Part shown: piece after piece, positions 1 to 64,000 of the stretch
How positions within the stretch are numbered: position 1 is the stretch's first letter
Layout: the number at the start of each line of letters is the position of its first letter
Assembly: GCA_030068145.1 (NCBI GenBank)
Contig: JAPJBO010000065.1
Location: 406,635 to 470,634 of the forward strand
Reading direction: 5' to 3'
Length of the DNA: 64,000 nucleotides
Source: Diplonema papillatum
Lineage: Eukaryota > Euglenozoa > Diplonemea > Diplonemida > Diplonemidae
Translations under genes and position numbers: made by a program
The notes under the pieces: model-generated
The model's input: the letters and a program-made list of their open reading frames with translations, nothing else
Databases searched by the model: none
What the model was told of the DNA's origin: nothing

Positions 1-327
1 TGTTCACAGTAACATCGGTGGTCGACCCGTGCGTATGGGGCCATAGAACCACAGCCGTCCTGTCACCTTCTACCAGACTCATCGCCTTTCCGAGTCCGGA
101 GGTCCGAAATGCTGCGAGAATCGCCCTCCTGCTGCTCTCGTGTTGGCGCTATTTTTGCACAAGGTCCATGTGTGTGTGTCTGTGTGTCTCAGTTCATTCA
201 GACTTTCATCCAAGGGCGATCTTCATTCAGACTTTCATTCAAGGGCGACCTGCATTTTCATTCCCCTTTGCACAACCAAAAGGGGTATTTGTTCCCGAAT
301 GCTCGCATAGAACACCAACACACACAG

Positions 328-384
328 AGTCGCGAAGAGGAGGAATTGCGGCGGGCGATTGCAATCTCGCTGGGGACGAGTTGA
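328..384 (+). CDS. possible last exon of an upstream gene, UIM-like C-terminus
   Basis: A short open stretch follows a plausible 3' splice site (cacacag, AG at 326-327) and ends at TGA 382-384. It encodes an acidic helix, EEEELRRAIAISLG, that fits the ubiquitin-interacting-motif pattern: an acidic run, then Leu, then Ala-x-x-x-Ser. The spacing resembles the UIMs that follow the Josephin domain of ataxin-3-type deubiquitinases, but no catalytic domain is visible, because any earlier exons lie in unrecognised sequence or before the window. This is a motif match on few residues and could be chance. Confidence 0.28.
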   Translation, partial: SREEEELRRAIAISLGTS

Positions 385-531
385 GCAGCCTTGCTGGTTG
401 GCTGTACTGCATGGGACCCGACGAATCATGGTGGATCATGATCTGTCTGCTCCTGCGCATCCTTCAAATTTCAAAGGCCATCTTCGAATGACCGGCCGTA
501 TAATAGAAATTTACAAGCATTTATTCCACCA

Positions 532-711
532 ATGGCGAGCAGCAGTGTTTTCGCCGGAAGTGGGCAACGTAGTAGTTGTGAAGCATCAGAGCAGCGTACG
601 CCTCTTGACTTATCCCAGCTGGTTGAAAAATTGACTGATGATGTCTGCTTGTCAACAACAATCTCTTTCGGCAGCATCGACTGGGACAACCAAAAGACGA
701 TGCTGAACTGA
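532..711 (+). CDS. short ORF, 59 residues, unrecognised
   Basis: ATG 532 to TGA 709-711. The product is Ser/Thr/Asp-rich with a plausible amphipathic middle (DLSQLVEKLTDD). Composition looks more protein-like than the surrounding frames, but no family is recognised. It may be a small protein, or an internal or terminal exon of the gene whose UIM-like tail is proposed just upstream; the two could not be joined in frame with clear splice sites. Confidence 0.25.
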   Translation: MASSSVFAGSGQRSSCEASEQRTPLDLSQLVEKLTDDVCLSTTISFGSIDWDNQKTMLN

Positions 712-2341
712 AAAGTAGCTGAGTAGCCCACAGTTCACTGTGCTCTTCGAGAAGGTGCTTGCCAAAACCTGAGGATCATGGCATAAGTTTTGCAACGAGC
801 GAATGACGAACGGCACCGTCTCAAATGACGTGCTCCTACCTCGTCCTCATTTCGGGCTCCGCTCTTCTTCTTCGAATCAATCACAGGCATTCGGTATCGG
901 TTAGCTTTCTATCGTTGTGACAGTCATGGGTATCGGGAGTTTCAGGAACTCGTTTTCGTGGGTGTCCTTTTAGCGTGCCAGAGAGAAACGTTTTCACCAG
1001 GTACGTTCCCGTTTGCGTCTCACAGAGTTGCTCATCCCTTGCTGCAATTCTCGTGAAAGTCGTCGGCAGGGCAAGTTTGTCCAGCCGTGGCCTTGTGAAA
1101 GGAGATTGTCTCGAGCTCTTCACTGAACGGAAGCCAGGGCTAACTAGTTGCGTGCAGGGCGAGATGTATCAAAACGAGCAATTTGCACTTTGCAAGTGTC
1201 CCGCGGCGTGCCGACAGCGTGCCACGTGAAACAAAAATCGTGCAATGCTGCAATCAAAAATGTAAGAAGAAAGCTTTTATGCATGAAGTTCTTGTCCTTG
1301 TGGCTTTGGTCAAGGCGATGCCTTTCAATTCAAGCTCTGCTGACAACTGCGCAACCGAATTTTGTGTTGCCGATTCGGTGCCGACTACAGCAGTTCAACA
1401 CTTACAGCAAAAGAAATAAGGAAAATAAAGCATTTCTTCCATCTGGCCCCCTGTTTTCTTTATTTTGGTTCTCCTCGTGACCACTCTCGTTCTTATAAAG
1501 CGTAAACCCCGCCGGTGTTGCCGTCGTTACCACCACACAGTCAAGTAAGGCAATTCGTTCCTCGAGCCAGCAACAGGTGCAGAACTGTGTAGCAGCATAA
1601 AACGCGAGCACGGTGATTTTGTTTTCGCAAATTATTCACTATTCAGCACTATGACCAGTGTCCTTGCTGGTGGCACTCGTCATTGACACCGATCACCGCT
1701 TGGGCAAGGACGTGAGAGCCTACTAATGTGAATTCCTGGGGACGTTGCCGATGCAGCAGCTACCACTGTATCCACTGATGCATGCTCGTGGAGAGGTAAT
1801 CTCAAGGAGGTGATTTTGTGGAAGACGTGGGTCGGAGTTCAGCAAGAGAATACCTCCTGATTTTTGAAGCACGAGGTACAGACGTGGAGGCCCCAGAAGG
1901 TAGGTTATCCCTCCAACGGTAGAATGGGAGCATGTCCACTAACTTAGTGCACGAAGACTGGCTCGAAGACGTCCCAGTGGATTGCAGGCCCAGGGATACT
2001 GAAGTGATACACAATGATTGGTTGGCTATCATCGATTCGCCATGACAGCGAGAACGAGGCGGCAGACGGGTACAAGGAGAGTGTATTATTATCAGCTCTG
2101 GCTTCATCCGCTGAACATGAAGCGAGCCGGTCTACCTTGTCCCCGGTACAGAAATGTTGGGCAGTTTATCACGGTGTGCCACGGTACATCACGGTTTATC
2201 AGAAGGGGGATGGACGTGCTTACGCAAGGCGATGCTGTCATACCCGAGGACCCGAAACGACTTCGATCCCAAAACCCGAGCCCCAGCCCTGAAGTGTTTT
2301 AAAACAAAGCCTCTAAATCTTCACAGGCCAATTTGGCTGCG
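712..2341. other. intergenic stretch upstream of MCM3
   Basis: Both strands carry only short, composition-driven open frames. An AATAAA at about 1426 lies in an A-rich stretch and could be a polyadenylation signal for an unseen transcript. The 5' untranslated region and promoter of MCM3 should lie in the right-hand part, but no core element stands out. Confidence 0.4.
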
Positions 2342-9808
<7,467 letters not shown>

Positions 9809-10798
9809 ATGCTTTATGGCACCGCGTCGTTCGACACGTTTCCACAAGGCTACCACCGTGTTGTTGGCCGAACCTGCGTCACTTGTAATTGTAGCGATTA
9901 CGCGTGTGCTTGGTGAACCAGTTTCCCGTGACAGTCGTGAATCGTATCAATGCCTCTTTCTGGCTGCTGTGTTTGACGCCCCAGGCAGAGTGCGTCCGGC
10001 ACCGGTGGGCCACCATACACATCGCTCTGGAGACCTGCTGGCTGTTGAGCAGCCAGAAAAACCCGGTAAACATGTCGGCGTTGAGCATGCAGCTTTAACG
10101 CGCGACAGTTCTTCTCTCTTGCTCACTGAACACGGTTTCAGGATCCACGTTGGCTCTTTGCGCGATGCTGGATTTAGTAGATGGCAGATCTGCCGCAATC
10201 AAAGACATGCACCTTTCTTTCGACTTTTTCTGCACAACCGCGGAATCCTCGAATTGCAGCGACCGCACCATGTGCGCGTTTTCCACACAGCAGAAAGGCA
10301 TGGCCTGAAACTTGATTCGTAGTGAATGGACAGGCCGTAAGCGGTCACGGCGTGCGGGGTCGGGGTGGGTGTGAATATGGCTATAAGCTCTGGCGGGTCA
10401 TTTACTTGCCCGTCCGAGGATGTTGCTTCATCTCGGATGTCACAGACAAGGCAATCCAAAAGCTTCCATGCTTCACCCTCCGGCGGTGTCGAGGTTTGCT
10501 TTTCCCTGTGCAGTTACACGACTCATTGGATCCGCTGACAGGTAACCCTCACTTGTCAAGCATACAGCCGCGTGTCGCTGATTGTCCTTCTAGCCTGTAT
10601 CTAACAGTAAGCACCATGAGACACTCTGAGGTGAGCTTTGGTATGCGACTCACCTTCACAAGACACAAAAGCAACTTTTCAACAAAAGTTGTGCAATGCA
10701 CACGCCCTACCAGACCACGCGGCAGGGTGCCTGTGTCTTTTGGTACAGGGTTAGCAAAACCCAAACAGCGACGAATCGGCGTTTGTCGAATTGCCGAT
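9809..10798. other. spacer with an interrupted minus-strand frame
   Basis: On the minus strand, 10301 down to 9879 reads as one frame interrupted by a single TAA at 10095-10097. The two halves (68 and 69 residues) have balanced composition (for example SCMLNADMFTGFFWLL after the stop) but match no family I recognise. This could be a decayed gene or chance. Nothing else is supportable here. Confidence 0.2.
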
Positions 10799-13468
10799 AT
10801 GTCCGAGTTCGATCGGGCACTAGACAGCCAACCCAGCTTCTGCGATGAGGCGACATGCTCGTCGATTGGAGGGAGCCGCCATCGCCATTCAGTCACACCC
10901 TCGCGCATGGTCTCCTCCGAACCGAATGGAGAGTCGTTCAAGCTGCTCAAAGAGAATGAGAAGCGAAAAACTTTGAGTGACCTGGTATCAGTGGACCTCG
11001 CCTGCTCAGGTGTGTTGATTTTTTAGCTTCTGCTTGCAGGGCCGTCGTCTGCCGGGTTCGACCTAGATTTGCAAGATTGAGAGAGTGACCCACGGCGTCG
11101 TCGGCAAAGGATGAGTGTGCCGCGTCTTCGGGTATCGTCAACACCCTAACCACTAGCAGACACGTATCAAACACCGAATTTAGAGCAGGTTCGATGAATG
11201 AATGGGACTCAAGCAATCCTTACGCCTTACTGAAAGGAAGATGCGTTTTTCCTACACCTGTTTAATCTACAGGTGCGGCGACGAACCCGCGTGTTTCCAA
11301 AAATGGTCGACAGTACGATCCTGCCCGTTATGGTTCCATCGATAGCGCTTCTTTCCACTCTCCCTTCGCGCAACTGTCGACACGTACCAACGCCTCTTCC
11401 CGCATCCGACATCGATTTGGTGCTCCGCTCCTCAGCATTTCCGAAGCGAGCTCATTCGCGTTTGTAGTAGTCTTCGGGCTGGCAATTGCATCGCAGGACA
11501 TGGACTACACTGCAAAAGGATGCGTGTCGGCAATCATCGCAACTGCTTGCTTCGCCACAAATATTGCAGTGAACGGATATATACTGACTCTAGGAAGAAA
11601 GACTGATGGTATGACATTTCCGAGTCTAGCCAATTTTTGCTCTGCTGAGCATCTTAAGAATCCCACACACCGTGTGTCTGTACAGGTGTTTTATGTTAGA
11701 CTAACTGAGTACACGCGACACGGGCTGAGGAAACGAAGCAACCTTTCTCCGCAGATTTTTCAGCATCCCTGTTCTTCAGCCATCCCATTTCGGAAGTGCG
11801 TTCATAGGGTGATGGTAATCTGCCTGGTGAAGAGTGCAAAGGCGGGGGCCATGGGGGTCAACCTTTTTGGGATCCGAGGTGGTATTTTGACGATTTCGTA
11901 TCCGATCTTTCCATTCCGTGTGTTCTCGGGAGCAACTGAGAAAACAGATCTGGTGCTTCCTTCGTTCGTGCGCACTTACTTCAAATCTGTTTCCTTCATC
12001 CAACGGGAGTGGATGGACGATAGACGAGCACGGCCATCGATCGAACCCTGATCCGCCGCGGGCAACCCTTCACAGTTGAGGGCGCCGTGTGAGCGGTCAT
12101 GCGCGATGTAGCTCTTCCCTCGGTTAGGAGACCGCATGGCTTCAATGCACCGTGGGCCTCCAGCATCGGCGCTGACGTCGGCCATGGCTCAGCCCTTCAG
12201 CTCACAGAAACCTTCAGGTGGACGCAGCATGCAGCCCATCCTACCGCGTCCCGCGCTTCGGTCTAGCAGGCCGCCACTCTCTTCGGAACGGCTCCTTCAC
12301 CCAGCTCTGGCTCTTCTGCGCCTGACTCCGCTCCTCCATCCACTCCTGATGGATGTTCCGGGCGGGTGGGTGGGAAATTTCTCGCCTTTCGATGCGAGGG
12401 AGTTGAGCTGGTGCTCTCGTCCAGTGTCCTTCGACGTCGCCGAGAGTTATCAGATAATTAATCTTCTTTCAATTCCATCCTGAAGGTTATCATTGAAATG
12501 TCAATTATATCGGGCTGAACTGGGTCGTCATTTTTTTCTTAAACCTCAGGAACAGAAAGACCGGGGACACCTGAGCTCATAGCATCAAAGATGGTCGATT
12601 TAGTTGCACCTTGGTAACTGTATGCGCTGCAACAGGGTGGTCATTTTTGAACGGTCGCCAGGAGAAAGACTGATGAAACAAGGACAAGCGACAAGTCACT
12701 TGTTATATACCAACAAGTGATTGTACATGACAAGTGCGTCGTGTAGATAGCAAAGCTCGTATTTGCCTCGAACATCCAAAGCAAATAACTCAGATGTCGC
12801 TCTCGATGCTGACGCTGCAGCCCGCCTGATAAGCTGCGGATGGTCTTCGGAGACGGTTGAATCTTTTGAAGTTGACCTCTCGAAAAGAGAAGATGAGAAC
12901 CAAATGGAGAACAGTGCGAGCATCAAAGATCTATTCCGAGCATTTGGTTTGCACGTCTTCGGCTCTGTTCTCCCTTGCCTTCCCATCTTCTTCTCAACGA
13001 TGCTGCAGGGCGAAAACCTCGTGGTATGCTCTGCGGTTTTCACGTTCGTTCGTACATGCTCTGAGTAGAACTACTGAGCACAAATGTAATAATTCGTTTG
13101 CAAAGACTTCCATCTCGACGCAGACTGTGACGAGACACAGGCTTGTTGTTCCCCCGTGACACTTTCTGCCCAAGGTAGTTTGCTTCAATGTCGCAGGCTA
13201 GGTTCTGAAAAACGTGATCAAATGTAGTTATGAAGTATGTATGTTACAGAAGAAATTTCGAACGACACTAACACAGCCTGTGCTGGTCGTCTCGGGCGTG
13301 TTCACGTTCTTCCTTTTCGGCATGACACTGCTGTATCAAACGTCTTGCTCTGCCGTGCGATACTTCACATCGCCGACAGCTTCGTTCGCCTTCTTGTCCT
13401 TGGCAGCTCTTTGTGCATCAGTTGCAGGAGTCGCATTTGCTTTACGAGAAGCGTTGGATGAGTTTTGA
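10799..13468 (+). CDS. multi-exon membrane protein, unrecognised, internal exons unresolved
   Basis: Two pairs of exons join cleanly. Exon 1, 10799-11009, starts at ATG 10799 (MSEFDRALDSQPSF). It splices in phase 1 to exon 2, 11273-11608, giving a Ser/Arg-rich cytosolic-looking N-terminus and then two hydrophobic segments (FAFVVVFGLAIA and CVSAIIATACFATNIAV). At the other end an exon of about 12751-13023 joins in phase 0 to 13250-13468, which encodes two further hydrophobic segments (VLVVSGVFTFFLFGMTLLY and FAFLSLAALCASVAGVAFAL) and stops after ALDEF. The middle, including a proline-rich open frame at 12136-12483, I could not assign. Treating both ends as one gene is inference from strand, spacing and shared membrane character. 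No family recognised. Confidence 0.45.
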
Positions 13469-13798
13469 AGAGTCCTCGCTTCCTTCATTCGTTGATTCGT
13501 TGCGCTTCGTTGCGTTCTGTTCAGGGTGTGTTGCGTTTCTGTGAAATGACTTCTATTGCTTTCCTGCTTTCAATTCCATCAATCAGACGAGTGCAGCAGC
13601 TAATTACCGGTTCGAGTGCTGGTTGTAGGAAGCACTCGGTACACTGTACCAGCCAGAGATCGGTGGCTGGATGTCTCAGATACTTGCGCTCCTACGGAGA
13701 CAATTCCTTGGAAATTTTAGTACAAAGTATGCAAGCAAATCAATGATTTGTTTTTATTTGCTTTTTCATTTGCTCCTTATTCGCCTTTTTCGCAGGGT

Positions 13799-14010
13799 AA
13801 AGTCCCCTGTATGGACACCTGACTTTGAAAAAGTCCCTTGGACAGCAAGCTTTCAAAATTCCCTTGTATGGACACCTGATTTTGTCAAGGTCCCTTGTAT
13901 GGACACCTGATTTTGGAAAGGTCCCTTGCATGGACGAGATTTTTTTTTATATTGTATGGACAAACTTCCCAGGTCCCTTGTATGGACACCTGATTTTGGA
14001 AAAGGTGTGG
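13799..14010 (+). repeat. tandem array of a CCCTTGTATGGACACCTGAT unit
   Basis: About six imperfect copies of CCCTTGTATGGACACCTGAT followed by TTTGxxAAGGT lie head to tail, with a period near 33-38 bp. The same core in reverse complement forms a second array at about 14640-14875, so the two arrays are inverted around some 630 bp of other repeat DNA. Confidence 0.75.
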
Positions 14011-14084
14011 TGAAGCCTGCTCCAAGATTTGGGTCCAAGTCTTGGGTCCGAGTTTTGGCATTTTGGTTCGTCACAGGTTCCCTG

Positions 14085-14320
14085 CCACCAAAGATTGCTG
14101 CAGCGCAAGTGCTTTGTCTTCTTTCTCAAGTCTGCCCTAACTTGGTCCACCGATTAAGGATCGTCAGAACTTTGAACACACCTCGACAGGCTTGCTTCCT
14201 GCTGGTTCGTTTCCACTGCGGTTAGCCACATGCGATGTCGTGAGACAAAGTTTTTTCGGATAGTTGCGAGGAACCACCTGCAGGAGTTGCTCAAAGCAAG
14301 AAGGCGTTAGCAGAGTGCAG
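14085..14320 (+). repeat. dispersed repeat family D, diverged copy
   Basis: The sequence from CCAAAGATTG to GCAGGAGTTGCTCAAAGCA matches, with many substitutions, the family seen at 32609-33062 and, inverted, at 53163-53612, 59876-60066, 60528-60634 and 63757-64000. Shared blocks include CCACCGATTAAGGA, GTGAGACAAAGTTTTTTCGG and CCTGCAGGAGTTGC. This copy is the most diverged, so probably the oldest. No coding capacity is evident. Confidence 0.7.
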
Positions 14321-14639
14321 CATCATCTCCATCCTCAAGATCGGACAAAAGCACTCACACAACAACAACCAGTAGCACATTTTCCCAGCCACCCCGCTAA
14401 CCCTGACCCCTGATCCCATTATTTACCTGTCACCGTCCCACGGAGTGTCGATTGGTTCAAGGTTCGAAGAGCAACAGGCATGCGGAACCGATGAAATTGC
14501 AAAAACAACAGCTACTGCTAAAAGTCTGTATAGTAGTAAACTTACACTAAGAAAATGGCAAAAATATGAAGAGTCGGCAAAATTCTGAATATTTTGGAAA
14601 ATGTGAGACATCGGCCAAAAAGTCTTCCTTTGTATCCAA

Positions 14640-14875
14640 AGGGATTGTCTGGTCTTTACGAAGTACGCCGTCCATACAAGCGACTTTTTTGAAAGTACGG
14701 CGTCCATATAAGGATAGGTTCTCTAAACAAGGTATTTTTGAACATCTGCGGTCCATATATGGGACCAAAAAGTCTGTCCATACAAGGTCACTTCTGAGAA
14801 TGTGTGTGTCCATATAAGGGTACTTATTCAGAATCTTCTGTCCATACAAGGGTATTTTGCAAACTCTACCGTCCA
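14640..14875 (-). repeat. inverted array of the CCCTTGTATGGAC core
   Basis: About seven copies of GTCCATACAAGG or GTCCATATAAGG are spaced 30-40 bp apart. This is the reverse complement of the core at 13799-14010, more degenerate. Together the arrays look like the two arms of an inverted-repeat element. Confidence 0.65.
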
Positions 14876-15784
14876 ACAGTATTCCAAAAGTTCGGCTCCG
14901 GATAAGGAACTTTGTCCTTTTCGTAATCAAATAAGGCGAATAAAAGCAAATAAAGCCAATCAGTCAGGTTTCTAGGGGGAAAAGTGATTTTGTCTGGGAG
15001 AAAGAGAGTCGCAAAACCCGCGTCTAAGCCAGCCAAGCGCAAGAAGGAGGAGTGCGATGAAGGAGGAGGAACCCCCAGAGAGTCAGCGGCGCCTGCCTTC
15101 TCAGAACCTGTTTCCAGCTGTTTTTCTTGTGCGTTTTGCAGACAACGTGAGTTGTCACACCGTTCGCGTGGATGTGACCGACCCTGACTTGAAACACTAC
15201 TCAAAACGAAAAGTTTGCGTGAGCTTCGACAGAGCAGGTCCAAGCAATGGCGGTCGCCTCCAGTCCGGGCCTTGATTGCCAAACGGGTTCGTAACGTAGG
15301 CTCCGCCTCCTCCCCACAGGGTTAGTGGCATCGGTGAAAGTGGGTTCGTTACGATGGGAGACCTTTCCCAGCGGAGCCTATTCGGTTTAGGTAGCGCATC
15401 CAGCCTGGTAGATACCGTTCTTTTGTTCGTGGCCTCTTCCCGAGCGTGTTGTTACCGTCACCCCAGGAATACTTTTCCAGGCGGGATTTCTCGGCTTCTG
15501 GCCTATCCAGCTTCTTCTTTATCGCCACCGCTGCGTTTTTGGGCCATGACATGAACCCTGCCAAAACGCTGAAGCCGGTGGTAGCAAGACACATAGCCCT
15601 GATGCGCTACGTCTTGCGACCCCGTGCTTAAAAAGGTAAGACCTGAGGCACCGGTTCACTCTGTCAAAGGACGTCTAGGACCACTATACAACGCAGGAAG
15701 AGCCCAATTTTTTAAAACTGAATTTTGAGCATACACAAAAGGCAAACAACGAAAGTCGGTGGTAGGGGGGATTCTTTATGGTAT
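14876..15784. other. region upstream of the mysterin-like gene, with a weak ORF
   Basis: The only frame with protein-like composition is 14984-15187 (+). It is Lys/Arg-rich (KPASKPAKRKKEE), then holds a cysteine cluster CFSCAFCRQ. It lacks a convincing start and no family is recognised. The remainder should hold the promoter and 5' untranslated region of the giant gene; no TATA-like element stands out. Confidence 0.25.
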
Positions 15785-18700
15785 ATGTACGATCCGAATA
15801 ATGCGTCTCGCTGTGGATATTCGGACGAAGATGGTGTAAAAGGGTGGCAGAAAGAACCGAATTGGACCGAGCAGAATAACAAAGGTTTGAAGAAGATGTC
15901 TAGCTTTTCTGATCGACTGTTCGATTCCGACGAAGTGCATGGGGGGGTGTGGAATGAAAAGACGTCAGACGCCTGGAAGAAAGGATCTTTCTCCATGTTC
16001 AGTACCGCAGGGACAGTGAAAGGTCCAGAGAACAATTTCTGGGAACAAAACAAAGGATCGAAGCAGTGGCCGAGCTATCATCTTGACGATCTTGACAAAC
16101 GGCGGCAGTTTGGAAAGGGAAAGACAAGGGAAACCGCAGTCGCGGGGAAGACAGGAGTTCCTCTGGCGAACTACGCAATGCAAGTAAAAGGCTCAACAGC
16201 CGAAACTTACGAGCTGAACAGCAAGTCATCGATGACAAGGTCGTGCAGCTATCATCCTGATAACTCAAAAGGGTGGAATTCTTACGAACCAAGAAACAGC
16301 CAGAACAACTTCGCTGACTCAGGGAATACGGGGACACGTTTCAACAACGGCAGCGAGAAGGGAACTGCTATGCTGCACGAGAAGGGCGCGAAGAATGATT
16401 CCGAGCAGTGTGGCAAAGGATCGCAGAAGGGAGTATTCGGCGATGGATCGTCCATTTTTGACACAGGAACGAGCCAAGGGAAAGCAGCGAATCAAAATAA
16501 CTTCGCCAAAGAGACAACATGTGCTGAGGAACTCACTTCAACGCTTCAACAAAACTACGCACTTCTTTCCGCGGGTACACAGAAAGGTAACAAGAACGAT
16601 TGGCACAGCAAAGGATCGAAGACAAGGTCGTCCACTCACCTTCCTCGCGATCTTGCCAGAGGGTGGGACTTATGCCCAACCTACCAAGACACCACCGCCG
16701 GTTTTCTCTCAGGGAAGAAGGGAACACGTTCTGGCAACGATGGCAGCGAGAAAGGACTGGCGGAGCTGTACGGGAAGGGTGCTAAGAATAATGTATCTGA
16801 GCAGTATAGCAAAGGGTCGAAGAAGGGGGTGTCCGGCAACCTTTCTGACATATCGCCCAAGTTCGACACAAGAAAGAAGGGGAAAGCAACAAATCAAGAT
16901 GAACATGCGAAAGGAACAACGTATCTTGAGGAAGACATTTCAAAGCTCACTTCCGCGGGGACAGAGAAAGGTACAAAGAACGATGGCTACCGCAAAGGAT
17001 CGAAGACACGGTCGTCCTCTCACCTTCCCGACGATCTTCTCTCAGGGAAGAAGGGAACAAGTTCTGGCAACGATGACACCGAGACAGGATCGCCGGAGCT
17101 GTACCAGAAGGGCGCTAAGAATAATGATTCTGAGCAGTGTAGCAAAGGATGGAAGAAGGGAGTGTCCGGCAACCTCTCTGACATATCATCCAATTCCGAC
17201 ACAAGAAAGAAGGGGAAAGCAACACATCAAGATGAACACGCGAAAGGAACAACGTATCTTGAGGAAGACATTTCAAAGCTCACTTCCGCGGGGACAGAGA
17301 AAGGTACAAAGAACGATGGCTACCGCAAAGGATCGAAGACACGGTCGTCCTCTCACCTTCCCGACGATCTTCTCTCAGGGAAGAAGGGAACAAGTTCTGG
17401 CAACGATGACACCGAGACAGGACCGGCGGAGCTGCACCAGAAGGGCACTAAGAATAATGATTACGAGCAGCGTAGCAAAGGATCGAAGAAGGGAATGTCC
17501 GGCAACCTCTCTGACATATCATCCAATTTCGACACAAGAAAGAAGGGGAAAGCAACAAATCAAGATGAACACGCGAAAGGAACAACGTATCTTGAGGAAG
17601 ACATTTCAAAGCTCATTTCCGCGGGGACAGAGAAAGGTACAAAGAACGATGGCTACCGCAAAGGATCGAAGACACGGTCGTCCACTCATCTTCCCGACGA
17701 TTTTCTCTCAGGGAAGAAGGAAACACGTTCTGGCAACGATGGCACCGAGACAGGACCGGTGGAGCTGCACGGGAAGGGCGCTAAGAATAATGATTACGAG
17801 CAGTGTAGCAAAGGATCGAAGAAGGGAGTGTCCGACAACCTCTCTGACATATCGTCCAATTTCGACACCGCCGGTTTTGTCACACGGGAGGAGGGAACAC
17901 GTCCTGATGACGATGGTACCGAGGAGGGCGTATCGAAGAATGATGACGAGCAGAGCAGCAAAGTATCGAGGAAGGGAGTGTCTGCCAACCTTCCCGACGG
18001 ATCATCCGATTTCGACATAGGAAAGAACCCTTGCAAAGGGAAAGCAACGAAACAAGACGAAGCTGTTGAGGAAGACATTTCAAAGCTCAGTTCCGCGGGG
18101 ACAGAGAAAGGTGCAAAGAACCATGACTACCGCAAAGGATCGAAGACATGGTCATCCACTCACCTTCTTGACGATCTTGGTGAAGTAAGTGCAATCCACC
18201 AAGACACTACCGCCTGTTTTGTCTCAGGGATAGAGGAAACACGTTCTGATCACGATGACACCGCGAAGGACACTACAAAGCTGCACGAAAACAAGGGCGT
18301 GAAGAATAGTGATGGCGGGCACACTAGCAAAGGAGTGTCTGGCTACCTTCCTGACGGATCCGATTTCGACACAGGAAAGAACCCTTGCAAAGGGAAAGCA
18401 ACGAAACAAGATGAATCTGTTGAGAAAGACACTTCAAAGCTCACTTCCGCGGGGACAGAAAAAGGTGCAAAGAACCATGGCTACCGCAAAGGATCGAAGA
18501 CATGGTTATCCACTCACCCTCTTGACGATCTTACCAAAGCAAGCGCAATCCACCAAGACACCACCGCCGGTTTTGTCCCAGGGATAAAGGAAACACGTTC
18601 TGATACTGGCACTGCGAAGGATATTACGGAACTGCACGAAAACAAGGGCGTGAAGAATAACAAAGGATCGAGGAAGGGCGTGTCCGGCAACCTTCCTGAT

Positions 18701-21700
18701 GTATCTTCTGATTTCGACAAGGGACGGAGTCTTTGCAAAGGGAAAGCAACGAGTCCTGCCGTTGCCGATTTTTCTTCAGGTAAACACGCTAAGGGATCGG
18801 CATACAAGGAGTCAAAGACTCACGACCCCGACTTCATGGTCATAGGCCAAGGTGAAACAGACCTCAGTGCCCCGCTTTCCCAATTCCAAGAAGCTGGACG
18901 AAGTGCTTCAGAATCCAGCCCTTGGGATAAGGAGACACATAGTGAAGCACAAGAGATTATGCTCAGCACAAAGGGAACGGTTGCTGGCTTGGGCAATTGC
19001 CAGACTGATTTGGAAGCCAGCCGTGAAAGAAATTCGCAGAAGTCTAGCAACGACACAGAAGGACGGGCTTTGAGTAGAACGGGGGAAGTATACGAGGGGA
19101 AGGGCTTTGACTCGGGCAAAGACTTTGGTTTAACAAAGAGCGACCACAACGGGATGAAAAGCTTTGTCGTTCAACGCTATGCCCTTTGTCTTGCTAGCAT
19201 CTCGTCAGACAGTGAACTCAATGTCAAGGGCAAGAAGGCCGTGCCCATGGATCGCAGGCGGGGCGGAAAAGACACCGAGCAGGGTGAACAGGAAGAGATG
19301 ATCAGCGATACAAAGGGAGAAAGCGTCGGCTTACACGCATTGCAGCCTCGCAAGTATTTCTTTGTGGTCAGTCACGCTGTTCCAATTTCGTCTCTCAGCT
19401 ACGAAGTAGCAGGCGACCACGTTCCCTTGAACGTATTGGAACGGGAGAATTTGGCGTTCATTTATTACGCCGAATTGGCCACCTCGACAGTTACTCTGTG
19501 CATAGATGAGAAGAAGATTGGGGTGTACTCCCTTGAAAATCAACGCGTGCATTTCATTTCAAAACCAAGTACGGGAATGTTGACAAAGATCTGGAGACTC
19601 GCGACAGGATCCGGGACCGATGAGAGGCCGTTGACTGGTTTCAGGTTTGTGCGCTGTGTCTTGAATTCCCTGATTAGTGCCAGACTATCTGCGTCAGAAG
19701 CTTGGATGATCGTAGAAGCTATAAAACCTGAAGTCAGAGGCTTTGCTGAGGCCTTGATGGTGGAGCTCCGGCAGAACGTAGAAAGCAGGAACCTCAACAC
19801 TGTTCTTGCGCTCGTAGCGGGTTTCCAAACAAATGTCCTGAGATATTTTCGAGACAACGAAAAAGAATTCGACACGCTGGCAAGCCACTGCTTCGAGAAG
19901 AATATAACTAACCTCTGGCTGAATGATTTCGTAGCGTGCTGTTTTGCTTTAGATCACAGTGTTTGGATGCCGCTATACCTACGATGCGGAAAAGTAAGTA
20001 TGTGGACAAATGGTGCTCTTTCCTGCGGATCCGGTCGTCGTCATCCAGCTGAGCGCCCAGATTTGAGGCTTCGTCATGCAACGGAATGCATGTGGTTCAT
20101 GTCGGACAAACTGAGCCACTTTTATGACCTTGTTGCCCAGCGACTTAGTAGTAACTTCTTAGATCCATCTCCCTTGCATCTTTTCAATGTTAGCGGATCT
20201 GAAGATAAGGTACGAGATATCATACACCATCTGCTGCTTCATTCGTTGCTGCCGCGTGTCCTGGAGAAGCCAAATGTCTTCGAAACCATCTTCTCTGCGG
20301 TGCTGAAGTGTCCCAATTTAGCATTTGACCAGTATACATCATCAGTTGCCAATGCTCTCAAGAAGAATGTGTCAGTCTTGTGCCGGCTTCCAAGGGAGAG
20401 AATTGAGCACTTTTGCAGGGGCCTCTCAATCTGGTTCAACCGAGAGCTACTTGGACCCAGCCTTTTGGAGCTACTAGCGGACCACTCAGGAGAACACACA
20501 GTGTACTGCACCGTAGCTCTGACGTTTAACTCTGACACTGACGGAATTACGACTTGGCTCGCTGACGTGTTCGAAATTCTTTTCAAGTCGCCTGTGACGG
20601 TCATCAGTCGATGTCTGGAAGCTTTGACAGCGCTCGAGGGGCATTCTTCGAGTTTTTTGGAGCATCATTCCGAAGGAGTGCTTCAGAGTCTGGACCCCCT
20701 CTTGCAGACCGCAGATCCCAACCGCATTTTTCAGGAAACATTGTCCTGTGGATCTCAGCAGCTGTTCAGACAGTATCGCATGCACGAAGCTTTTGCTGCT
20801 AAGCTTTCCCAGTTTGTCGAGAAGCATTTTTCCTGGAGGGAGGCCGCAACTGTGAAGTCTTTCGAAGCAGCAGTACAGCTTCCACCTTCCTACCGGGAGC
20901 GCTTTGTTACTGCGTGTTTACATCAGTTTGATACAACAAGAGACCCCTGTGTCAGTGTAGCGGACATAACAGACGGAGTTGTATCTTTCATGTCGTATGT
21001 TCAACTTGGGATGATGTCCTTTCCTTTCAAGTCGCACCCAGGCCAGATATCTTCGCATATGATGAGGTGTGCAAGAACTGTTATTAAAGACATCATGGAT
21101 GGGAAGGCTGACTTTCGTCTTCTCGAATTTCTGCGAGAAAATCAGGCGTTGTTCGTAAGATTCATGGAGACAGTTGAAACCAATGCTCAGGTCCGAAGAA
21201 GTGTCGTTGCATCGGTGACTGCTTCCTTGCGCGATTTTGGGGAGTTAGAAGATTTGCACCAGAGTATTTGTGTGGTGGTGCCCAGGTTTATCACACCATA
21301 CAAGAAGCTGTTTGCCAAAGACTTCGTCGAAACCTTGCACTTTGTCATGGCCCGGAAGCCGCAACAGTCAGCACAGACGATTCGGGAGTATCGGGACAAT
21401 CACGGCGTAGAAGAACTCTTTTGCGTCTCCCATATACCCCAAGAGCTCCTTAGATGGGCAAACAGTGACATCTTCAGGTTGTGTTGGGAGGAAACGCTCA
21501 TGCACCCCTCAGGTTCCCTTACAGGGCGTGCCCTCGATGTCGTAAGCTTTAGTGAGGCATATCAGAAAATTCAGCTTTGTGTCCGCAAACTGCAGAATTT
21601 TTTGCAAGGCATTGGAAACCTGGACATGACGGAGTTCGAAAGGTACTTCAGCCATATCGTTGATGAAGAGCGAACTGCCAACGAGGTGACAGCATTCTTG

Positions 21701-24700
21701 CCAAGCACCGTTGAATCAAGGTACACAGAAGCGTGTTTAAATGATATCAATACAGTTGTGCGGTGGAGAAGGATGCATACGAAATGTAAAGAACTGTTGA
21801 AAGTACTTCAGAAGTTGGCCCGTGCAGGTCAACAAGTCGAAAGTGACGAGCCTGACGAACTGGGTGAAGTAGATCGCGTACTTCTAGACATTGTCTCAAC
21901 GAGCGAAATTCAAATGTGCGTTTCGTTGAAAGACGGTGAACGACCTGCACACGAGCTACGAAGAACGTTTGCTTGTACACTCACTCGCAACAGCGAGCGG
22001 TTGCTGGATGTCCTACTCAAAGAAGAAGGACATTGTGTCTTGCAGGCAATGACAAAACCTTATTTTGCAAAGGCGGAAGATTTCCATGGACTTATTGAGC
22101 TTCTGAGCGCAAACCCATGTGACGGTGTAAGTGCAGAGGTGGCCGCCTGTGTAGCGCGAGTTCGGGCAGTCTTGCTTGAATCCGTTATGCAGGACTTGTC
22201 TTATTGGAAAAGCCCCCGGAGGCCGTCAGATGTTGTGCGACGCTTGCAAATGAGCGCGGACAAAGAACAATGGCAAGCCTCCGATTTTGAATCCGTATTC
22301 GTATCACTTGATCGACTCGATCGCTTGCATGAAGGCCTGACAGACGATAGTGGAATTGATGACTTAAAAACAGCTGCGGGAGTGCAGAGATGTGTCTTTA
22401 CTTGGCCCAACCTCGATTTGAGAGACAGAGGCGACATTATTACACAGCGCTTTATGGCATTCGAAGACCAGGACAGTAAGACTTACACCGCACAGCAGGT
22501 CCTTGACCTTCGTGATCGACTTTTGTTAAACTCCATCGCCGGAGAGGCAACTGAAATTGTCACTGACTTTGCTCACAACATTGCCCTCTGCTGCAACTTG
22601 GCGCAGCTGCGATGGGAACAAGCGACATCGGGTTGTCTTGGACGAAATGTTTTGTCCTACTACAGAGGCCCTGCCGGAGTAAACGCTTCGGAAGAGCAGG
22701 TGGACGTCTTAGATCTGAGCAACATTGGGGACGCTGTTGAAGACGCAAAAAGGTGCTTAAGAGATCATCGAGACGGCGTTCCAGGGCTTCTGCAGAACTA
22801 CGCGTGCTTGAGCTTCTTTACGGTGAACCAGGGAACTCGTCTAGTCGCCTCGCTGGATAAAACATTGGCAAAAGATCGTGTGGAAGCCTGGCACCAGCTG
22901 TGTTACATGCTACCGTACATGTCTTTCCCCGAATTTGAACAACAGTTTCAGGGCTGGAGAAGATCGAGGACTCGATCGGCCAGGACGCTGCCGGCTCTGG
23001 AACGTCTTGGGGAGTATCTCAAAAACTTTGAAAAGCAGGCATTCGAAAATCAGTGTCTGAAAGGTGCGAATGAGTGCTTGTCCTGTGTTGCTACCGGAGA
23101 GCTCAATCTTGTCTTAACGAAATACGATGCGCAGCTGCTCGATGTTCTCCAGGTCTTTGTTGAGGAAGGGATTGTTCCAAGGTTGTCGCAGGTTCTTTTC
23201 TGTTTTCCTGATACTGCGGTAGAAGAGGTTTCCAAAATTCTGTGGCGCAGCCGGCACAGTGCTCAAGTGCACCGAGAAGCTGGGAGCCTGCATTGCATCG
23301 TGAACGCAGGTTGTCTACCTGTGAGCCAACAAGAAGATGTCGTGAAGGAACTAAAAAACATTCTTGGAGATTCTAATTTACGCTTCCGCATTGTTTTCAT
23401 CGAGTCTCGGTCGAGACGATCTCAGTTGTCAGATCACCTGTCGCGATACCAGCGGACACTCCATGCCCCAGCCGAAGATAGCTTCACGAGTTTGTATTCA
23501 GCTCTTTTCGGAAAAGGCGAAACTGGCCGCTTATGCGTTTTCGAGTCGTCAGGACCTTCTGCTGGAAAGAGCTATTTGATCGCAGAAAAAGCTAAGCGCA
23601 GTGGGTTGTCGCTTGTTCACGTTCCTGTACAGCTGGCCTGCAGCGACCTACTGATTTATCGACGCCTGGTTCAGGGTAGACAAGAACCAGTTGCGTATCA
23701 CATCAACATTGACACATCCGCATCCCGGCAGTCATTGTGCCAAATATTCAATCTCGTATTTCTTCGCCAACTTCGGCTGGCATCAGGTGCATGTTTTACC
23801 ATCAAGAGGGAAGACAGGCTCTTTGTAGAACTTCCGTGCATGAATCAAAAGGCCGCAGACGAGCTTTTCCTGTTTACTCGTAGTAATCCGAGTCCACTTC
23901 CTCGGGTGGTCGTTTCACCCGTCACAAACCCTGCAGACATTGGAATCGAGCCGAATTCATCGGAGTTCGGCCAGAGCGCACAGTACGTATTAAAGCACCT
24001 TCGTGGCCTAGCCGAGCTTCGTCTCAGTACTGCTGCTGGTGATTTAGACCCAAGCACAGAACCACCTGTGGCCCGCGCCGAGGCCACAGAACTGCTGCAA
24101 GCGCATGGCATTGCTATCGACGATGTCCAGAATGTGCGTAGTTTTGTGGCATACCTAGCATGCCAGCTCCGACAGATGCAAGGGAGTGATTTTTTGAAGC
24201 ACGGACTTGCGGTGTGGGACCCTGGGGCTGATGGCACAGCTGGGGGTGTGAGGGACTGTGTCGTCAACAACTTGTGCGAGTCTGCCAAAGATTTTGCCCT
24301 CGGCACTGCAGTCCTCAGCATTGCTACATCTTCGCGGGACATGTCTGGTCCCTCTGCGACGGTTCACGGCAACATCGGATTCCCAGTGGTCCAGAGATGG
24401 AAGGAACTGGGGAGACCCCTCATGGTTTTTAATCAGGCAACTGTCCATGAGATTGGAGGCTTCGGAGACCTGTCTTTGGTTTGCAGTGATGTGAGGCTCC
24501 TGAAAGGAAACGACATAGCTCTGTGGCAGGGACAAGGGATGTCGGGACACTCTGTATTCAGAGATTTTCAAGAGAGTTCACATAGTCAGGATCAAACAAT
24601 TAAACGAGAGCGGATCGCTTTGCTTCTGAGGATCTTTGGCAACTGCGCCAATGGCGAGGAGTTGGACGGCTTGCAGAAGAAGTTGGTGGCAAATCCCTTT

Positions 24701-27700
24701 GCGCTCACGTTCGACAATGTGTTGAAAATGATTGCAATGACAACTAGAGTAAAATGTGGAATTCCTTGTCTGTTAGAAGGTGAGAGTGGGTGTGGTAAGA
24801 CCGCACTGGTGCAATACCTTGCGGACCTTCTAGGTATACCTCTTGTACAGGCCGATGTTCATGGGGGTTATACAGCCGACGATGTGATTGACAAGGTGAA
24901 CGAGGCTGGGGAATTGTCCGGAAGAGATGTGGAACAGACAGTGTGGCTTTTCTTTGATGAGGTGAACACAGGAGCAGATGTTATGGGGATGTTCAAAGAG
25001 ATCTTGTGTGACAGAACTTGTTTAGGCGAGGAACTACCTCCTCGTGTATGTGTTGTAATGGCCTGTAATCCTCATAGAGAGAACATGAGCTCGTGCCATG
25101 AAGCCCAGCTGGTATATGATGTAGTTCCTCTACCCCCGTCTTTCGTTCTTCAACGGTGGGTATTCGGATGCTTGTCAGCTAGAGATGAAAGGATGTATGT
25201 TGCCGAGATTGTTGTTGAACACCTCGGGTCCTTGCAGAGCGAAGCGTTGTTCGGCTTTCTGAAGCGGTGCCTTCCCAAAGCACATCAATTTATGCGTGAG
25301 CACTACAGTGATGTGTCTGTCTGCTCTCTTCGGGACGTAGCGCGCTGTACAAGACTTTGCGCATGGTGGGCGAAGCTGAAGACTTCTAGTGGACAGCAGT
25401 ACCTGACAAATCCTTTAGATGCCGGAATACTGGCAGTGGCTGTCACATATTATTTTCGGCTACCCGAGGTAGCCCGCTCGCAATTTGTCGTACTCGTTGA
25501 TAGTATAATAGGTAGGGCACGAACAGCAGCGAGGTTCTTACAGGTGCTCTGCGATCATCTACGACGGCTCGAAACGTACGTTCGCACTCCGGCAGGAGTG
25601 TGTTTCAATGATGTTCTGCGAGAGAATGTCTTCATCAGCTTTGTTTGCGCTCAGAACGCCATACCTGTTGTGATGGTCGGCGAGCCTGGCTGTTCGAAGA
25701 CACTCAGCGTGTCGCTGTTGTTCCAACACAACAATCAGTTTGAACAGCACGGCTTTAAGAGACTGCAACCGGTGGCGTTTCAATGTACGAAGCTGACAAC
25801 CGCACAGGCTATTGAAGCTCGCTTTGACTACGCGCTATCCTATCAATTGAATCGAAAGTCGGATGACCTTGCCGTCTTGTGGTTTGACGAAATCGGGCTT
25901 GCAGAACAAAGTGAGTCGCGGCCAACAAAAGTATTGCATCGACTTCTTGAGAACCCTGAGGTATCTTTTATAGGCCTTTCAAATTGGGCCTTGGATGCCG
26001 CGAAGATGAATCGTGTGGTCATGCACACTTGCCAGAATACGACGAGCCAGGCCCTCACCGATACTGCGAGGACCATAATGAACGAGGCCTTACAAGTGGA
26101 AGACATTGGCGTAGTTGTTCGCACCTACACGGCGATTGTGCGGGATCAGCCTGTGCCAGGGTTCTTCGGCAAGCGCGATTTTTATGCAGCCCTTCGGAGT
26201 CTTGCACTCTCTCAGACGATTCTGAGGAGCTTCGAACGGAATTTTGGAGGAGCTGGCGATCACCATCGGTATATTCACAGTATCTTGGCAAAAGAACTGC
26301 CGCAGCGGTTCCTCAAAGCAGGTCTACCTGTTGCCCCCTGCCCACTGTTGCTTGTTCAAGAGTCCGTTCTCGACGACGCTCGATCGGCTTCCTCTGATAG
26401 CCTGCGGCCGAGACATGTGATGTGTCTTACCGAAAACGACTTTTTCTGGAGAAGTCTGGTGGGTTCGGGATCCCTCGGTAACCCTTCTTCGCTTGAAGTG
26501 ATAATCGGGAGCGATTTTCTAGACGACAAAGGAGACACATTATCTGTCTATCGCAGAGTAAATCACTTTCGCTCCTGCATGCTGGTTGGAAAAACGGTGA
26601 TTCTGGTTTGCTGTGACGATATGTATGGCTCCTTGTACTCTGCACTGAATCTCCAGTACACATACCTGAACAGCAAACGGTTCGTCCGTATTGCACTCGG
26701 GAGTGAATCCATGCAAACACGGGTACACGACAACTTCCGCTGTGTCATTGTTGCATTGCAGGAAGACGCGAAGAGCGGGAGGTTAGAGCTGCCGTTTTTA
26801 AGCAGGTTCGAAAAGCAGCACGTGCGTTGGATCGACTTGTGTCGGAGTTCGGAAGAAGTCGTAACGGTATTGTTACATGTGAGCTCGTCTTTGAACATTA
26901 AGCTCCGCGGTTCTGAAGACGAGGGGGAAGCAAGCCGCGAGGAAGCGCATCGGGGTCCGTTACTATCAGCATTTGATCTGAAAGTCTTATCCGCAGCCAT
27001 GCCGGGCTTCTGCTCTGAAACTGTTCCAAGTGCCGTGTCTTTGTTTCCAGGAGAGCCTGACAATGCTGTTGAAGCTTTACTAAACGCAGCTACTCCCTTC
27101 GCGGCCATGGAGGCTACCGACACAGCAATCGACCTGTACATGAATAGACAATCGCATTTCCAGCTGTTGCAGCTTGTTGGCGATATCAAATCAGGAAACA
27201 TGGTCATCCGTACGTTTGCGCACGAAGTCTCACCCCACGAGTTGGAGCAGTGGCTTGAAGAACGAGGCATTCCAGCTTATGTCCGGTCTCTTCGAGCCCT
27301 GCGATCGATTTCCCGTCTGGAAGACTTGCTGGTCGATATGTCTTCATGGGAGATGGCGAAAACTCTGGTGTTAACAATGGTGGATGACGAAATAACTCCT
27401 CATCAACTGTCACATGTTTTGCATTGTGTAGACAAGGCATACCCGACTGACCGGAGGGTCATCGCTTTACTGCATCTCACAGCTCATGAAAGTATACCAC
27501 TAGTTTTGGAGAGGAAGTGGTCAACAGTTTTTGTGGATCAGGTCATGTGTCAGTACGACACCTCCCTTCGAGCACTGCAGGAAGCTGTTCGCACACCATT
27601 GCAAAGCTTAGTTTTGCAGCGTGCTCGAGAAGATCTTGCGTTGTACTTCCACAAAGCATTGGGCTCCTTTTTCTTTCCCTATCGGCGGGAAGTGAATGTC

Positions 27701-30700
27701 CTTGACATTGCAGCTCTTCTAAACTCATGCTGTGCCGAGACTAATTTTGCAATGATAGTATATGAATGCATTGATCGGTTGTGCGCCGACCTGGAAAAGC
27801 CTGCCCTACATGAGATAAAGGCTGAGATGACCCCTCTCGGGGGTACGGCACCAGTGTCTGCCACACGCGGATCCTTCAACAATCGACTGGAACGGATGGT
27901 AAGTCGAATACTTGTGTCGTGTGTGCAGGTCGTACTTCGTTGTATATTACCTTACAACAGTGTGGGCCTCTTGAATGCAAATTCGGGAAGCGACGAAGAG
28001 ATACGCTCACTGTGGTATGCGATTCTACCCGAAGTTTTGCCGGACTTAGCTCGTGATGTCTCTACCGCTGAGCGGCATGCAGTTTCCTGGGACTTCGACG
28101 CATTGTTTCCCTTCACCGACCAACTATCGAAGGCTATGACAGACTCTGTTGAATCCTTCATGATGCTGACTGCAGCGGATGTAAAGCGCAGCATTGCCCT
28201 ATTCCGAAATTCAGAGTTAAACAAATTGGGAGACATCATCAACAGTCTGCAACTCTCGCAACATGCTGCGGAAGCGTACACAAGCGATGTTTTGCAGCTC
28301 ACGGGATGCACGCGGGAAATGCCAGCATATCTCGTCGACTCTGTCAGTCAGTATGTCGTGGGAAACTGGCCATCGACAGAGACACGTCCCATTACAGAGA
28401 TACACACCCAGTTTTTCCTCAAGCAACACTTTGTGAAGCGATTTTGCCGCCTCCTGTGCTCTGTTGTGAATGGTGGAGCGCCAAACCTTTCCGCCATCAC
28501 GTGGACAGGCAGCGAAGGCGAGTTGATTGAGAATGTCATGGATTGTTTGCAAGAGCTATGCTCAACAGCTGATGAAGAGCTGTTGGCTTACGCCACTGCA
28601 GTTGAAGGGGCTGCAGCATCGATGAAGTACTTTGAACAAGGGTCCTCCGAACGTTGGCAGACTATTCGGCTACAGGCAACAGTGGCGCGTATTCTGGTGG
28701 TACCTGCTAGCCCGGTGTTCACGAAACAAGCCTATCATCGCGTGATCAATCTGTTGAAAAGCGTTGCGTACGGTGCGTCATTTTCGGACATCGTAACACT
28801 GACAGAAAGCATTTACAAGCTCTCAAGCAATAACGAAGCTCTACTACGACCAGCGGCCAATTGCTTGATAGAAATCTGCCTTCGTTGGCTCCTGAGATTT
28901 GATGAGGTGCTAGAAACGGAACCAGATCTTGGTTCGGTCTGTGACGCAATCAAGTGGCTCGGAGGTCGTGAGGTCACATCGACAATTCCATTCTTGAAGC
29001 TGCTTCGACAAGCAGCACCTCCGTTGGGACGACAAAAAGTCGCCAGTGCAGTAGCGAACTTGCTAGCACGCTCCCCGCAATTCTTCGATGCTGTCAGTTA
29101 TGAACTTGAGGACTCTCTCATGAGGTCCGACAGGAACAGTTTTGCAGCCATGCTCCTTCGTGGATTTCATCAGTGCTTTTCAACTTTAGAAGATAAGTCA
29201 GCAGTTCTTCGATATGCCACCGCAGCTACAGACGAAGACAACTTTCTTGAATACATACGAAACGCAGGAGCAGCCAAGTGGCTATTTTTCTCAGCGGCGA
29301 AGACAAAACTTTCAGCTGCTTTTTCAGAACTTCCCGTCGCCATTCGAAAACTTCTCTCCAGCAGTGGTCCTCTCACTCGAGGTGTGCACTTGCTTTGGGG
29401 TCGTGTTGTCTTCAGTGAGCTGGGGGTGGCGAATTTTGGCCAAAAGGCACGGGATGGACACTGGTCGTTCTTGATTGATTCGCCCGTCAAAGCCCTCCGT
29501 GTAGTCGCATCGACAACATCAGAAGCACCAAACAATCCGTTCGTGGCTCTCGGCGATCAGTTCTGGGCTTCCCTGCAGCTAGTGGAGAGTGGAAAGCATT
29601 TCGACACTGCAGACAATTCATACCTTCGGGGATGCGTGTGCATTGCAGCTACCGGTCACTTGTCACAGCATCCTGTCTCTGTGCAGGATGCTATCCAACG
29701 CTGTCATATCGATATTCCGGGCTTCTGCGGCTTCTCAACTGAGGCTGAATGGCAACTTGTACGCCACTGGGCTGTTTTAGTTTCAACGTTCACGCAGAAC
29801 GAGTTTTTCAGAGAACTCCTTCTCCGTCCCGAATCGTTCCTGAATGCGTCAGTTCCCGGTATTCCGGATGCCATCGTGATCCAAATTCCGCCCGAGGTGC
29901 GCGGAACAAGGGAATGGGTGTGCCCGAATGGTCATTCCTTCTTTGTTGGAAACTGTGGCGCATTGAATCAAGGAGGTAGGTGCATCGAATGCGGACTTCC
30001 TGTTGGTGGTGCGGCACAGAACAACACAATGGCAGTACGTCCAGCATCGTCAGCTGTAGTGCAAGGTCTTCCGATTGATCGCGACACATTAGGTGTTGCC
30101 GACCAAGTGAGGGGGATGTCCACCAGTGAAAGACTCACAATTGCTTTATTTGTGTACCTCACCCTGGAAGTACACTTTTCCCGAACAAATGGAGATAATG
30201 GAAACTTACTTGCAATACTGAGGCGTCCAAACGCAACATGTATCGATGCTGCGAGATGCATGCATGGCCTGACAACGTTCATCCTCGAACGGTTGGCTCA
30301 ATCCATTGAACGAAACCTTGACGATACTACAATTCTGGTCCATCTCATTGTTCACCGTGTCACAGCCCACAGCGAGCCGGACTTTCACCAAGACTGGGGT
30401 ACCGCTGAAGCTCGACAAGCCTTTGAGGAGTGGTTCACAGAAAATTGCACTCGTCCGGTCCTCCGCGATGTTGCCTCGTCGCTTCAGCTAATTCAGCGCT
30501 CTAACGATCTTCTGCAAGTCTCGCGTGAACTGGATGGACCTGGACTCGGTCAATCAGATGAGTCCTATGCAGAGAGCTACTTGCCAAGTTTTTGGCATCG
30601 CGAAAAGAACATCAGTTTAGAGTTCTTTGTATCATCGGTGTGGAATACCAAAGACGTGTTGAAAAGCGTACCACTGGTTGCTGCAATAGCTAAGCACCTC

Positions 30701-31975
30701 ACCGTGTTGCTTCTTCTGCAAGACTTGACAGCTTTGGCAGAATGGAGCATGCAGGTCTGGCAGTTGTATCATCGGAAGAAGCATCGAATGGAACTTCAGA
30801 AAGTTACAGTGAGTGAATGCATGGCACATTCACGTTCTTCTGCGGTTTTGTGGAAGAGGTTTGTGGCAGTTTGGAACAGACTGGCCGCTTCTTCTCTCGA
30901 GTTCACACTCGAATGCCAAGCAGTGAGGATACCTTTACTTCCCGTGGACGGCAAAGGAGTTGATTTGCTTCTAACTACGATCTCTGAACGATCAGGAACA
31001 CGCCATCTTGAGGTACTAGTCTCGCATTCGACAAGCCTGCACAATGAGGTATTGGAGGATTTGTTGTCTGCATCGAAATCAGCAGGGTTTGCTCCGGCAG
31101 AAACGCACAACGAGACCCTGGATACCGTCACAGCAGCAGACGGGGTTGTTATCAGCACGACCGAGGCGGCAGTGCTTCGAAGTGTCGCAGACAATGTCTT
31201 TGTCGATGATGATGGGGCAATGGGAATAGACTTCGAAAGCTTGCAGCGTGAGTTCTTCGATTTAATTCCGGGTAAAGCGTTTCTGACCTCACGGCTTCCC
31301 GCACTGCAGTTCCGAGACACCGCAAGTCTTGTTGGGTTGCTGTCAGATGATGTGAAAGTCTGTGAGCTGTCCGACTGCATGGTAGAGGACCTGAAAAAGT
31401 CGATCAGAAGACCGGAACAAGCCGAAGTAGGACTGCAAGTGGTAGGCGACTGCAGTGACTTCTGTGGAAGCTGCCTCAAAAACCGGACTGAGGGAGATTT
31501 GCACAAGCTCGCCGTTGACGACTTGAAGCTAGCCCCAGCACAGTGTACATTCCTTACTGCAGGCAAGAACGCGCAACAGCCCCTGTTGATTCGGCATTTG
31601 ACTTCACTTGCTCGGTTTCTAGAATATCATCTTTTTTGTCTTGATAAGGCACGAGTCCCATCCCAAGTCGGTCCTGCTTTGCGAGGGGAGCTTTCTGCCA
31701 AGGGAAAGGCGCAATTGAAGACGTATTTGACTTCTATTGAAAGTGGGCAGTCGTATTTGCTTCAGTTTGGTCTCTGGAAATTTCTTCTTCGACAAGGTGC
31801 AAATGAGGGCTTGCAGCCTGGTGCTCCCTTGCACGAATGGCTAGGCGGAACATATCCAGATGATTCAGATGACTCTTTCGGTGAGTTAGATTGGTATCAG
31901 GGTTTCCCAAGCACCTTACATCTCAGTGCTTCTGTTGAAGTGTACTCCGTTCTCTGCCATGTGAACCAGGAATAG
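15785..31975 (+). CDS. giant mysterin/RNF213-like AAA+ protein with RZ finger, no RING
   Basis: One uninterrupted frame of 5,396 residues from ATG 15785 (first ATG; the frame is open only back to 15722) to TAG 31973-31975. Residues 1 to about 1150 are low-complexity, Lys/Gly/Ser-rich repeats. The conserved core follows. A degenerate P-loop GPSAGKS lies at 2590-2596. An active AAA module has Walker A GESGCGKT at 2999-3006 and Walker B FFDEVNTG with Asp3058. A second has GEPGCSKT at 3299-3306, WFDEIGLAEQS with Asp3368, then FIGLSNWALDAAKMNR. This pair matches AAA3 and AAA4 of RNF213, whose dynein-like core carries E3 ligase activity in animals. An RZ finger at 4713-4736 (Cys4713, His4717, Cys4724, Cys4733, Cys4736) keeps the vertebrate spacing, including the extra Cys thought to be catalytic. 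No RING or CBM20 is found. Human RNF213 is about 5,200 residues. The cellular role here is unknown. Confidence 0.9.
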   Translation: MYDPNNASRCGYSDEDGVKGWQKEPNWTEQNNKGLKKMSSFSDRLFDSDEVHGGVWNEKTSDAWKKGSFSMFSTAGTVKGPENNFWEQNKGSKQWPSYHLDDLDKRRQFGKGKTRETAVAGKTGVPLANYAMQVKGSTAETYELNSKSSMTRSCSYHPDNSKGWNSYEPRNSQNNFADSGNTGTRFNNGSEKGTAMLHEKGAKNDSEQCGKGSQKGVFGDGSSIFDTGTSQGKAANQNNFAKETTCAEELTSTLQQNYALLSAGTQKGNKNDWHSKGSKTRSSTHLPRDLARGWDLCPTYQDTTAGFLSGKKGTRSGNDGSEKGLAELYGKGAKNNVSEQYSKGSKKGVSGNLSDISPKFDTRKKGKATNQDEHAKGTTYLEEDISKLTSAGTEKGTKNDGYRKGSKTRSSSHLPDDLLSGKKGTSSGNDDTETGSPELYQKGAKNNDSEQCSKGWKKGVSGNLSDISSNSDTRKKGKATHQDEHAKGTTYLEEDISKLTSAGTEKGTKNDGYRKGSKTRSSSHLPDDLLSGKKGTSSGNDDTETGPAELHQKGTKNNDYEQRSKGSKKGMSGNLSDISSNFDTRKKGKATNQDEHAKGTTYLEEDISKLISAGTEKGTKNDGYRKGSKTRSSTHLPDDFLSGKKETRSGNDGTETGPVELHGKGAKNNDYEQCSKGSKKGVSDNLSDISSNFDTAGFVTREEGTRPDDDGTEEGVSKNDDEQSSKVSRKGVSANLPDGSSDFDIGKNPCKGKATKQDEAVEEDISKLSSAGTEKGAKNHDYRKGSKTWSSTHLLDDLGEVSAIHQDTTACFVSGIEETRSDHDDTAKDTTKLHENKGVKNSDGGHTSKGVSGYLPDGSDFDTGKNPCKGKATKQDESVEKDTSKLTSAGTEKGAKNHGYRKGSKTWLSTHPLDDLTKASAIHQDTTAGFVPGIKETRSDTGTAKDITELHENKGVKNNKGSRKGVSGNLPDVSSDFDKGRSLCKGKATSPAVADFSSGKHAKGSAYKESKTHDPDFMVIGQGETDLSAPLSQFQEAGRSASESSPWDKETHSEAQEIMLSTKGTVAGLGNCQTDLEASRERNSQKSSNDTEGRALSRTGEVYEGKGFDSGKDFGLTKSDHNGMKSFVVQRYALCLASISSDSELNVKGKKAVPMDRRRGGKDTEQGEQEEMISDTKGESVGLHALQPRKYFFVVSHAVPISSLSYEVAGDHVPLNVLERENLAFIYYAELATSTVTLCIDEKKIGVYSLENQRVHFISKPSTGMLTKIWRLATGSGTDERPLTGFRFVRCVLNSLISARLSASEAWMIVEAIKPEVRGFAEALMVELRQNVESRNLNTVLALVAGFQTNVLRYFRDNEKEFDTLASHCFEKNITNLWLNDFVACCFALDHSVWMPLYLRCGKVSMWTNGALSCGSGRRHPAERPDLRLRHATECMWFMSDKLSHFYDLVAQRLSSNFLDPSPLHLFNVSGSEDKVRDIIHHLLLHSLLPRVLEKPNVFETIFSAVLKCPNLAFDQYTSSVANALKKNVSVLCRLPRERIEHFCRGLSIWFNRELLGPSLLELLADHSGEHTVYCTVALTFNSDTDGITTWLADVFEILFKSPVTVISRCLEALTALEGHSSSFLEHHSEGVLQSLDPLLQTADPNRIFQETLSCGSQQLFRQYRMHEAFAAKLSQFVEKHFSWREAATVKSFEAAVQLPPSYRERFVTACLHQFDTTRDPCVSVADITDGVVSFMSYVQLGMMSFPFKSHPGQISSHMMRCARTVIKDIMDGKADFRLLEFLRENQALFVRFMETVETNAQVRRSVVASVTASLRDFGELEDLHQSICVVVPRFITPYKKLFAKDFVETLHFVMARKPQQSAQTIREYRDNHGVEELFCVSHIPQELLRWANSDIFRLCWEETLMHPSGSLTGRALDVVSFSEAYQKIQLCVRKLQNFLQGIGNLDMTEFERYFSHIVDEERTANEVTAFLPSTVESRYTEACLNDINTVVRWRRMHTKCKELLKVLQKLARAGQQVESDEPDELGEVDRVLLDIVSTSEIQMCVSLKDGERPAHELRRTFACTLTRNSERLLDVLLKEEGHCVLQAMTKPYFAKAEDFHGLIELLSANPCDGVSAEVAACVARVRAVLLESVMQDLSYWKSPRRPSDVVRRLQMSADKEQWQASDFESVFVSLDRLDRLHEGLTDDSGIDDLKTAAGVQRCVFTWPNLDLRDRGDIITQRFMAFEDQDSKTYTAQQVLDLRDRLLLNSIAGEATEIVTDFAHNIALCCNLAQLRWEQATSGCLGRNVLSYYRGPAGVNASEEQVDVLDLSNIGDAVEDAKRCLRDHRDGVPGLLQNYACLSFFTVNQGTRLVASLDKTLAKDRVEAWHQLCYMLPYMSFPEFEQQFQGWRRSRTRSARTLPALERLGEYLKNFEKQAFENQCLKGANECLSCVATGELNLVLTKYDAQLLDVLQVFVEEGIVPRLSQVLFCFPDTAVEEVSKILWRSRHSAQVHREAGSLHCIVNAGCLPVSQQEDVVKELKNILGDSNLRFRIVFIESRSRRSQLSDHLSRYQRTLHAPAEDSFTSLYSALFGKGETGRLCVFESSGPSAGKSYLIAEKAKRSGLSLVHVPVQLACSDLLIYRRLVQGRQEPVAYHINIDTSASRQSLCQIFNLVFLRQLRLASGACFTIKREDRLFVELPCMNQKAADELFLFTRSNPSPLPRVVVSPVTNPADIGIEPNSSEFGQSAQYVLKHLRGLAELRLSTAAGDLDPSTEPPVARAEATELLQAHGIAIDDVQNVRSFVAYLACQLRQMQGSDFLKHGLAVWDPGADGTAGGVRDCVVNNLCESAKDFALGTAVLSIATSSRDMSGPSATVHGNIGFPVVQRWKELGRPLMVFNQATVHEIGGFGDLSLVCSDVRLLKGNDIALWQGQGMSGHSVFRDFQESSHSQDQTIKRERIALLLRIFGNCANGEELDGLQKKLVANPFALTFDNVLKMIAMTTRVKCGIPCLLEGESGCGKTALVQYLADLLGIPLVQADVHGGYTADDVIDKVNEAGELSGRDVEQTVWLFFDEVNTGADVMGMFKEILCDRTCLGEELPPRVCVVMACNPHRENMSSCHEAQLVYDVVPLPPSFVLQRWVFGCLSARDERMYVAEIVVEHLGSLQSEALFGFLKRCLPKAHQFMREHYSDVSVCSLRDVARCTRLCAWWAKLKTSSGQQYLTNPLDAGILAVAVTYYFRLPEVARSQFVVLVDSIIGRARTAARFLQVLCDHLRRLETYVRTPAGVCFNDVLRENVFISFVCAQNAIPVVMVGEPGCSKTLSVSLLFQHNNQFEQHGFKRLQPVAFQCTKLTTAQAIEARFDYALSYQLNRKSDDLAVLWFDEIGLAEQSESRPTKVLHRLLENPEVSFIGLSNWALDAAKMNRVVMHTCQNTTSQALTDTARTIMNEALQVEDIGVVVRTYTAIVRDQPVPGFFGKRDFYAALRSLALSQTILRSFERNFGGAGDHHRYIHSILAKELPQRFLKAGLPVAPCPLLLVQESVLDDARSASSDSLRPRHVMCLTENDFFWRSLVGSGSLGNPSSLEVIIGSDFLDDKGDTLSVYRRVNHFRSCMLVGKTVILVCCDDMYGSLYSALNLQYTYLNSKRFVRIALGSESMQTRVHDNFRCVIVALQEDAKSGRLELPFLSRFEKQHVRWIDLCRSSEEVVTVLLHVSSSLNIKLRGSEDEGEASREEAHRGPLLSAFDLKVLSAAMPGFCSETVPSAVSLFPGEPDNAVEALLNAATPFAAMEATDTAIDLYMNRQSHFQLLQLVGDIKSGNMVIRTFAHEVSPHELEQWLEERGIPAYVRSLRALRSISRLEDLLVDMSSWEMAKTLVLTMVDDEITPHQLSHVLHCVDKAYPTDRRVIALLHLTAHESIPLVLERKWSTVFVDQVMCQYDTSLRALQEAVRTPLQSLVLQRAREDLALYFHKALGSFFFPYRREVNVLDIAALLNSCCAETNFAMIVYECIDRLCADLEKPALHEIKAEMTPLGGTAPVSATRGSFNNRLERMVSRILVSCVQVVLRCILPYNSVGLLNANSGSDEEIRSLWYAILPEVLPDLARDVSTAERHAVSWDFDALFPFTDQLSKAMTDSVESFMMLTAADVKRSIALFRNSELNKLGDIINSLQLSQHAAEAYTSDVLQLTGCTREMPAYLVDSVSQYVVGNWPSTETRPITEIHTQFFLKQHFVKRFCRLLCSVVNGGAPNLSAITWTGSEGELIENVMDCLQELCSTADEELLAYATAVEGAAASMKYFEQGSSERWQTIRLQATVARILVVPASPVFTKQAYHRVINLLKSVAYGASFSDIVTLTESIYKLSSNNEALLRPAANCLIEICLRWLLRFDEVLETEPDLGSVCDAIKWLGGREVTSTIPFLKLLRQAAPPLGRQKVASAVANLLARSPQFFDAVSYELEDSLMRSDRNSFAAMLLRGFHQCFSTLEDKSAVLRYATAATDEDNFLEYIRNAGAAKWLFFSAAKTKLSAAFSELPVAIRKLLSSSGPLTRGVHLLWGRVVFSELGVANFGQKARDGHWSFLIDSPVKALRVVASTTSEAPNNPFVALGDQFWASLQLVESGKHFDTADNSYLRGCVCIAATGHLSQHPVSVQDAIQRCHIDIPGFCGFSTEAEWQLVRHWAVLVSTFTQNEFFRELLLRPESFLNASVPGIPDAIVIQIPPEVRGTREWVCPNGHSFFVGNCGALNQGGRCIECGLPVGGAAQNNTMAVRPASSAVVQGLPIDRDTLGVADQVRGMSTSERLTIALFVYLTLEVHFSRTNGDNGNLLAILRRPNATCIDAARCMHGLTTFILERLAQSIERNLDDTTILVHLIVHRVTAHSEPDFHQDWGTAEARQAFEEWFTENCTRPVLRDVASSLQLIQRSNDLLQVSRELDGPGLGQSDESYAESYLPSFWHREKNISLEFFVSSVWNTKDVLKSVPLVAAIAKHLTVLLLLQDLTALAEWSMQVWQLYHRKKHRMELQKVTVSECMAHSRSSAVLWKRFVAVWNRLAASSLEFTLECQAVRIPLLPVDGKGVDLLLTTISERSGTRHLEVLVSHSTSLHNEVLEDLLSASKSAGFAPAETHNETLDTVTAADGVVISTTEAAVLRSVADNVFVDDDGAMGIDFESLQREFFDLIPGKAFLTSRLPALQFRDTASLVGLLSDDVKVCELSDCMVEDLKKSIRRPEQAEVGLQVVGDCSDFCGSCLKNRTEGDLHKLAVDDLKLAPAQCTFLTAGKNAQQPLLIRHLTSLARFLEYHLFCLDKARVPSQVGPALRGELSAKGKAQLKTYLTSIESGQSYLLQFGLWKFLLRQGANEGLQPGAPLHEWLGGTYPDDSDDSFGELDWYQGFPSTLHLSASVEVYSVLCHVNQE
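16590..17930 (+). repeat. four 333-bp tandem repeats inside the giant gene
   Basis: Landmark CTGGCAACGATG recurs with exactly 333-bp steps (near 16738, 17071, 17404, 17737), giving 111-residue units at about residues 270-715 of the mysterin-like protein. Units contain KGSKTRSS, LPDDLLSGKKGT, ELHxKGAKNN, CSKGSKKGVSGNLSDIS and DTRKKGKATNQ. Neighbouring units before and after (to about 18770) are more diverged. The middle units are nearly identical, pointing to recent unequal exchange. Confidence 0.9.
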
Positions 31976-32495
31976 AAACCCAAGGCATCATTCCTACACC
32001 TCAAATACAGCATTTATTGTTGTGAGTGCCAAGTATCGCAGACACCTGCTACTATACCTTACAGAATTATCGGCATGGTTTGTATTCGGATTATCGGGAC
32101 AGTCATCCTTGCGCCTCGCCTCCGGCGTTGATGCACACCGAGTAGTACGGGGCAGTAGTGGGGCGGATGGTCCCTGCAGTCTAACTTGTTTCGTAGCGAT
32201 GACACGTACAGGTCGGTGGGGAGAGCAAACGCGCCAAGGCGAGAACTCGTCCCGGGTGGCCTTGTCTGCCGCTTCTTCAGCAGCCACTCAGTCAAGGTCC
32301 CCCGGGATGCTTTCTTCATATTTGAGCGGCCACCAGGAGGATGACTGAGTTGGCCGGCAGTTTCGGAAACTGCTTATGGCCAACATTGTTTCAAAAGTTG
32401 CAGTATACACACCTGACCACAACATAGTTCTCTGGAGCTTTCCCCTTGTTCGTCTACATTGTAGTAGTTTCATGTGCGGGTCGGAGGCAGCATCC
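31976..32495. other. 3' flank of the giant gene
   Basis: Holds the 3' untranslated region and spacer. Short frames on both strands (for example 32022-32348) have no recognisable content. The repeat-rich half of the window begins at its right edge. Confidence 0.4.
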
Positions 32496-32543
32496 CCCGC
32501 AAACCCGACCCGCAAACCCGCAAACCCGCAAACCCGCAAACCC
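32496..32543 (+). repeat. CCCGCAAA array, about 5-6 copies
   Basis: Head-to-tail CCCGCAAA with one CCCGACCCGCAAA variant, ending in CCCGGGCTGG. It is in the same orientation as the four other arrays in the window and lies between the spacer after the giant gene and a family D repeat copy. Confidence 0.9.
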
Positions 32544-32608
32544 GGGCTGGCTATTTCAAAAAGTTTCCAAAAACCGCAAATTTGAGGAGGAAAGTTCAAG
32601 AATCACAT

Positions 32609-33062
32609 CCCATGCCAAAGATTGTTGCTATGCATGTGCTTTGTCTGTCTCTAATCTGCCCTAAACTTCCACCGATTAAGGACCATCAGAACTTTGAACA
32701 CACAGACCTCGAAAGGTTTGCTTCCCCCTGTTTTGTTTCCACTACAGTTGGCCACATACAACGTTGTGAGACAAAGTTTTTTCGGCCGGTTGTGAGGAAC
32801 TGCCTGCAGGAGTTGCCCAAAGCATGACGTCAAGGACGCCCAACAAAGCCTATGGAGGGGCTCGCTTCTGATCCAAAATGCTGGCATAGTGGCACAGGTT
32901 GATCTTGCTGACTGGCTCGACAGGTACTCCCGTGTTGCAAAGTGCAGCTTCCTTTCAACCCTTCAAAGATGGGACAAAGCACAAACACAAGAGACAACCA
33001 ATAGCCATTTTCCCCTTCCCCCTTCCCCCCTCCCAATGTTTTTGGTTCCTAGTTTGGTTCTG
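32609..33062 (+). repeat. dispersed repeat family D, long copy
   Basis: Runs from GCCAAAGATTGTTGC through CTGCAGGAGTTGCCCAAAGC and ACGTCAAGGACGCCCAACAA to the G/C-rich stretch before the CTG array. It is the longest plus-strand copy. Its right half, inverted, is closer to 63757-64000 than to 53163-53400. Confidence 0.85.
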
Positions 33063-33170
33063 CTGATGCTGCTGCTGCTGTTCTTCTCCTGCTCTTGCTG
33101 CTGCTCTTGCTGCTGTTCTTGCTGCTGCTCTTGCTGCTGCTCTGCTGCTCTTGCTGCTGTTTCTGCTGGA
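33062..33170 (+). repeat. CTG-rich microsatellite
   Basis: Interrupted CTG/CTTGCTG tract adjoining the family D copy. The reverse-complement CAG tracts adjoin the other family D copies, at 53099-53160, 59690-59870 and 63690-63756, so the tract travels with the repeat family. Confidence 0.85.
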
Positions 33171-33439
33171 AAAGGCAAAGGGGTGAAAACCCCACGTGCT
33201 GACAATAGTGGCAACCTGTTTTTCGGCCAAAAGGGGCCTGCCATGTCAGCACTGGTGGGACTTCTTTATCATTTCTTGCTGTATCCTTGTGTGGCTTCCA
33301 AACTTGGAAGAACAATGCTTCGAAAGAAACCCTCGTGTGAAGTCGAAGCTTCCACTACTAACTACTGAGACTTTCTTTGAAGGCCACAACTTCAGGGAGG
33401 TGAGCCTTTTCATTTCAATGTCGTTCATCTGAGCTTCGG

Positions 33440-35030
33440 ATTCCTGCGAGGGCTTCTTTGAATGAATCGGTAATGAATACACAAAAACGGGTACCCGCAG
33501 CTCTCTCAGAACCTCTTCAATGACCCGCAAACTCGAATAATTTGATTAGACCCGCAAAACCACTCATTGACATCACCTGGGCTTCCCGAGGCCAGTCTCC
33601 TGCACTTGTTCTCCGCAGTTCCGACCCTCGAAAGAACATGGTTCGTCTTAGCGGTCAAGAATTGAAGAACATGAGTACCCATAGCACTGTCAGAACCTCT
33701 TGAATGACTCGCAATTCGCATGCTTTGACGGTTTCCGCAAGACGAGCTTTTCCAATCAACCAAACACACGGTCATTGTTGACCAACCAATTGGGGAAACA
33801 ACATCTAAGACTGCCTGCATCGGCAGCGCGTTGAGCATGTTCCGGGTTTCCGAGGGACACCACGAGGAGGTGCAGGTCAGATTCTTGCCCCTCATGTAGT
33901 AAGGAAACACGAGATATGAGACCTTCTCGCTTTCAAAAAGGGGGGCTTGTACTTCCGAAGTTCTGACCATCGAAATAACACTGTTCGCATGAGCATCGAA
34001 TTCCTGTGGGGGTTTCTTTGGATGCATCGGTCCGAAATGGAAGAAAACGGGTACCCATAGCTCTCTCACAACCTCTTCAATGACTCACAACTCCACATAC
34101 CCAGATAGTTTCCACACGAGACCCGCAGAACCACTCATCGATAACCCTTGGGCCCCGGAGGCCAGTCTACACTTCTTCACTTCCTGGTCTTTAGGGGCCA
34201 TCTTGTTCAAGGAACGCCAAAAACGGCAATACGCGACTTTCTCCTGTTCTTGAATTCGGAGGGGCTTCTTCCCCGAAGTTCCGACCCTCGAAAGAACATC
34301 GTTCGTCTGAGCTTCGAATTCCTGTGAGGGCTTCTTTGGATGAATCGGTCAAAAATGGAAGAAAATGGGTACCCATAGCTCTCTCACAACCTCTTCAATG
34401 ACTAGAAAATCCGCATGACGCTGATTGTTTCCACACGAGACCCGCAGAACCACTCATTGATAACCCCTGGGCCAGTCTTCTTCACTTCCTGGACTTTGAG
34501 GGCCATCTTGTTCGAGGAATGCCAAAAACGGCAACACGCGACCTTCTCCTGATGTCGAATTCGGGGGGGCTTGTTCCCCGAAGTTCCGACCCTTCAAAGA
34601 ATGACGTTTGTCTGAGCTTCGAATTCCTGTGAGGGCTTCTTTGGATGAATCGGTCAAAAACGGAAGAAAACGGGTACCCATAGCTCTCCCAAAACCTCTT
34701 CAATGACTCGCAAATCCGCATGCTTTGACGGTTTCCGCAAGAAGAGCTTTTCCAATCAACCAAACACACGGTCATTGTTGACCAACCAACTGGGGAAACA
34801 ATATCAAAGACTGCCTGTGTCGGCCGCGCGTTCAGCACGTTTCCGAGGGACACCACGAGGAGGTGCAGGTCAGATTCTTGTCCCTCATGTAAAGAAACGC
34901 ATGATAAGAGACCTTCTCCCTTTCAAAAGGGGGGGGGCTTGTACTCCGAAGTTCCGACCGGCGAAAGAACACTGTTCGTATGAGCTACGAATTCCTGTGA
35001 GGGTTTCTTTGGATGAATTGGTCAAAAATT
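33440..35030 (-). repeat. family C repeat cluster, minus orientation, about five copies
   Basis: Copies of a unit of about 300-500 bp repeat here, recognisable from GAATTCCTGTGAGGGCTTCT, TTGGATGAATCGGTCAAAAA, GGGTACCCATAGCTCTCTCA and CCTCTTCAATGACTCGCAAA (starts near 33441, 33996, 34317, 34620, 34988). Two longer units also carry GACGGTTTCCGCAAGA and CATTGTTGACCAACCAA and fragments of family B. The last copy is cut by a CCCGCAAA array. Read on the minus strand, some copies keep a common frame (VGWSTMTVCLVDWKSSSCGN). Confidence 0.8.
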
Positions 35031-35101
35031 CCCGCAAACCCGCCCGCAAACCCGCAAACCCCGCAAACCCCACCCGCAAACCCGCAAACCCGCAAACCCG
35101 C
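35031..35101 (+). repeat. CCCGCAAA array with variants
   Basis: About nine units of CCCGCAAA with CCCGCC, CCCCGCAAA and CCCCACCCGCAAA variants. It truncates a family C copy on the left and is followed after about 50 bp by GTGCGACTCAAAAGAGAACA, which parallels the sequence downstream of the arrays at 51308, 58123 and 61844. Confidence 0.9.
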
Positions 35102-35149
35102 ACACGCAATCCCGCCTGGCGGCGGGATTGCGTGCCCCCCCCACACCCC

Positions 35150-35900
35150 CCTGTGATGGAGTGCGACTCAAAAGAGAACACCGAACAGGAGGAAGAAGAA
35201 CCAACCAAGAAGTAACGAACAAGAAAATTGCACAAGATGGTGTCCGACGACGTCTTTAGGATTTCGCAGGGAAGCAATCAAGGTATGTTAATTTACGAGT
35301 CATTGTAGAGGTTCTGGGAGATGTACGGTACTCATTTTGGTAAGATTTTGACCGATGCACTCAAAGAAACCCTGACAGGAACCCGAAGCTGAGACGAACG
35401 ACGTTGTTACGAGGGTCCGAACTTCGGGAGAACAAGACCCCCATTTCGACATCAGGAGAAGGTCCCTACTGCCTTTTCATAAGTGCAGGAAACGGGGCTT
35501 CAGAGGGCCTGGGGTTCTCGATTGGTGGATGTGGCCGTCTTGTGCGGAAAGAATCAAGGTATGCGAATTTGCGGTTACTTGAAGAGGTTCTGAAAAAGCT
35601 GTGGGTACTCATTTTAGTGAGCCTTTGACCGATGCATCGAAATAAACTGTAACAGAAGCTCAGAATACGAAAGGGATTTCGAGAGTCGGAAAGTCGGAGG
35701 ACAAGCCCCCATTTCTGAAGTCGGGGGAAGGTCGCCTATCGTGTTTCTTTAGCAAGGTACGTGAAGCTGCGTGCCGTTGAAGAGGTTCTAAGAAAGATAT
35801 TCATTTTCTTTGGATGAATTCTTGACCGATGCATCCAATCAAGAGACACACACAAAATATCTCCCTGTAGAGATCACAAAAAATTGCAAGCCCCCACCCA
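35150..35900 (+). repeat. family A/C repeats, plus orientation, decayed
   Basis: Contains the block GACTCAAAAGAGAACACCGA, then AATTGCACAAGATGGT and AAGCAATCAAGGTATG, as in the copies at 51390-51600. Three further partial copies of the family C core follow, at about 35305, 35575 and 35790. No intact ORF. Confidence 0.7.
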
Positions 35901-36084
35901 GGAGATGGATAATTGCCTGTTCCTGACACATTGTTGTTGTTTCTCCAATTGTATTCTGTCACCGAAGACCTGTCTTTGACCGATGATCAAGCACAAATCT
36001 TCGACAGCTTTGTTTTCTGACTTCCTGTTTGGGCAAACGAAACTGTTCATTCGTTGGCAACCAATCTATGAACATTTGCAGTAA

Positions 36085-37995
36085 TTCAGCGCCGCTCTTG
36101 TAGTCTTTCTTGCGCCGTTCTCTGGCCATTTGCAGTCGTTCTGCGCCATTCTTTGACCATTGGCACTCAGTCTAGCTCCGTTCTTTGAACATTGGTAGTC
36201 GTCCCTGCGCCGCGCGTTGGTCATTTGCTTTCATCCTTTGGGCGATCGCTGGCGCCGCTCGTTGGTCATTGGCTGGTATTCTTGGCACTGTCTCCGGTCA
36301 TTTGCAGTCGTTCTATCGCTGCTCTCTGCCCATTGGCAGTCATGCTGACGCCGTTCTGTGGCCATTTGCTGTCCTTCAAGCGCCGTTTATTGGCCACGAG
36401 AGCACCGCCCTTTGGCCATTCACTGTCAGTCTGCCGCTGCTGTTGAAGAGAATTGGTAGTCATTCCAATTCCATTCTTTGGCCAGCGACGGTTGTTCTAG
36501 TTCTAGCATTATTCTTTGACCGTTGGCAGCCAGTCTAGCGCCGTTATTTGAACTTTGGTAGTCATTCTAGCGCCGCTCATTGGTCGCATTGTGCTCATTC
36601 TAGCGTCGCTATATATTGTCATGCTGGTGCTGTTATCGGGCCATCTACCGTTCATCAAGCGTTTTTAGGATTTTGCTTCCGGGCGTTTGATGTCATTCAA
36701 ACACCGTTCTTTGGTCAGTCTATCGAACGCCGATCTGTGGCCGTTCGCTGTCAATCTGGTGCCACTTCTTAGGCATTCGTGGTCATCCAATCGGCATTCT
36801 ATTATCAGCGATCGCTGTCATCTGCCACCGCTCTCTGGGCATTCGTAGTCGTTCTACCGCAGCTCCTTTCCCATTTGCTGTTATTCTGGCTTCGTCCTTT
36901 GGACATGATGAAGCGTTTTGGCGCCGGTCATTGAGCCGTTGTTGTTGTTGTAGCTTCCATCGAGGTTTCGGCGTTTGCTGCCGATCTTTGGGCGTTTGTT
37001 GTTATTCTAGCGTTCTTTGGTCTTTGCAGTCAATCGAGGACCGCTCTTTCGTCGTTTGTTGCCGATCTTTGGGCGTTTGATGTCATTCGAACACTGTTTT
37101 CTTTGTCCGCCGCTCTCTGGACATTCGTCGTCGTTCTACCGCTACTCCTTGGCCATTTGCTGTTGTCCTGACACCGCCCTTTGCGCATGATGAAGTGTTC
37201 TGGCGCCGATCCTTGGTAGTTGTTGTTATTCTAGCGCCGGTCTCTGGTCATTTGCAGTCGAGGGCCGTTTGCTGTGTCGCTGGCGCCGATGTATGGGCGT
37301 TTGATGTCATTCAAACACCGTTACTTTGCCATTTACAGTCGCTCGAGCGCCGATGTGTGACCGTTGGCTGTCAATCTGGTGCCACTTCTCAGGCATTCGT
37401 GGTCATTCAAACGCCGTTCTGATATCAGCTTGCTGTCATTCCGTCGCCGCTTTATTGGCACTCGTAGTCGTTCTACCGCCGCTCATTGGCCATTTGCTGT
37501 TATTCTGGCTCCGTCCTTTGGACGTGATGAAGCGTTTTGGCGCTGATCCTTGGGCGTTTGTTGTTATTCTAGCGCCTGTCTGTGGTAATTTGCAGTCGGT
37601 CGAGGGCCGTTTGTTGTCTCCCTGGCGCCGATCTTTGGGCATTGGATGTCATTAAATCGCCGTTTTTTTGTCATCAGCAGTCGCTCGAGCGCCGATCTGT
37701 GGCCGTTGCCTGTCATTCCGCCGCCGCTTTCTGGGCATTCGTAGTCATTGGCCATTTGCTGTTATTCTGGCTCCGTCCCATGGGCGCGATGAAGCGTTTT
37801 GGCGCTGATCTTTGGGCGATTGCTGTTATTTTAGCGCCTGTCTTTGGTAATTTGCAGTCGGTCGAGGGCCGTTTGTTGTCTCCCTGGCGCCGATCTTCGG
37901 GTATTGGAGGTCATTAAACCGCCGTTTTTTTGTCATTAGCAGTCGCTCGAGCGCCGATCTGTTATCCGCCTGCTGTCATTCCGCCGCCGCTTTCT
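36085..37995 (+). repeat. minisatellite, period near 32-33 bp, first block
   Basis: Degenerate head-to-tail units built on TTTGGCCATTTGCAGTCGTT followed by CTAGCGCCGTTC. Unit lengths vary from 31 to 33 bp. A higher-order repeat exists: 37488-37653 recurs at 37750-37915 and at about 39476-39640. The block from 36642 on recurs from 38689. Open frames here (up to 117 residues) come from the near-multiple-of-three period and are not genes. Confidence 0.9.
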
Positions 37996-38670
37996 GGGCA
38001 TTCGTAGTCGTACTACCCCCCCCCAGCGCATCCGAAGCGGAATTCCTCTGCAGCACCATCCACCGCATCGCAAGCGGGCTGTACTACGAGTATCACAAAG
38101 TACTGTCCCTCCGACGATCTCGATCATGAAGTGGCTCGTGGTGCTTGGTCCCAGTGCTGGAAGGGGCATGAGGGAAAATGAAGCGAATCTTGCGAGATGC
38201 AAACCACAAGAGTTCGTGACGAGATGGTAAGGCAAAGGTTTGCTGTAAGGAGTCCGAGTTACCGACTGTCATTCTTGTCATCCTTCCTCAGGGTCGTCTC
38301 AAAGAGCTTCTTGCTCTCTTGGTAACAGAGCGAAAGAAGCAGCCGGTCGAAGAAAAGCGGCTGTGGGGCAACACCAAGCAGTTGGCAGCAGAAAACGTTG
38401 AAGCTCGGAAAAGGAAACGATTCCATTCCGCTTCAACGAGAATTGATGATTTGCTGCAAGAGTACATGGGTTGTTTTTCCTCCATCACATCTTGGCATCT
38501 GTTGCGAAGGGATCGAGCCTTGTATGCGTCGAAGTTTCCGAGCCCTTTTTTCTGCTAAGTGCGAAAAGCTACACAAAAATATTTATTTTGAGGCTGAAAA
38601 AAAGTTACCTGCCAGTTACTGTCAGCTACCTACCAGTTACTGTCAAAATCAGGCCTTCAAATGCGCCACA
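37996..38670. other. non-satellite island inside the minisatellite
   Basis: Starts with a C-run and CGCATCCGAAGCGGAATTCC. It contains a 79-residue frame at 38319-38558 (+; TTG-initiated in that reading) with a basic coiled-coil-like stretch (AAENVEARKRKRFHS), and a short GTTAC(T/C)TGCCA repeat at 38605-38650 that resembles one at 5336-5380. It looks like an insertion that split the satellite. The ORF is unrecognised. Confidence 0.45.
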
Positions 38671-40765
38671 TGCTGGTTCTGTTATCTGGCCATCTACCGC
38701 GCATCAAGCGTTTTTAGGATTTCGTTTACGGGCGTTTGATGTCATTCAAACACCGTTCTTTGGTCATTCGCAGTCTATCAAACGCCGATCTGTGGCCGTT
38801 CGCTGTCAATCTGGCGCCACTTATTAGGCATTCGTGGTCATCCAAACGCCGATCGCTGTCATCTGCCACCGCTCTCTGGGCATTCGTAGTCGTTCTACCG
38901 CAGCTCCTTTCCCATTTGCTGTTATTCTGGCTTCGTCCGTTGGACATGATGAAGCGTTTTGGCGCCGGTCATTGAGCGTTTGTTGTTGTTGTAGCTTCCA
39001 TCGAGGTTTCGCCGTTTGTTGCCGATCTTTGGGCGTTTGTTGTTATTCTAGCGCCGTTCTTTGGTCTTTGCAGTCAATCGAGGACCGCTCTTTCGTCGTT
39101 TGTTGCCGATCTTTGGGCGTTTGATGTCATTCGAACGCTGTTTTCAGTGCTCCTTGGCCATTTGCTGTTGCATGATGTAGCGTTCTGGCGCCGATCCTTG
39201 GTAGTTTGTTGTTATTCTAGCGCCGGTCTTTGGTCATTTGCAGTCAGTCGAGGGCCGTTTGCTGTGTCGCTGGCGCCGATGTATGGGCGTTTGATGTCAT
39301 TCAAACGCCATTACTTTGTCATTTTCAGTCTAGAGCGCCGATCTGTGACCGTTGGCTGTCAATCTGGTGCCACTTCTCAGGCATTCGTGGTCATTCAAAC
39401 GCCGTTCTGATATCAGCTTGCTGTCATTTTGTCGCCGCTTTCTTGGCACTCGTAGTCGTTCTACCGCCGCTCATTGGCCATTTGCTGTTATTCTGGCTCC
39501 GTCCTTTGGACGTGATGAAGCATTTTGGCGCTGATCCTTGGGTGTTTGTTGTTATTCTAGCGCCTGTCTGTGGTAATTTGCAGTCGGTCGAGGGCCGTTT
39601 GTTGTCTCCCTGGCGCCGATCTTTGGGCATTGGACGTCATTCAAACGTCGTTTTTTTGTCATTAGCAGTCGCTCAAGCGCCGATCTGTTATCCGCCTGCT
39701 GTCATTCCGCCGCCGCTCTCTGGGCATTCGTAGTCGTACTACCGCCATTTGCTGTTATTCTGGTATGCCCTTGGAAATGATGAAACGTAGGTCATTCGCT
39801 GATATTCTTGGCACCATCTCCGGCCATTTGCAGTCGCCGACAACGTTCTTTGGCCATTCGCAGTCGTTCTGGTGCAGCTCTTCGGCCGTTTGCTGTAATT
39901 CTGGCGCCGTGCCTTGGAGTTTTGGAGTCGTTTTACCCTGCTTCTCAGTGGCCATTCGTTGTCTCTCTGGCGCCGTCCTCTGGCCGTTTGTTGTCATCCT
40001 TTCGTTTTGTGGCTAGCGCCGCTTGTTAGCTGGTCAGTCATGCCGGTTCCGCACTCTGGGCATTTTTCGTCGTTCTAGCATCACTCGCCGGTTTGGGTCG
40101 TTTTATCGCTGGCGCCCTGGCCGTGCATTGTCTCTTGCACCATTCTCTGACTCTGACGGGTTTACCGTCATTTTAGCACCGTTCTGTGGCCATTACAAGT
40201 CGATGTAGCGCCGCTCCCCGGCCGTTCTAGCTGCTGGAAAATGATGCCGTTTCTTGGACATTTGGAGTCGTTCTACCGCAGTTCTGTGCCCATTCGTGTC
40301 TCACTGGCACCAGTTGTGGTCATTGTGTTCTCGTTCTAGCGCCGCTCTTCGGCCGTTTTTGGGCATTTGGGGTCGTTTCTATCGCTGCTCTGGGGCCATT
40401 CGTTGTCTCTCTCTCTCAGGCGGTGTCCTCCAGCTGTTTGTGGTCACTCTAGCGCCGTTCTAGCACCGCTTGTTCAGCATTCACTGTGTCATTCCTGGCC
40501 CCGCCTTTCGGCCGTCTTGCAATTAAGGCGACATCCTTTGAACATTTGGAGTCTTTTTACCACTGCCGCTGCAGTCGTTCTACGGTCGTTGTGTGGCAGT
40601 TTGAGGTCATCGTAGCACTGTTCTTTGGCAATACCGTTCTCTGGCCGTTTGGGCTGCGCGCTGTGTTCTGGCACTGTTCTTTAGTCATTTGTGGTCGTTC
40701 TGTATCTCTGGTGCCACTATTTGACATTGTCCATGCACTCGTTCTAGCACCATTAGCTAGCTTCT
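38671..40765 (+). repeat. minisatellite, period near 32-33 bp, second block
   Basis: Same unit and orientation as the first block. The left part (38689-39745) is a diverged copy of 36642-37990. To the right of about 39750 the units become more heterogeneous and fade near 40765. From block length over period, the two blocks together hold well over 100 units (an estimate, not a count). Confidence 0.9.
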
Positions 40766-41059
40766 TTGATACAATGCTTTTTCCCTTATGCAAAAGAAAA
40801 AGGAAATAGTCTTCCCATCAGTGCTGGCGTGGTTGGCCCTTTCCCCTGCCAAAAAAACAGGAAACCACATATGCCAGCACAAGGGTTTGCCATTTTAAGA
40901 AAACTCAACAAAGCTGATGCAATTCACAAGAAAGAGTCGCCGGGAAAATTGGCGCAAACTGACTCCACATCAATCTAACCACCAACGTCCGACTAGTCGA
41001 ATTTCTGAAGTCATACACCCCCAACTACCAAAGTCGGAATGTGACTCAAAGTGACCCGG

Positions 41060-41320
41060 AATGAAATGCAGTCGTGGCTTTTCTAAAGCCACAAACCCCT
41101 CAACCACCCAAGTTGGAATGTAGCCCGAAAAGCTGACCCACAGTGACCCAGAATGAAATGCAGTCGTGGCTTTTCTAAAGCCACCCCCCCAACCACCAAA
41201 CCACCAAACCACCAAACCACCAAACCACCAAAGTTGGAATGTAGCCCGAAAAGGTGACCCAAAGTGACCCAGAATGAAATGCAGTCGTGGCTTTTCTAAA
41301 GCCACAAACCCCCCAACCAC
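41060..41320 (+). repeat. short tandem repeat unit with GAATGAAATGCAGTCGTGGC
   Basis: Three copies of GAATGAAATGCAGTCGTGGC followed by TTTTCTAAAGCCACAAACCC and AACCACCAAAGTTGGAATG, spaced about 80-125 bp apart. A CCACCAAA microsatellite lies at 41180-41230. The last copy runs directly into the 193-bp satellite. Confidence 0.85.
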
Positions 41321-41810
41321 CAAAGTCCGAAAAAGTGCGAAAAAGTGACCCAAAATGACCCGAAAAAGTGACAAAAAACGACCCGTGAACCAGTTTTTGG
41401 CCCTTTTGGGCCAATTTTTTTTTTGTCAAAAAGTGACCTGAGAAAGTCGCGGGTTCGGACAGACGGACAGACAGACAGACGGACAACTGTACCCACAAAC
41501 TAATAGTAACCACCAAAGTCCGAAAAAGTGCGAAAAAGTGACCCAAAATGACCCGAAAAAGTGACAAAAAACGACCCGTGAACCAGTTTTTGGCCCTTTT
41601 GGGCCAATTTTTTTTTTGTCAAAAAGTGACCTGAGAAAGTCGCGGGTTCGGACAGACGGACAGACAGACAGACGGACAACCGTACCCACAAACTAATAGT
41701 AACCACCAAAGTCCGAAAAAGTGCGAAAAAGTGACCCAAAATGACCCGAAAAAGTGACAAAAAACGACCCGTGAACCAGTTTTTGGCCCTTTTGGGCCAA
41801 TTTTTTTCTC
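41321..41810 (+). repeat. 193-bp tandem satellite, about 2.6 copies
   Basis: CAAAGTCCGAAAAAGTGCGA starts copies at 41321, 41514 and 41707, exactly 193 bp apart. Each copy holds a perfect hairpin TTGGCCCTTTTGGGCCAA followed by a T-run, then GACCTGAGAAAGTCGCGGGT, a GACA-type microsatellite and ACTAATAGTAACCACC. The third copy ends just after the hairpin. Confidence 0.95.
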
Positions 41811-41859
41811 TCACTCGGAAGAGAGCGAAAAACGCAACATAAACAGGAAAAAATAGCAC

Positions 41860-42130
41860 CAAAGAACAAGTTCACGATGAATGGCGACGATGTCGGACGA
41901 ATTTGGTGATCCGAAAAGCTGGTCTTCGAGGTATGCCCACTTGTGAGTCATTGAAGAGGTTCTGGGAGAGCTATGGGCACCCGTTTTCTCGAATTTTAGA
42001 CCGATTCATCCAAAGAAACACTCACAGGAAACAGTGTTCTTTCGCCGGTCGGAACTTCGGAAGTACAAGCCCCCTCTTCTTAAAGGGAGAAGGTCTCTTA
42101 TCATGCGTTTCTTTAAATGAGGGACAAGAA
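41860..42130 (+). repeat. family A/C copy, plus orientation
   Basis: Contains AAGTTCACGATGAATGGCGA (compare AATTCACAAGATGGTTCGGG at 51497), then the family C core in plus orientation with GAGTCATTGAAGAGGTTCTG and TTCGCCGGTCGGAACTTCGG. It abuts a family B copy. Confidence 0.75.
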
Positions 42131-42133
42131 TCT

Positions 42134-42742
42134 GATCTGCACCTCCTCGCGGTGTCCCCTGGAAACGTGTTTTTCGAAACGCGGCCAAGGCAAGCAGTAC
42201 CTTTGCTGTGGGTGAAAGCCCCTTACTTCGTATCTGGCGTCCGAGCTGCGCACCTACCCTTCCCGGGCGTAAAAGATCCTGCCCCAAGCTGCCCAGCAGG
42301 AACGGGGGGGGCGGTGCAAAGAGGCACCTTCCAGGTGAGCCTTGCCAAGTTTGACTCCCTTGTGGCCCTCTCATCGTGAAGGCGGGGTAAAATCGGGATG
42401 GTTACCAATGTGCCCCCGGTTTTTTGAATTAGTTGGCCCCAGTCTGAGTGACAGGTGGCGGCTTGTGGCTGAGCCGCGGCCTTTCCAGGCCCTTAGCCGA
42501 CTCTCCTTTCGTTTTTCTGAGTCCCCAGTGCCGTGGGGCAGGCGCCGGTTGCAGTGTGCAACTGGTGCGGGTTCAAACCGCGCCTGTCTGTGTTCGTGGT
42601 TGTGCCGTTTTTCGTTGTGAAGAAGTGAACCCGGAGAACCCACCAGGTCAGGCACCAGGTTTCTTGTCTGGCAAACTGTACGGCCTGGTGTTTAAAAAAA
42701 AATCAAGGCTGTCTGTGCGGTTGGCTGTGACAAGTCCACTCC
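42134..42742 (+). repeat. family B repeat, copy 1, with structured core
   Basis: Runs from CACCTCCTCGCGGTGTCCCC to GTGACAAGTCCACTCC. It is nearly identical to 54014-54622 (one difference noted, GTGCCCCC versus GTTCCCCC) and to 58770-59235. It holds a 48-nt foldable core at 42539-42586 with a GGTTCAAACC block resembling a tRNA-type B box. It is followed by AC-poor and A-rich sequence. The near-identity of dispersed copies suggests recent mobilisation, perhaps as a SINE-like retroposon. Confidence 0.85.
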
Positions 42743-42913
42743 TGCATTTCACAAAATTTGCAGCAGGAGGGACTGAGTCACACCAATCGAAAAGACACCG
42801 GAGAATACCCGAGTGTCGGCCCACAAACGAAGTATTTGAACTTCCCCTTTTGGAACTTGCTTGTCTTGCCCATTTTTCCCAGTTTGCCTCGAAGGCCCCC
42901 GTACGATTCTTCC

Positions 42914-43110
42914 AAAAAAAAAAAAAAAAAAAAAAAGGCAGTCTTAGATATTGTTTCCCGAATTGGCTGGTCAACAATGACCGTGTGTTTGGTTGATTGG
43001 AAAAGCTCGTCGTGCGGAAGTCGTCAAAGCATGCGAATTTGCGAGTCATTCTATAGGTTCTGGCAGAGCTATGGGTACTCATTCTCTTGAACTTTTGACC
43101 GATTCATCCA
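42914..43110 (+). repeat. A23 tract followed by family C copy
   Basis: Twenty-three A residues (42914-42936) lead into GGCAGTCTTAGATATTGTTT and the plus-strand version of the family C long unit, whose minus-strand copies lie at 33715-33815 and 34710-34815. The unit fades after CCGATTCATCCAAACT. Confidence 0.8.
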
Positions 43111-43621
43111 AACTCCATTTTCTCAGTGAGATTTTCCTTTCGGAGAGTCAAGGTCCAGAGGTCGTTCAGTAAGAGGTTTCGTTTCAGTCTTAATCGTCCT
43201 TTCATCATTTTGGTTAAACCTGTTTGCTTGATTTTTATTTACTTATGGTGTTCTGTGTCCCTACCTGCCTTGTCTCTCGAGAGCCCCTTATAAAAAAAAA
43301 AAGCAATCGCGTGCTCAGACGATGGATTTGGAAGGTTTTTAGATGGATGGGCCAAGCTGGACCTTCCTTTGCGTAGGTCTGCTCGGCTTTCGCACTTGAG
43401 CGGACAGCGATGTCTCAGAATCTGTGAGAACAGCGTGAGAATTGTGGGCTCTTAGAAGCTTCATGTAGTGATTCGTGTGTGATTCGTGTGTCGGGTTTGC
43501 GGGTAAGAGAGATACACACAGCCTGTGCCCGCCGAAACTTACACACAAATCCCGCTGTCCTCAGTCTTATCTTCCTTCCTTAGTAGCAACTACATTACGT
43601 CCCTCACGAACCTGCCACAGA
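43111..43621. other. spacer before the RPA-like ORF
   Basis: Includes GATTTTTATTTACTTATGGT followed by GTTCTGTGTCCCT at 43229-43264, the same 3' sequence that precedes the poly(A) tail of the retroposon-like copy at 60470-60528. The remainder may hold the promoter and left end of the Helitron-type unit. No TC-start terminus was identified with confidence. Confidence 0.35.
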
Positions 43622-45004
43622 ATGCCTGCCAAGATCGCCAGAGCCAGAAAATGTTTCGAGTGTGGGAAGATTCACACAGGGAAATGTGAAGCAGAAAAGG
43701 AGAGCGAGGAAGAAAGGCGGGAAGAGAAGCAGTCGCCAAGGCTGCAGCTGCAGAAGATGAAAGCAGCAGAGGGATGGGCGGAGGTGGTGAGAGAAGGAGA
43801 AGGGGAGGTTGGTGGACAAGATTGGAAAGGGAGGGGTCTATTGAAAACCGCAATAAGGGTGTTGGTGGTGCAGGTTGGGGAAGTGTCAGAGGGGGAAGGG
43901 AAAGGCGGAAGGGGGAGGTACAAAAGGTGCCAGTTGCACCTGCAAGACAGAACCGGGTGTGTCATGCGCGCCGTGCTGTGGTCCGAGGGGCTGAACAGGT
44001 TCGGGGAAGCACCGTTCCTGAAGTGTTCCTTCGTATGCATTCATTTGCACAACATAGGAGTCGCCTCGCAGGCAGAGCACGGCGTAAGCGCCACGATTGA
44101 TGCACAAAGCATCATTCAAGGAGCAACGGGGCAGTGGGAAGCAGAAATGCTTCCCCTGATGAAGACGAAAGAAATCGTCGAGAAGGAGGGCACGAGGTGG
44201 GCGGTTCAGAGGACGAAGGTTCTCGTTGCCAGAAAACACTCACGGGGGGGGATTCAAGTGATGGATCCGATCACAGAAATAGAAGAGATGTGGGGAGGCC
44301 ACCTGGCAGAAGCAGAAGCAGCCACGCCATGGGACGCGGGGAAAGAAGCAGAGTGGGTGGGGGCGGTGGAAGAAGGGGCTGCATACATTGTCCAAGTTTC
44401 GTTGAGGGGCAGGAAGAAGAAGAGCCTTGTCGTTAGGGGAAAACCACAGCGCTGCGAAAGCGCGGTGGAGGAAGGGTGGTGGGTTGCCACTGGGAAAGCA
44501 GCGTATGCCGAAGGGGAGGCAGAAACTCTGAAGCGCAAAGCTGAAGAGTTGAAAGTGGAAGATGTAGCAGGACTTCCCGAAGGGGAAGTGTTTAGTGTAA
44601 AGGGGGCTATTTCCGCAGCAAGCGGAATAGTCAGAGGGGGGGCTCCCATGTACATGGGATGCAAAAGCTGTCGTAAGAAGGTGAATTACACCTCAGACGG
44701 CGAGAGTCTTGAATGCCGCAACCCTCGGTGTGTTGGCATGGAGTGGGAGTGGAAGTGGGCGTTGGCATTGGAATTGGATGTGGATGGGTGGAAGGGGTCG
44801 CCCCCGCTGCGGGTAAACGCCTACGAGGTGGGTGAAGAGCTGTTGGGTTCTCCAGGAGAAAAGTGGGAACTGGAGCCCACAGCAGTACTCAATGCCTTAA
44901 AAGGCATGCACGGGACGTGGGAAATAAAGAAAGGGGGAAAAGAGAAACTGGTTCTTGTTAGTTTTGAATCCCAAAAGAAGAAGAAGGTGAACGATGCTGC
45001 CTGA
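43622..45004 (+). CDS. RPA70-like single-strand DNA-binding protein of a Helitron-type unit
   Basis: ATG 43622 to TGA 45002-45004, 460 residues. The N-terminus carries a small zinc-knuckle-like CFECGKIHTGKC (residues 10-21), then a charged linker. Next comes an OB-fold-like domain (RCQLHLQDRTGCVMRAVLW). The C-terminal third matches the zinc-ribbon OB fold of replication protein A large subunit: Cys347, Cys350, Cys365 and Cys370 in MGCKSC...LECRNPRC, then WKWALALELDVDGWKG and VNAYEVGEELLGSP. Many plant and protist Helitrons carry their own RPA-like gene, thought to protect ssDNA during rolling-circle transposition. It lies 1.2 kb upstream of, and on the same strand as, the AlkB-Rep ORF. An earlier non-ATG extension to 43475 is open but adds nothing recognisable. 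An expressed host RPA paralogue is the alternative. Confidence 0.75.
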   Translation: MPAKIARARKCFECGKIHTGKCEAEKESEEERREEKQSPRLQLQKMKAAEGWAEVVREGEGEVGGQDWKGRGLLKTAIRVLVVQVGEVSEGEGKGGRGRYKRCQLHLQDRTGCVMRAVLWSEGLNRFGEAPFLKCSFVCIHLHNIGVASQAEHGVSATIDAQSIIQGATGQWEAEMLPLMKTKEIVEKEGTRWAVQRTKVLVARKHSRGGIQVMDPITEIEEMWGGHLAEAEAATPWDAGKEAEWVGAVEEGAAYIVQVSLRGRKKKSLVVRGKPQRCESAVEEGWWVATGKAAYAEGEAETLKRKAEELKVEDVAGLPEGEVFSVKGAISAASGIVRGGAPMYMGCKSCRKKVNYTSDGESLECRNPRCVGMEWEWKWALALELDVDGWKGSPPLRVNAYEVGEELLGSPGEKWELEPTAVLNALKGMHGTWEIKKGGKEKLVLVSFESQKKKKVNDAA

Positions 45005-46174
45005 GCGCGAAAGCGTTGAGACAGCTTCGTTCACCTTCTTTTACACGACAACCTATGGGGGTTTCAGACGAAATTGGCGCATCTGTGGAAGGGAGTGGTT
45101 CGTTTTGCAACGTTGCCATTTCTCTCCTTTCTTCTTTATTTTTCATTTCCTCCCTGTTACTCTTTTACACATTACCACACCGAATGTTTCTTTCTCTTTT
45201 CGGCTAGTAAAAACAAACACATGCATATTCTTTTCTGTTCATTCTAGTTTCGTCGGACACAAAGGCTAAAAAATATTAAAACAACTTTCGACGGACCTCT
45301 CATCATTCAACACAGTCCGATGCCTAGTACGATGCGCATCTTACAACAGGGGTCCTTTGTGCCGCTGTATTTTCGCACACTTCAGGCTCGACCGAGAAGT
45401 GCACCGAACAGAGTAAACAAAGGAGTAAACCGGCTAACACTCTGCTGGTAGTACAGGTTGCCTACCCGGCATGCACCGCATCTTGTGGGACCCGGTTGAA
45501 CTCTGCTCGGTCGATCGTTGCGCCGCCGTCTCGGCTCGGACCTGCCCTCGGCCTGGTCGAGCTTCGCTTCGTACTGCTGCTGCTTCGCTGCGACCCGTCA
45601 CTGTGCTCCAGTCGACACGTAGTGCTTCTGCAGAACGTGCCCGGCATCCTTGTTTTCCCATTATCTTTTGCTCGTTGAAAGCGATTTGTTCCTCGTTTCA
45701 TTGTCGCATAGACCAGTGAAGAAACCGCTGCGACTGCTTGCAGTATAATAAAGGGAAGTCTTCTTGCACAGCTGCGGTAGCCTATTGCTAACAGGCTGAC
45801 ATAGTGTTTGCACCTGCGTTAAAATGATGCACCCATAGTTCATGTCGACCGGAACGGAGAAAAGTCGAAACCTGCAGTGCCAGTCTTTGTGAAAATCGTA
45901 TTTTTCATAGTTGCCTCATCCAAATAAAAAGGCCACAAGCTTTTTTCGATCGTGCCTTGTCGTGTTTGTTGTAGCGTTGTCTGATGAACGCGGTTGCTGC
46001 AGCAAAGCTTGCCTAGCTAAAGGGAGCAATGCGGAATTTGAAAGCTCAGCAAATAGTAATAACTTACTTGCGATTTGATGTTTTGCTTGTGCTGAATCTT
46101 GTTGCAACCCTTCTCAACATCTGAGCAACATCTCTCTGACAGGTTCTTTAAAAAAAAAAAAAAAAACAAGCACT
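45005..46174. other. spacer between RPA-like and AlkB-Rep ORFs
   Basis: AT-richer than its neighbours, with no supportable gene. It ends with an A17 tract (46150-46166) eight bases before the ATG of the AlkB-Rep ORF. The second AlkB ORF is likewise preceded by a homopolymer-rich leader (a T-run at 54907-54919). Confidence 0.4.
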
Positions 46175-49100
46175 ATGTCAGCCTCTCCTCCTGGCGTCGA
46201 TTTTGTGTCGCTGCCGCAGCAGCTCTTGGAAAGAGTTACGCATTGGTCTGAGCAGACCATGCAAAACTCAGAGCTCTGGGAGAAGTTGGGGGGACGCCGG
46301 ACCATCCAATATGGATGGAAGTATAGGGGGGGCACCAAGTGCTTGGTGCGTGCCTCCCCTATCCCGGCAGGTGCTTTGCTGGAAACAGCGAAGTGGCTGG
46401 AGCAACGCACTGGAGTTGCTCCAAACCAGTTGTTGGTCAACTGGTATAGTCCTGGGTCCGGTATAGCGCCTCACATCGATGATGAGCGCCTGGGCCCCAT
46501 CATCCACTCCGTCTCCTTGTTGAGTGCGAGTGCGATGATGTGGACAAAGGGAGGGGAGCAGAGGCGAACGAAGCTGCCAGTCGGCACAGTTTGCACTCTG
46601 ACGGGGGAGGGGCGTACTGTGTGGAAACACAGTATTGCTCCGGTTGACGTGCCACAAGAGCGAGTGTCGTTGACATTCCGGTACGTCAACACGAGAACCC
46701 CCGCTCCATCCCTCACCTCACCACCTGTCCCGGTAGCTACAACCCCTACCGACGAACCGCCTCGCCTGTTCAGTTCAGTTGCAGAACTGTCCAGGTTTCT
46801 TGCACCGCCCCTTGCGCTCACCGAGACCAGGAGCGGTAACGAAAAGAAAGAAAAGAACTTTGGGGGGGAAATCCGGGATGAAGTTTCTGTGGCCACCTTT
46901 TCAGACCTGAAAAGGTTTGCGGAAAGCTTCGCAAAGAACCGTCCCTCACCCACCCCTGTTGTTGGGTTCCCCGGAGCGACGGGATTGTTCGGGTGGGTCC
47001 CGGGGAGCGCATTGGCAGTCCGTAAAAGGAACGTTGTGTGCAAGGCCCGAAAGGTTTACCGAGGTACCCCACCAGTAAACCCCAGAAAGTCGGCTGCCAA
47101 GAGAAGGCACCAAATTTTAAGCCGACAAGAAAAAAGAAGGAGGGCAGAGGAGGGGAAGAAAAAAGCACCCAGAGCAAAGGAAAAGAAGCTCACTCCACCC
47201 CAAGAAGAAGAAACCACACGGGGCAGGTGGTGGAAAAAGAACAAGAGGCGAAGAGCAGCAAAGAAGAAGAAAAAGAACAGAGGAAAGGTCCCCGCATGGC
47301 CCCCGATTCCCGAGAGCAACATATGCCCATTAGGCGCAACTAAGGTTGCCGCTGCGTGTTTGCCGCGATGGGCTGCACCCTCCATGTTTCGTTTCCCCGT
47401 GCGTTTTTTTGTCTGCATCCTGCTTCTGCAGTCGTTCAACCTTGCAGGGGCAGAAAACGAAACAGAATGGGCCGATTTCTCGATTGATGAGGGGGATCCT
47501 GACTTCGATGTTCTGACTGCTGCGCATGAAGTTGCAGGAATTTTGGAAGAAGAAACGTCTACAGAAAAAAAGGGGCGGAGGGAATCTCCAGCATCTTCTT
47601 CTATAGCAAGTCCTGCTATAAAACGAAGAAAGTCGTCGGAAGCTCCGAGGAGAAAGCACCCAAAGAGAGAGCGTTCAGATGAAAAAAGAAGAGCTGCGAC
47701 GGAAAGGAAAAGGAGGTCTCGATCCTCCCAGAGTCAGGGAACTGAGAATCTTCATGATAGGAAGAGAAAGCGGGTGTCACGAGGTAATAAAGCCCTCAGG
47801 GAAAAGGAGAATGAGGCCGAGAAGCAGAGGAAGCAAAAGCTGCGCAGCGTAAAGGAAAACAGGGAGCACGAAAAAGAAGTCGAAAGGGAGAGAAGAATAA
47901 AAGCAAGGAAGGGGAAGCGGGCAGCAATGGAAGAACGCCTGGGTGCTAGAAGAAAGGGTTTCGACAAGGTCAGAAACTTTGCCTGCGCCAAGCTCGAGGA
48001 TGTCCAAGAAGCCGACGTTGAACTGGACAATTTCGGGATTCTGGGCGGCGGTGATGAGCGAATATTTTGCTCGCACTGCAAAGCCTTGCTTTTTAAGCGA
48101 GAAGCCAGCAGAACGAGTAGGAAGCTCTGTTGCCAAAAAGGAAAGGTGAATCATGAAAACTGCCCACAGATAGTTGTACCTGATGCTTTGATGAAGCTGT
48201 TCACTGACAGCCACTTCAAGGAAAGCAGCAGGTATTACAATAACTACCTGTCATTTGCGGCCCCAGTTTTTAAAGAGGACGACCGGTTCAAAACAGGCAA
48301 AGAAAAGAAGGGACCCAGAAATATTGTGATCAAAGGCAGGGTGATGCACATGGTGGATGCTATTTTACCTTCGAAAAATAAAAGCCAGTCGGAGCTTCGA
48401 CATGCAGAAGTTTGGTTCACGGATCGCGAAGTTCCGCCAACTTCTCGCGTGATGCGGAAGTCTGTCTTGAAGGAACTCAAGGAGCTCGTTTTGAAAGATC
48501 ACCCTTTCAGGCATACACTGCAGAAGTTTGTTAACAAGCTTCTTGCCAAAGAGCGAAGGCAGAAAACGCTACTAAACGGGCATGTAAAGTTTGATCTGGG
48601 GGAACTAAGCAAGAAGGGTGTCGAGTACGTGACCGAGGAAGCCAAAATGGAAGTTGGGGCTGTCATGTCAGACGAAGGATCACGGAGGAAGTTCATTGTT
48701 CATCTCCGAGGGGGTAAGCGGAAGTGGATAAAGGATGTGCATCCTCTTTACGAACTAGCGTCTTACCCTCTGTTTTTCCCGAAATTTGAGTACAATCCGA
48801 GTAAGGCAAATGAGAACTTGGGAAAATCTCCGTGGGGGAATTTTGGCTACCGCAAGAATGTACTGTTCAATGATGGAAAAACACGCACGAACCTTCAATT
48901 GTCGCCAAAGATGTATTCTGCGTACCACTTGCACCACCGGGTCGGCTATACAAACCCGCTGTTGGTGGCAGGCAGGCTGTCGCAGCAATACATTTGTGAC
49001 ATGGCCGCACGCGATGAGTATGATGAACTCACTTTTCATCATACACAGCGTGGGAAGAAAGTTCGTTCTGGAACTGCGGATGCAATTGCCAAGGATGCAG

Positions 49101-51382
49101 CCGGGAATGTGAAGGTCTCTGAAATGGGAAAGAAAGCAGGGGGGATGTCTTCAAATTTTCCGTACGGTCCGGAACGTAAGAAAAAGCTATGCCAAGAAGC
49201 GTTGGCCATATTTTCTGATAAGGAGTATGGAAAACCTGACTACTTTGTTACATTTAATGGGAACGGCATATGGCCTGAGATATTAGGCAGCCTGGGGCCA
49301 AACGAAACTGCCATGGACCGTCCGGATTTGGTTGCTCGCGTTTTCCATGAGAAAGCACAGCAAATGATCAAGGACATCAAAGAAGGAGCCGTAGGTGACA
49401 ACAAAGCTGTTGTGTGGGTGTATGAGTTTCAGAAACGCGGCCTCCCACACATGCACCTTCTCGCTTGGAACGAGGACCATCACAAACCTCGAACTCCAGA
49501 TGATTTAGACCATGTAGTGCATGCTGAGATACCTTGTAAGGTAAAACAACCATTGCTTCACGAACTGGTCGATAAGTGGCACATGCATAGCAGCTGTGCG
49601 CATGTGAAGGGCAACAAACAAGAAATGGCAGAACGGCTGTGCAGCTCAGAATCAAAAACAAAACCGGGCAACTGGTATTGCCGATCAAATTTTCCAAAAG
49701 ACTTTCAGGACGAAAGTGTTGCAGATCTGGATGGCATGGCCCTCCCGAAGCGCCCAGAAAATGGGAGGAAGACAGGGCGTACGAAGCTGGACAATCGATG
49801 GGTTGTCCCATACAATGCCGGGTTGCTTCTGAAATATCGCTCTCAGGTAAATGTAGAGGTGTGCCGCGGCATTGGGGCCATATCTTATCTTTTCAAGTAT
49901 TTGTACAAGAATGATAAGAAAGCTGCGGTAGAGTTAGGTTGGTTAGATGACGAAAGTTATGTTCACAGTGCAGAAGAGAGTCAGGCCCTGAAATACATCA
50001 ACGGCCGTTACCTGGGCTCAGTGGAAGCATGTATGCGCATGTTTGGGTTCGAGCATGCAGGGAAGTCAGTATCTGTAGAAGATTTGCCCATTCATTTGCC
50101 AGGAAAGCATTATGTTGAAATTGATACGGACAACAATCGGGACGAGGTACTTGATAAGGTTTCCGAAACATCATCAAAACTTCTTGCATATTTCGAATTG
50201 TGTGCAACCGAATATCGAACACTTAAAGCTAATACCAACAATCCTTCTACGACGAAGCGGTGTTGCGCGAGGTTTCTAACTTACGCTGAAATTCCCCGGT
50301 ATTACACATGGTTGCGGAATAAGAAGCAGTGGAGAATCCGCCAAGATGTTGAATGGGACGAAGTAACAGAAACTCTGTCTAAAGCAAGAAGGTCTGCAAA
50401 GACAGAAGCAACTGTTGGAAAGCTTTGGTGGGTCAGTCCTAAAGACGCACAACTGTATGCTCTTCGATCCCTTCTGGTTCACACTCCGGGGGTAAGGTCG
50501 TGGAAGGATTTGATGTTTCGCAAAAACAGCAGCCAAGACAACGATTGGGAGAATTGTGAAGAAGATGACAAACATAGCGTGGAGTTTGATAACCCCCCTG
50601 ACAACCCACCTGATAACCCCCCTTTTCTTTCTGTTACCACCGCTGCCGCAGTCGCTGCAGGAGGGGTTCTGGCTGCTTCTATAATAGCTTCAAGCAGCGA
50701 ATCTGGCGGAGAGGAGAATAATACGAACAGGAAGGAGAAGAGTGCAGAGTGGAGGATGATGCGAAAAAACTTCAAAAATAATGATTTTGTAGCAGCTTGT
50801 AAGGCGCGCGGGCTGTACAGAGACGACTCCGAGCATGAGAAAGTGATGGAACATGCAAAGGATGTCTTCACTGCCCGCCAGCTCAGATTTTTTTTCTACC
50901 TTCTAATATCGCATGCCGGGGTTCATGCGCCAATGCGTCTTCTCAACAAGTACAAGGATTTTCTTTTCCGAAATACTGATCCCACCAACCCAAACAAGAA
51001 GGCCACTCCAATGACAACGTGGAAGGGCCTGCTGGATATTTCGAAACTGGCTGAATCCGATGGCAGAAGTAATGGTTACCTGGGGATTCCGGAACCAGGT
51101 AATCCACCAGTTGAAGAAGGTGAAGTAGCTGACATTGGGGAAGTCGAAAGGAAAAGAATAATGAAAGCTGTGGGTGCAAAGGTGTACAATCATATGTACG
51201 ACAAGGAGGCTGTTTGGGAGTCTTACCAGGAGAGGTATGAAATGATGAACAAAGAACAAAAGGAAGCATGCGACGCTGTCCGGCAAAGCATTGAAGAGAA
51301 CGAACCCCCCGCAAACCCGCAAACCCGCAAACCCGCACTCGGTGGCCCTGCGGGCCCCCTCGTGCATTTGATGGATTCTTAG
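46175..51382 (+). CDS. AlkB-like dioxygenase fused to Helitron HUH Rep, helicase truncated
   Basis: 1,735 residues. Residues 1-175 form an AlkB-type 2-oxoglutarate/Fe(II) oxygenase: NQLLVNWY at 84-91, iron ligands His100-x-Asp102 (APHIDD) and His152 (WKHSI), and RVSLTFR at 163-169 for 2-oxoglutarate. A very basic linker follows (GRWWKKNKRRRA), then at Met404 a hydrophobic segment (FRFPVRFFVCILLLQSF) and an acidic stretch. Next come Lys/Arg-rich helices and a Helitron-type zinc motif starting CSHC at 632-635. The Rep domain has DYFVTFNGNG from 1022, the HUH motif as HMH at 1092-1094 (KRGLPHMHLL) and tyrosines 1238, 1242 and 1244 in SYLFKYLYK. The ORF reaches MNKEQKEACDAV, where the Pif1-like helicase should begin. 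There a CCCGCAAA array and repeat sequence supply the last residues and the stop. The unit is therefore not autonomous; AlkB and Rep active sites look intact. Confidence 0.85.
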   Translation: MSASPPGVDFVSLPQQLLERVTHWSEQTMQNSELWEKLGGRRTIQYGWKYRGGTKCLVRASPIPAGALLETAKWLEQRTGVAPNQLLVNWYSPGSGIAPHIDDERLGPIIHSVSLLSASAMMWTKGGEQRRTKLPVGTVCTLTGEGRTVWKHSIAPVDVPQERVSLTFRYVNTRTPAPSLTSPPVPVATTPTDEPPRLFSSVAELSRFLAPPLALTETRSGNEKKEKNFGGEIRDEVSVATFSDLKRFAESFAKNRPSPTPVVGFPGATGLFGWVPGSALAVRKRNVVCKARKVYRGTPPVNPRKSAAKRRHQILSRQEKRRRAEEGKKKAPRAKEKKLTPPQEEETTRGRWWKKNKRRRAAKKKKKNRGKVPAWPPIPESNICPLGATKVAAACLPRWAAPSMFRFPVRFFVCILLLQSFNLAGAENETEWADFSIDEGDPDFDVLTAAHEVAGILEEETSTEKKGRRESPASSSIASPAIKRRKSSEAPRRKHPKRERSDEKRRAATERKRRSRSSQSQGTENLHDRKRKRVSRGNKALREKENEAEKQRKQKLRSVKENREHEKEVERERRIKARKGKRAAMEERLGARRKGFDKVRNFACAKLEDVQEADVELDNFGILGGGDERIFCSHCKALLFKREASRTSRKLCCQKGKVNHENCPQIVVPDALMKLFTDSHFKESSRYYNNYLSFAAPVFKEDDRFKTGKEKKGPRNIVIKGRVMHMVDAILPSKNKSQSELRHAEVWFTDREVPPTSRVMRKSVLKELKELVLKDHPFRHTLQKFVNKLLAKERRQKTLLNGHVKFDLGELSKKGVEYVTEEAKMEVGAVMSDEGSRRKFIVHLRGGKRKWIKDVHPLYELASYPLFFPKFEYNPSKANENLGKSPWGNFGYRKNVLFNDGKTRTNLQLSPKMYSAYHLHHRVGYTNPLLVAGRLSQQYICDMAARDEYDELTFHHTQRGKKVRSGTADAIAKDAAGNVKVSEMGKKAGGMSSNFPYGPERKKKLCQEALAIFSDKEYGKPDYFVTFNGNGIWPEILGSLGPNETAMDRPDLVARVFHEKAQQMIKDIKEGAVGDNKAVVWVYEFQKRGLPHMHLLAWNEDHHKPRTPDDLDHVVHAEIPCKVKQPLLHELVDKWHMHSSCAHVKGNKQEMAERLCSSESKTKPGNWYCRSNFPKDFQDESVADLDGMALPKRPENGRKTGRTKLDNRWVVPYNAGLLLKYRSQVNVEVCRGIGAISYLFKYLYKNDKKAAVELGWLDDESYVHSAEESQALKYINGRYLGSVEACMRMFGFEHAGKSVSVEDLPIHLPGKHYVEIDTDNNRDEVLDKVSETSSKLLAYFELCATEYRTLKANTNNPSTTKRCCARFLTYAEIPRYYTWLRNKKQWRIRQDVEWDEVTETLSKARRSAKTEATVGKLWWVSPKDAQLYALRSLLVHTPGVRSWKDLMFRKNSSQDNDWENCEEDDKHSVEFDNPPDNPPDNPPFLSVTTAAAVAAGGVLAASIIASSSESGGEENNTNRKEKSAEWRMMRKNFKNNDFVAACKARGLYRDDSEHEKVMEHAKDVFTARQLRFFFYLLISHAGVHAPMRLLNKYKDFLFRNTDPTNPNKKATPMTTWKGLLDISKLAESDGRSNGYLGIPEPGNPPVEEGEVADIGEVERKRIMKAVGAKVYNHMYDKEAVWESYQERYEMMNKEQKEACDAVRQSIEENEPPANPQTRKPALGGPAGPLVHLMDS
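51308..51337 (+). repeat. CCCGCAAA array truncating the Rep-helicase ORF
   Basis: Three to four units directly after the codons for SIEENEPP. It marks the junction between Helitron sequence and a family A repeat (CACTCGGTGGCCCTGCGGGC). The arrays at 58123 and 61844 run into the same family A start. Confidence 0.9.
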
Positions 51383-51866
51383 TGCTTCGATGTGGGCCTT
51401 CTTGTCCAGGTTCGGCCTCTTGTGTGAAGAGGCCGACTCGAAAGAAAACAGGATTCAGCACACACAACGCAAACAGGAACTAGAAGAAGAAAAGAAATTC
51501 ACAAGATGGTTCGGGTCGGAGTTGTGCTTGAAAAATCTGGTGTTCGAGAGTTCGTGTGGAAGCAGTCAAGGTATGTGAAGTTCCGAGTCAGCGAAAAGGT
51601 TCTGACAGAGCTATGGGTACATATTTTTGTTGATATTTTGACCGATGCATCCAACGAAACCGTCACAGGAATTCGAAGCTCCTACGAACGACGTTCTTTC
51701 AAGGGTCGCAACTTCGGGAGAACGTGCCCCCCCATTTCGACATGCAACAGTTGCCTATCACGTTTTCGGTGTTCCTTCAGCAAAGTGCTCCTGAGAGGTC
51801 GTGAAGTCCAAGAAGCTGGCCATCAAAGGCCCCGGAATTCTCAATGGGTGGTCTTGGGGTTGGGGG
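51337..51866 (+). repeat. family A/C repeat, copy 1
   Basis: Starts CACTCGGTGGCCCTGCGGGC, then GATGTGGGCCTTCTTGTCC and GAAAGAAAACAGGATTCAGC. It continues into the family C core (GAATTCGAAGCTCCTACGAA). Nearly identical copies are at 58283-58715 and 61938-62465. A frame of 123 residues at 51506-51877 is conserved between copies 1 and 3 but matches nothing known. Confidence 0.85.
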
Positions 51867-52330
51867 ACAAAATCTGACTTGCCACCTCCTCGCGGTGTCC
51901 CCTGGAAACGTGTTTTTCGAAACGCGGCCAAGGCAAGCAGTTCCTTTGCTGTGGGTGAAAGCCCCTAACTTCGTATCTGGCCTCCGAGCTGTGCACCTAC
52001 TCTTCCCAGGCGTAAAAAAGGTCGGCAAGAAAGCAGCAGCAGCAGCAAGGCAGCAGCAGCAAGGCAGGCAGCAGTAGAAGCAAGGCAGCAGCAGCAAGGC
52101 AGCAGCAGCAAGGCAGCAGCAGCAAGGCAGCCACGGCAAGGCAGCCGCGGCAAGGCAGCAACGGCAATGCAGCAGCAGAAGCAAGACAGCAGCGGCAAGG
52201 CAGCAGCAGCAAGGCAAGACAGCAGCGGCAAGGCAGGAGCGGCAGCAGGACAGCAGCAGCAAGGCAGCAGCAGCAAGGCAGCAGCGGCAAGGCAGCAGCA
52301 GCAAGGCAGCCAGAGCAAGACAGCAGCGGT
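51867..52330 (+). repeat. family B fragment running into a GCAGCAGCAAGGCA array
   Basis: The first about 160 bp is the left end of family B. It then enters a 14-15-bp tandem array of GCAGCAGCAAGGCA units (52030-52330). The same junction occurs at 62466-62915, which lacks one array unit. Leu/Cys-rich frames on the minus strand are repeat artefacts. Confidence 0.85.
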
Positions 52331-52399
52331 TAATCAGCAGGAGGAAGAGCACCAACAGAAGGCAGCAGACAGGATAGGAGCTTTGAATTCAAATAAACA

Positions 52400-52930
52400 T
52401 AAACAGAAAATCAAAACACAGGCGAAGTTTGTTTGAAGCGCTTAAGAAGGAAATCGGAGCTTGCAATGAAAGCAGTCTTTGCAAGCGAAGGTCCTTGACT
52501 GCAGTGTTTGGTTTTGCGAGAATTCCACAGCTTCGGAGAAAGGCAGCAGAGCAGCAGGAGCAAGAGTAGCAGCAAGAAGAGCAGCAAGAGGAGGAGCAAG
52601 GCAGCAGCAAGGCAGACAGCAACTTTCGTTTCAAAGAAACCTAAACAGGAAATTAAAACACAGACGAAGTTTGCGAATCGGGGCTTCGATGAAAAATGCA
52701 AGCCTTTCCATTTCGAAGGGGGAGGGTCGTTTACTGCAGCGTTTGGTTTTGAGAGAGTTTCACAGCTTCGATGAAAGGCAACAAGAGAAGCAGGAGCAAG
52801 AGCAGCACCAGCACCAAACACAGGAACAACAGGAGCAGCTAGATGAGCAGCAGCAAGGCAGCAAAAACCCCATCGAAGTCAAGAGAAGGTTGCTTTAAGC
52901 CTTTTGCCCACACTTTTCTTCTTATTTTAA
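52400..52930 (+). repeat. family E repeat, two diverged units, with CAG-rich arrays
   Basis: Unit 1 (about 52415-52560) and unit 2 (about 52655-52800) share ACACAG(A/G)CGAAGTTTG and GTTTGGTTTTGAGAGAGTTT-type blocks. Unit 2 recurs at 59237-59370, and the whole region recurs at 62990-63520. No gene. Confidence 0.75.
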
Positions 52931-53162
52931 AGAAATGAATGTAAAGAAATGAAAAGATGTCCCAGTGCTGGCATGGCAGGCCCCTTTTGGCCCAAAGAAC
53001 AGGTAGCCACCGTTGTCAGCACATGGGGTTTCCACTCATTCGCATTTTTTTTTGTAGCAGCAGAAACATCAGCAAGACTGAAGCACCAGCAGGGGGAGAA
53101 GGAGCAGAAGCAGCAGCAGCAGCAGCAGCAGCAGCAAGTAGCAGCAGAAGCAGCACAGCATC

Positions 53163-53612
53163 AGCAGAACCAAACCAGGAACCCAAAACATTGGGAGGAA
53201 GGATGGGGGAGGGGAAAATGGCTATTGGTTGTCTCTTGTGTGCGTGCTTTGTCCTATCTTTGAAGGGTTGAAAGGAAGCTGCACTTTGCAACGCGGGAGT
53301 ACCTGTCGAGCCAGTCAGCAAGATCAACCCGTGTCACTATGCCAGCATTTTGGATCAGATGCGAGCCCCTCCATAGGCTTTGTTGAGCGTCCTTGACGTT
53401 CATGCTTTGAGCAACTCCTGCAGGCAGTTCCTCGCAACTGGCCGAAAAAACTTTGTCTCACGACATTGTATGTGGCTAACCGCAGTGGAAACAAAACAGG
53501 AGGAAGCAAACCTTTCGAGGTCTGCGTGTTCATAGTTCTGATGATCCCTAATCGGTGGAAGTTTTGGGCAGATTAGAGACAGACAAAGCACACGCATAGC
53601 AACAATCTTTGG
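53163..53612 (-). repeat. dispersed repeat family D, minus copy
   Basis: Reverse complement of the 32609-33062 family, starting after the CAG tract at 53099-53160 and ending at CAACAATCTTTGGCA. Complete relative to the plus copy, with about 10-15% visible differences. Confidence 0.8.
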
Positions 53613-53679
53613 CACGGGGACTGTGATACTTGGGTATATTTTTCGAATTTTCAAGTTTTGGAAAAAAATATTATGAGCA

Positions 53680-53940
53680 CCAGGCAGCACCAGCAGGAGG
53701 CACACACCAGCCAGCACCAGCAGGAGGCAGCACCAACGGCAGGCAGCACCAACGGCAGGCAGCACACGCAGGCACCAGCAGGAAGCACATAGCAGGCAGC
53801 GCAGTACCAGCAGACACCCACCCAGGCCAGCACCCAGCAAGTCAGCACCAGCAAGTCAGCACCAGCAAGTCAGCACCAGCAAGTCAGCACCAGCAAGTCA
53901 GCACCAGCAAGTCAGCACCAGCAAGTCAGCAGCCAGCAAG
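53680..53940 (+). repeat. CACCAGCAAGTCAG minisatellite (14 bp), short array
   Basis: An irregular CAGCACCAG region leads into about seven regular 14-bp units (53838-53935). It is followed by GCCAACAAAAAGCCTTGAGT. The same composite, with a much longer array, is at 60690-61080, so the two derive from one ancestor. Confidence 0.9.
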
Positions 53941-53998
53941 CCAGCCAACAAAAAGCCTTGAGTGAGAGACAAGCCCCTAGACACACAGGACTCCCACC

Positions 53999-54622
53999 GG
54001 GGGACAAAATCTGACTTGCCACCTCCTCGCGGTGTCCCCTGGAAACGTGTTTTTCGAAACGCGGCCAAGGCAAGCAGTACCTTTGCTGTGGGTGAAAGCC
54101 CCTTACTTCGTATCTGGCGTCCGAGCTGCGCACCTACCCTTCCCGGGCGTAAAAGATCCTGCCCCAAGCTGCCCAGCAGGAACGGGGGGGGCGGTGCAAA
54201 GAGGCACCTTCCAGGTGAGCCTTGCCAAGTTTGACTCCCTTGTGGCCCTCTCATCGTGAAGGCGGGGTAAAATCGGGATGGTTACCAATGTTCCCCCGGT
54301 TTTTTGAATTAGTTGGCCCCAGTCTGAGTGACAGGTGGCGGCTTGTGGCTGAGCCGCGGCCTTTCCAGGCCCTTAGCCGACTCTCCTTTCGTTTTTCTGA
54401 GTCCCCAGTGCCGTGGGGCAGGCGCCGGTTGCAGTGTGCAACTGGTGCGGGTTCAAACCGCGCCTGTCTGTGTTCGTGGTTGTGCCGTTTTTCGTTGTGA
54501 AGAAGTGAACCCGGAGAACCCACCAGGTCAGGCACCAGGTTTCTTGTCTGGCAAACTGTACGGCCTGGTGTTTAAAAAAAAATCAAGGCTGTCTGTGCGG
54601 TTGGCTGTGACAAGTCCACTCC
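53999..54622 (+). repeat. family B repeat, copy 2
   Basis: Most complete left end (GGGGACAAAATCTGACTTGC). Near-identical to copies at 42134 and 58754. Structured core at 54419-54466. It is followed directly by a CAG/CAGCCC-rich tract (54623-54830). Confidence 0.85.
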
Positions 54623-54949
54623 GGCGGCAACACGAGCACCAGCAGCAGCATCTGCCGCAGCAACAGCAGCCCCAGATCCAGCAGCCACAACAGCAGCAAC
54701 GGCAAAGGCCCCTACAGCAGCAGCCCCAGCCTCAGCAGCCGCAGCCACAACAGCAGAAGCAGTAACTGCCTCAACGGCAGCAGCCCCAGCACCCGCAGCA
54801 GCGGCACCAGCAGCCGCAGCAACAACGGCAGCTGCTTCTCTTTTTCCCCCCCGCCCGCACCTGGCCAGCAGTCGTCCGGGATCATACCCCGAGGGCCGGT
54901 GTTTTCTTTTTTTTTTTTTGTTTTTTCTTTAGTCCTTTCCCCTCCCACC
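54623..54949. repeat. CAG-rich tract and leader of the second AlkB ORF
   Basis: Interrupted CAGCAGCCCCAG sequence to about 54830, then a C-rich stretch and a T-rich, pyrimidine leader (54905-54945) ending CCCACCATGC around the start codon. The polypyrimidine run followed by AG could also be a 3' splice region. Confidence 0.5.
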
Positions 54950-56596
54950 ATGCCCGAGGGACCCATACCCGGGCTCAGCTTCCAGTCGGTCCCTCAGGGC
55001 CTTCTGGAGAGGCTCAGCCGGGTACCCGAGCTCGGGCCGAGAGCCCCGTGGAGGAGGCTGGGGGGCAGGGAGACCCAGCAATGGGGGTTCGCCTTCCGAC
55101 AGGGCGGACTCCCGCTCAAGCTGGAAGAGGGGATCCCCGAAGGGCCCCTTAAAGAAATGGCGGATCTCATTCGAGTCCGCCTGGGGTGGGTACCGGACCA
55201 GTTGCTGGTCAACCGGTACGGGAGAGGGGTGGGAATCGCCCCCCACACGGACCAGCGGGCGCTGGGTCCGACGGTCGCGACCGTGTCGCTCTTAAGTGAC
55301 ACGGTCATGGAGTGGGAGAAGGGGGGACGGAAGGTAAGGACCCCCCTGCCAGTCGGCACCCTGTGCCACATGGAAGGCGAGGCCAGGTGCCTGTGGACGC
55401 ACGGGATTCGTCCCGCCGACGTCACACAGCCCCGGGTCTCGCTGACCTACAGGTCGGTGCGCGGGGGGGCCCGATCACTCTCCCACGATCCCCCCCAGCC
55501 CTCGGCCGATGCCCCGTCGCACCCCACGGTCGGAGCTCCTCGGACGAAACGCCCCACCGACCGGGCTCAAGGTCTCCTGCCAGGCAAGCCGGGGAGAAAC
55601 GAAGAGGAGGAGCACGACCAGGGAGGTGCGACGGACGCAGAGCGGGATCAGGGCCGCCCCCCCCAGAGAGAAGAACGGGACTGGGACGCCCCCCCGAGGG
55701 CACCCCCAGCATCCCTTGCGCCCCAGCCCCGGGAAGCCCGCCCGTGGAGGTGGGAGGACGTGTACACACACGTCTTCGAGAGCCCCGCCCAAGGCTGGAT
55801 TCCCCTCCGAGATTCCAACCGGAGGGGGGTAAGGCTAGTGGGGCCCAGTCCCCCGCCAGCGCCCCCCGGAAGAGTCCCCCCCCCTCCCCCACCACAGGAG
55901 TGGGGGCCGGAGTGGGTCCCAGGGGATGCCCCCCTCGCCCGGGGCAGGCCGGCACGACTGCCAAAGACGGGGGGCACAAAAGGAGGGGACAGACGCCGGA
56001 GCCCGCTCCCCACCTACCCGCCCAAGCCCCGCCCGAAGAAACTGAGGCCCACCCCTAGCAAAGAAGAAAGGAGGGTAAAAGCGGGGCGCCGACGGGAGGC
56101 CCGGGCCAAAAGGAGGGAGGAGGAAGGGCAGCAGCCCCGCAGCCCCAGCCCGGCCCCCCGAAAGGAGGACGAGGGGGACCCGCCCACCACGAAGGGGAGG
56201 TGGTGGGCGAGAAACAAAAGGAGGAGGGAGGGTGGAAGGGGAAAGACCCGTCCCCACAAGAAGAGACGGGAAGGCCTCCGCAGGCCTGCCCCGCCCGAGG
56301 AGGACGAAGAGACCCCGGTCTCGTGCCCGCAAGGCAGGGGCGCCCCCCCCAGGAGGGCGGGAGGGTGGAAGAAGAGGACCCTCCCCTGGTCTAGGCGTGT
56401 GGGGGTTGATCGTACTGTGCGGGGCGTTCTGCCTCGGGCAGGCGACCCCACGGCCCCAGGGGGTGGTACGCGGCCGGTGGGGGGCACAACCCTCCACCGA
56501 CGACGGCGAACCCACGCCGACACCGGAGGCCCGGTGCCCAAGGATGCCCCGCCCCCCCCGCCCCAGCCCCCGCCCTCGCCCCCCTTCCCGGTCTGA
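54950..56596 (+). CDS. second AlkB-like 2OG/Fe(II) dioxygenase, GC-rich paralogue
   Basis: ATG 54950 in a good context (CCACCATGC) to TGA 56594-56596, 548 residues. Residues 1-170 align along their length with the AlkB part of the Rep fusion: DQLLVNRY at 83-90, His99-x-Asp101 (APHTDQ), His151 (WTHGI), RVSLTYR at 162-168. The catalytic set is complete. The rest is Pro/Arg/Gly-rich and retains the linker motif GRWWARNKRRRE. In the Rep fusion that motif is followed by a hydrophobic segment. Here the equivalent (GLGVWGLIVLCGAFCLGQ, about 56385-56440) lies in the +1 frame, so the annotated C-terminus is probably out of frame. GC content is far above all neighbours, and no Rep domain follows. Either a decayed relative of the mobile unit or a gene with an unseen intron. 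Confidence 0.7.
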   Translation: MPEGPIPGLSFQSVPQGLLERLSRVPELGPRAPWRRLGGRETQQWGFAFRQGGLPLKLEEGIPEGPLKEMADLIRVRLGWVPDQLLVNRYGRGVGIAPHTDQRALGPTVATVSLLSDTVMEWEKGGRKVRTPLPVGTLCHMEGEARCLWTHGIRPADVTQPRVSLTYRSVRGGARSLSHDPPQPSADAPSHPTVGAPRTKRPTDRAQGLLPGKPGRNEEEEHDQGGATDAERDQGRPPQREERDWDAPPRAPPASLAPQPREARPWRWEDVYTHVFESPAQGWIPLRDSNRRGVRLVGPSPPPAPPGRVPPPPPPQEWGPEWVPGDAPLARGRPARLPKTGGTKGGDRRRSPLPTYPPKPRPKKLRPTPSKEERRVKAGRRREARAKRREEEGQQPRSPSPAPRKEDEGDPPTTKGRWWARNKRRREGGRGKTRPHKKRREGLRRPAPPEEDEETPVSCPQGRGAPPRRAGGWKKRTLPWSRRVGVDRTVRGVLPRAGDPTAPGGGTRPVGGTTLHRRRRTHADTGGPVPKDAPPPPPQPPPSPPFPV

Positions 56597-57141
56597 CGCG
56601 GTTTTGGGGCCTCCCCCCGCCTGCAACGCCCCCCCCCCGTCTTTCCCTCCCGCCCCCCCCCGCTCCCCCCCCCCCTTTCTTACTCCGACACAGACCCCCC
56701 CCACGTAGAGGGGGAGGGGCTGGGTCCAGCGGGCCGCCGGCCCGGTGGGCCGAGCCCTGGGAGGGAGGGTGTGGAGTCTCTTCCGGAGCCTGGGAGGTCA
56801 GTGTCGCACGCGCCCAAGGAGACACGGGGCTGCCGACGCTGGAGTCGCTGGACGCGCTACGGCCGTACTCGTCCACAGAGGCATCGGGGCTCAGGCGCTC
56901 TTGCAGACCGCCCGCGGAAGAGGGCCAGGGGGACTCTCGAGCAGCCTGGCCACTAAGGGAGCTGTTCGTCCAGTGGGCAGGAGTAGCGGCAGCAGTGTCC
57001 CGGCTCATCCGACTAGGAGGGCGTCGGACAAGCACGGGCTCCAAACCCAGATGGCGGCGAGAGGAAAGTCGTAAAGGGGCTAGGCCGAGGCGGCGCGGCC
57101 CGGTGTCGGCGTACGAGAGAAGGACTGCGGCACTCAGACAG
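56597..57141. other. GC-rich flank of the second AlkB ORF
   Basis: C-runs, then a GC-rich stretch with open frames on both strands (for example minus 57290-56391) that are explained by base composition. No recognisable domain. GC content drops sharply at about 57140, where a family B fragment begins. Confidence 0.4.
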
Positions 57142-57430
57142 AGGGGACAAAATCTGACTTGCCACCTCCTCGCGGTGTCCCCTGGAAACGTGTTTTTCGA
57201 ATCACGGCCAAGGCAAGCAGTACCTCTCTGCTCCCTCGTGGGGCGGAAAGGTTGAAGATCGAAGGCTCGAAGGCAGAAGCGGCTTGACAAACCGTTTCCT
57301 CACCCGAAGGCTGGTTCTGCCCCCTTGTGGGGCGGAGAGGTTGAAAATCGAAGGCTCGAAGGCAGAAGCGGCTTGACAAACCGTTTCCGTTTCCGGAAGG
57401 CTGGACTCCCCGGTGGGTCTTTCTTGCTGC
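57142..57430 (+). repeat. family B left fragment plus an approximately 90-bp tandem duplication
   Basis: 57142-57228 is a family B left end. Two copies of a unit with GTGGGGCGGA(A/G)AGGTTGAA and ATCGAAGGCTCGAAGGCAGA follow (57236 and about 57325). No gene. Confidence 0.8.
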
Positions 57431-57497
57431 GAAGACGAGGTTGCTTTGGTGCTTGGCTTTTCTAGCAGGGCCAAAGTTGTGGAATTTCCTGTGTCTG

Positions 57498-57799
57498 TGT
57501 GAGAAAGGGTTGCTTGTGGCGAAGCGGCGGCCTTTCCAGGCTCCCAGCTGAACCCCCAGAAAGAAAAAAGAAGGGGTTCCCCAGTGCCGTGTGGCAGGCG
57601 CCGGTTCAATGTGAACCGGTGCGGTCAAAAACTGCGCCTGTCAGTGGTGTGGTTGTGCCTTTTGCTGTTGTGTTGAACCGAAAAAAACACGGAGAACACC
57701 GACCAGGCACCAGGTAGACGTCTGGAAACAGTACGGCGGTGCATTTTTATTCCCAGGAGACTTGCTCCCAAGAGACTTTCCTTCACTTTAAAAAAAAAA
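57498..57799 (+). repeat. diverged family B member with A-rich end
   Basis: Shares GGCGGCCTTTCCAGGC, CCCCAGTGCCGTG and GGCAGGCGCCGGTT with family B but differs throughout. The folded core is kept at 57595-57640 with paired changes in its inner stem. It ends in an A11 run (57789-57799), supporting a retroposon-type 3' end. Confidence 0.75.
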
Positions 57800-58122
57800 A
57801 GAGGAAGAGGGTTCTTCTCGTATCCCACGAGAAAATTGAAAAGGAACTAGCCCAACACACCCCTAGCCCCATTTGTTTCCCGTACGATGCCCCCAGTTGA
57901 CCAAAAAAAAAAAAAAAAAAAAAAAGACAGGAGAGAGGACAGCGTCTGAGGCTTGCGGGGGGAATTCAGAGGCCAGCCAGGCGGACCACGCGCTCCCGGA
58001 GGTCCGCCGCGTGGGCAGAGTGGGCATGCTGCGCGCCGCCCGCCCAGGACCCCCTCGGCCAGACCGGTTCGTGCCCTCTGAGGAACGGCGAAAGGGATGG
58101 GAGTCGAGCATTCCTTCACGCA
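57800..58122. other. spacer with an A23 tract
   Basis: Holds an A23 tract (57903-57925) followed by a GC-rich segment of unknown origin (57930-58115) that reads open on both strands but matches nothing. It ends at the longest CCCGCAAA array. Confidence 0.4.
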
Positions 58123-58283
58123 CGCAAACCCGCAAACCCGCAAACCCGCAAACCCGCAAACCCGCAAACCCGCAAACCCGCAAACCCGCAAACCCGCAAA
58201 CCCGCAAACCCGCAAACCCGCAAACCCGCAAACCCGCAAACCCGCAAACCCGCAAACCCGCAAACCCGCCCCGCAAACCCGCA
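58123..58283 (+). repeat. CCCGCAAA array, longest (about 19 units)
   Basis: Almost perfect head-to-tail CCCGCAAA, with one CCCGCCCCGCAAA variant near the right end, passing directly into the family A start at 58283. Sequence purity suggests recent expansion. Confidence 0.95.
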
Positions 58284-58750
58284 CTCGGTGGCCCTGCGGG
58301 CCCCCTCGTGCATTTGATGGATTCTTAGTGCTTCGATGTGGGCCTTCTTGTCCAGGTTCGGCCTCTTGTGTGAAGAGGCCGACTCGAAAGAAAACAGGAT
58401 TCAGCACACACAACGCAAACAGGAACTAGAAGAAGAAAAGAAATTCACAAGATGGTTCGGGTCGGAGTTGTGCTTGAAAAATCTGGTGTTCGAGAGTTCG
58501 TGTGGAAGCAGTCAAGGTATGTGAAGTTACGAGTCAGCGATAAGGTTCTGACAGAGCTATGGGTACATATTTTTGTTGATATTTTGACCGATGCATCCAA
58601 CGAAACCGTCACAGGAATTCGAAGCTCCTACGAACGACGTTCTTTCAAGGGTCGCAACTTCGGGAGAACGTGCCCCCCCCATTTCGACATGCAACAGTTG
58701 CCTATCACGTTTTCGGTGTCTCACAGGAATTCGGAGCTCATGCGAACAGT
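58283..58750 (+). repeat. family A/C repeat, copy 2
   Basis: Nearly identical to copies 1 and 3 up to ATCACGTTTTCGGTG. It then switches to a short family C piece before a family B copy, whereas copies 1 and 3 continue with TTCCTTCAGCAAAGTGC. Confidence 0.85.
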
Positions 58751-58753
58751 GTT

Positions 58754-59235
58754 GGGGGACAAAATCTGACTTGCCACCTCCTCGCGGTGTCCCCTGGAAA
58801 CGTGTTTTTCGAAACGCGGCCAAGGCAAGCAGTACCTTTGCTGTGGGTGAAAGCCCCTTACTTCGTATCTGGCGTCCGAGCTGCGCACCTACCCTTCCCG
58901 GGCGTAAAAGATCCTGCCCCAAGCTGCCCAGCAGGAACGGGGGGGGCGGTGCAAAGAGGCACCTTCCAGGTGAGCCTTGCCAAGTTTGACTCCCTTGTGG
59001 CCCTCTCATCGTGAAGGCGGGGTAAAATCGGGATGGTTACCAATGTGCCCCCGGTTTTTTGAATTAGTTGGCCCCAGTCTGAGTGACAGGTGGCGGCTTG
59101 TGGCTGAGCCGCGGCCTTTCCAGGCCCTTAGCCGACTCTCCTTTCGTTTTTCTGAGTCCCCAGTGCCGTGGGGCAGGCGCCGGTTGCAGTGTGCAACTGG
59201 TGCGGGTTCAAACCGCGCCTGTCTGTGTTCGTGGT
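58754..59235 (+). repeat. family B repeat, copy 3
   Basis: Near-identical to copies 1 and 2, with the folded core at 59174-59221. It ends early at TCTGTGTTCGTGGT, where a family E fragment begins. Confidence 0.85.
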
Positions 59236-59236
59236 G

Positions 59237-59875
59237 GAAGTTTGCGAATCTGGGCTTCGATGAAAAATGCAAGCCTTTCCATTTCGAAGGGGGGGAAGGT
59301 CGTTTACTGCAGTGTTTGGTTTTGAGAGAGTTTCACAGCTTCGATGAAAGGCAACAAGAGAAGCAGGAGCAAGAGCAGCACCAGCACAAACAGCAGTGAG
59401 CAGCAAATCAGCAGGAAGTAAACAGTTACTGTGTTGTTGGCGGGATTGTCGCAGCTTCAGGGAAATCAGCAACAGCAGCAGGAGCAAGAGTGGCAAGGCA
59501 GCAAAAACCCCATCGAAGTCAAGTGAAGGTTGCTTTAAGCCTTTTGTCCACACTTTTCTTCTTATTGTAAAGAAATAAAAAGATGTCCCAGTTCTGGCAT
59601 GGCAGGCCCCTTTTGGCCCAAAAACAGGTAGCCACCGTTGTCAGCACATGGGACTTTCACTCATTCACCTTTTTTGCAGCAGCAGCAACATCAGCAAGAC
59701 TGAAGCACCAGCAGGGAGCAGGAGCAGAAGCAGCAGAAGCAGCAGAAGCAGCAGAAGCAGCAGAAGCAGCAGAAGCAGCAGAAGCAGCAGAAGCAGCAGA
59801 AGCAGCAGAAGCAGCAGCAGCAGCAGCAGCAGAAGTAGCAGCAGAAGCAGCACAGCTTTAGCAGAAGTAACAATC
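59237..59875 (+). repeat. family E fragment and CAG/CAGAAG array
   Basis: The family E unit (59237-59370) is followed by non-repeat sequence, then GATGTCCCAGTTCTGGCATG (as in the 52960 and 63548 copies) and a long GCAGAAGCA array (59715-59840). The alternating Ala/Glu and poly-Ser frames are array artefacts. Confidence 0.8.
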
Positions 59876-60066
59876 ACAGCATCAGCAGAACCAAACCAGG
59901 AACCCAAAACCTTGGGAGGAAGGATGGGAGGGGAAAATGGCCATTGGTTGTCTCTTGTGTGCGTGCTTTGTCCTATCTTTGAAGGGTTGAAAGGAAGCTG
60001 CACTTTGCAACGCGGGAGTACCTGTCGAGCCAGTCAGCAAGATCAACCCGTGCCACTATGCCAGCA
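59876..60066 (-). repeat. family D, minus copy, first part (split)
   Basis: Matches 53163-53350 and breaks at ATGCCAGCATTT. The family resumes at 60528 after unrelated sequence that includes a poly(A)-tailed element; about 160 bp of family D is missing at the break. Confidence 0.75.
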
Positions 60067-60243
60067 TTTCCCTTCCTTCCCTGCCCTTTCTTGTTTGCCA
60101 CAGGGTATGCTGTTTTCTTTTGTTTTCGTGGCCAAGAAGCCACACAAAGGTTTGCGGTTTTCTTTTGTTCACCCACAACCCCCCTCACCATGCAACCAGC
60201 AAAAACACAAACAGGCCCAAAAAAAAAAAAAAAGAAACCACAA

Positions 60244-60528
60244 TGCGAGGTGGCTTGCCACCGCGAATCGAAGAGGGCAGGTGGTCCGCCACCAAAGATG
60301 ATTCAGCCCTGATAAAATAGAGTGAAACCTGTTTGTGTCTTTGTGGTGAAACGTTTTGCTTCGCTGGGGTGAGTAAGAGAAAAGGGGCTTGAGGACGGAC
60401 GCAAGCGCGGGGCCCCAGCAACACAGAACACCGTCCTCATCCGCTTGCTTCCCGTTCGCTTCCCATTTGCTTGATTTTTATTTACTTATGGTGTTCTGTG
60501 TCCCTAAAAAAAAAAAAAAAAAAAAAAA
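60244..60528 (+). mobile_element. SINE-like retroposon copy with A23 tail
   Basis: Left part (CGCCACCGCGAATCG, GGGCAGGTGGTCCGCCAC, AAAATAGAGTG) is related to the element at 61552. The right end is GATTTTTATTTACTTATGGT plus GTTCTGTGTCCCT, then A23 (60506-60528). The same 3' sequence without a tail occurs at 43229. No coding capacity. Exact left end uncertain. Confidence 0.6.
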
Positions 60529-60634
60529 CCTTTCGAGGTCTGCGTGTTCATAGTTCTGATGATCCCTAATCGGTGGAAGTTTTGGGCAGATTAGAGACAG
60601 ACAAAGCACACACATAGCAACAATCTTTGGCACG
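60528..60634 (-). repeat. family D, minus copy, second part (split)
   Basis: CCTTTCGAGGTCTGCGTG to CAACAATCTTTGGCA, identical in order to 53512-53612. It is separated from the first part by the retroposon-containing insertion. Confidence 0.8.
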
Positions 60635-60689
60635 GGGACTTGATACTTGGGTATATTTTTCGAATTTTCAAGTTTTGGAAAAAATATTA

Positions 60690-61080
60690 TGAGCACCAGG
60701 CAGCACCAGCAGGCAGCACCAACGGCAGGCAGCACCAACGGCAGGCAGCACCAGGCAGTACCAGGAGACACCCAGGCCAGCACCCAGGAAGTCAGCACCA
60801 GCAAGTCAGCACCAGCAAGTCAGCACCAGCAAGTCAGCACCAGCAAGTCAGCACCAGCAAGTCAGCACCAGCAAGTCAGCACCAGCAAGTCAGCACCAGC
60901 AAGTCAGCACCAGCAAGTCAGCACCAGCAAGTCAGCACCAGCAAGTCAGCACCAGCAAGTCAGCACCAGCAAGTCAGCACCAGCAAGTCAGCACCAGCAA
61001 GTCAGCACCAGCAAGTCAGCACCAGCAAGGCAGCACCAGCAAGTCAGCAGCCAGCAAGCCAGCCAACAAAAAGCCTTGAG
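60690..61080 (+). repeat. CACCAGCAAGTCAG minisatellite, long array (about 18 units)
   Basis: Regular 14-bp units from about 60787 to 61062 with almost no variation, one AGTCAG to AGGCAG change near the end, then GCCAACAAAAAGCCTTGAGT as at 53948. Long repetitive Ser/Gln/Ala frames are artefacts. Confidence 0.95.
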
Positions 61081-61217
61081 TGAGAGACAAGCCCGACACA
61101 CAGGACTCCTACCACTCATCCTTTTGCTTCCCATTCTGCGCGTTCTTTGGGGGTCCTGTGTTGCCAAGCCTGATTGCAAGAGATAGAGGGGGACACACCT
61201 CCAGCAAACCCGGGCAA

Positions 61218-61551
61218 ACCTGACCTGTGGAATTGGATGCTGCCAAAAAATGGCTGGTTTGCGGGTCTGGTTCATAGGAAAACCAATAGAAACTGGATTC
61301 TGAATTTTCAGTTTTTCAGAATTTTTTTTTGACAAAGGTGAAATTTTTGCTTGGAATTTTTCATTGTGACGGGACGGACGGACAAGCCACATAATTATAT
61401 AGTAACCTGACCTGTGGAATTGGATGCTGCCAAAAAATGGCTGGTTTGCGGGTCTGGTTCATAGGAAAACCAATAGAAACTGGATTCTGAATTTTCAGTT
61501 TTTCAGAATTTTTTTTTGACAAAGGTGAAATTTTTGCTTGGAATTTTTCAT
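61218..61551 (+). repeat. 187-bp tandem satellite, interrupted
   Basis: ACCTGACCTGTGGAATTGGA starts copies at 61218 and 61405. Each includes GGATTCTGAATTTTCAGTTT, a T-run, GACAAAGGTGAAATTTTTGC and ATTGTGACGGGACGGACGGA with a TATATAGTAAC end. The second copy is interrupted after TTTTTCATT by a poly(A)-tailed insertion and resumes at 61801-61843. Confidence 0.9.
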
Positions 61552-61746
61552 TCGCCACCACAGGACGAAAAGGGCAGGTGGTACGCCACAAAACCAAAAC
61601 AGCCCCCAGTAAAATAGAGTAAGGCGGACAATGCTTGTGTATTCGTGGTGGAATTTTCCTCTTTTCCCGTTTGGTTTCCGCGCCCATGAAAATGGAACCC
61701 CCATGAGCGCGTTACGGGGTCCCAAGTGCCGGGTGGAGCGGCGTAA

Positions 61747-61801
<55 letters not shown>
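61552..61801 (+). mobile_element. SINE-like retroposon with 54-A tail, inserted in the satellite
   Basis: The intact satellite copy gives the empty site TTTTTCATTGTGACGG. Here the left flank ends TTTTTCATT and the right flank resumes ATTGTGACGG, so about 250 bp ending in A54 (61748-61801) was inserted, with an apparent ATT duplication. The body shares GGGCAGGTGGTACGCCAC and AAAATAGAGTA with the element at 60244. No tRNA-like boxes stand out. Confidence 0.7.
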
Positions 61802-61804
<3 letters not shown>

Positions 61805-61843
61805 TGACGGGACGGACGGACAAGCCACATAATTATATAGTAA

Positions 61844-61938
61844 CCCGCAAACCCGCAAACCCGCAAAACCCGCAAACCCGCAAACCCGCAAACCCGCAAA
61901 CCCGCAAACCCGCAAACCCGCAAACCCGCAAACCCGCA
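61844..61938 (+). repeat. CCCGCAAA array (about 12 units)
   Basis: Begins directly after the satellite end TATATAGTAA and passes into family A at 61938. One unit carries an extra A (CCCGCAAAA). Confidence 0.95.
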
Positions 61939-63695
61939 CTCGGTGGCCCTGCGGGCCCCCTCGTGCATTTGATGGATTCTTAGTGCTTCGATGTGGGCCT
62001 TCTTGTCCAGGTTCGGCCTCTTGTGTGAAGAGGCCGACTCGAAAGAAAACAGGATTCAGCACACACAACGCAAACAGGAACTAGAAGAAGAAAAGAAATT
62101 CACAAGATGGTTCGGGTCGGAGTTGTGCTTGAAAAATCTGGTGTTCGAGAGTTCGTGTGGAAGCAGTCAAGGTATGTGAAGTTCCGAGTCAGCGAAAAGG
62201 TTCTGACAGAGCTATGGGTACATATTTTTGTTGATATTTTGACCGATGCATCCAACGAAACCGTCACAGGAATTCGAAGCTCCTACGAACGACGTTCTTT
62301 CAAGGGTCGCAACTTCGGGAGAACGTGCCCCCCCATTTCGACATGCAACAGTTGCCTATCACGTTTTCGGTGTTCCTTCAGCAAAGTGCTCCTGAGAGGT
62401 CGTGAAGTCCAAGAAGCTGGCCATCAAAGGCCCCGGAATTCTCAATGGGTGGTCTTGGGGTTGGGGGACAAAATCTGACTTGCCACCTCCTCGCGGTGTC
62501 CCCTGGAAACGTGTTTTTCGAAACGCGGCCAAGGCAAGCAGTTCCTTTGCTGTGGGTGAAAGCCCCTAACTTCGTATCTGGCCTCCGAGCTGTGCACCTA
62601 CTCTTCCCAGGCGTAAAAAAGGTCGGCAAGAAAGCAGCAGCAGCAGCAAGGCAGCAGCAGCAAGGCAGGCAGCAGTAGAAGCAAGGCAGCAGCAGCAAGG
62701 CAGCAGCAGCAAGGCAGCCACGGCAAGGCAGCCGCGGCAAGGCAGCAACGGCAATGCAGCAGCAGAAGCAAGACAGCAGCGGCAAGGCAGCAGCAGCAAG
62801 GCAAGACAGCAGCGGCAAGGCAGGAGCGGCAGCAGGACAGCAGCAGCAAGGCAGCAGCAGCAAGGCAGCAGCGGCAAGGCAGCAGCAGCAAGGCAGCCAG
62901 AGCAAGACAGCAGCGGTTAATCAGCAGGAGGAAGAGCACCAACAGAAGGCAGCAGACAGGATAGGAGCTTTGAATTCAAATAAACATAAACAGAAAATCA
63001 AAACACAGACGAAGTTTGTTTGAAGCGCTTAAGAAGGAAATCGGAGCTTGCAATGAAAGCAGTCTTTGCAAGCGAAGGTCCTTGACTGCAGTGTTTGGTT
63101 TTGCGAGAATTCCACAGCTTCGGAGAAAGGCAGCAGAGCAGCAGGAGCAAGAGTAGCAGCAAGAAGAGCAGCAAGAGGAGGAGCAAGGCAGCAGCAAGGC
63201 AGACAGCAACTTTCGTTTCAAAGAAACCTAAACAGGAAATTAAAACACAGACGAAGTTTGCGAATCGGGGCTTCGATGAAAAATGCAAGCCTTTCCATTT
63301 CGAAGGGGGAGGGTCGTTTACTGCAGCGTTTGGTTTTGAGAGAGTTTCACAGCTTCGATGAAAGGCAACAAGAGAAGCAGGAGCAAGAGCAGCACCAGCA
63401 CCAAACACAGGAACAACAGGAGCAGCTAGATGAGCAGCAGCAAGGCAGCAAAAACCCCATCGAAGTCAAGAGAAGGTTGCTTTAAGCCTTTTGTCCACAC
63501 TTTTCTTCTTATTTTAAAGAAATGAATGTAAAGAAATGAAAAGATGTCCCAGTGCTGGCATGGCAGGCCCCTTTTGGCCCAAAGAACAGGTAGCCACCGT
63601 TGTCAGCACATGGGGTTTCCACTCATTCGCATTTTTTTTTGTAGCAGCAGAAACATCAGCAAGACTGAAGCACCAGCAGGGGGAGAAGGAGCAGA

Positions 63696-63726
<31 letters not shown>

Positions 63727-63756
63727 GCAGCAGCAGAAGTAGCAGCAGAAGCAGCA
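61938..63756 (+). repeat. segmental copy of 51337-53160 (families A, C, B fragment, CAG arrays, E)
   Basis: The same order of repeats at an offset of about 10.6 kb with very few differences, mainly a missing 14-15-bp array unit. It shows a recent duplication or conversion of a composite of about 1.8 kb. Confidence 0.9.
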
Positions 63757-64000
63757 CAGCATCAGCAGAACCAAACTAGGAACCAAAAACATTGGGAGGG
63801 GGGAAGGGGGAAGGGGAAAATGGCTATTGGTTGTCTCTTGTGTTTGTGCTTTGTCCCATCTTTGAAGGGTTGAAAAAAGCTGCACTTTGCAACACGGGAG
63901 TACCTGTCGAGCCAGTCAGCAAGATCAACCTGTGCCACTATGCCAGCATTTTGGATCAGAAGCGAGCCCCTCCATAAACTTTGTTGGGCGTCCTTGACGT
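63757..64000 (-). repeat. family D, minus copy, cut by the window end
   Basis: After the CAG tract the sequence is closer to the inverted 32825-33060 copy (TTTGTGCTTTGTCCCATC, GAAGCGAGCCCCTCC, TTGGGCGTCCTTGACGT) than to the 53163-53400 copy that follows the same segment at its other location. Confidence 0.85.

Follow-up and report, generated by a model that had tools for sequence, protein, structure and literature searches.

An AlkB-type dioxygenase domain in one open reading frame with a truncated Helitron Rep in Diplonema papillatum

Could a transposon carry a demethylase as part of the very protein that moves its DNA? A locus of the marine flagellate Diplonema papillatum raises this question, where a single unbroken open reading frame (ORF) encodes an AlkB-type domain and a Helitron Rep. 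The window, i.e. the whole stretch of DNA that was analysed, is 64,000 nucleotides long, and the features used below are as follows.

43622..45004 (+): probable RPA70-like ORF, 460 aa from its ATG, from sub-threshold Pfam matches
46175..51382 (+): AlkB-Rep ORF, 1,735 aa
46175..46729 (+): AlkB-type 2OG-Fe(II) dioxygenase domain, with H100, D102, H152, R163 and R169
46730..47449 (+): linker common to the second AlkB family, from the alignment of both AlkB ORFs (alignment A1)
47450..48091 (+): K/R/E-rich region preceding the Rep (aa 426-639), from the drop in GC3 and a reading of the translation
48092..51302 (+): Helitron Rep region, with HUH (HMH, aa 1092-1094) and two tyrosines (aa 1238 and 1242), from PF14214 and the Helraiser alignment
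51303..51382 (+): (CCCGCAAA)n array, then the beginning of a dispersed repeat, truncating the Rep ORF before the helicase, from self-comparison of the window
54950..56596 (+): second AlkB ORF without detectable Rep (open over 54899-56596, ATG at 54950), AlkB domain at 54968-55459, PF13532 with E-value 6.4e-12

The N-terminal part of the AlkB-Rep ORF is an AlkB-type dioxygenase domain. Pfam places PF13532 at aa 42-169 with an E-value of 1.6e-16, and the catalytic set named in the first-pass annotation (His100, Asp102, His152 and Arg163/169) is indeed there and does not vary between this AlkB and the second one of the window. The structure prediction that it had proposed for this part gave an AlkB-type fold, i.e. 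a double-stranded beta-helix with HxD...H and RxxxxxR, the best of five models having pLDDT 68.9 and pTM 0.69. The structures nearest to the model include ALKBH5, an RNA demethylase, and ALKBH2, a dsDNA repair enzyme, and the best PDB match by sequence is ALKBH8. A protein search with aa 1-185 gave no match among the 452 long word-sharing candidates scored. The ORF shows no match to the TET/JBP clade: no TET/JBP family is found among its Pfam matches at E-values up to 1, and 2OG-FeII_Oxy_2 is listed instead. Comparison of the two AlkB domains over 170 codons gave pS 0.76 (saturated) and pN 0.40, with identities of 55, 61 and 36% at codon positions 1, 2 and 3; since third positions are less conserved than second ones and pS exceeds pN, the domain has been under purifying selection, a signal that covers the common history of both copies and may predate any capture or fusion.

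The remainder of the ORF contains a Helitron Rep, confirming what had been read from HMH at aa 1092-1094 and SYLFKYLYK. PF14214 matches aa 914-1096 with an E-value of 8.2e-38, and aa 651-1343 align with residues 145-825 of Helraiser (7lcc) with an E-value of 2.9e-67. The tyrosines of SYLFKYLYK at aa 1238 and 1242 align with residues 727 and 731 of the 7lcc chain, which we take to be the catalytic ones. Both marks of a Helitron Rep, the HUH endonuclease and the two tyrosines, are found.

The Rep is truncated by a dispersed repeat, which takes in the final 24 codons of the ORF (from base 51308). Self-comparison of the window pairs 51308-53399 with 61909-64000 at 97.7% and 51308-51772 with 58257-58719 at 98.7%, and the last 24 codons have translated matches at both other places (~58.26 and ~61.91 kb). 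C-terminal to aa 1343 Helraiser is matched only weakly (E-value 0.64), and by a reading of the translation the break seems to lie shortly upstream of the expected Walker motif of the helicase. Pfam finds no Pif1-type helicase in the AlkB-Rep ORF or in the three forward frames of 51309-64000; since none is joined to the Rep, we have filed the locus as a truncated Helitron-type Rep ORF and not as a complete Helitron. Helitrons have a 5'-TC end and a 3' hairpin followed by CTRR; neither end is placed at this locus, whose 3' part is missing. Being truncated, this copy is not a working element.

The surroundings are rich in repeats. Arrays of the 8-base unit (CCCGCAAA) occur at five places of the window, about 32502-32544, 35037-35103, 51303-51337, 58123-58264 and 61842-61932, all on the same strand, and three of the five stand where one and the same dispersed repeat begins. 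A dispersed repeat starting near GGGGACAAAATCTGACTTGCC has six copies in the window (starts at 42118, 51861, 53999, 57143, 58751 and 62460), all on the forward strand and flanking both AlkB units on either side. Imperfect repeats are densely clustered at 36148-39910, where the AT skew is strong and falls to -0.45. Further upstream lies a forward-strand ORF of 5,416 codons (15725-31975), which in its second part matches AAA ATPase and an RZ-type zinc finger and presumably resembles RNF213-like proteins. Another forward ORF, at 59648-60301, has a weak match to the DDHD domain (E-value 0.0041, below the cut-off). Rfam gave no match on the window.

The ORF upstream of AlkB-Rep, on the same strand, is probably RPA70-like, as judged from its sequence. 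As a whole it matches only REPA_OB_2 (E-value 0.022) and MCM_OB (0.14) in Pfam. When it was searched in three pieces, one gave REPA_OB_2 (0.0025), another Rep_fac-A_C (0.0035) and MCM_OB (0.034), and the third nothing. NCBIfam lists 'replication factor A' at an E-value of 0.29. Against the PDB, RPA70 is matched at an E-value of 1.1 by one piece, another piece matches nothing, and the whole ORF matches only an unrelated chain (1.4); the single-sequence fold is unusable, with pLDDT 32. The first-pass annotation had called this ORF RPA70-like, and the matches of the pieces do follow the RPA70 order, but all of them are below the Pfam cut-off and the assignment is weaker than was stated.

The AlkB domain also occurs without a detectable Rep, nearby and elsewhere in the same genome. 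The second AlkB ORF of the window, which lies where GC is high (0.712 over 55001-57000), is 48% identical to the first AlkB over 188 aa, and the likeness continues through the basic stretch of the linker, which contains TT(R/K)GRWW..NKRRR (GRWW at aa 350 of the AlkB-Rep ORF). Its occurrence nearby suggests that AlkB could be a mobile module of its own. Two further protein searches were made, both scoring only those candidates that share most words with the query, by which relatives may be missed. The alignment of the two AlkB ORFs retrieved two of 7995 scored candidates, P0006 (854 aa) and P0007 (644 aa), both annotated on other D. papillatum contigs and both without detectable Rep. Their longest contigs measure 29,105 and 37,156 bases and are too short to be the one studied here, which has at least 64,000. 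The whole AlkB-Rep ORF retrieved, of 7990 scored candidates, only two sandfly Helitron proteins; these list PF14214 alone, without AlkB, and the further AlkB-Rep fusions that had been suggested as a check were not encountered among the candidates scored. Viral contigs held no relative of alignment A1, of the Rep alone or of alignments A3 and A4. The prokaryote genome contigs held none of A4, and for A3 they gave a single Helitron-type locus, L001, which is 4,625 bases long and belongs to a bacterial bin; its match begins 34 bases from the contig end.

The second AlkB is matched by P0007 at 100% identity over 224 aa and by 457 residues of P0006, except for a stretch absent from the gene model. 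The Pfam and PDB matches of P0007 are confined to its AlkB part, with ALKBH6 as the best PDB sequence match, and its downstream part might, from a reading of its sequence, be the N-terminus of a LINE with zinc fingers. The public record names this protein tRNA methyltransferase. The parts downstream of AlkB differ among P0005, P0006 and P0007, which may partly be due to predicted introns. Around the second AlkB ORF, Pfam found no reverse transcriptase, transposase or helicase on the forward strand of 51309-64000, nor on the reverse strand of 51400-61300 (one weak unrelated match, E-value 0.053) or the forward strand of 33600-43500 (one weak unrelated match, 0.059), all three translated with stops as X.

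The AlkB frame seems to reach to about aa 425, as suggested by the shared linker and by a hydrophobic stretch (aa 409-425) that follows the basic one at a like distance in a relative. This stretch lies 59 residues past GRWW in the AlkB-Rep ORF, ranking 9th in hydropathy among 1719 windows, and 64 residues past it in P0006, ranking 1st among 838, the two being matched by distance and hydropathy and not by a tool alignment. In the second AlkB copy of the window it lies in another frame. The junction between the AlkB and Rep modules is presumed to fall in the K/R/E-rich region, aa 426-639.

The reading that we prefer, with a probability of about 0.5, is that the locus is a truncated 5' part of a D. 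papillatum Helitron with an AlkB domain at the N-terminus of its Rep and the RPA-like ORF next to it, that this AlkB serves tethered demethylation, and that it is mobile in this genome, having been acquired and not being ancestral to Helitrons. Intact copies would produce one protein from the AlkB-Rep frame. Its Rep would nick and hold the single-stranded DNA of the element, and the tethered AlkB would oxidatively strip N-linked methyl groups from that strand in a 2-oxoglutarate-dependent manner, which may spare the strand from methyl-based silencing, or from unrepaired damage that blocks rolling-circle copying. The target could alternatively be the RNA of the element, with the nascent protein acting on its own message. 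AlkB chemistry acts on N-methyl groups, and 6mA, 1mA, 3mC or RNA m6A are hence more likely targets than 5mC. Substrates of both kinds, DNA and RNA, would fit the predicted model, as its nearest structures include enzymes of both. The earlier proposal that the dioxygenase may aid escape from host DNA methylation finds parallels in the transposon-borne dioxygenases described in the sections considered of PMC12730594 and PMC9289625, and it is partly supported, but DNA and RNA substrates are not told apart and the copy is truncated.

The two modules might instead have met by accident, a separate repeated AlkB unit (domain and linker, ~425 aa) having landed in frame before a Helitron Rep whose own start is lost or lies downstream, which would make the joined frame a relic. 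Repeats of various kinds crowd the region, the AlkB units without detectable Rep (54950-56596, P0006 and P0007) may point the same way, and GC3 drops along the ORF from 0.66 in AlkB (115/175) to 0.56 in the linker and then 0.48-0.49, with 530/1073 in the Rep (Fisher p 6e-5, AlkB against Rep). Such a step is as expected if two sources were joined, and the RPA-like ORF, with 0.60 (275/460), is likewise above the Rep. The minimal gap that had to be open by chance, aa 426-480, from the end of the shared linker to the presumed start of a K/R-rich Rep N-terminus, stays open in 244 (~8%) of 3000 dinucleotide-shuffled sequences before allowing for frame and strand. On the same basis aa 362-480 is open in 52 of 3000, and aa 362-640 and aa 175-640 in none of 3000 each, these boundaries being chosen by the analyst and the longer stretches including probably coding sequence anyway. 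Against an accident, the two domains, both well above the Pfam cut-off, share strand and frame over 1,735 codons without a stop, whereas each of the five other frames has 34 to 95 stops. A Rep made separately would have to start at ATG 47927, behind seven out-of-frame ATGs, or at ATG 47384, beside the hydrophobic stretch of the AlkB unit. We consider an accidental joining less likely than the fusion.

Those seven ATGs also bear on whether AlkB and Rep are two genes of one element, expressed as separate spliced-leader trans-spliced messages that share a frame by chance. Spliced-leader addition is common to all Euglenozoa according to the passages considered of the D. papillatum genome paper (PMC10161547), and an acceptor-like tract ends at 47431, after which a Rep-only message would meet all seven before its first in-frame ATG. 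However, the hydrophobic stretch containing this tract has its coding match in P0006 at a like distance, and the corresponding DNA of the second AlkB copy of the window has, by eye, no such pyrimidine tract. A strict acceptor scan of 18 kb gave 36 sites, 47431 not among them; one of them precedes the RPA-like ATG by 38 bases and another the second AlkB ATG by 17, and none stands just before the first AlkB start. With sites this common the scan discriminates little, and we regard two messages as improbable. Equally improbable, in our view, is passive carriage, in which a Helitron took up a fragment of a host AlkB gene (ALKBH8/6-like) that serves no function. Captured gene fragments, often of host genes, are described for Helitrons in the part of PMC6431247 consulted, the host has a dozen AlkB-type genes as given in PMC10161547, and ALKBH8 and ALKBH6 are the best PDB matches of the first AlkB and P0007. 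But the domain has retained its catalytic residues and evolved under selection, even if that selection may predate the capture.

More broadly, the locus could represent a diplonemid Helitron lineage in which AlkB is built into the Rep and acts on the single-stranded transposition intermediate, with AlkB having spread to other repeats and a part of the dozen AlkB-type genes, which were counted among the epigenetic regulators of the host, being transposon genes. We hold this wider proposal only tentatively, its chances being a little short of even. The host context fits tethered demethylation loosely: in the passages considered, PMC10161547 describes a genome with 52% repeats and over 60 ORFs of DNA transposons, Helitron among them, and a potential for base J and for 5mC, and AlkB and Helitron occur in separate passages. 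AlkB counts in diplonemid genomes may include mobile copies. A demethylase borne by a transposon gives a clue to the host mark that keeps its carrier in check, and an AlkB fused to a nicking enzyme would point to N-linked methylation, either of the single-stranded intermediate or of the transcript, testable in Diplonema; such a target is not described for Helitrons in the sections considered of PMC12730594, PMC9289625, PMC6431247 and PMC4289320.

How does the locus compare with known systems? Fungal DNA transposons including Helitrons carry TET/JBP dioxygenases that were transferred between transposon lineages (Kojima 2025, PMC12730594, as far as its text was covered). Those Helitrons likewise have a 2OG-Fe(II) dioxygenase with a proposed escape from methylation-based silencing, but theirs is of the TET/JBP clade and not AlkB, and they live in fungi and not in Euglenozoa; the words 'fused' and 'fusion' are absent from the main text of that paper, and 6mA is discussed there for another transposon group. 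A Ty3/Gypsy lineage of the orchid Phalaenopsis also encodes an AlkB-type domain, whose m6A RNA demethylase activity was demonstrated in vitro, yet it is an LTR retrotransposon and its AlkB lies in an additional ORF without Rep fusion, as described in the sections considered of PMC9289625 (Alvarado-Marchena 2022). Helitrons with accessory domains, for which RPA, OTU protease, AP endonuclease and zinc fingers are named, and further domains in Pleurotus mentioned without their names, in the parts consulted of PMC6431247 and PMC4289320, share a Rep of the same family, probably an RPA-like companion, and an additional domain in the main ORF; they differ in that no AlkB is among the domains named there and in that our copy has no helicase. 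Relative to Helraiser of bats, whose Rep is alike over aa 651-1343 in HUH and both tyrosines, the AlkB-Rep ORF has AlkB added at its N-terminus and stops short of the helicase. Among the papers listed from the open-licence PMC literature on Helitrons or diplonemids, none is seen to describe a Helitron-AlkB fusion, in line with the first-pass annotation that knew of no such family, although one may have been published outside that literature. Transposons with a dioxygenase, and Helitrons with one, are already known from the portions of the papers cited; an AlkB-clade domain in one frame with the Rep, in a euglenozoan, appears to be new within the open-licence PMC literature searched.
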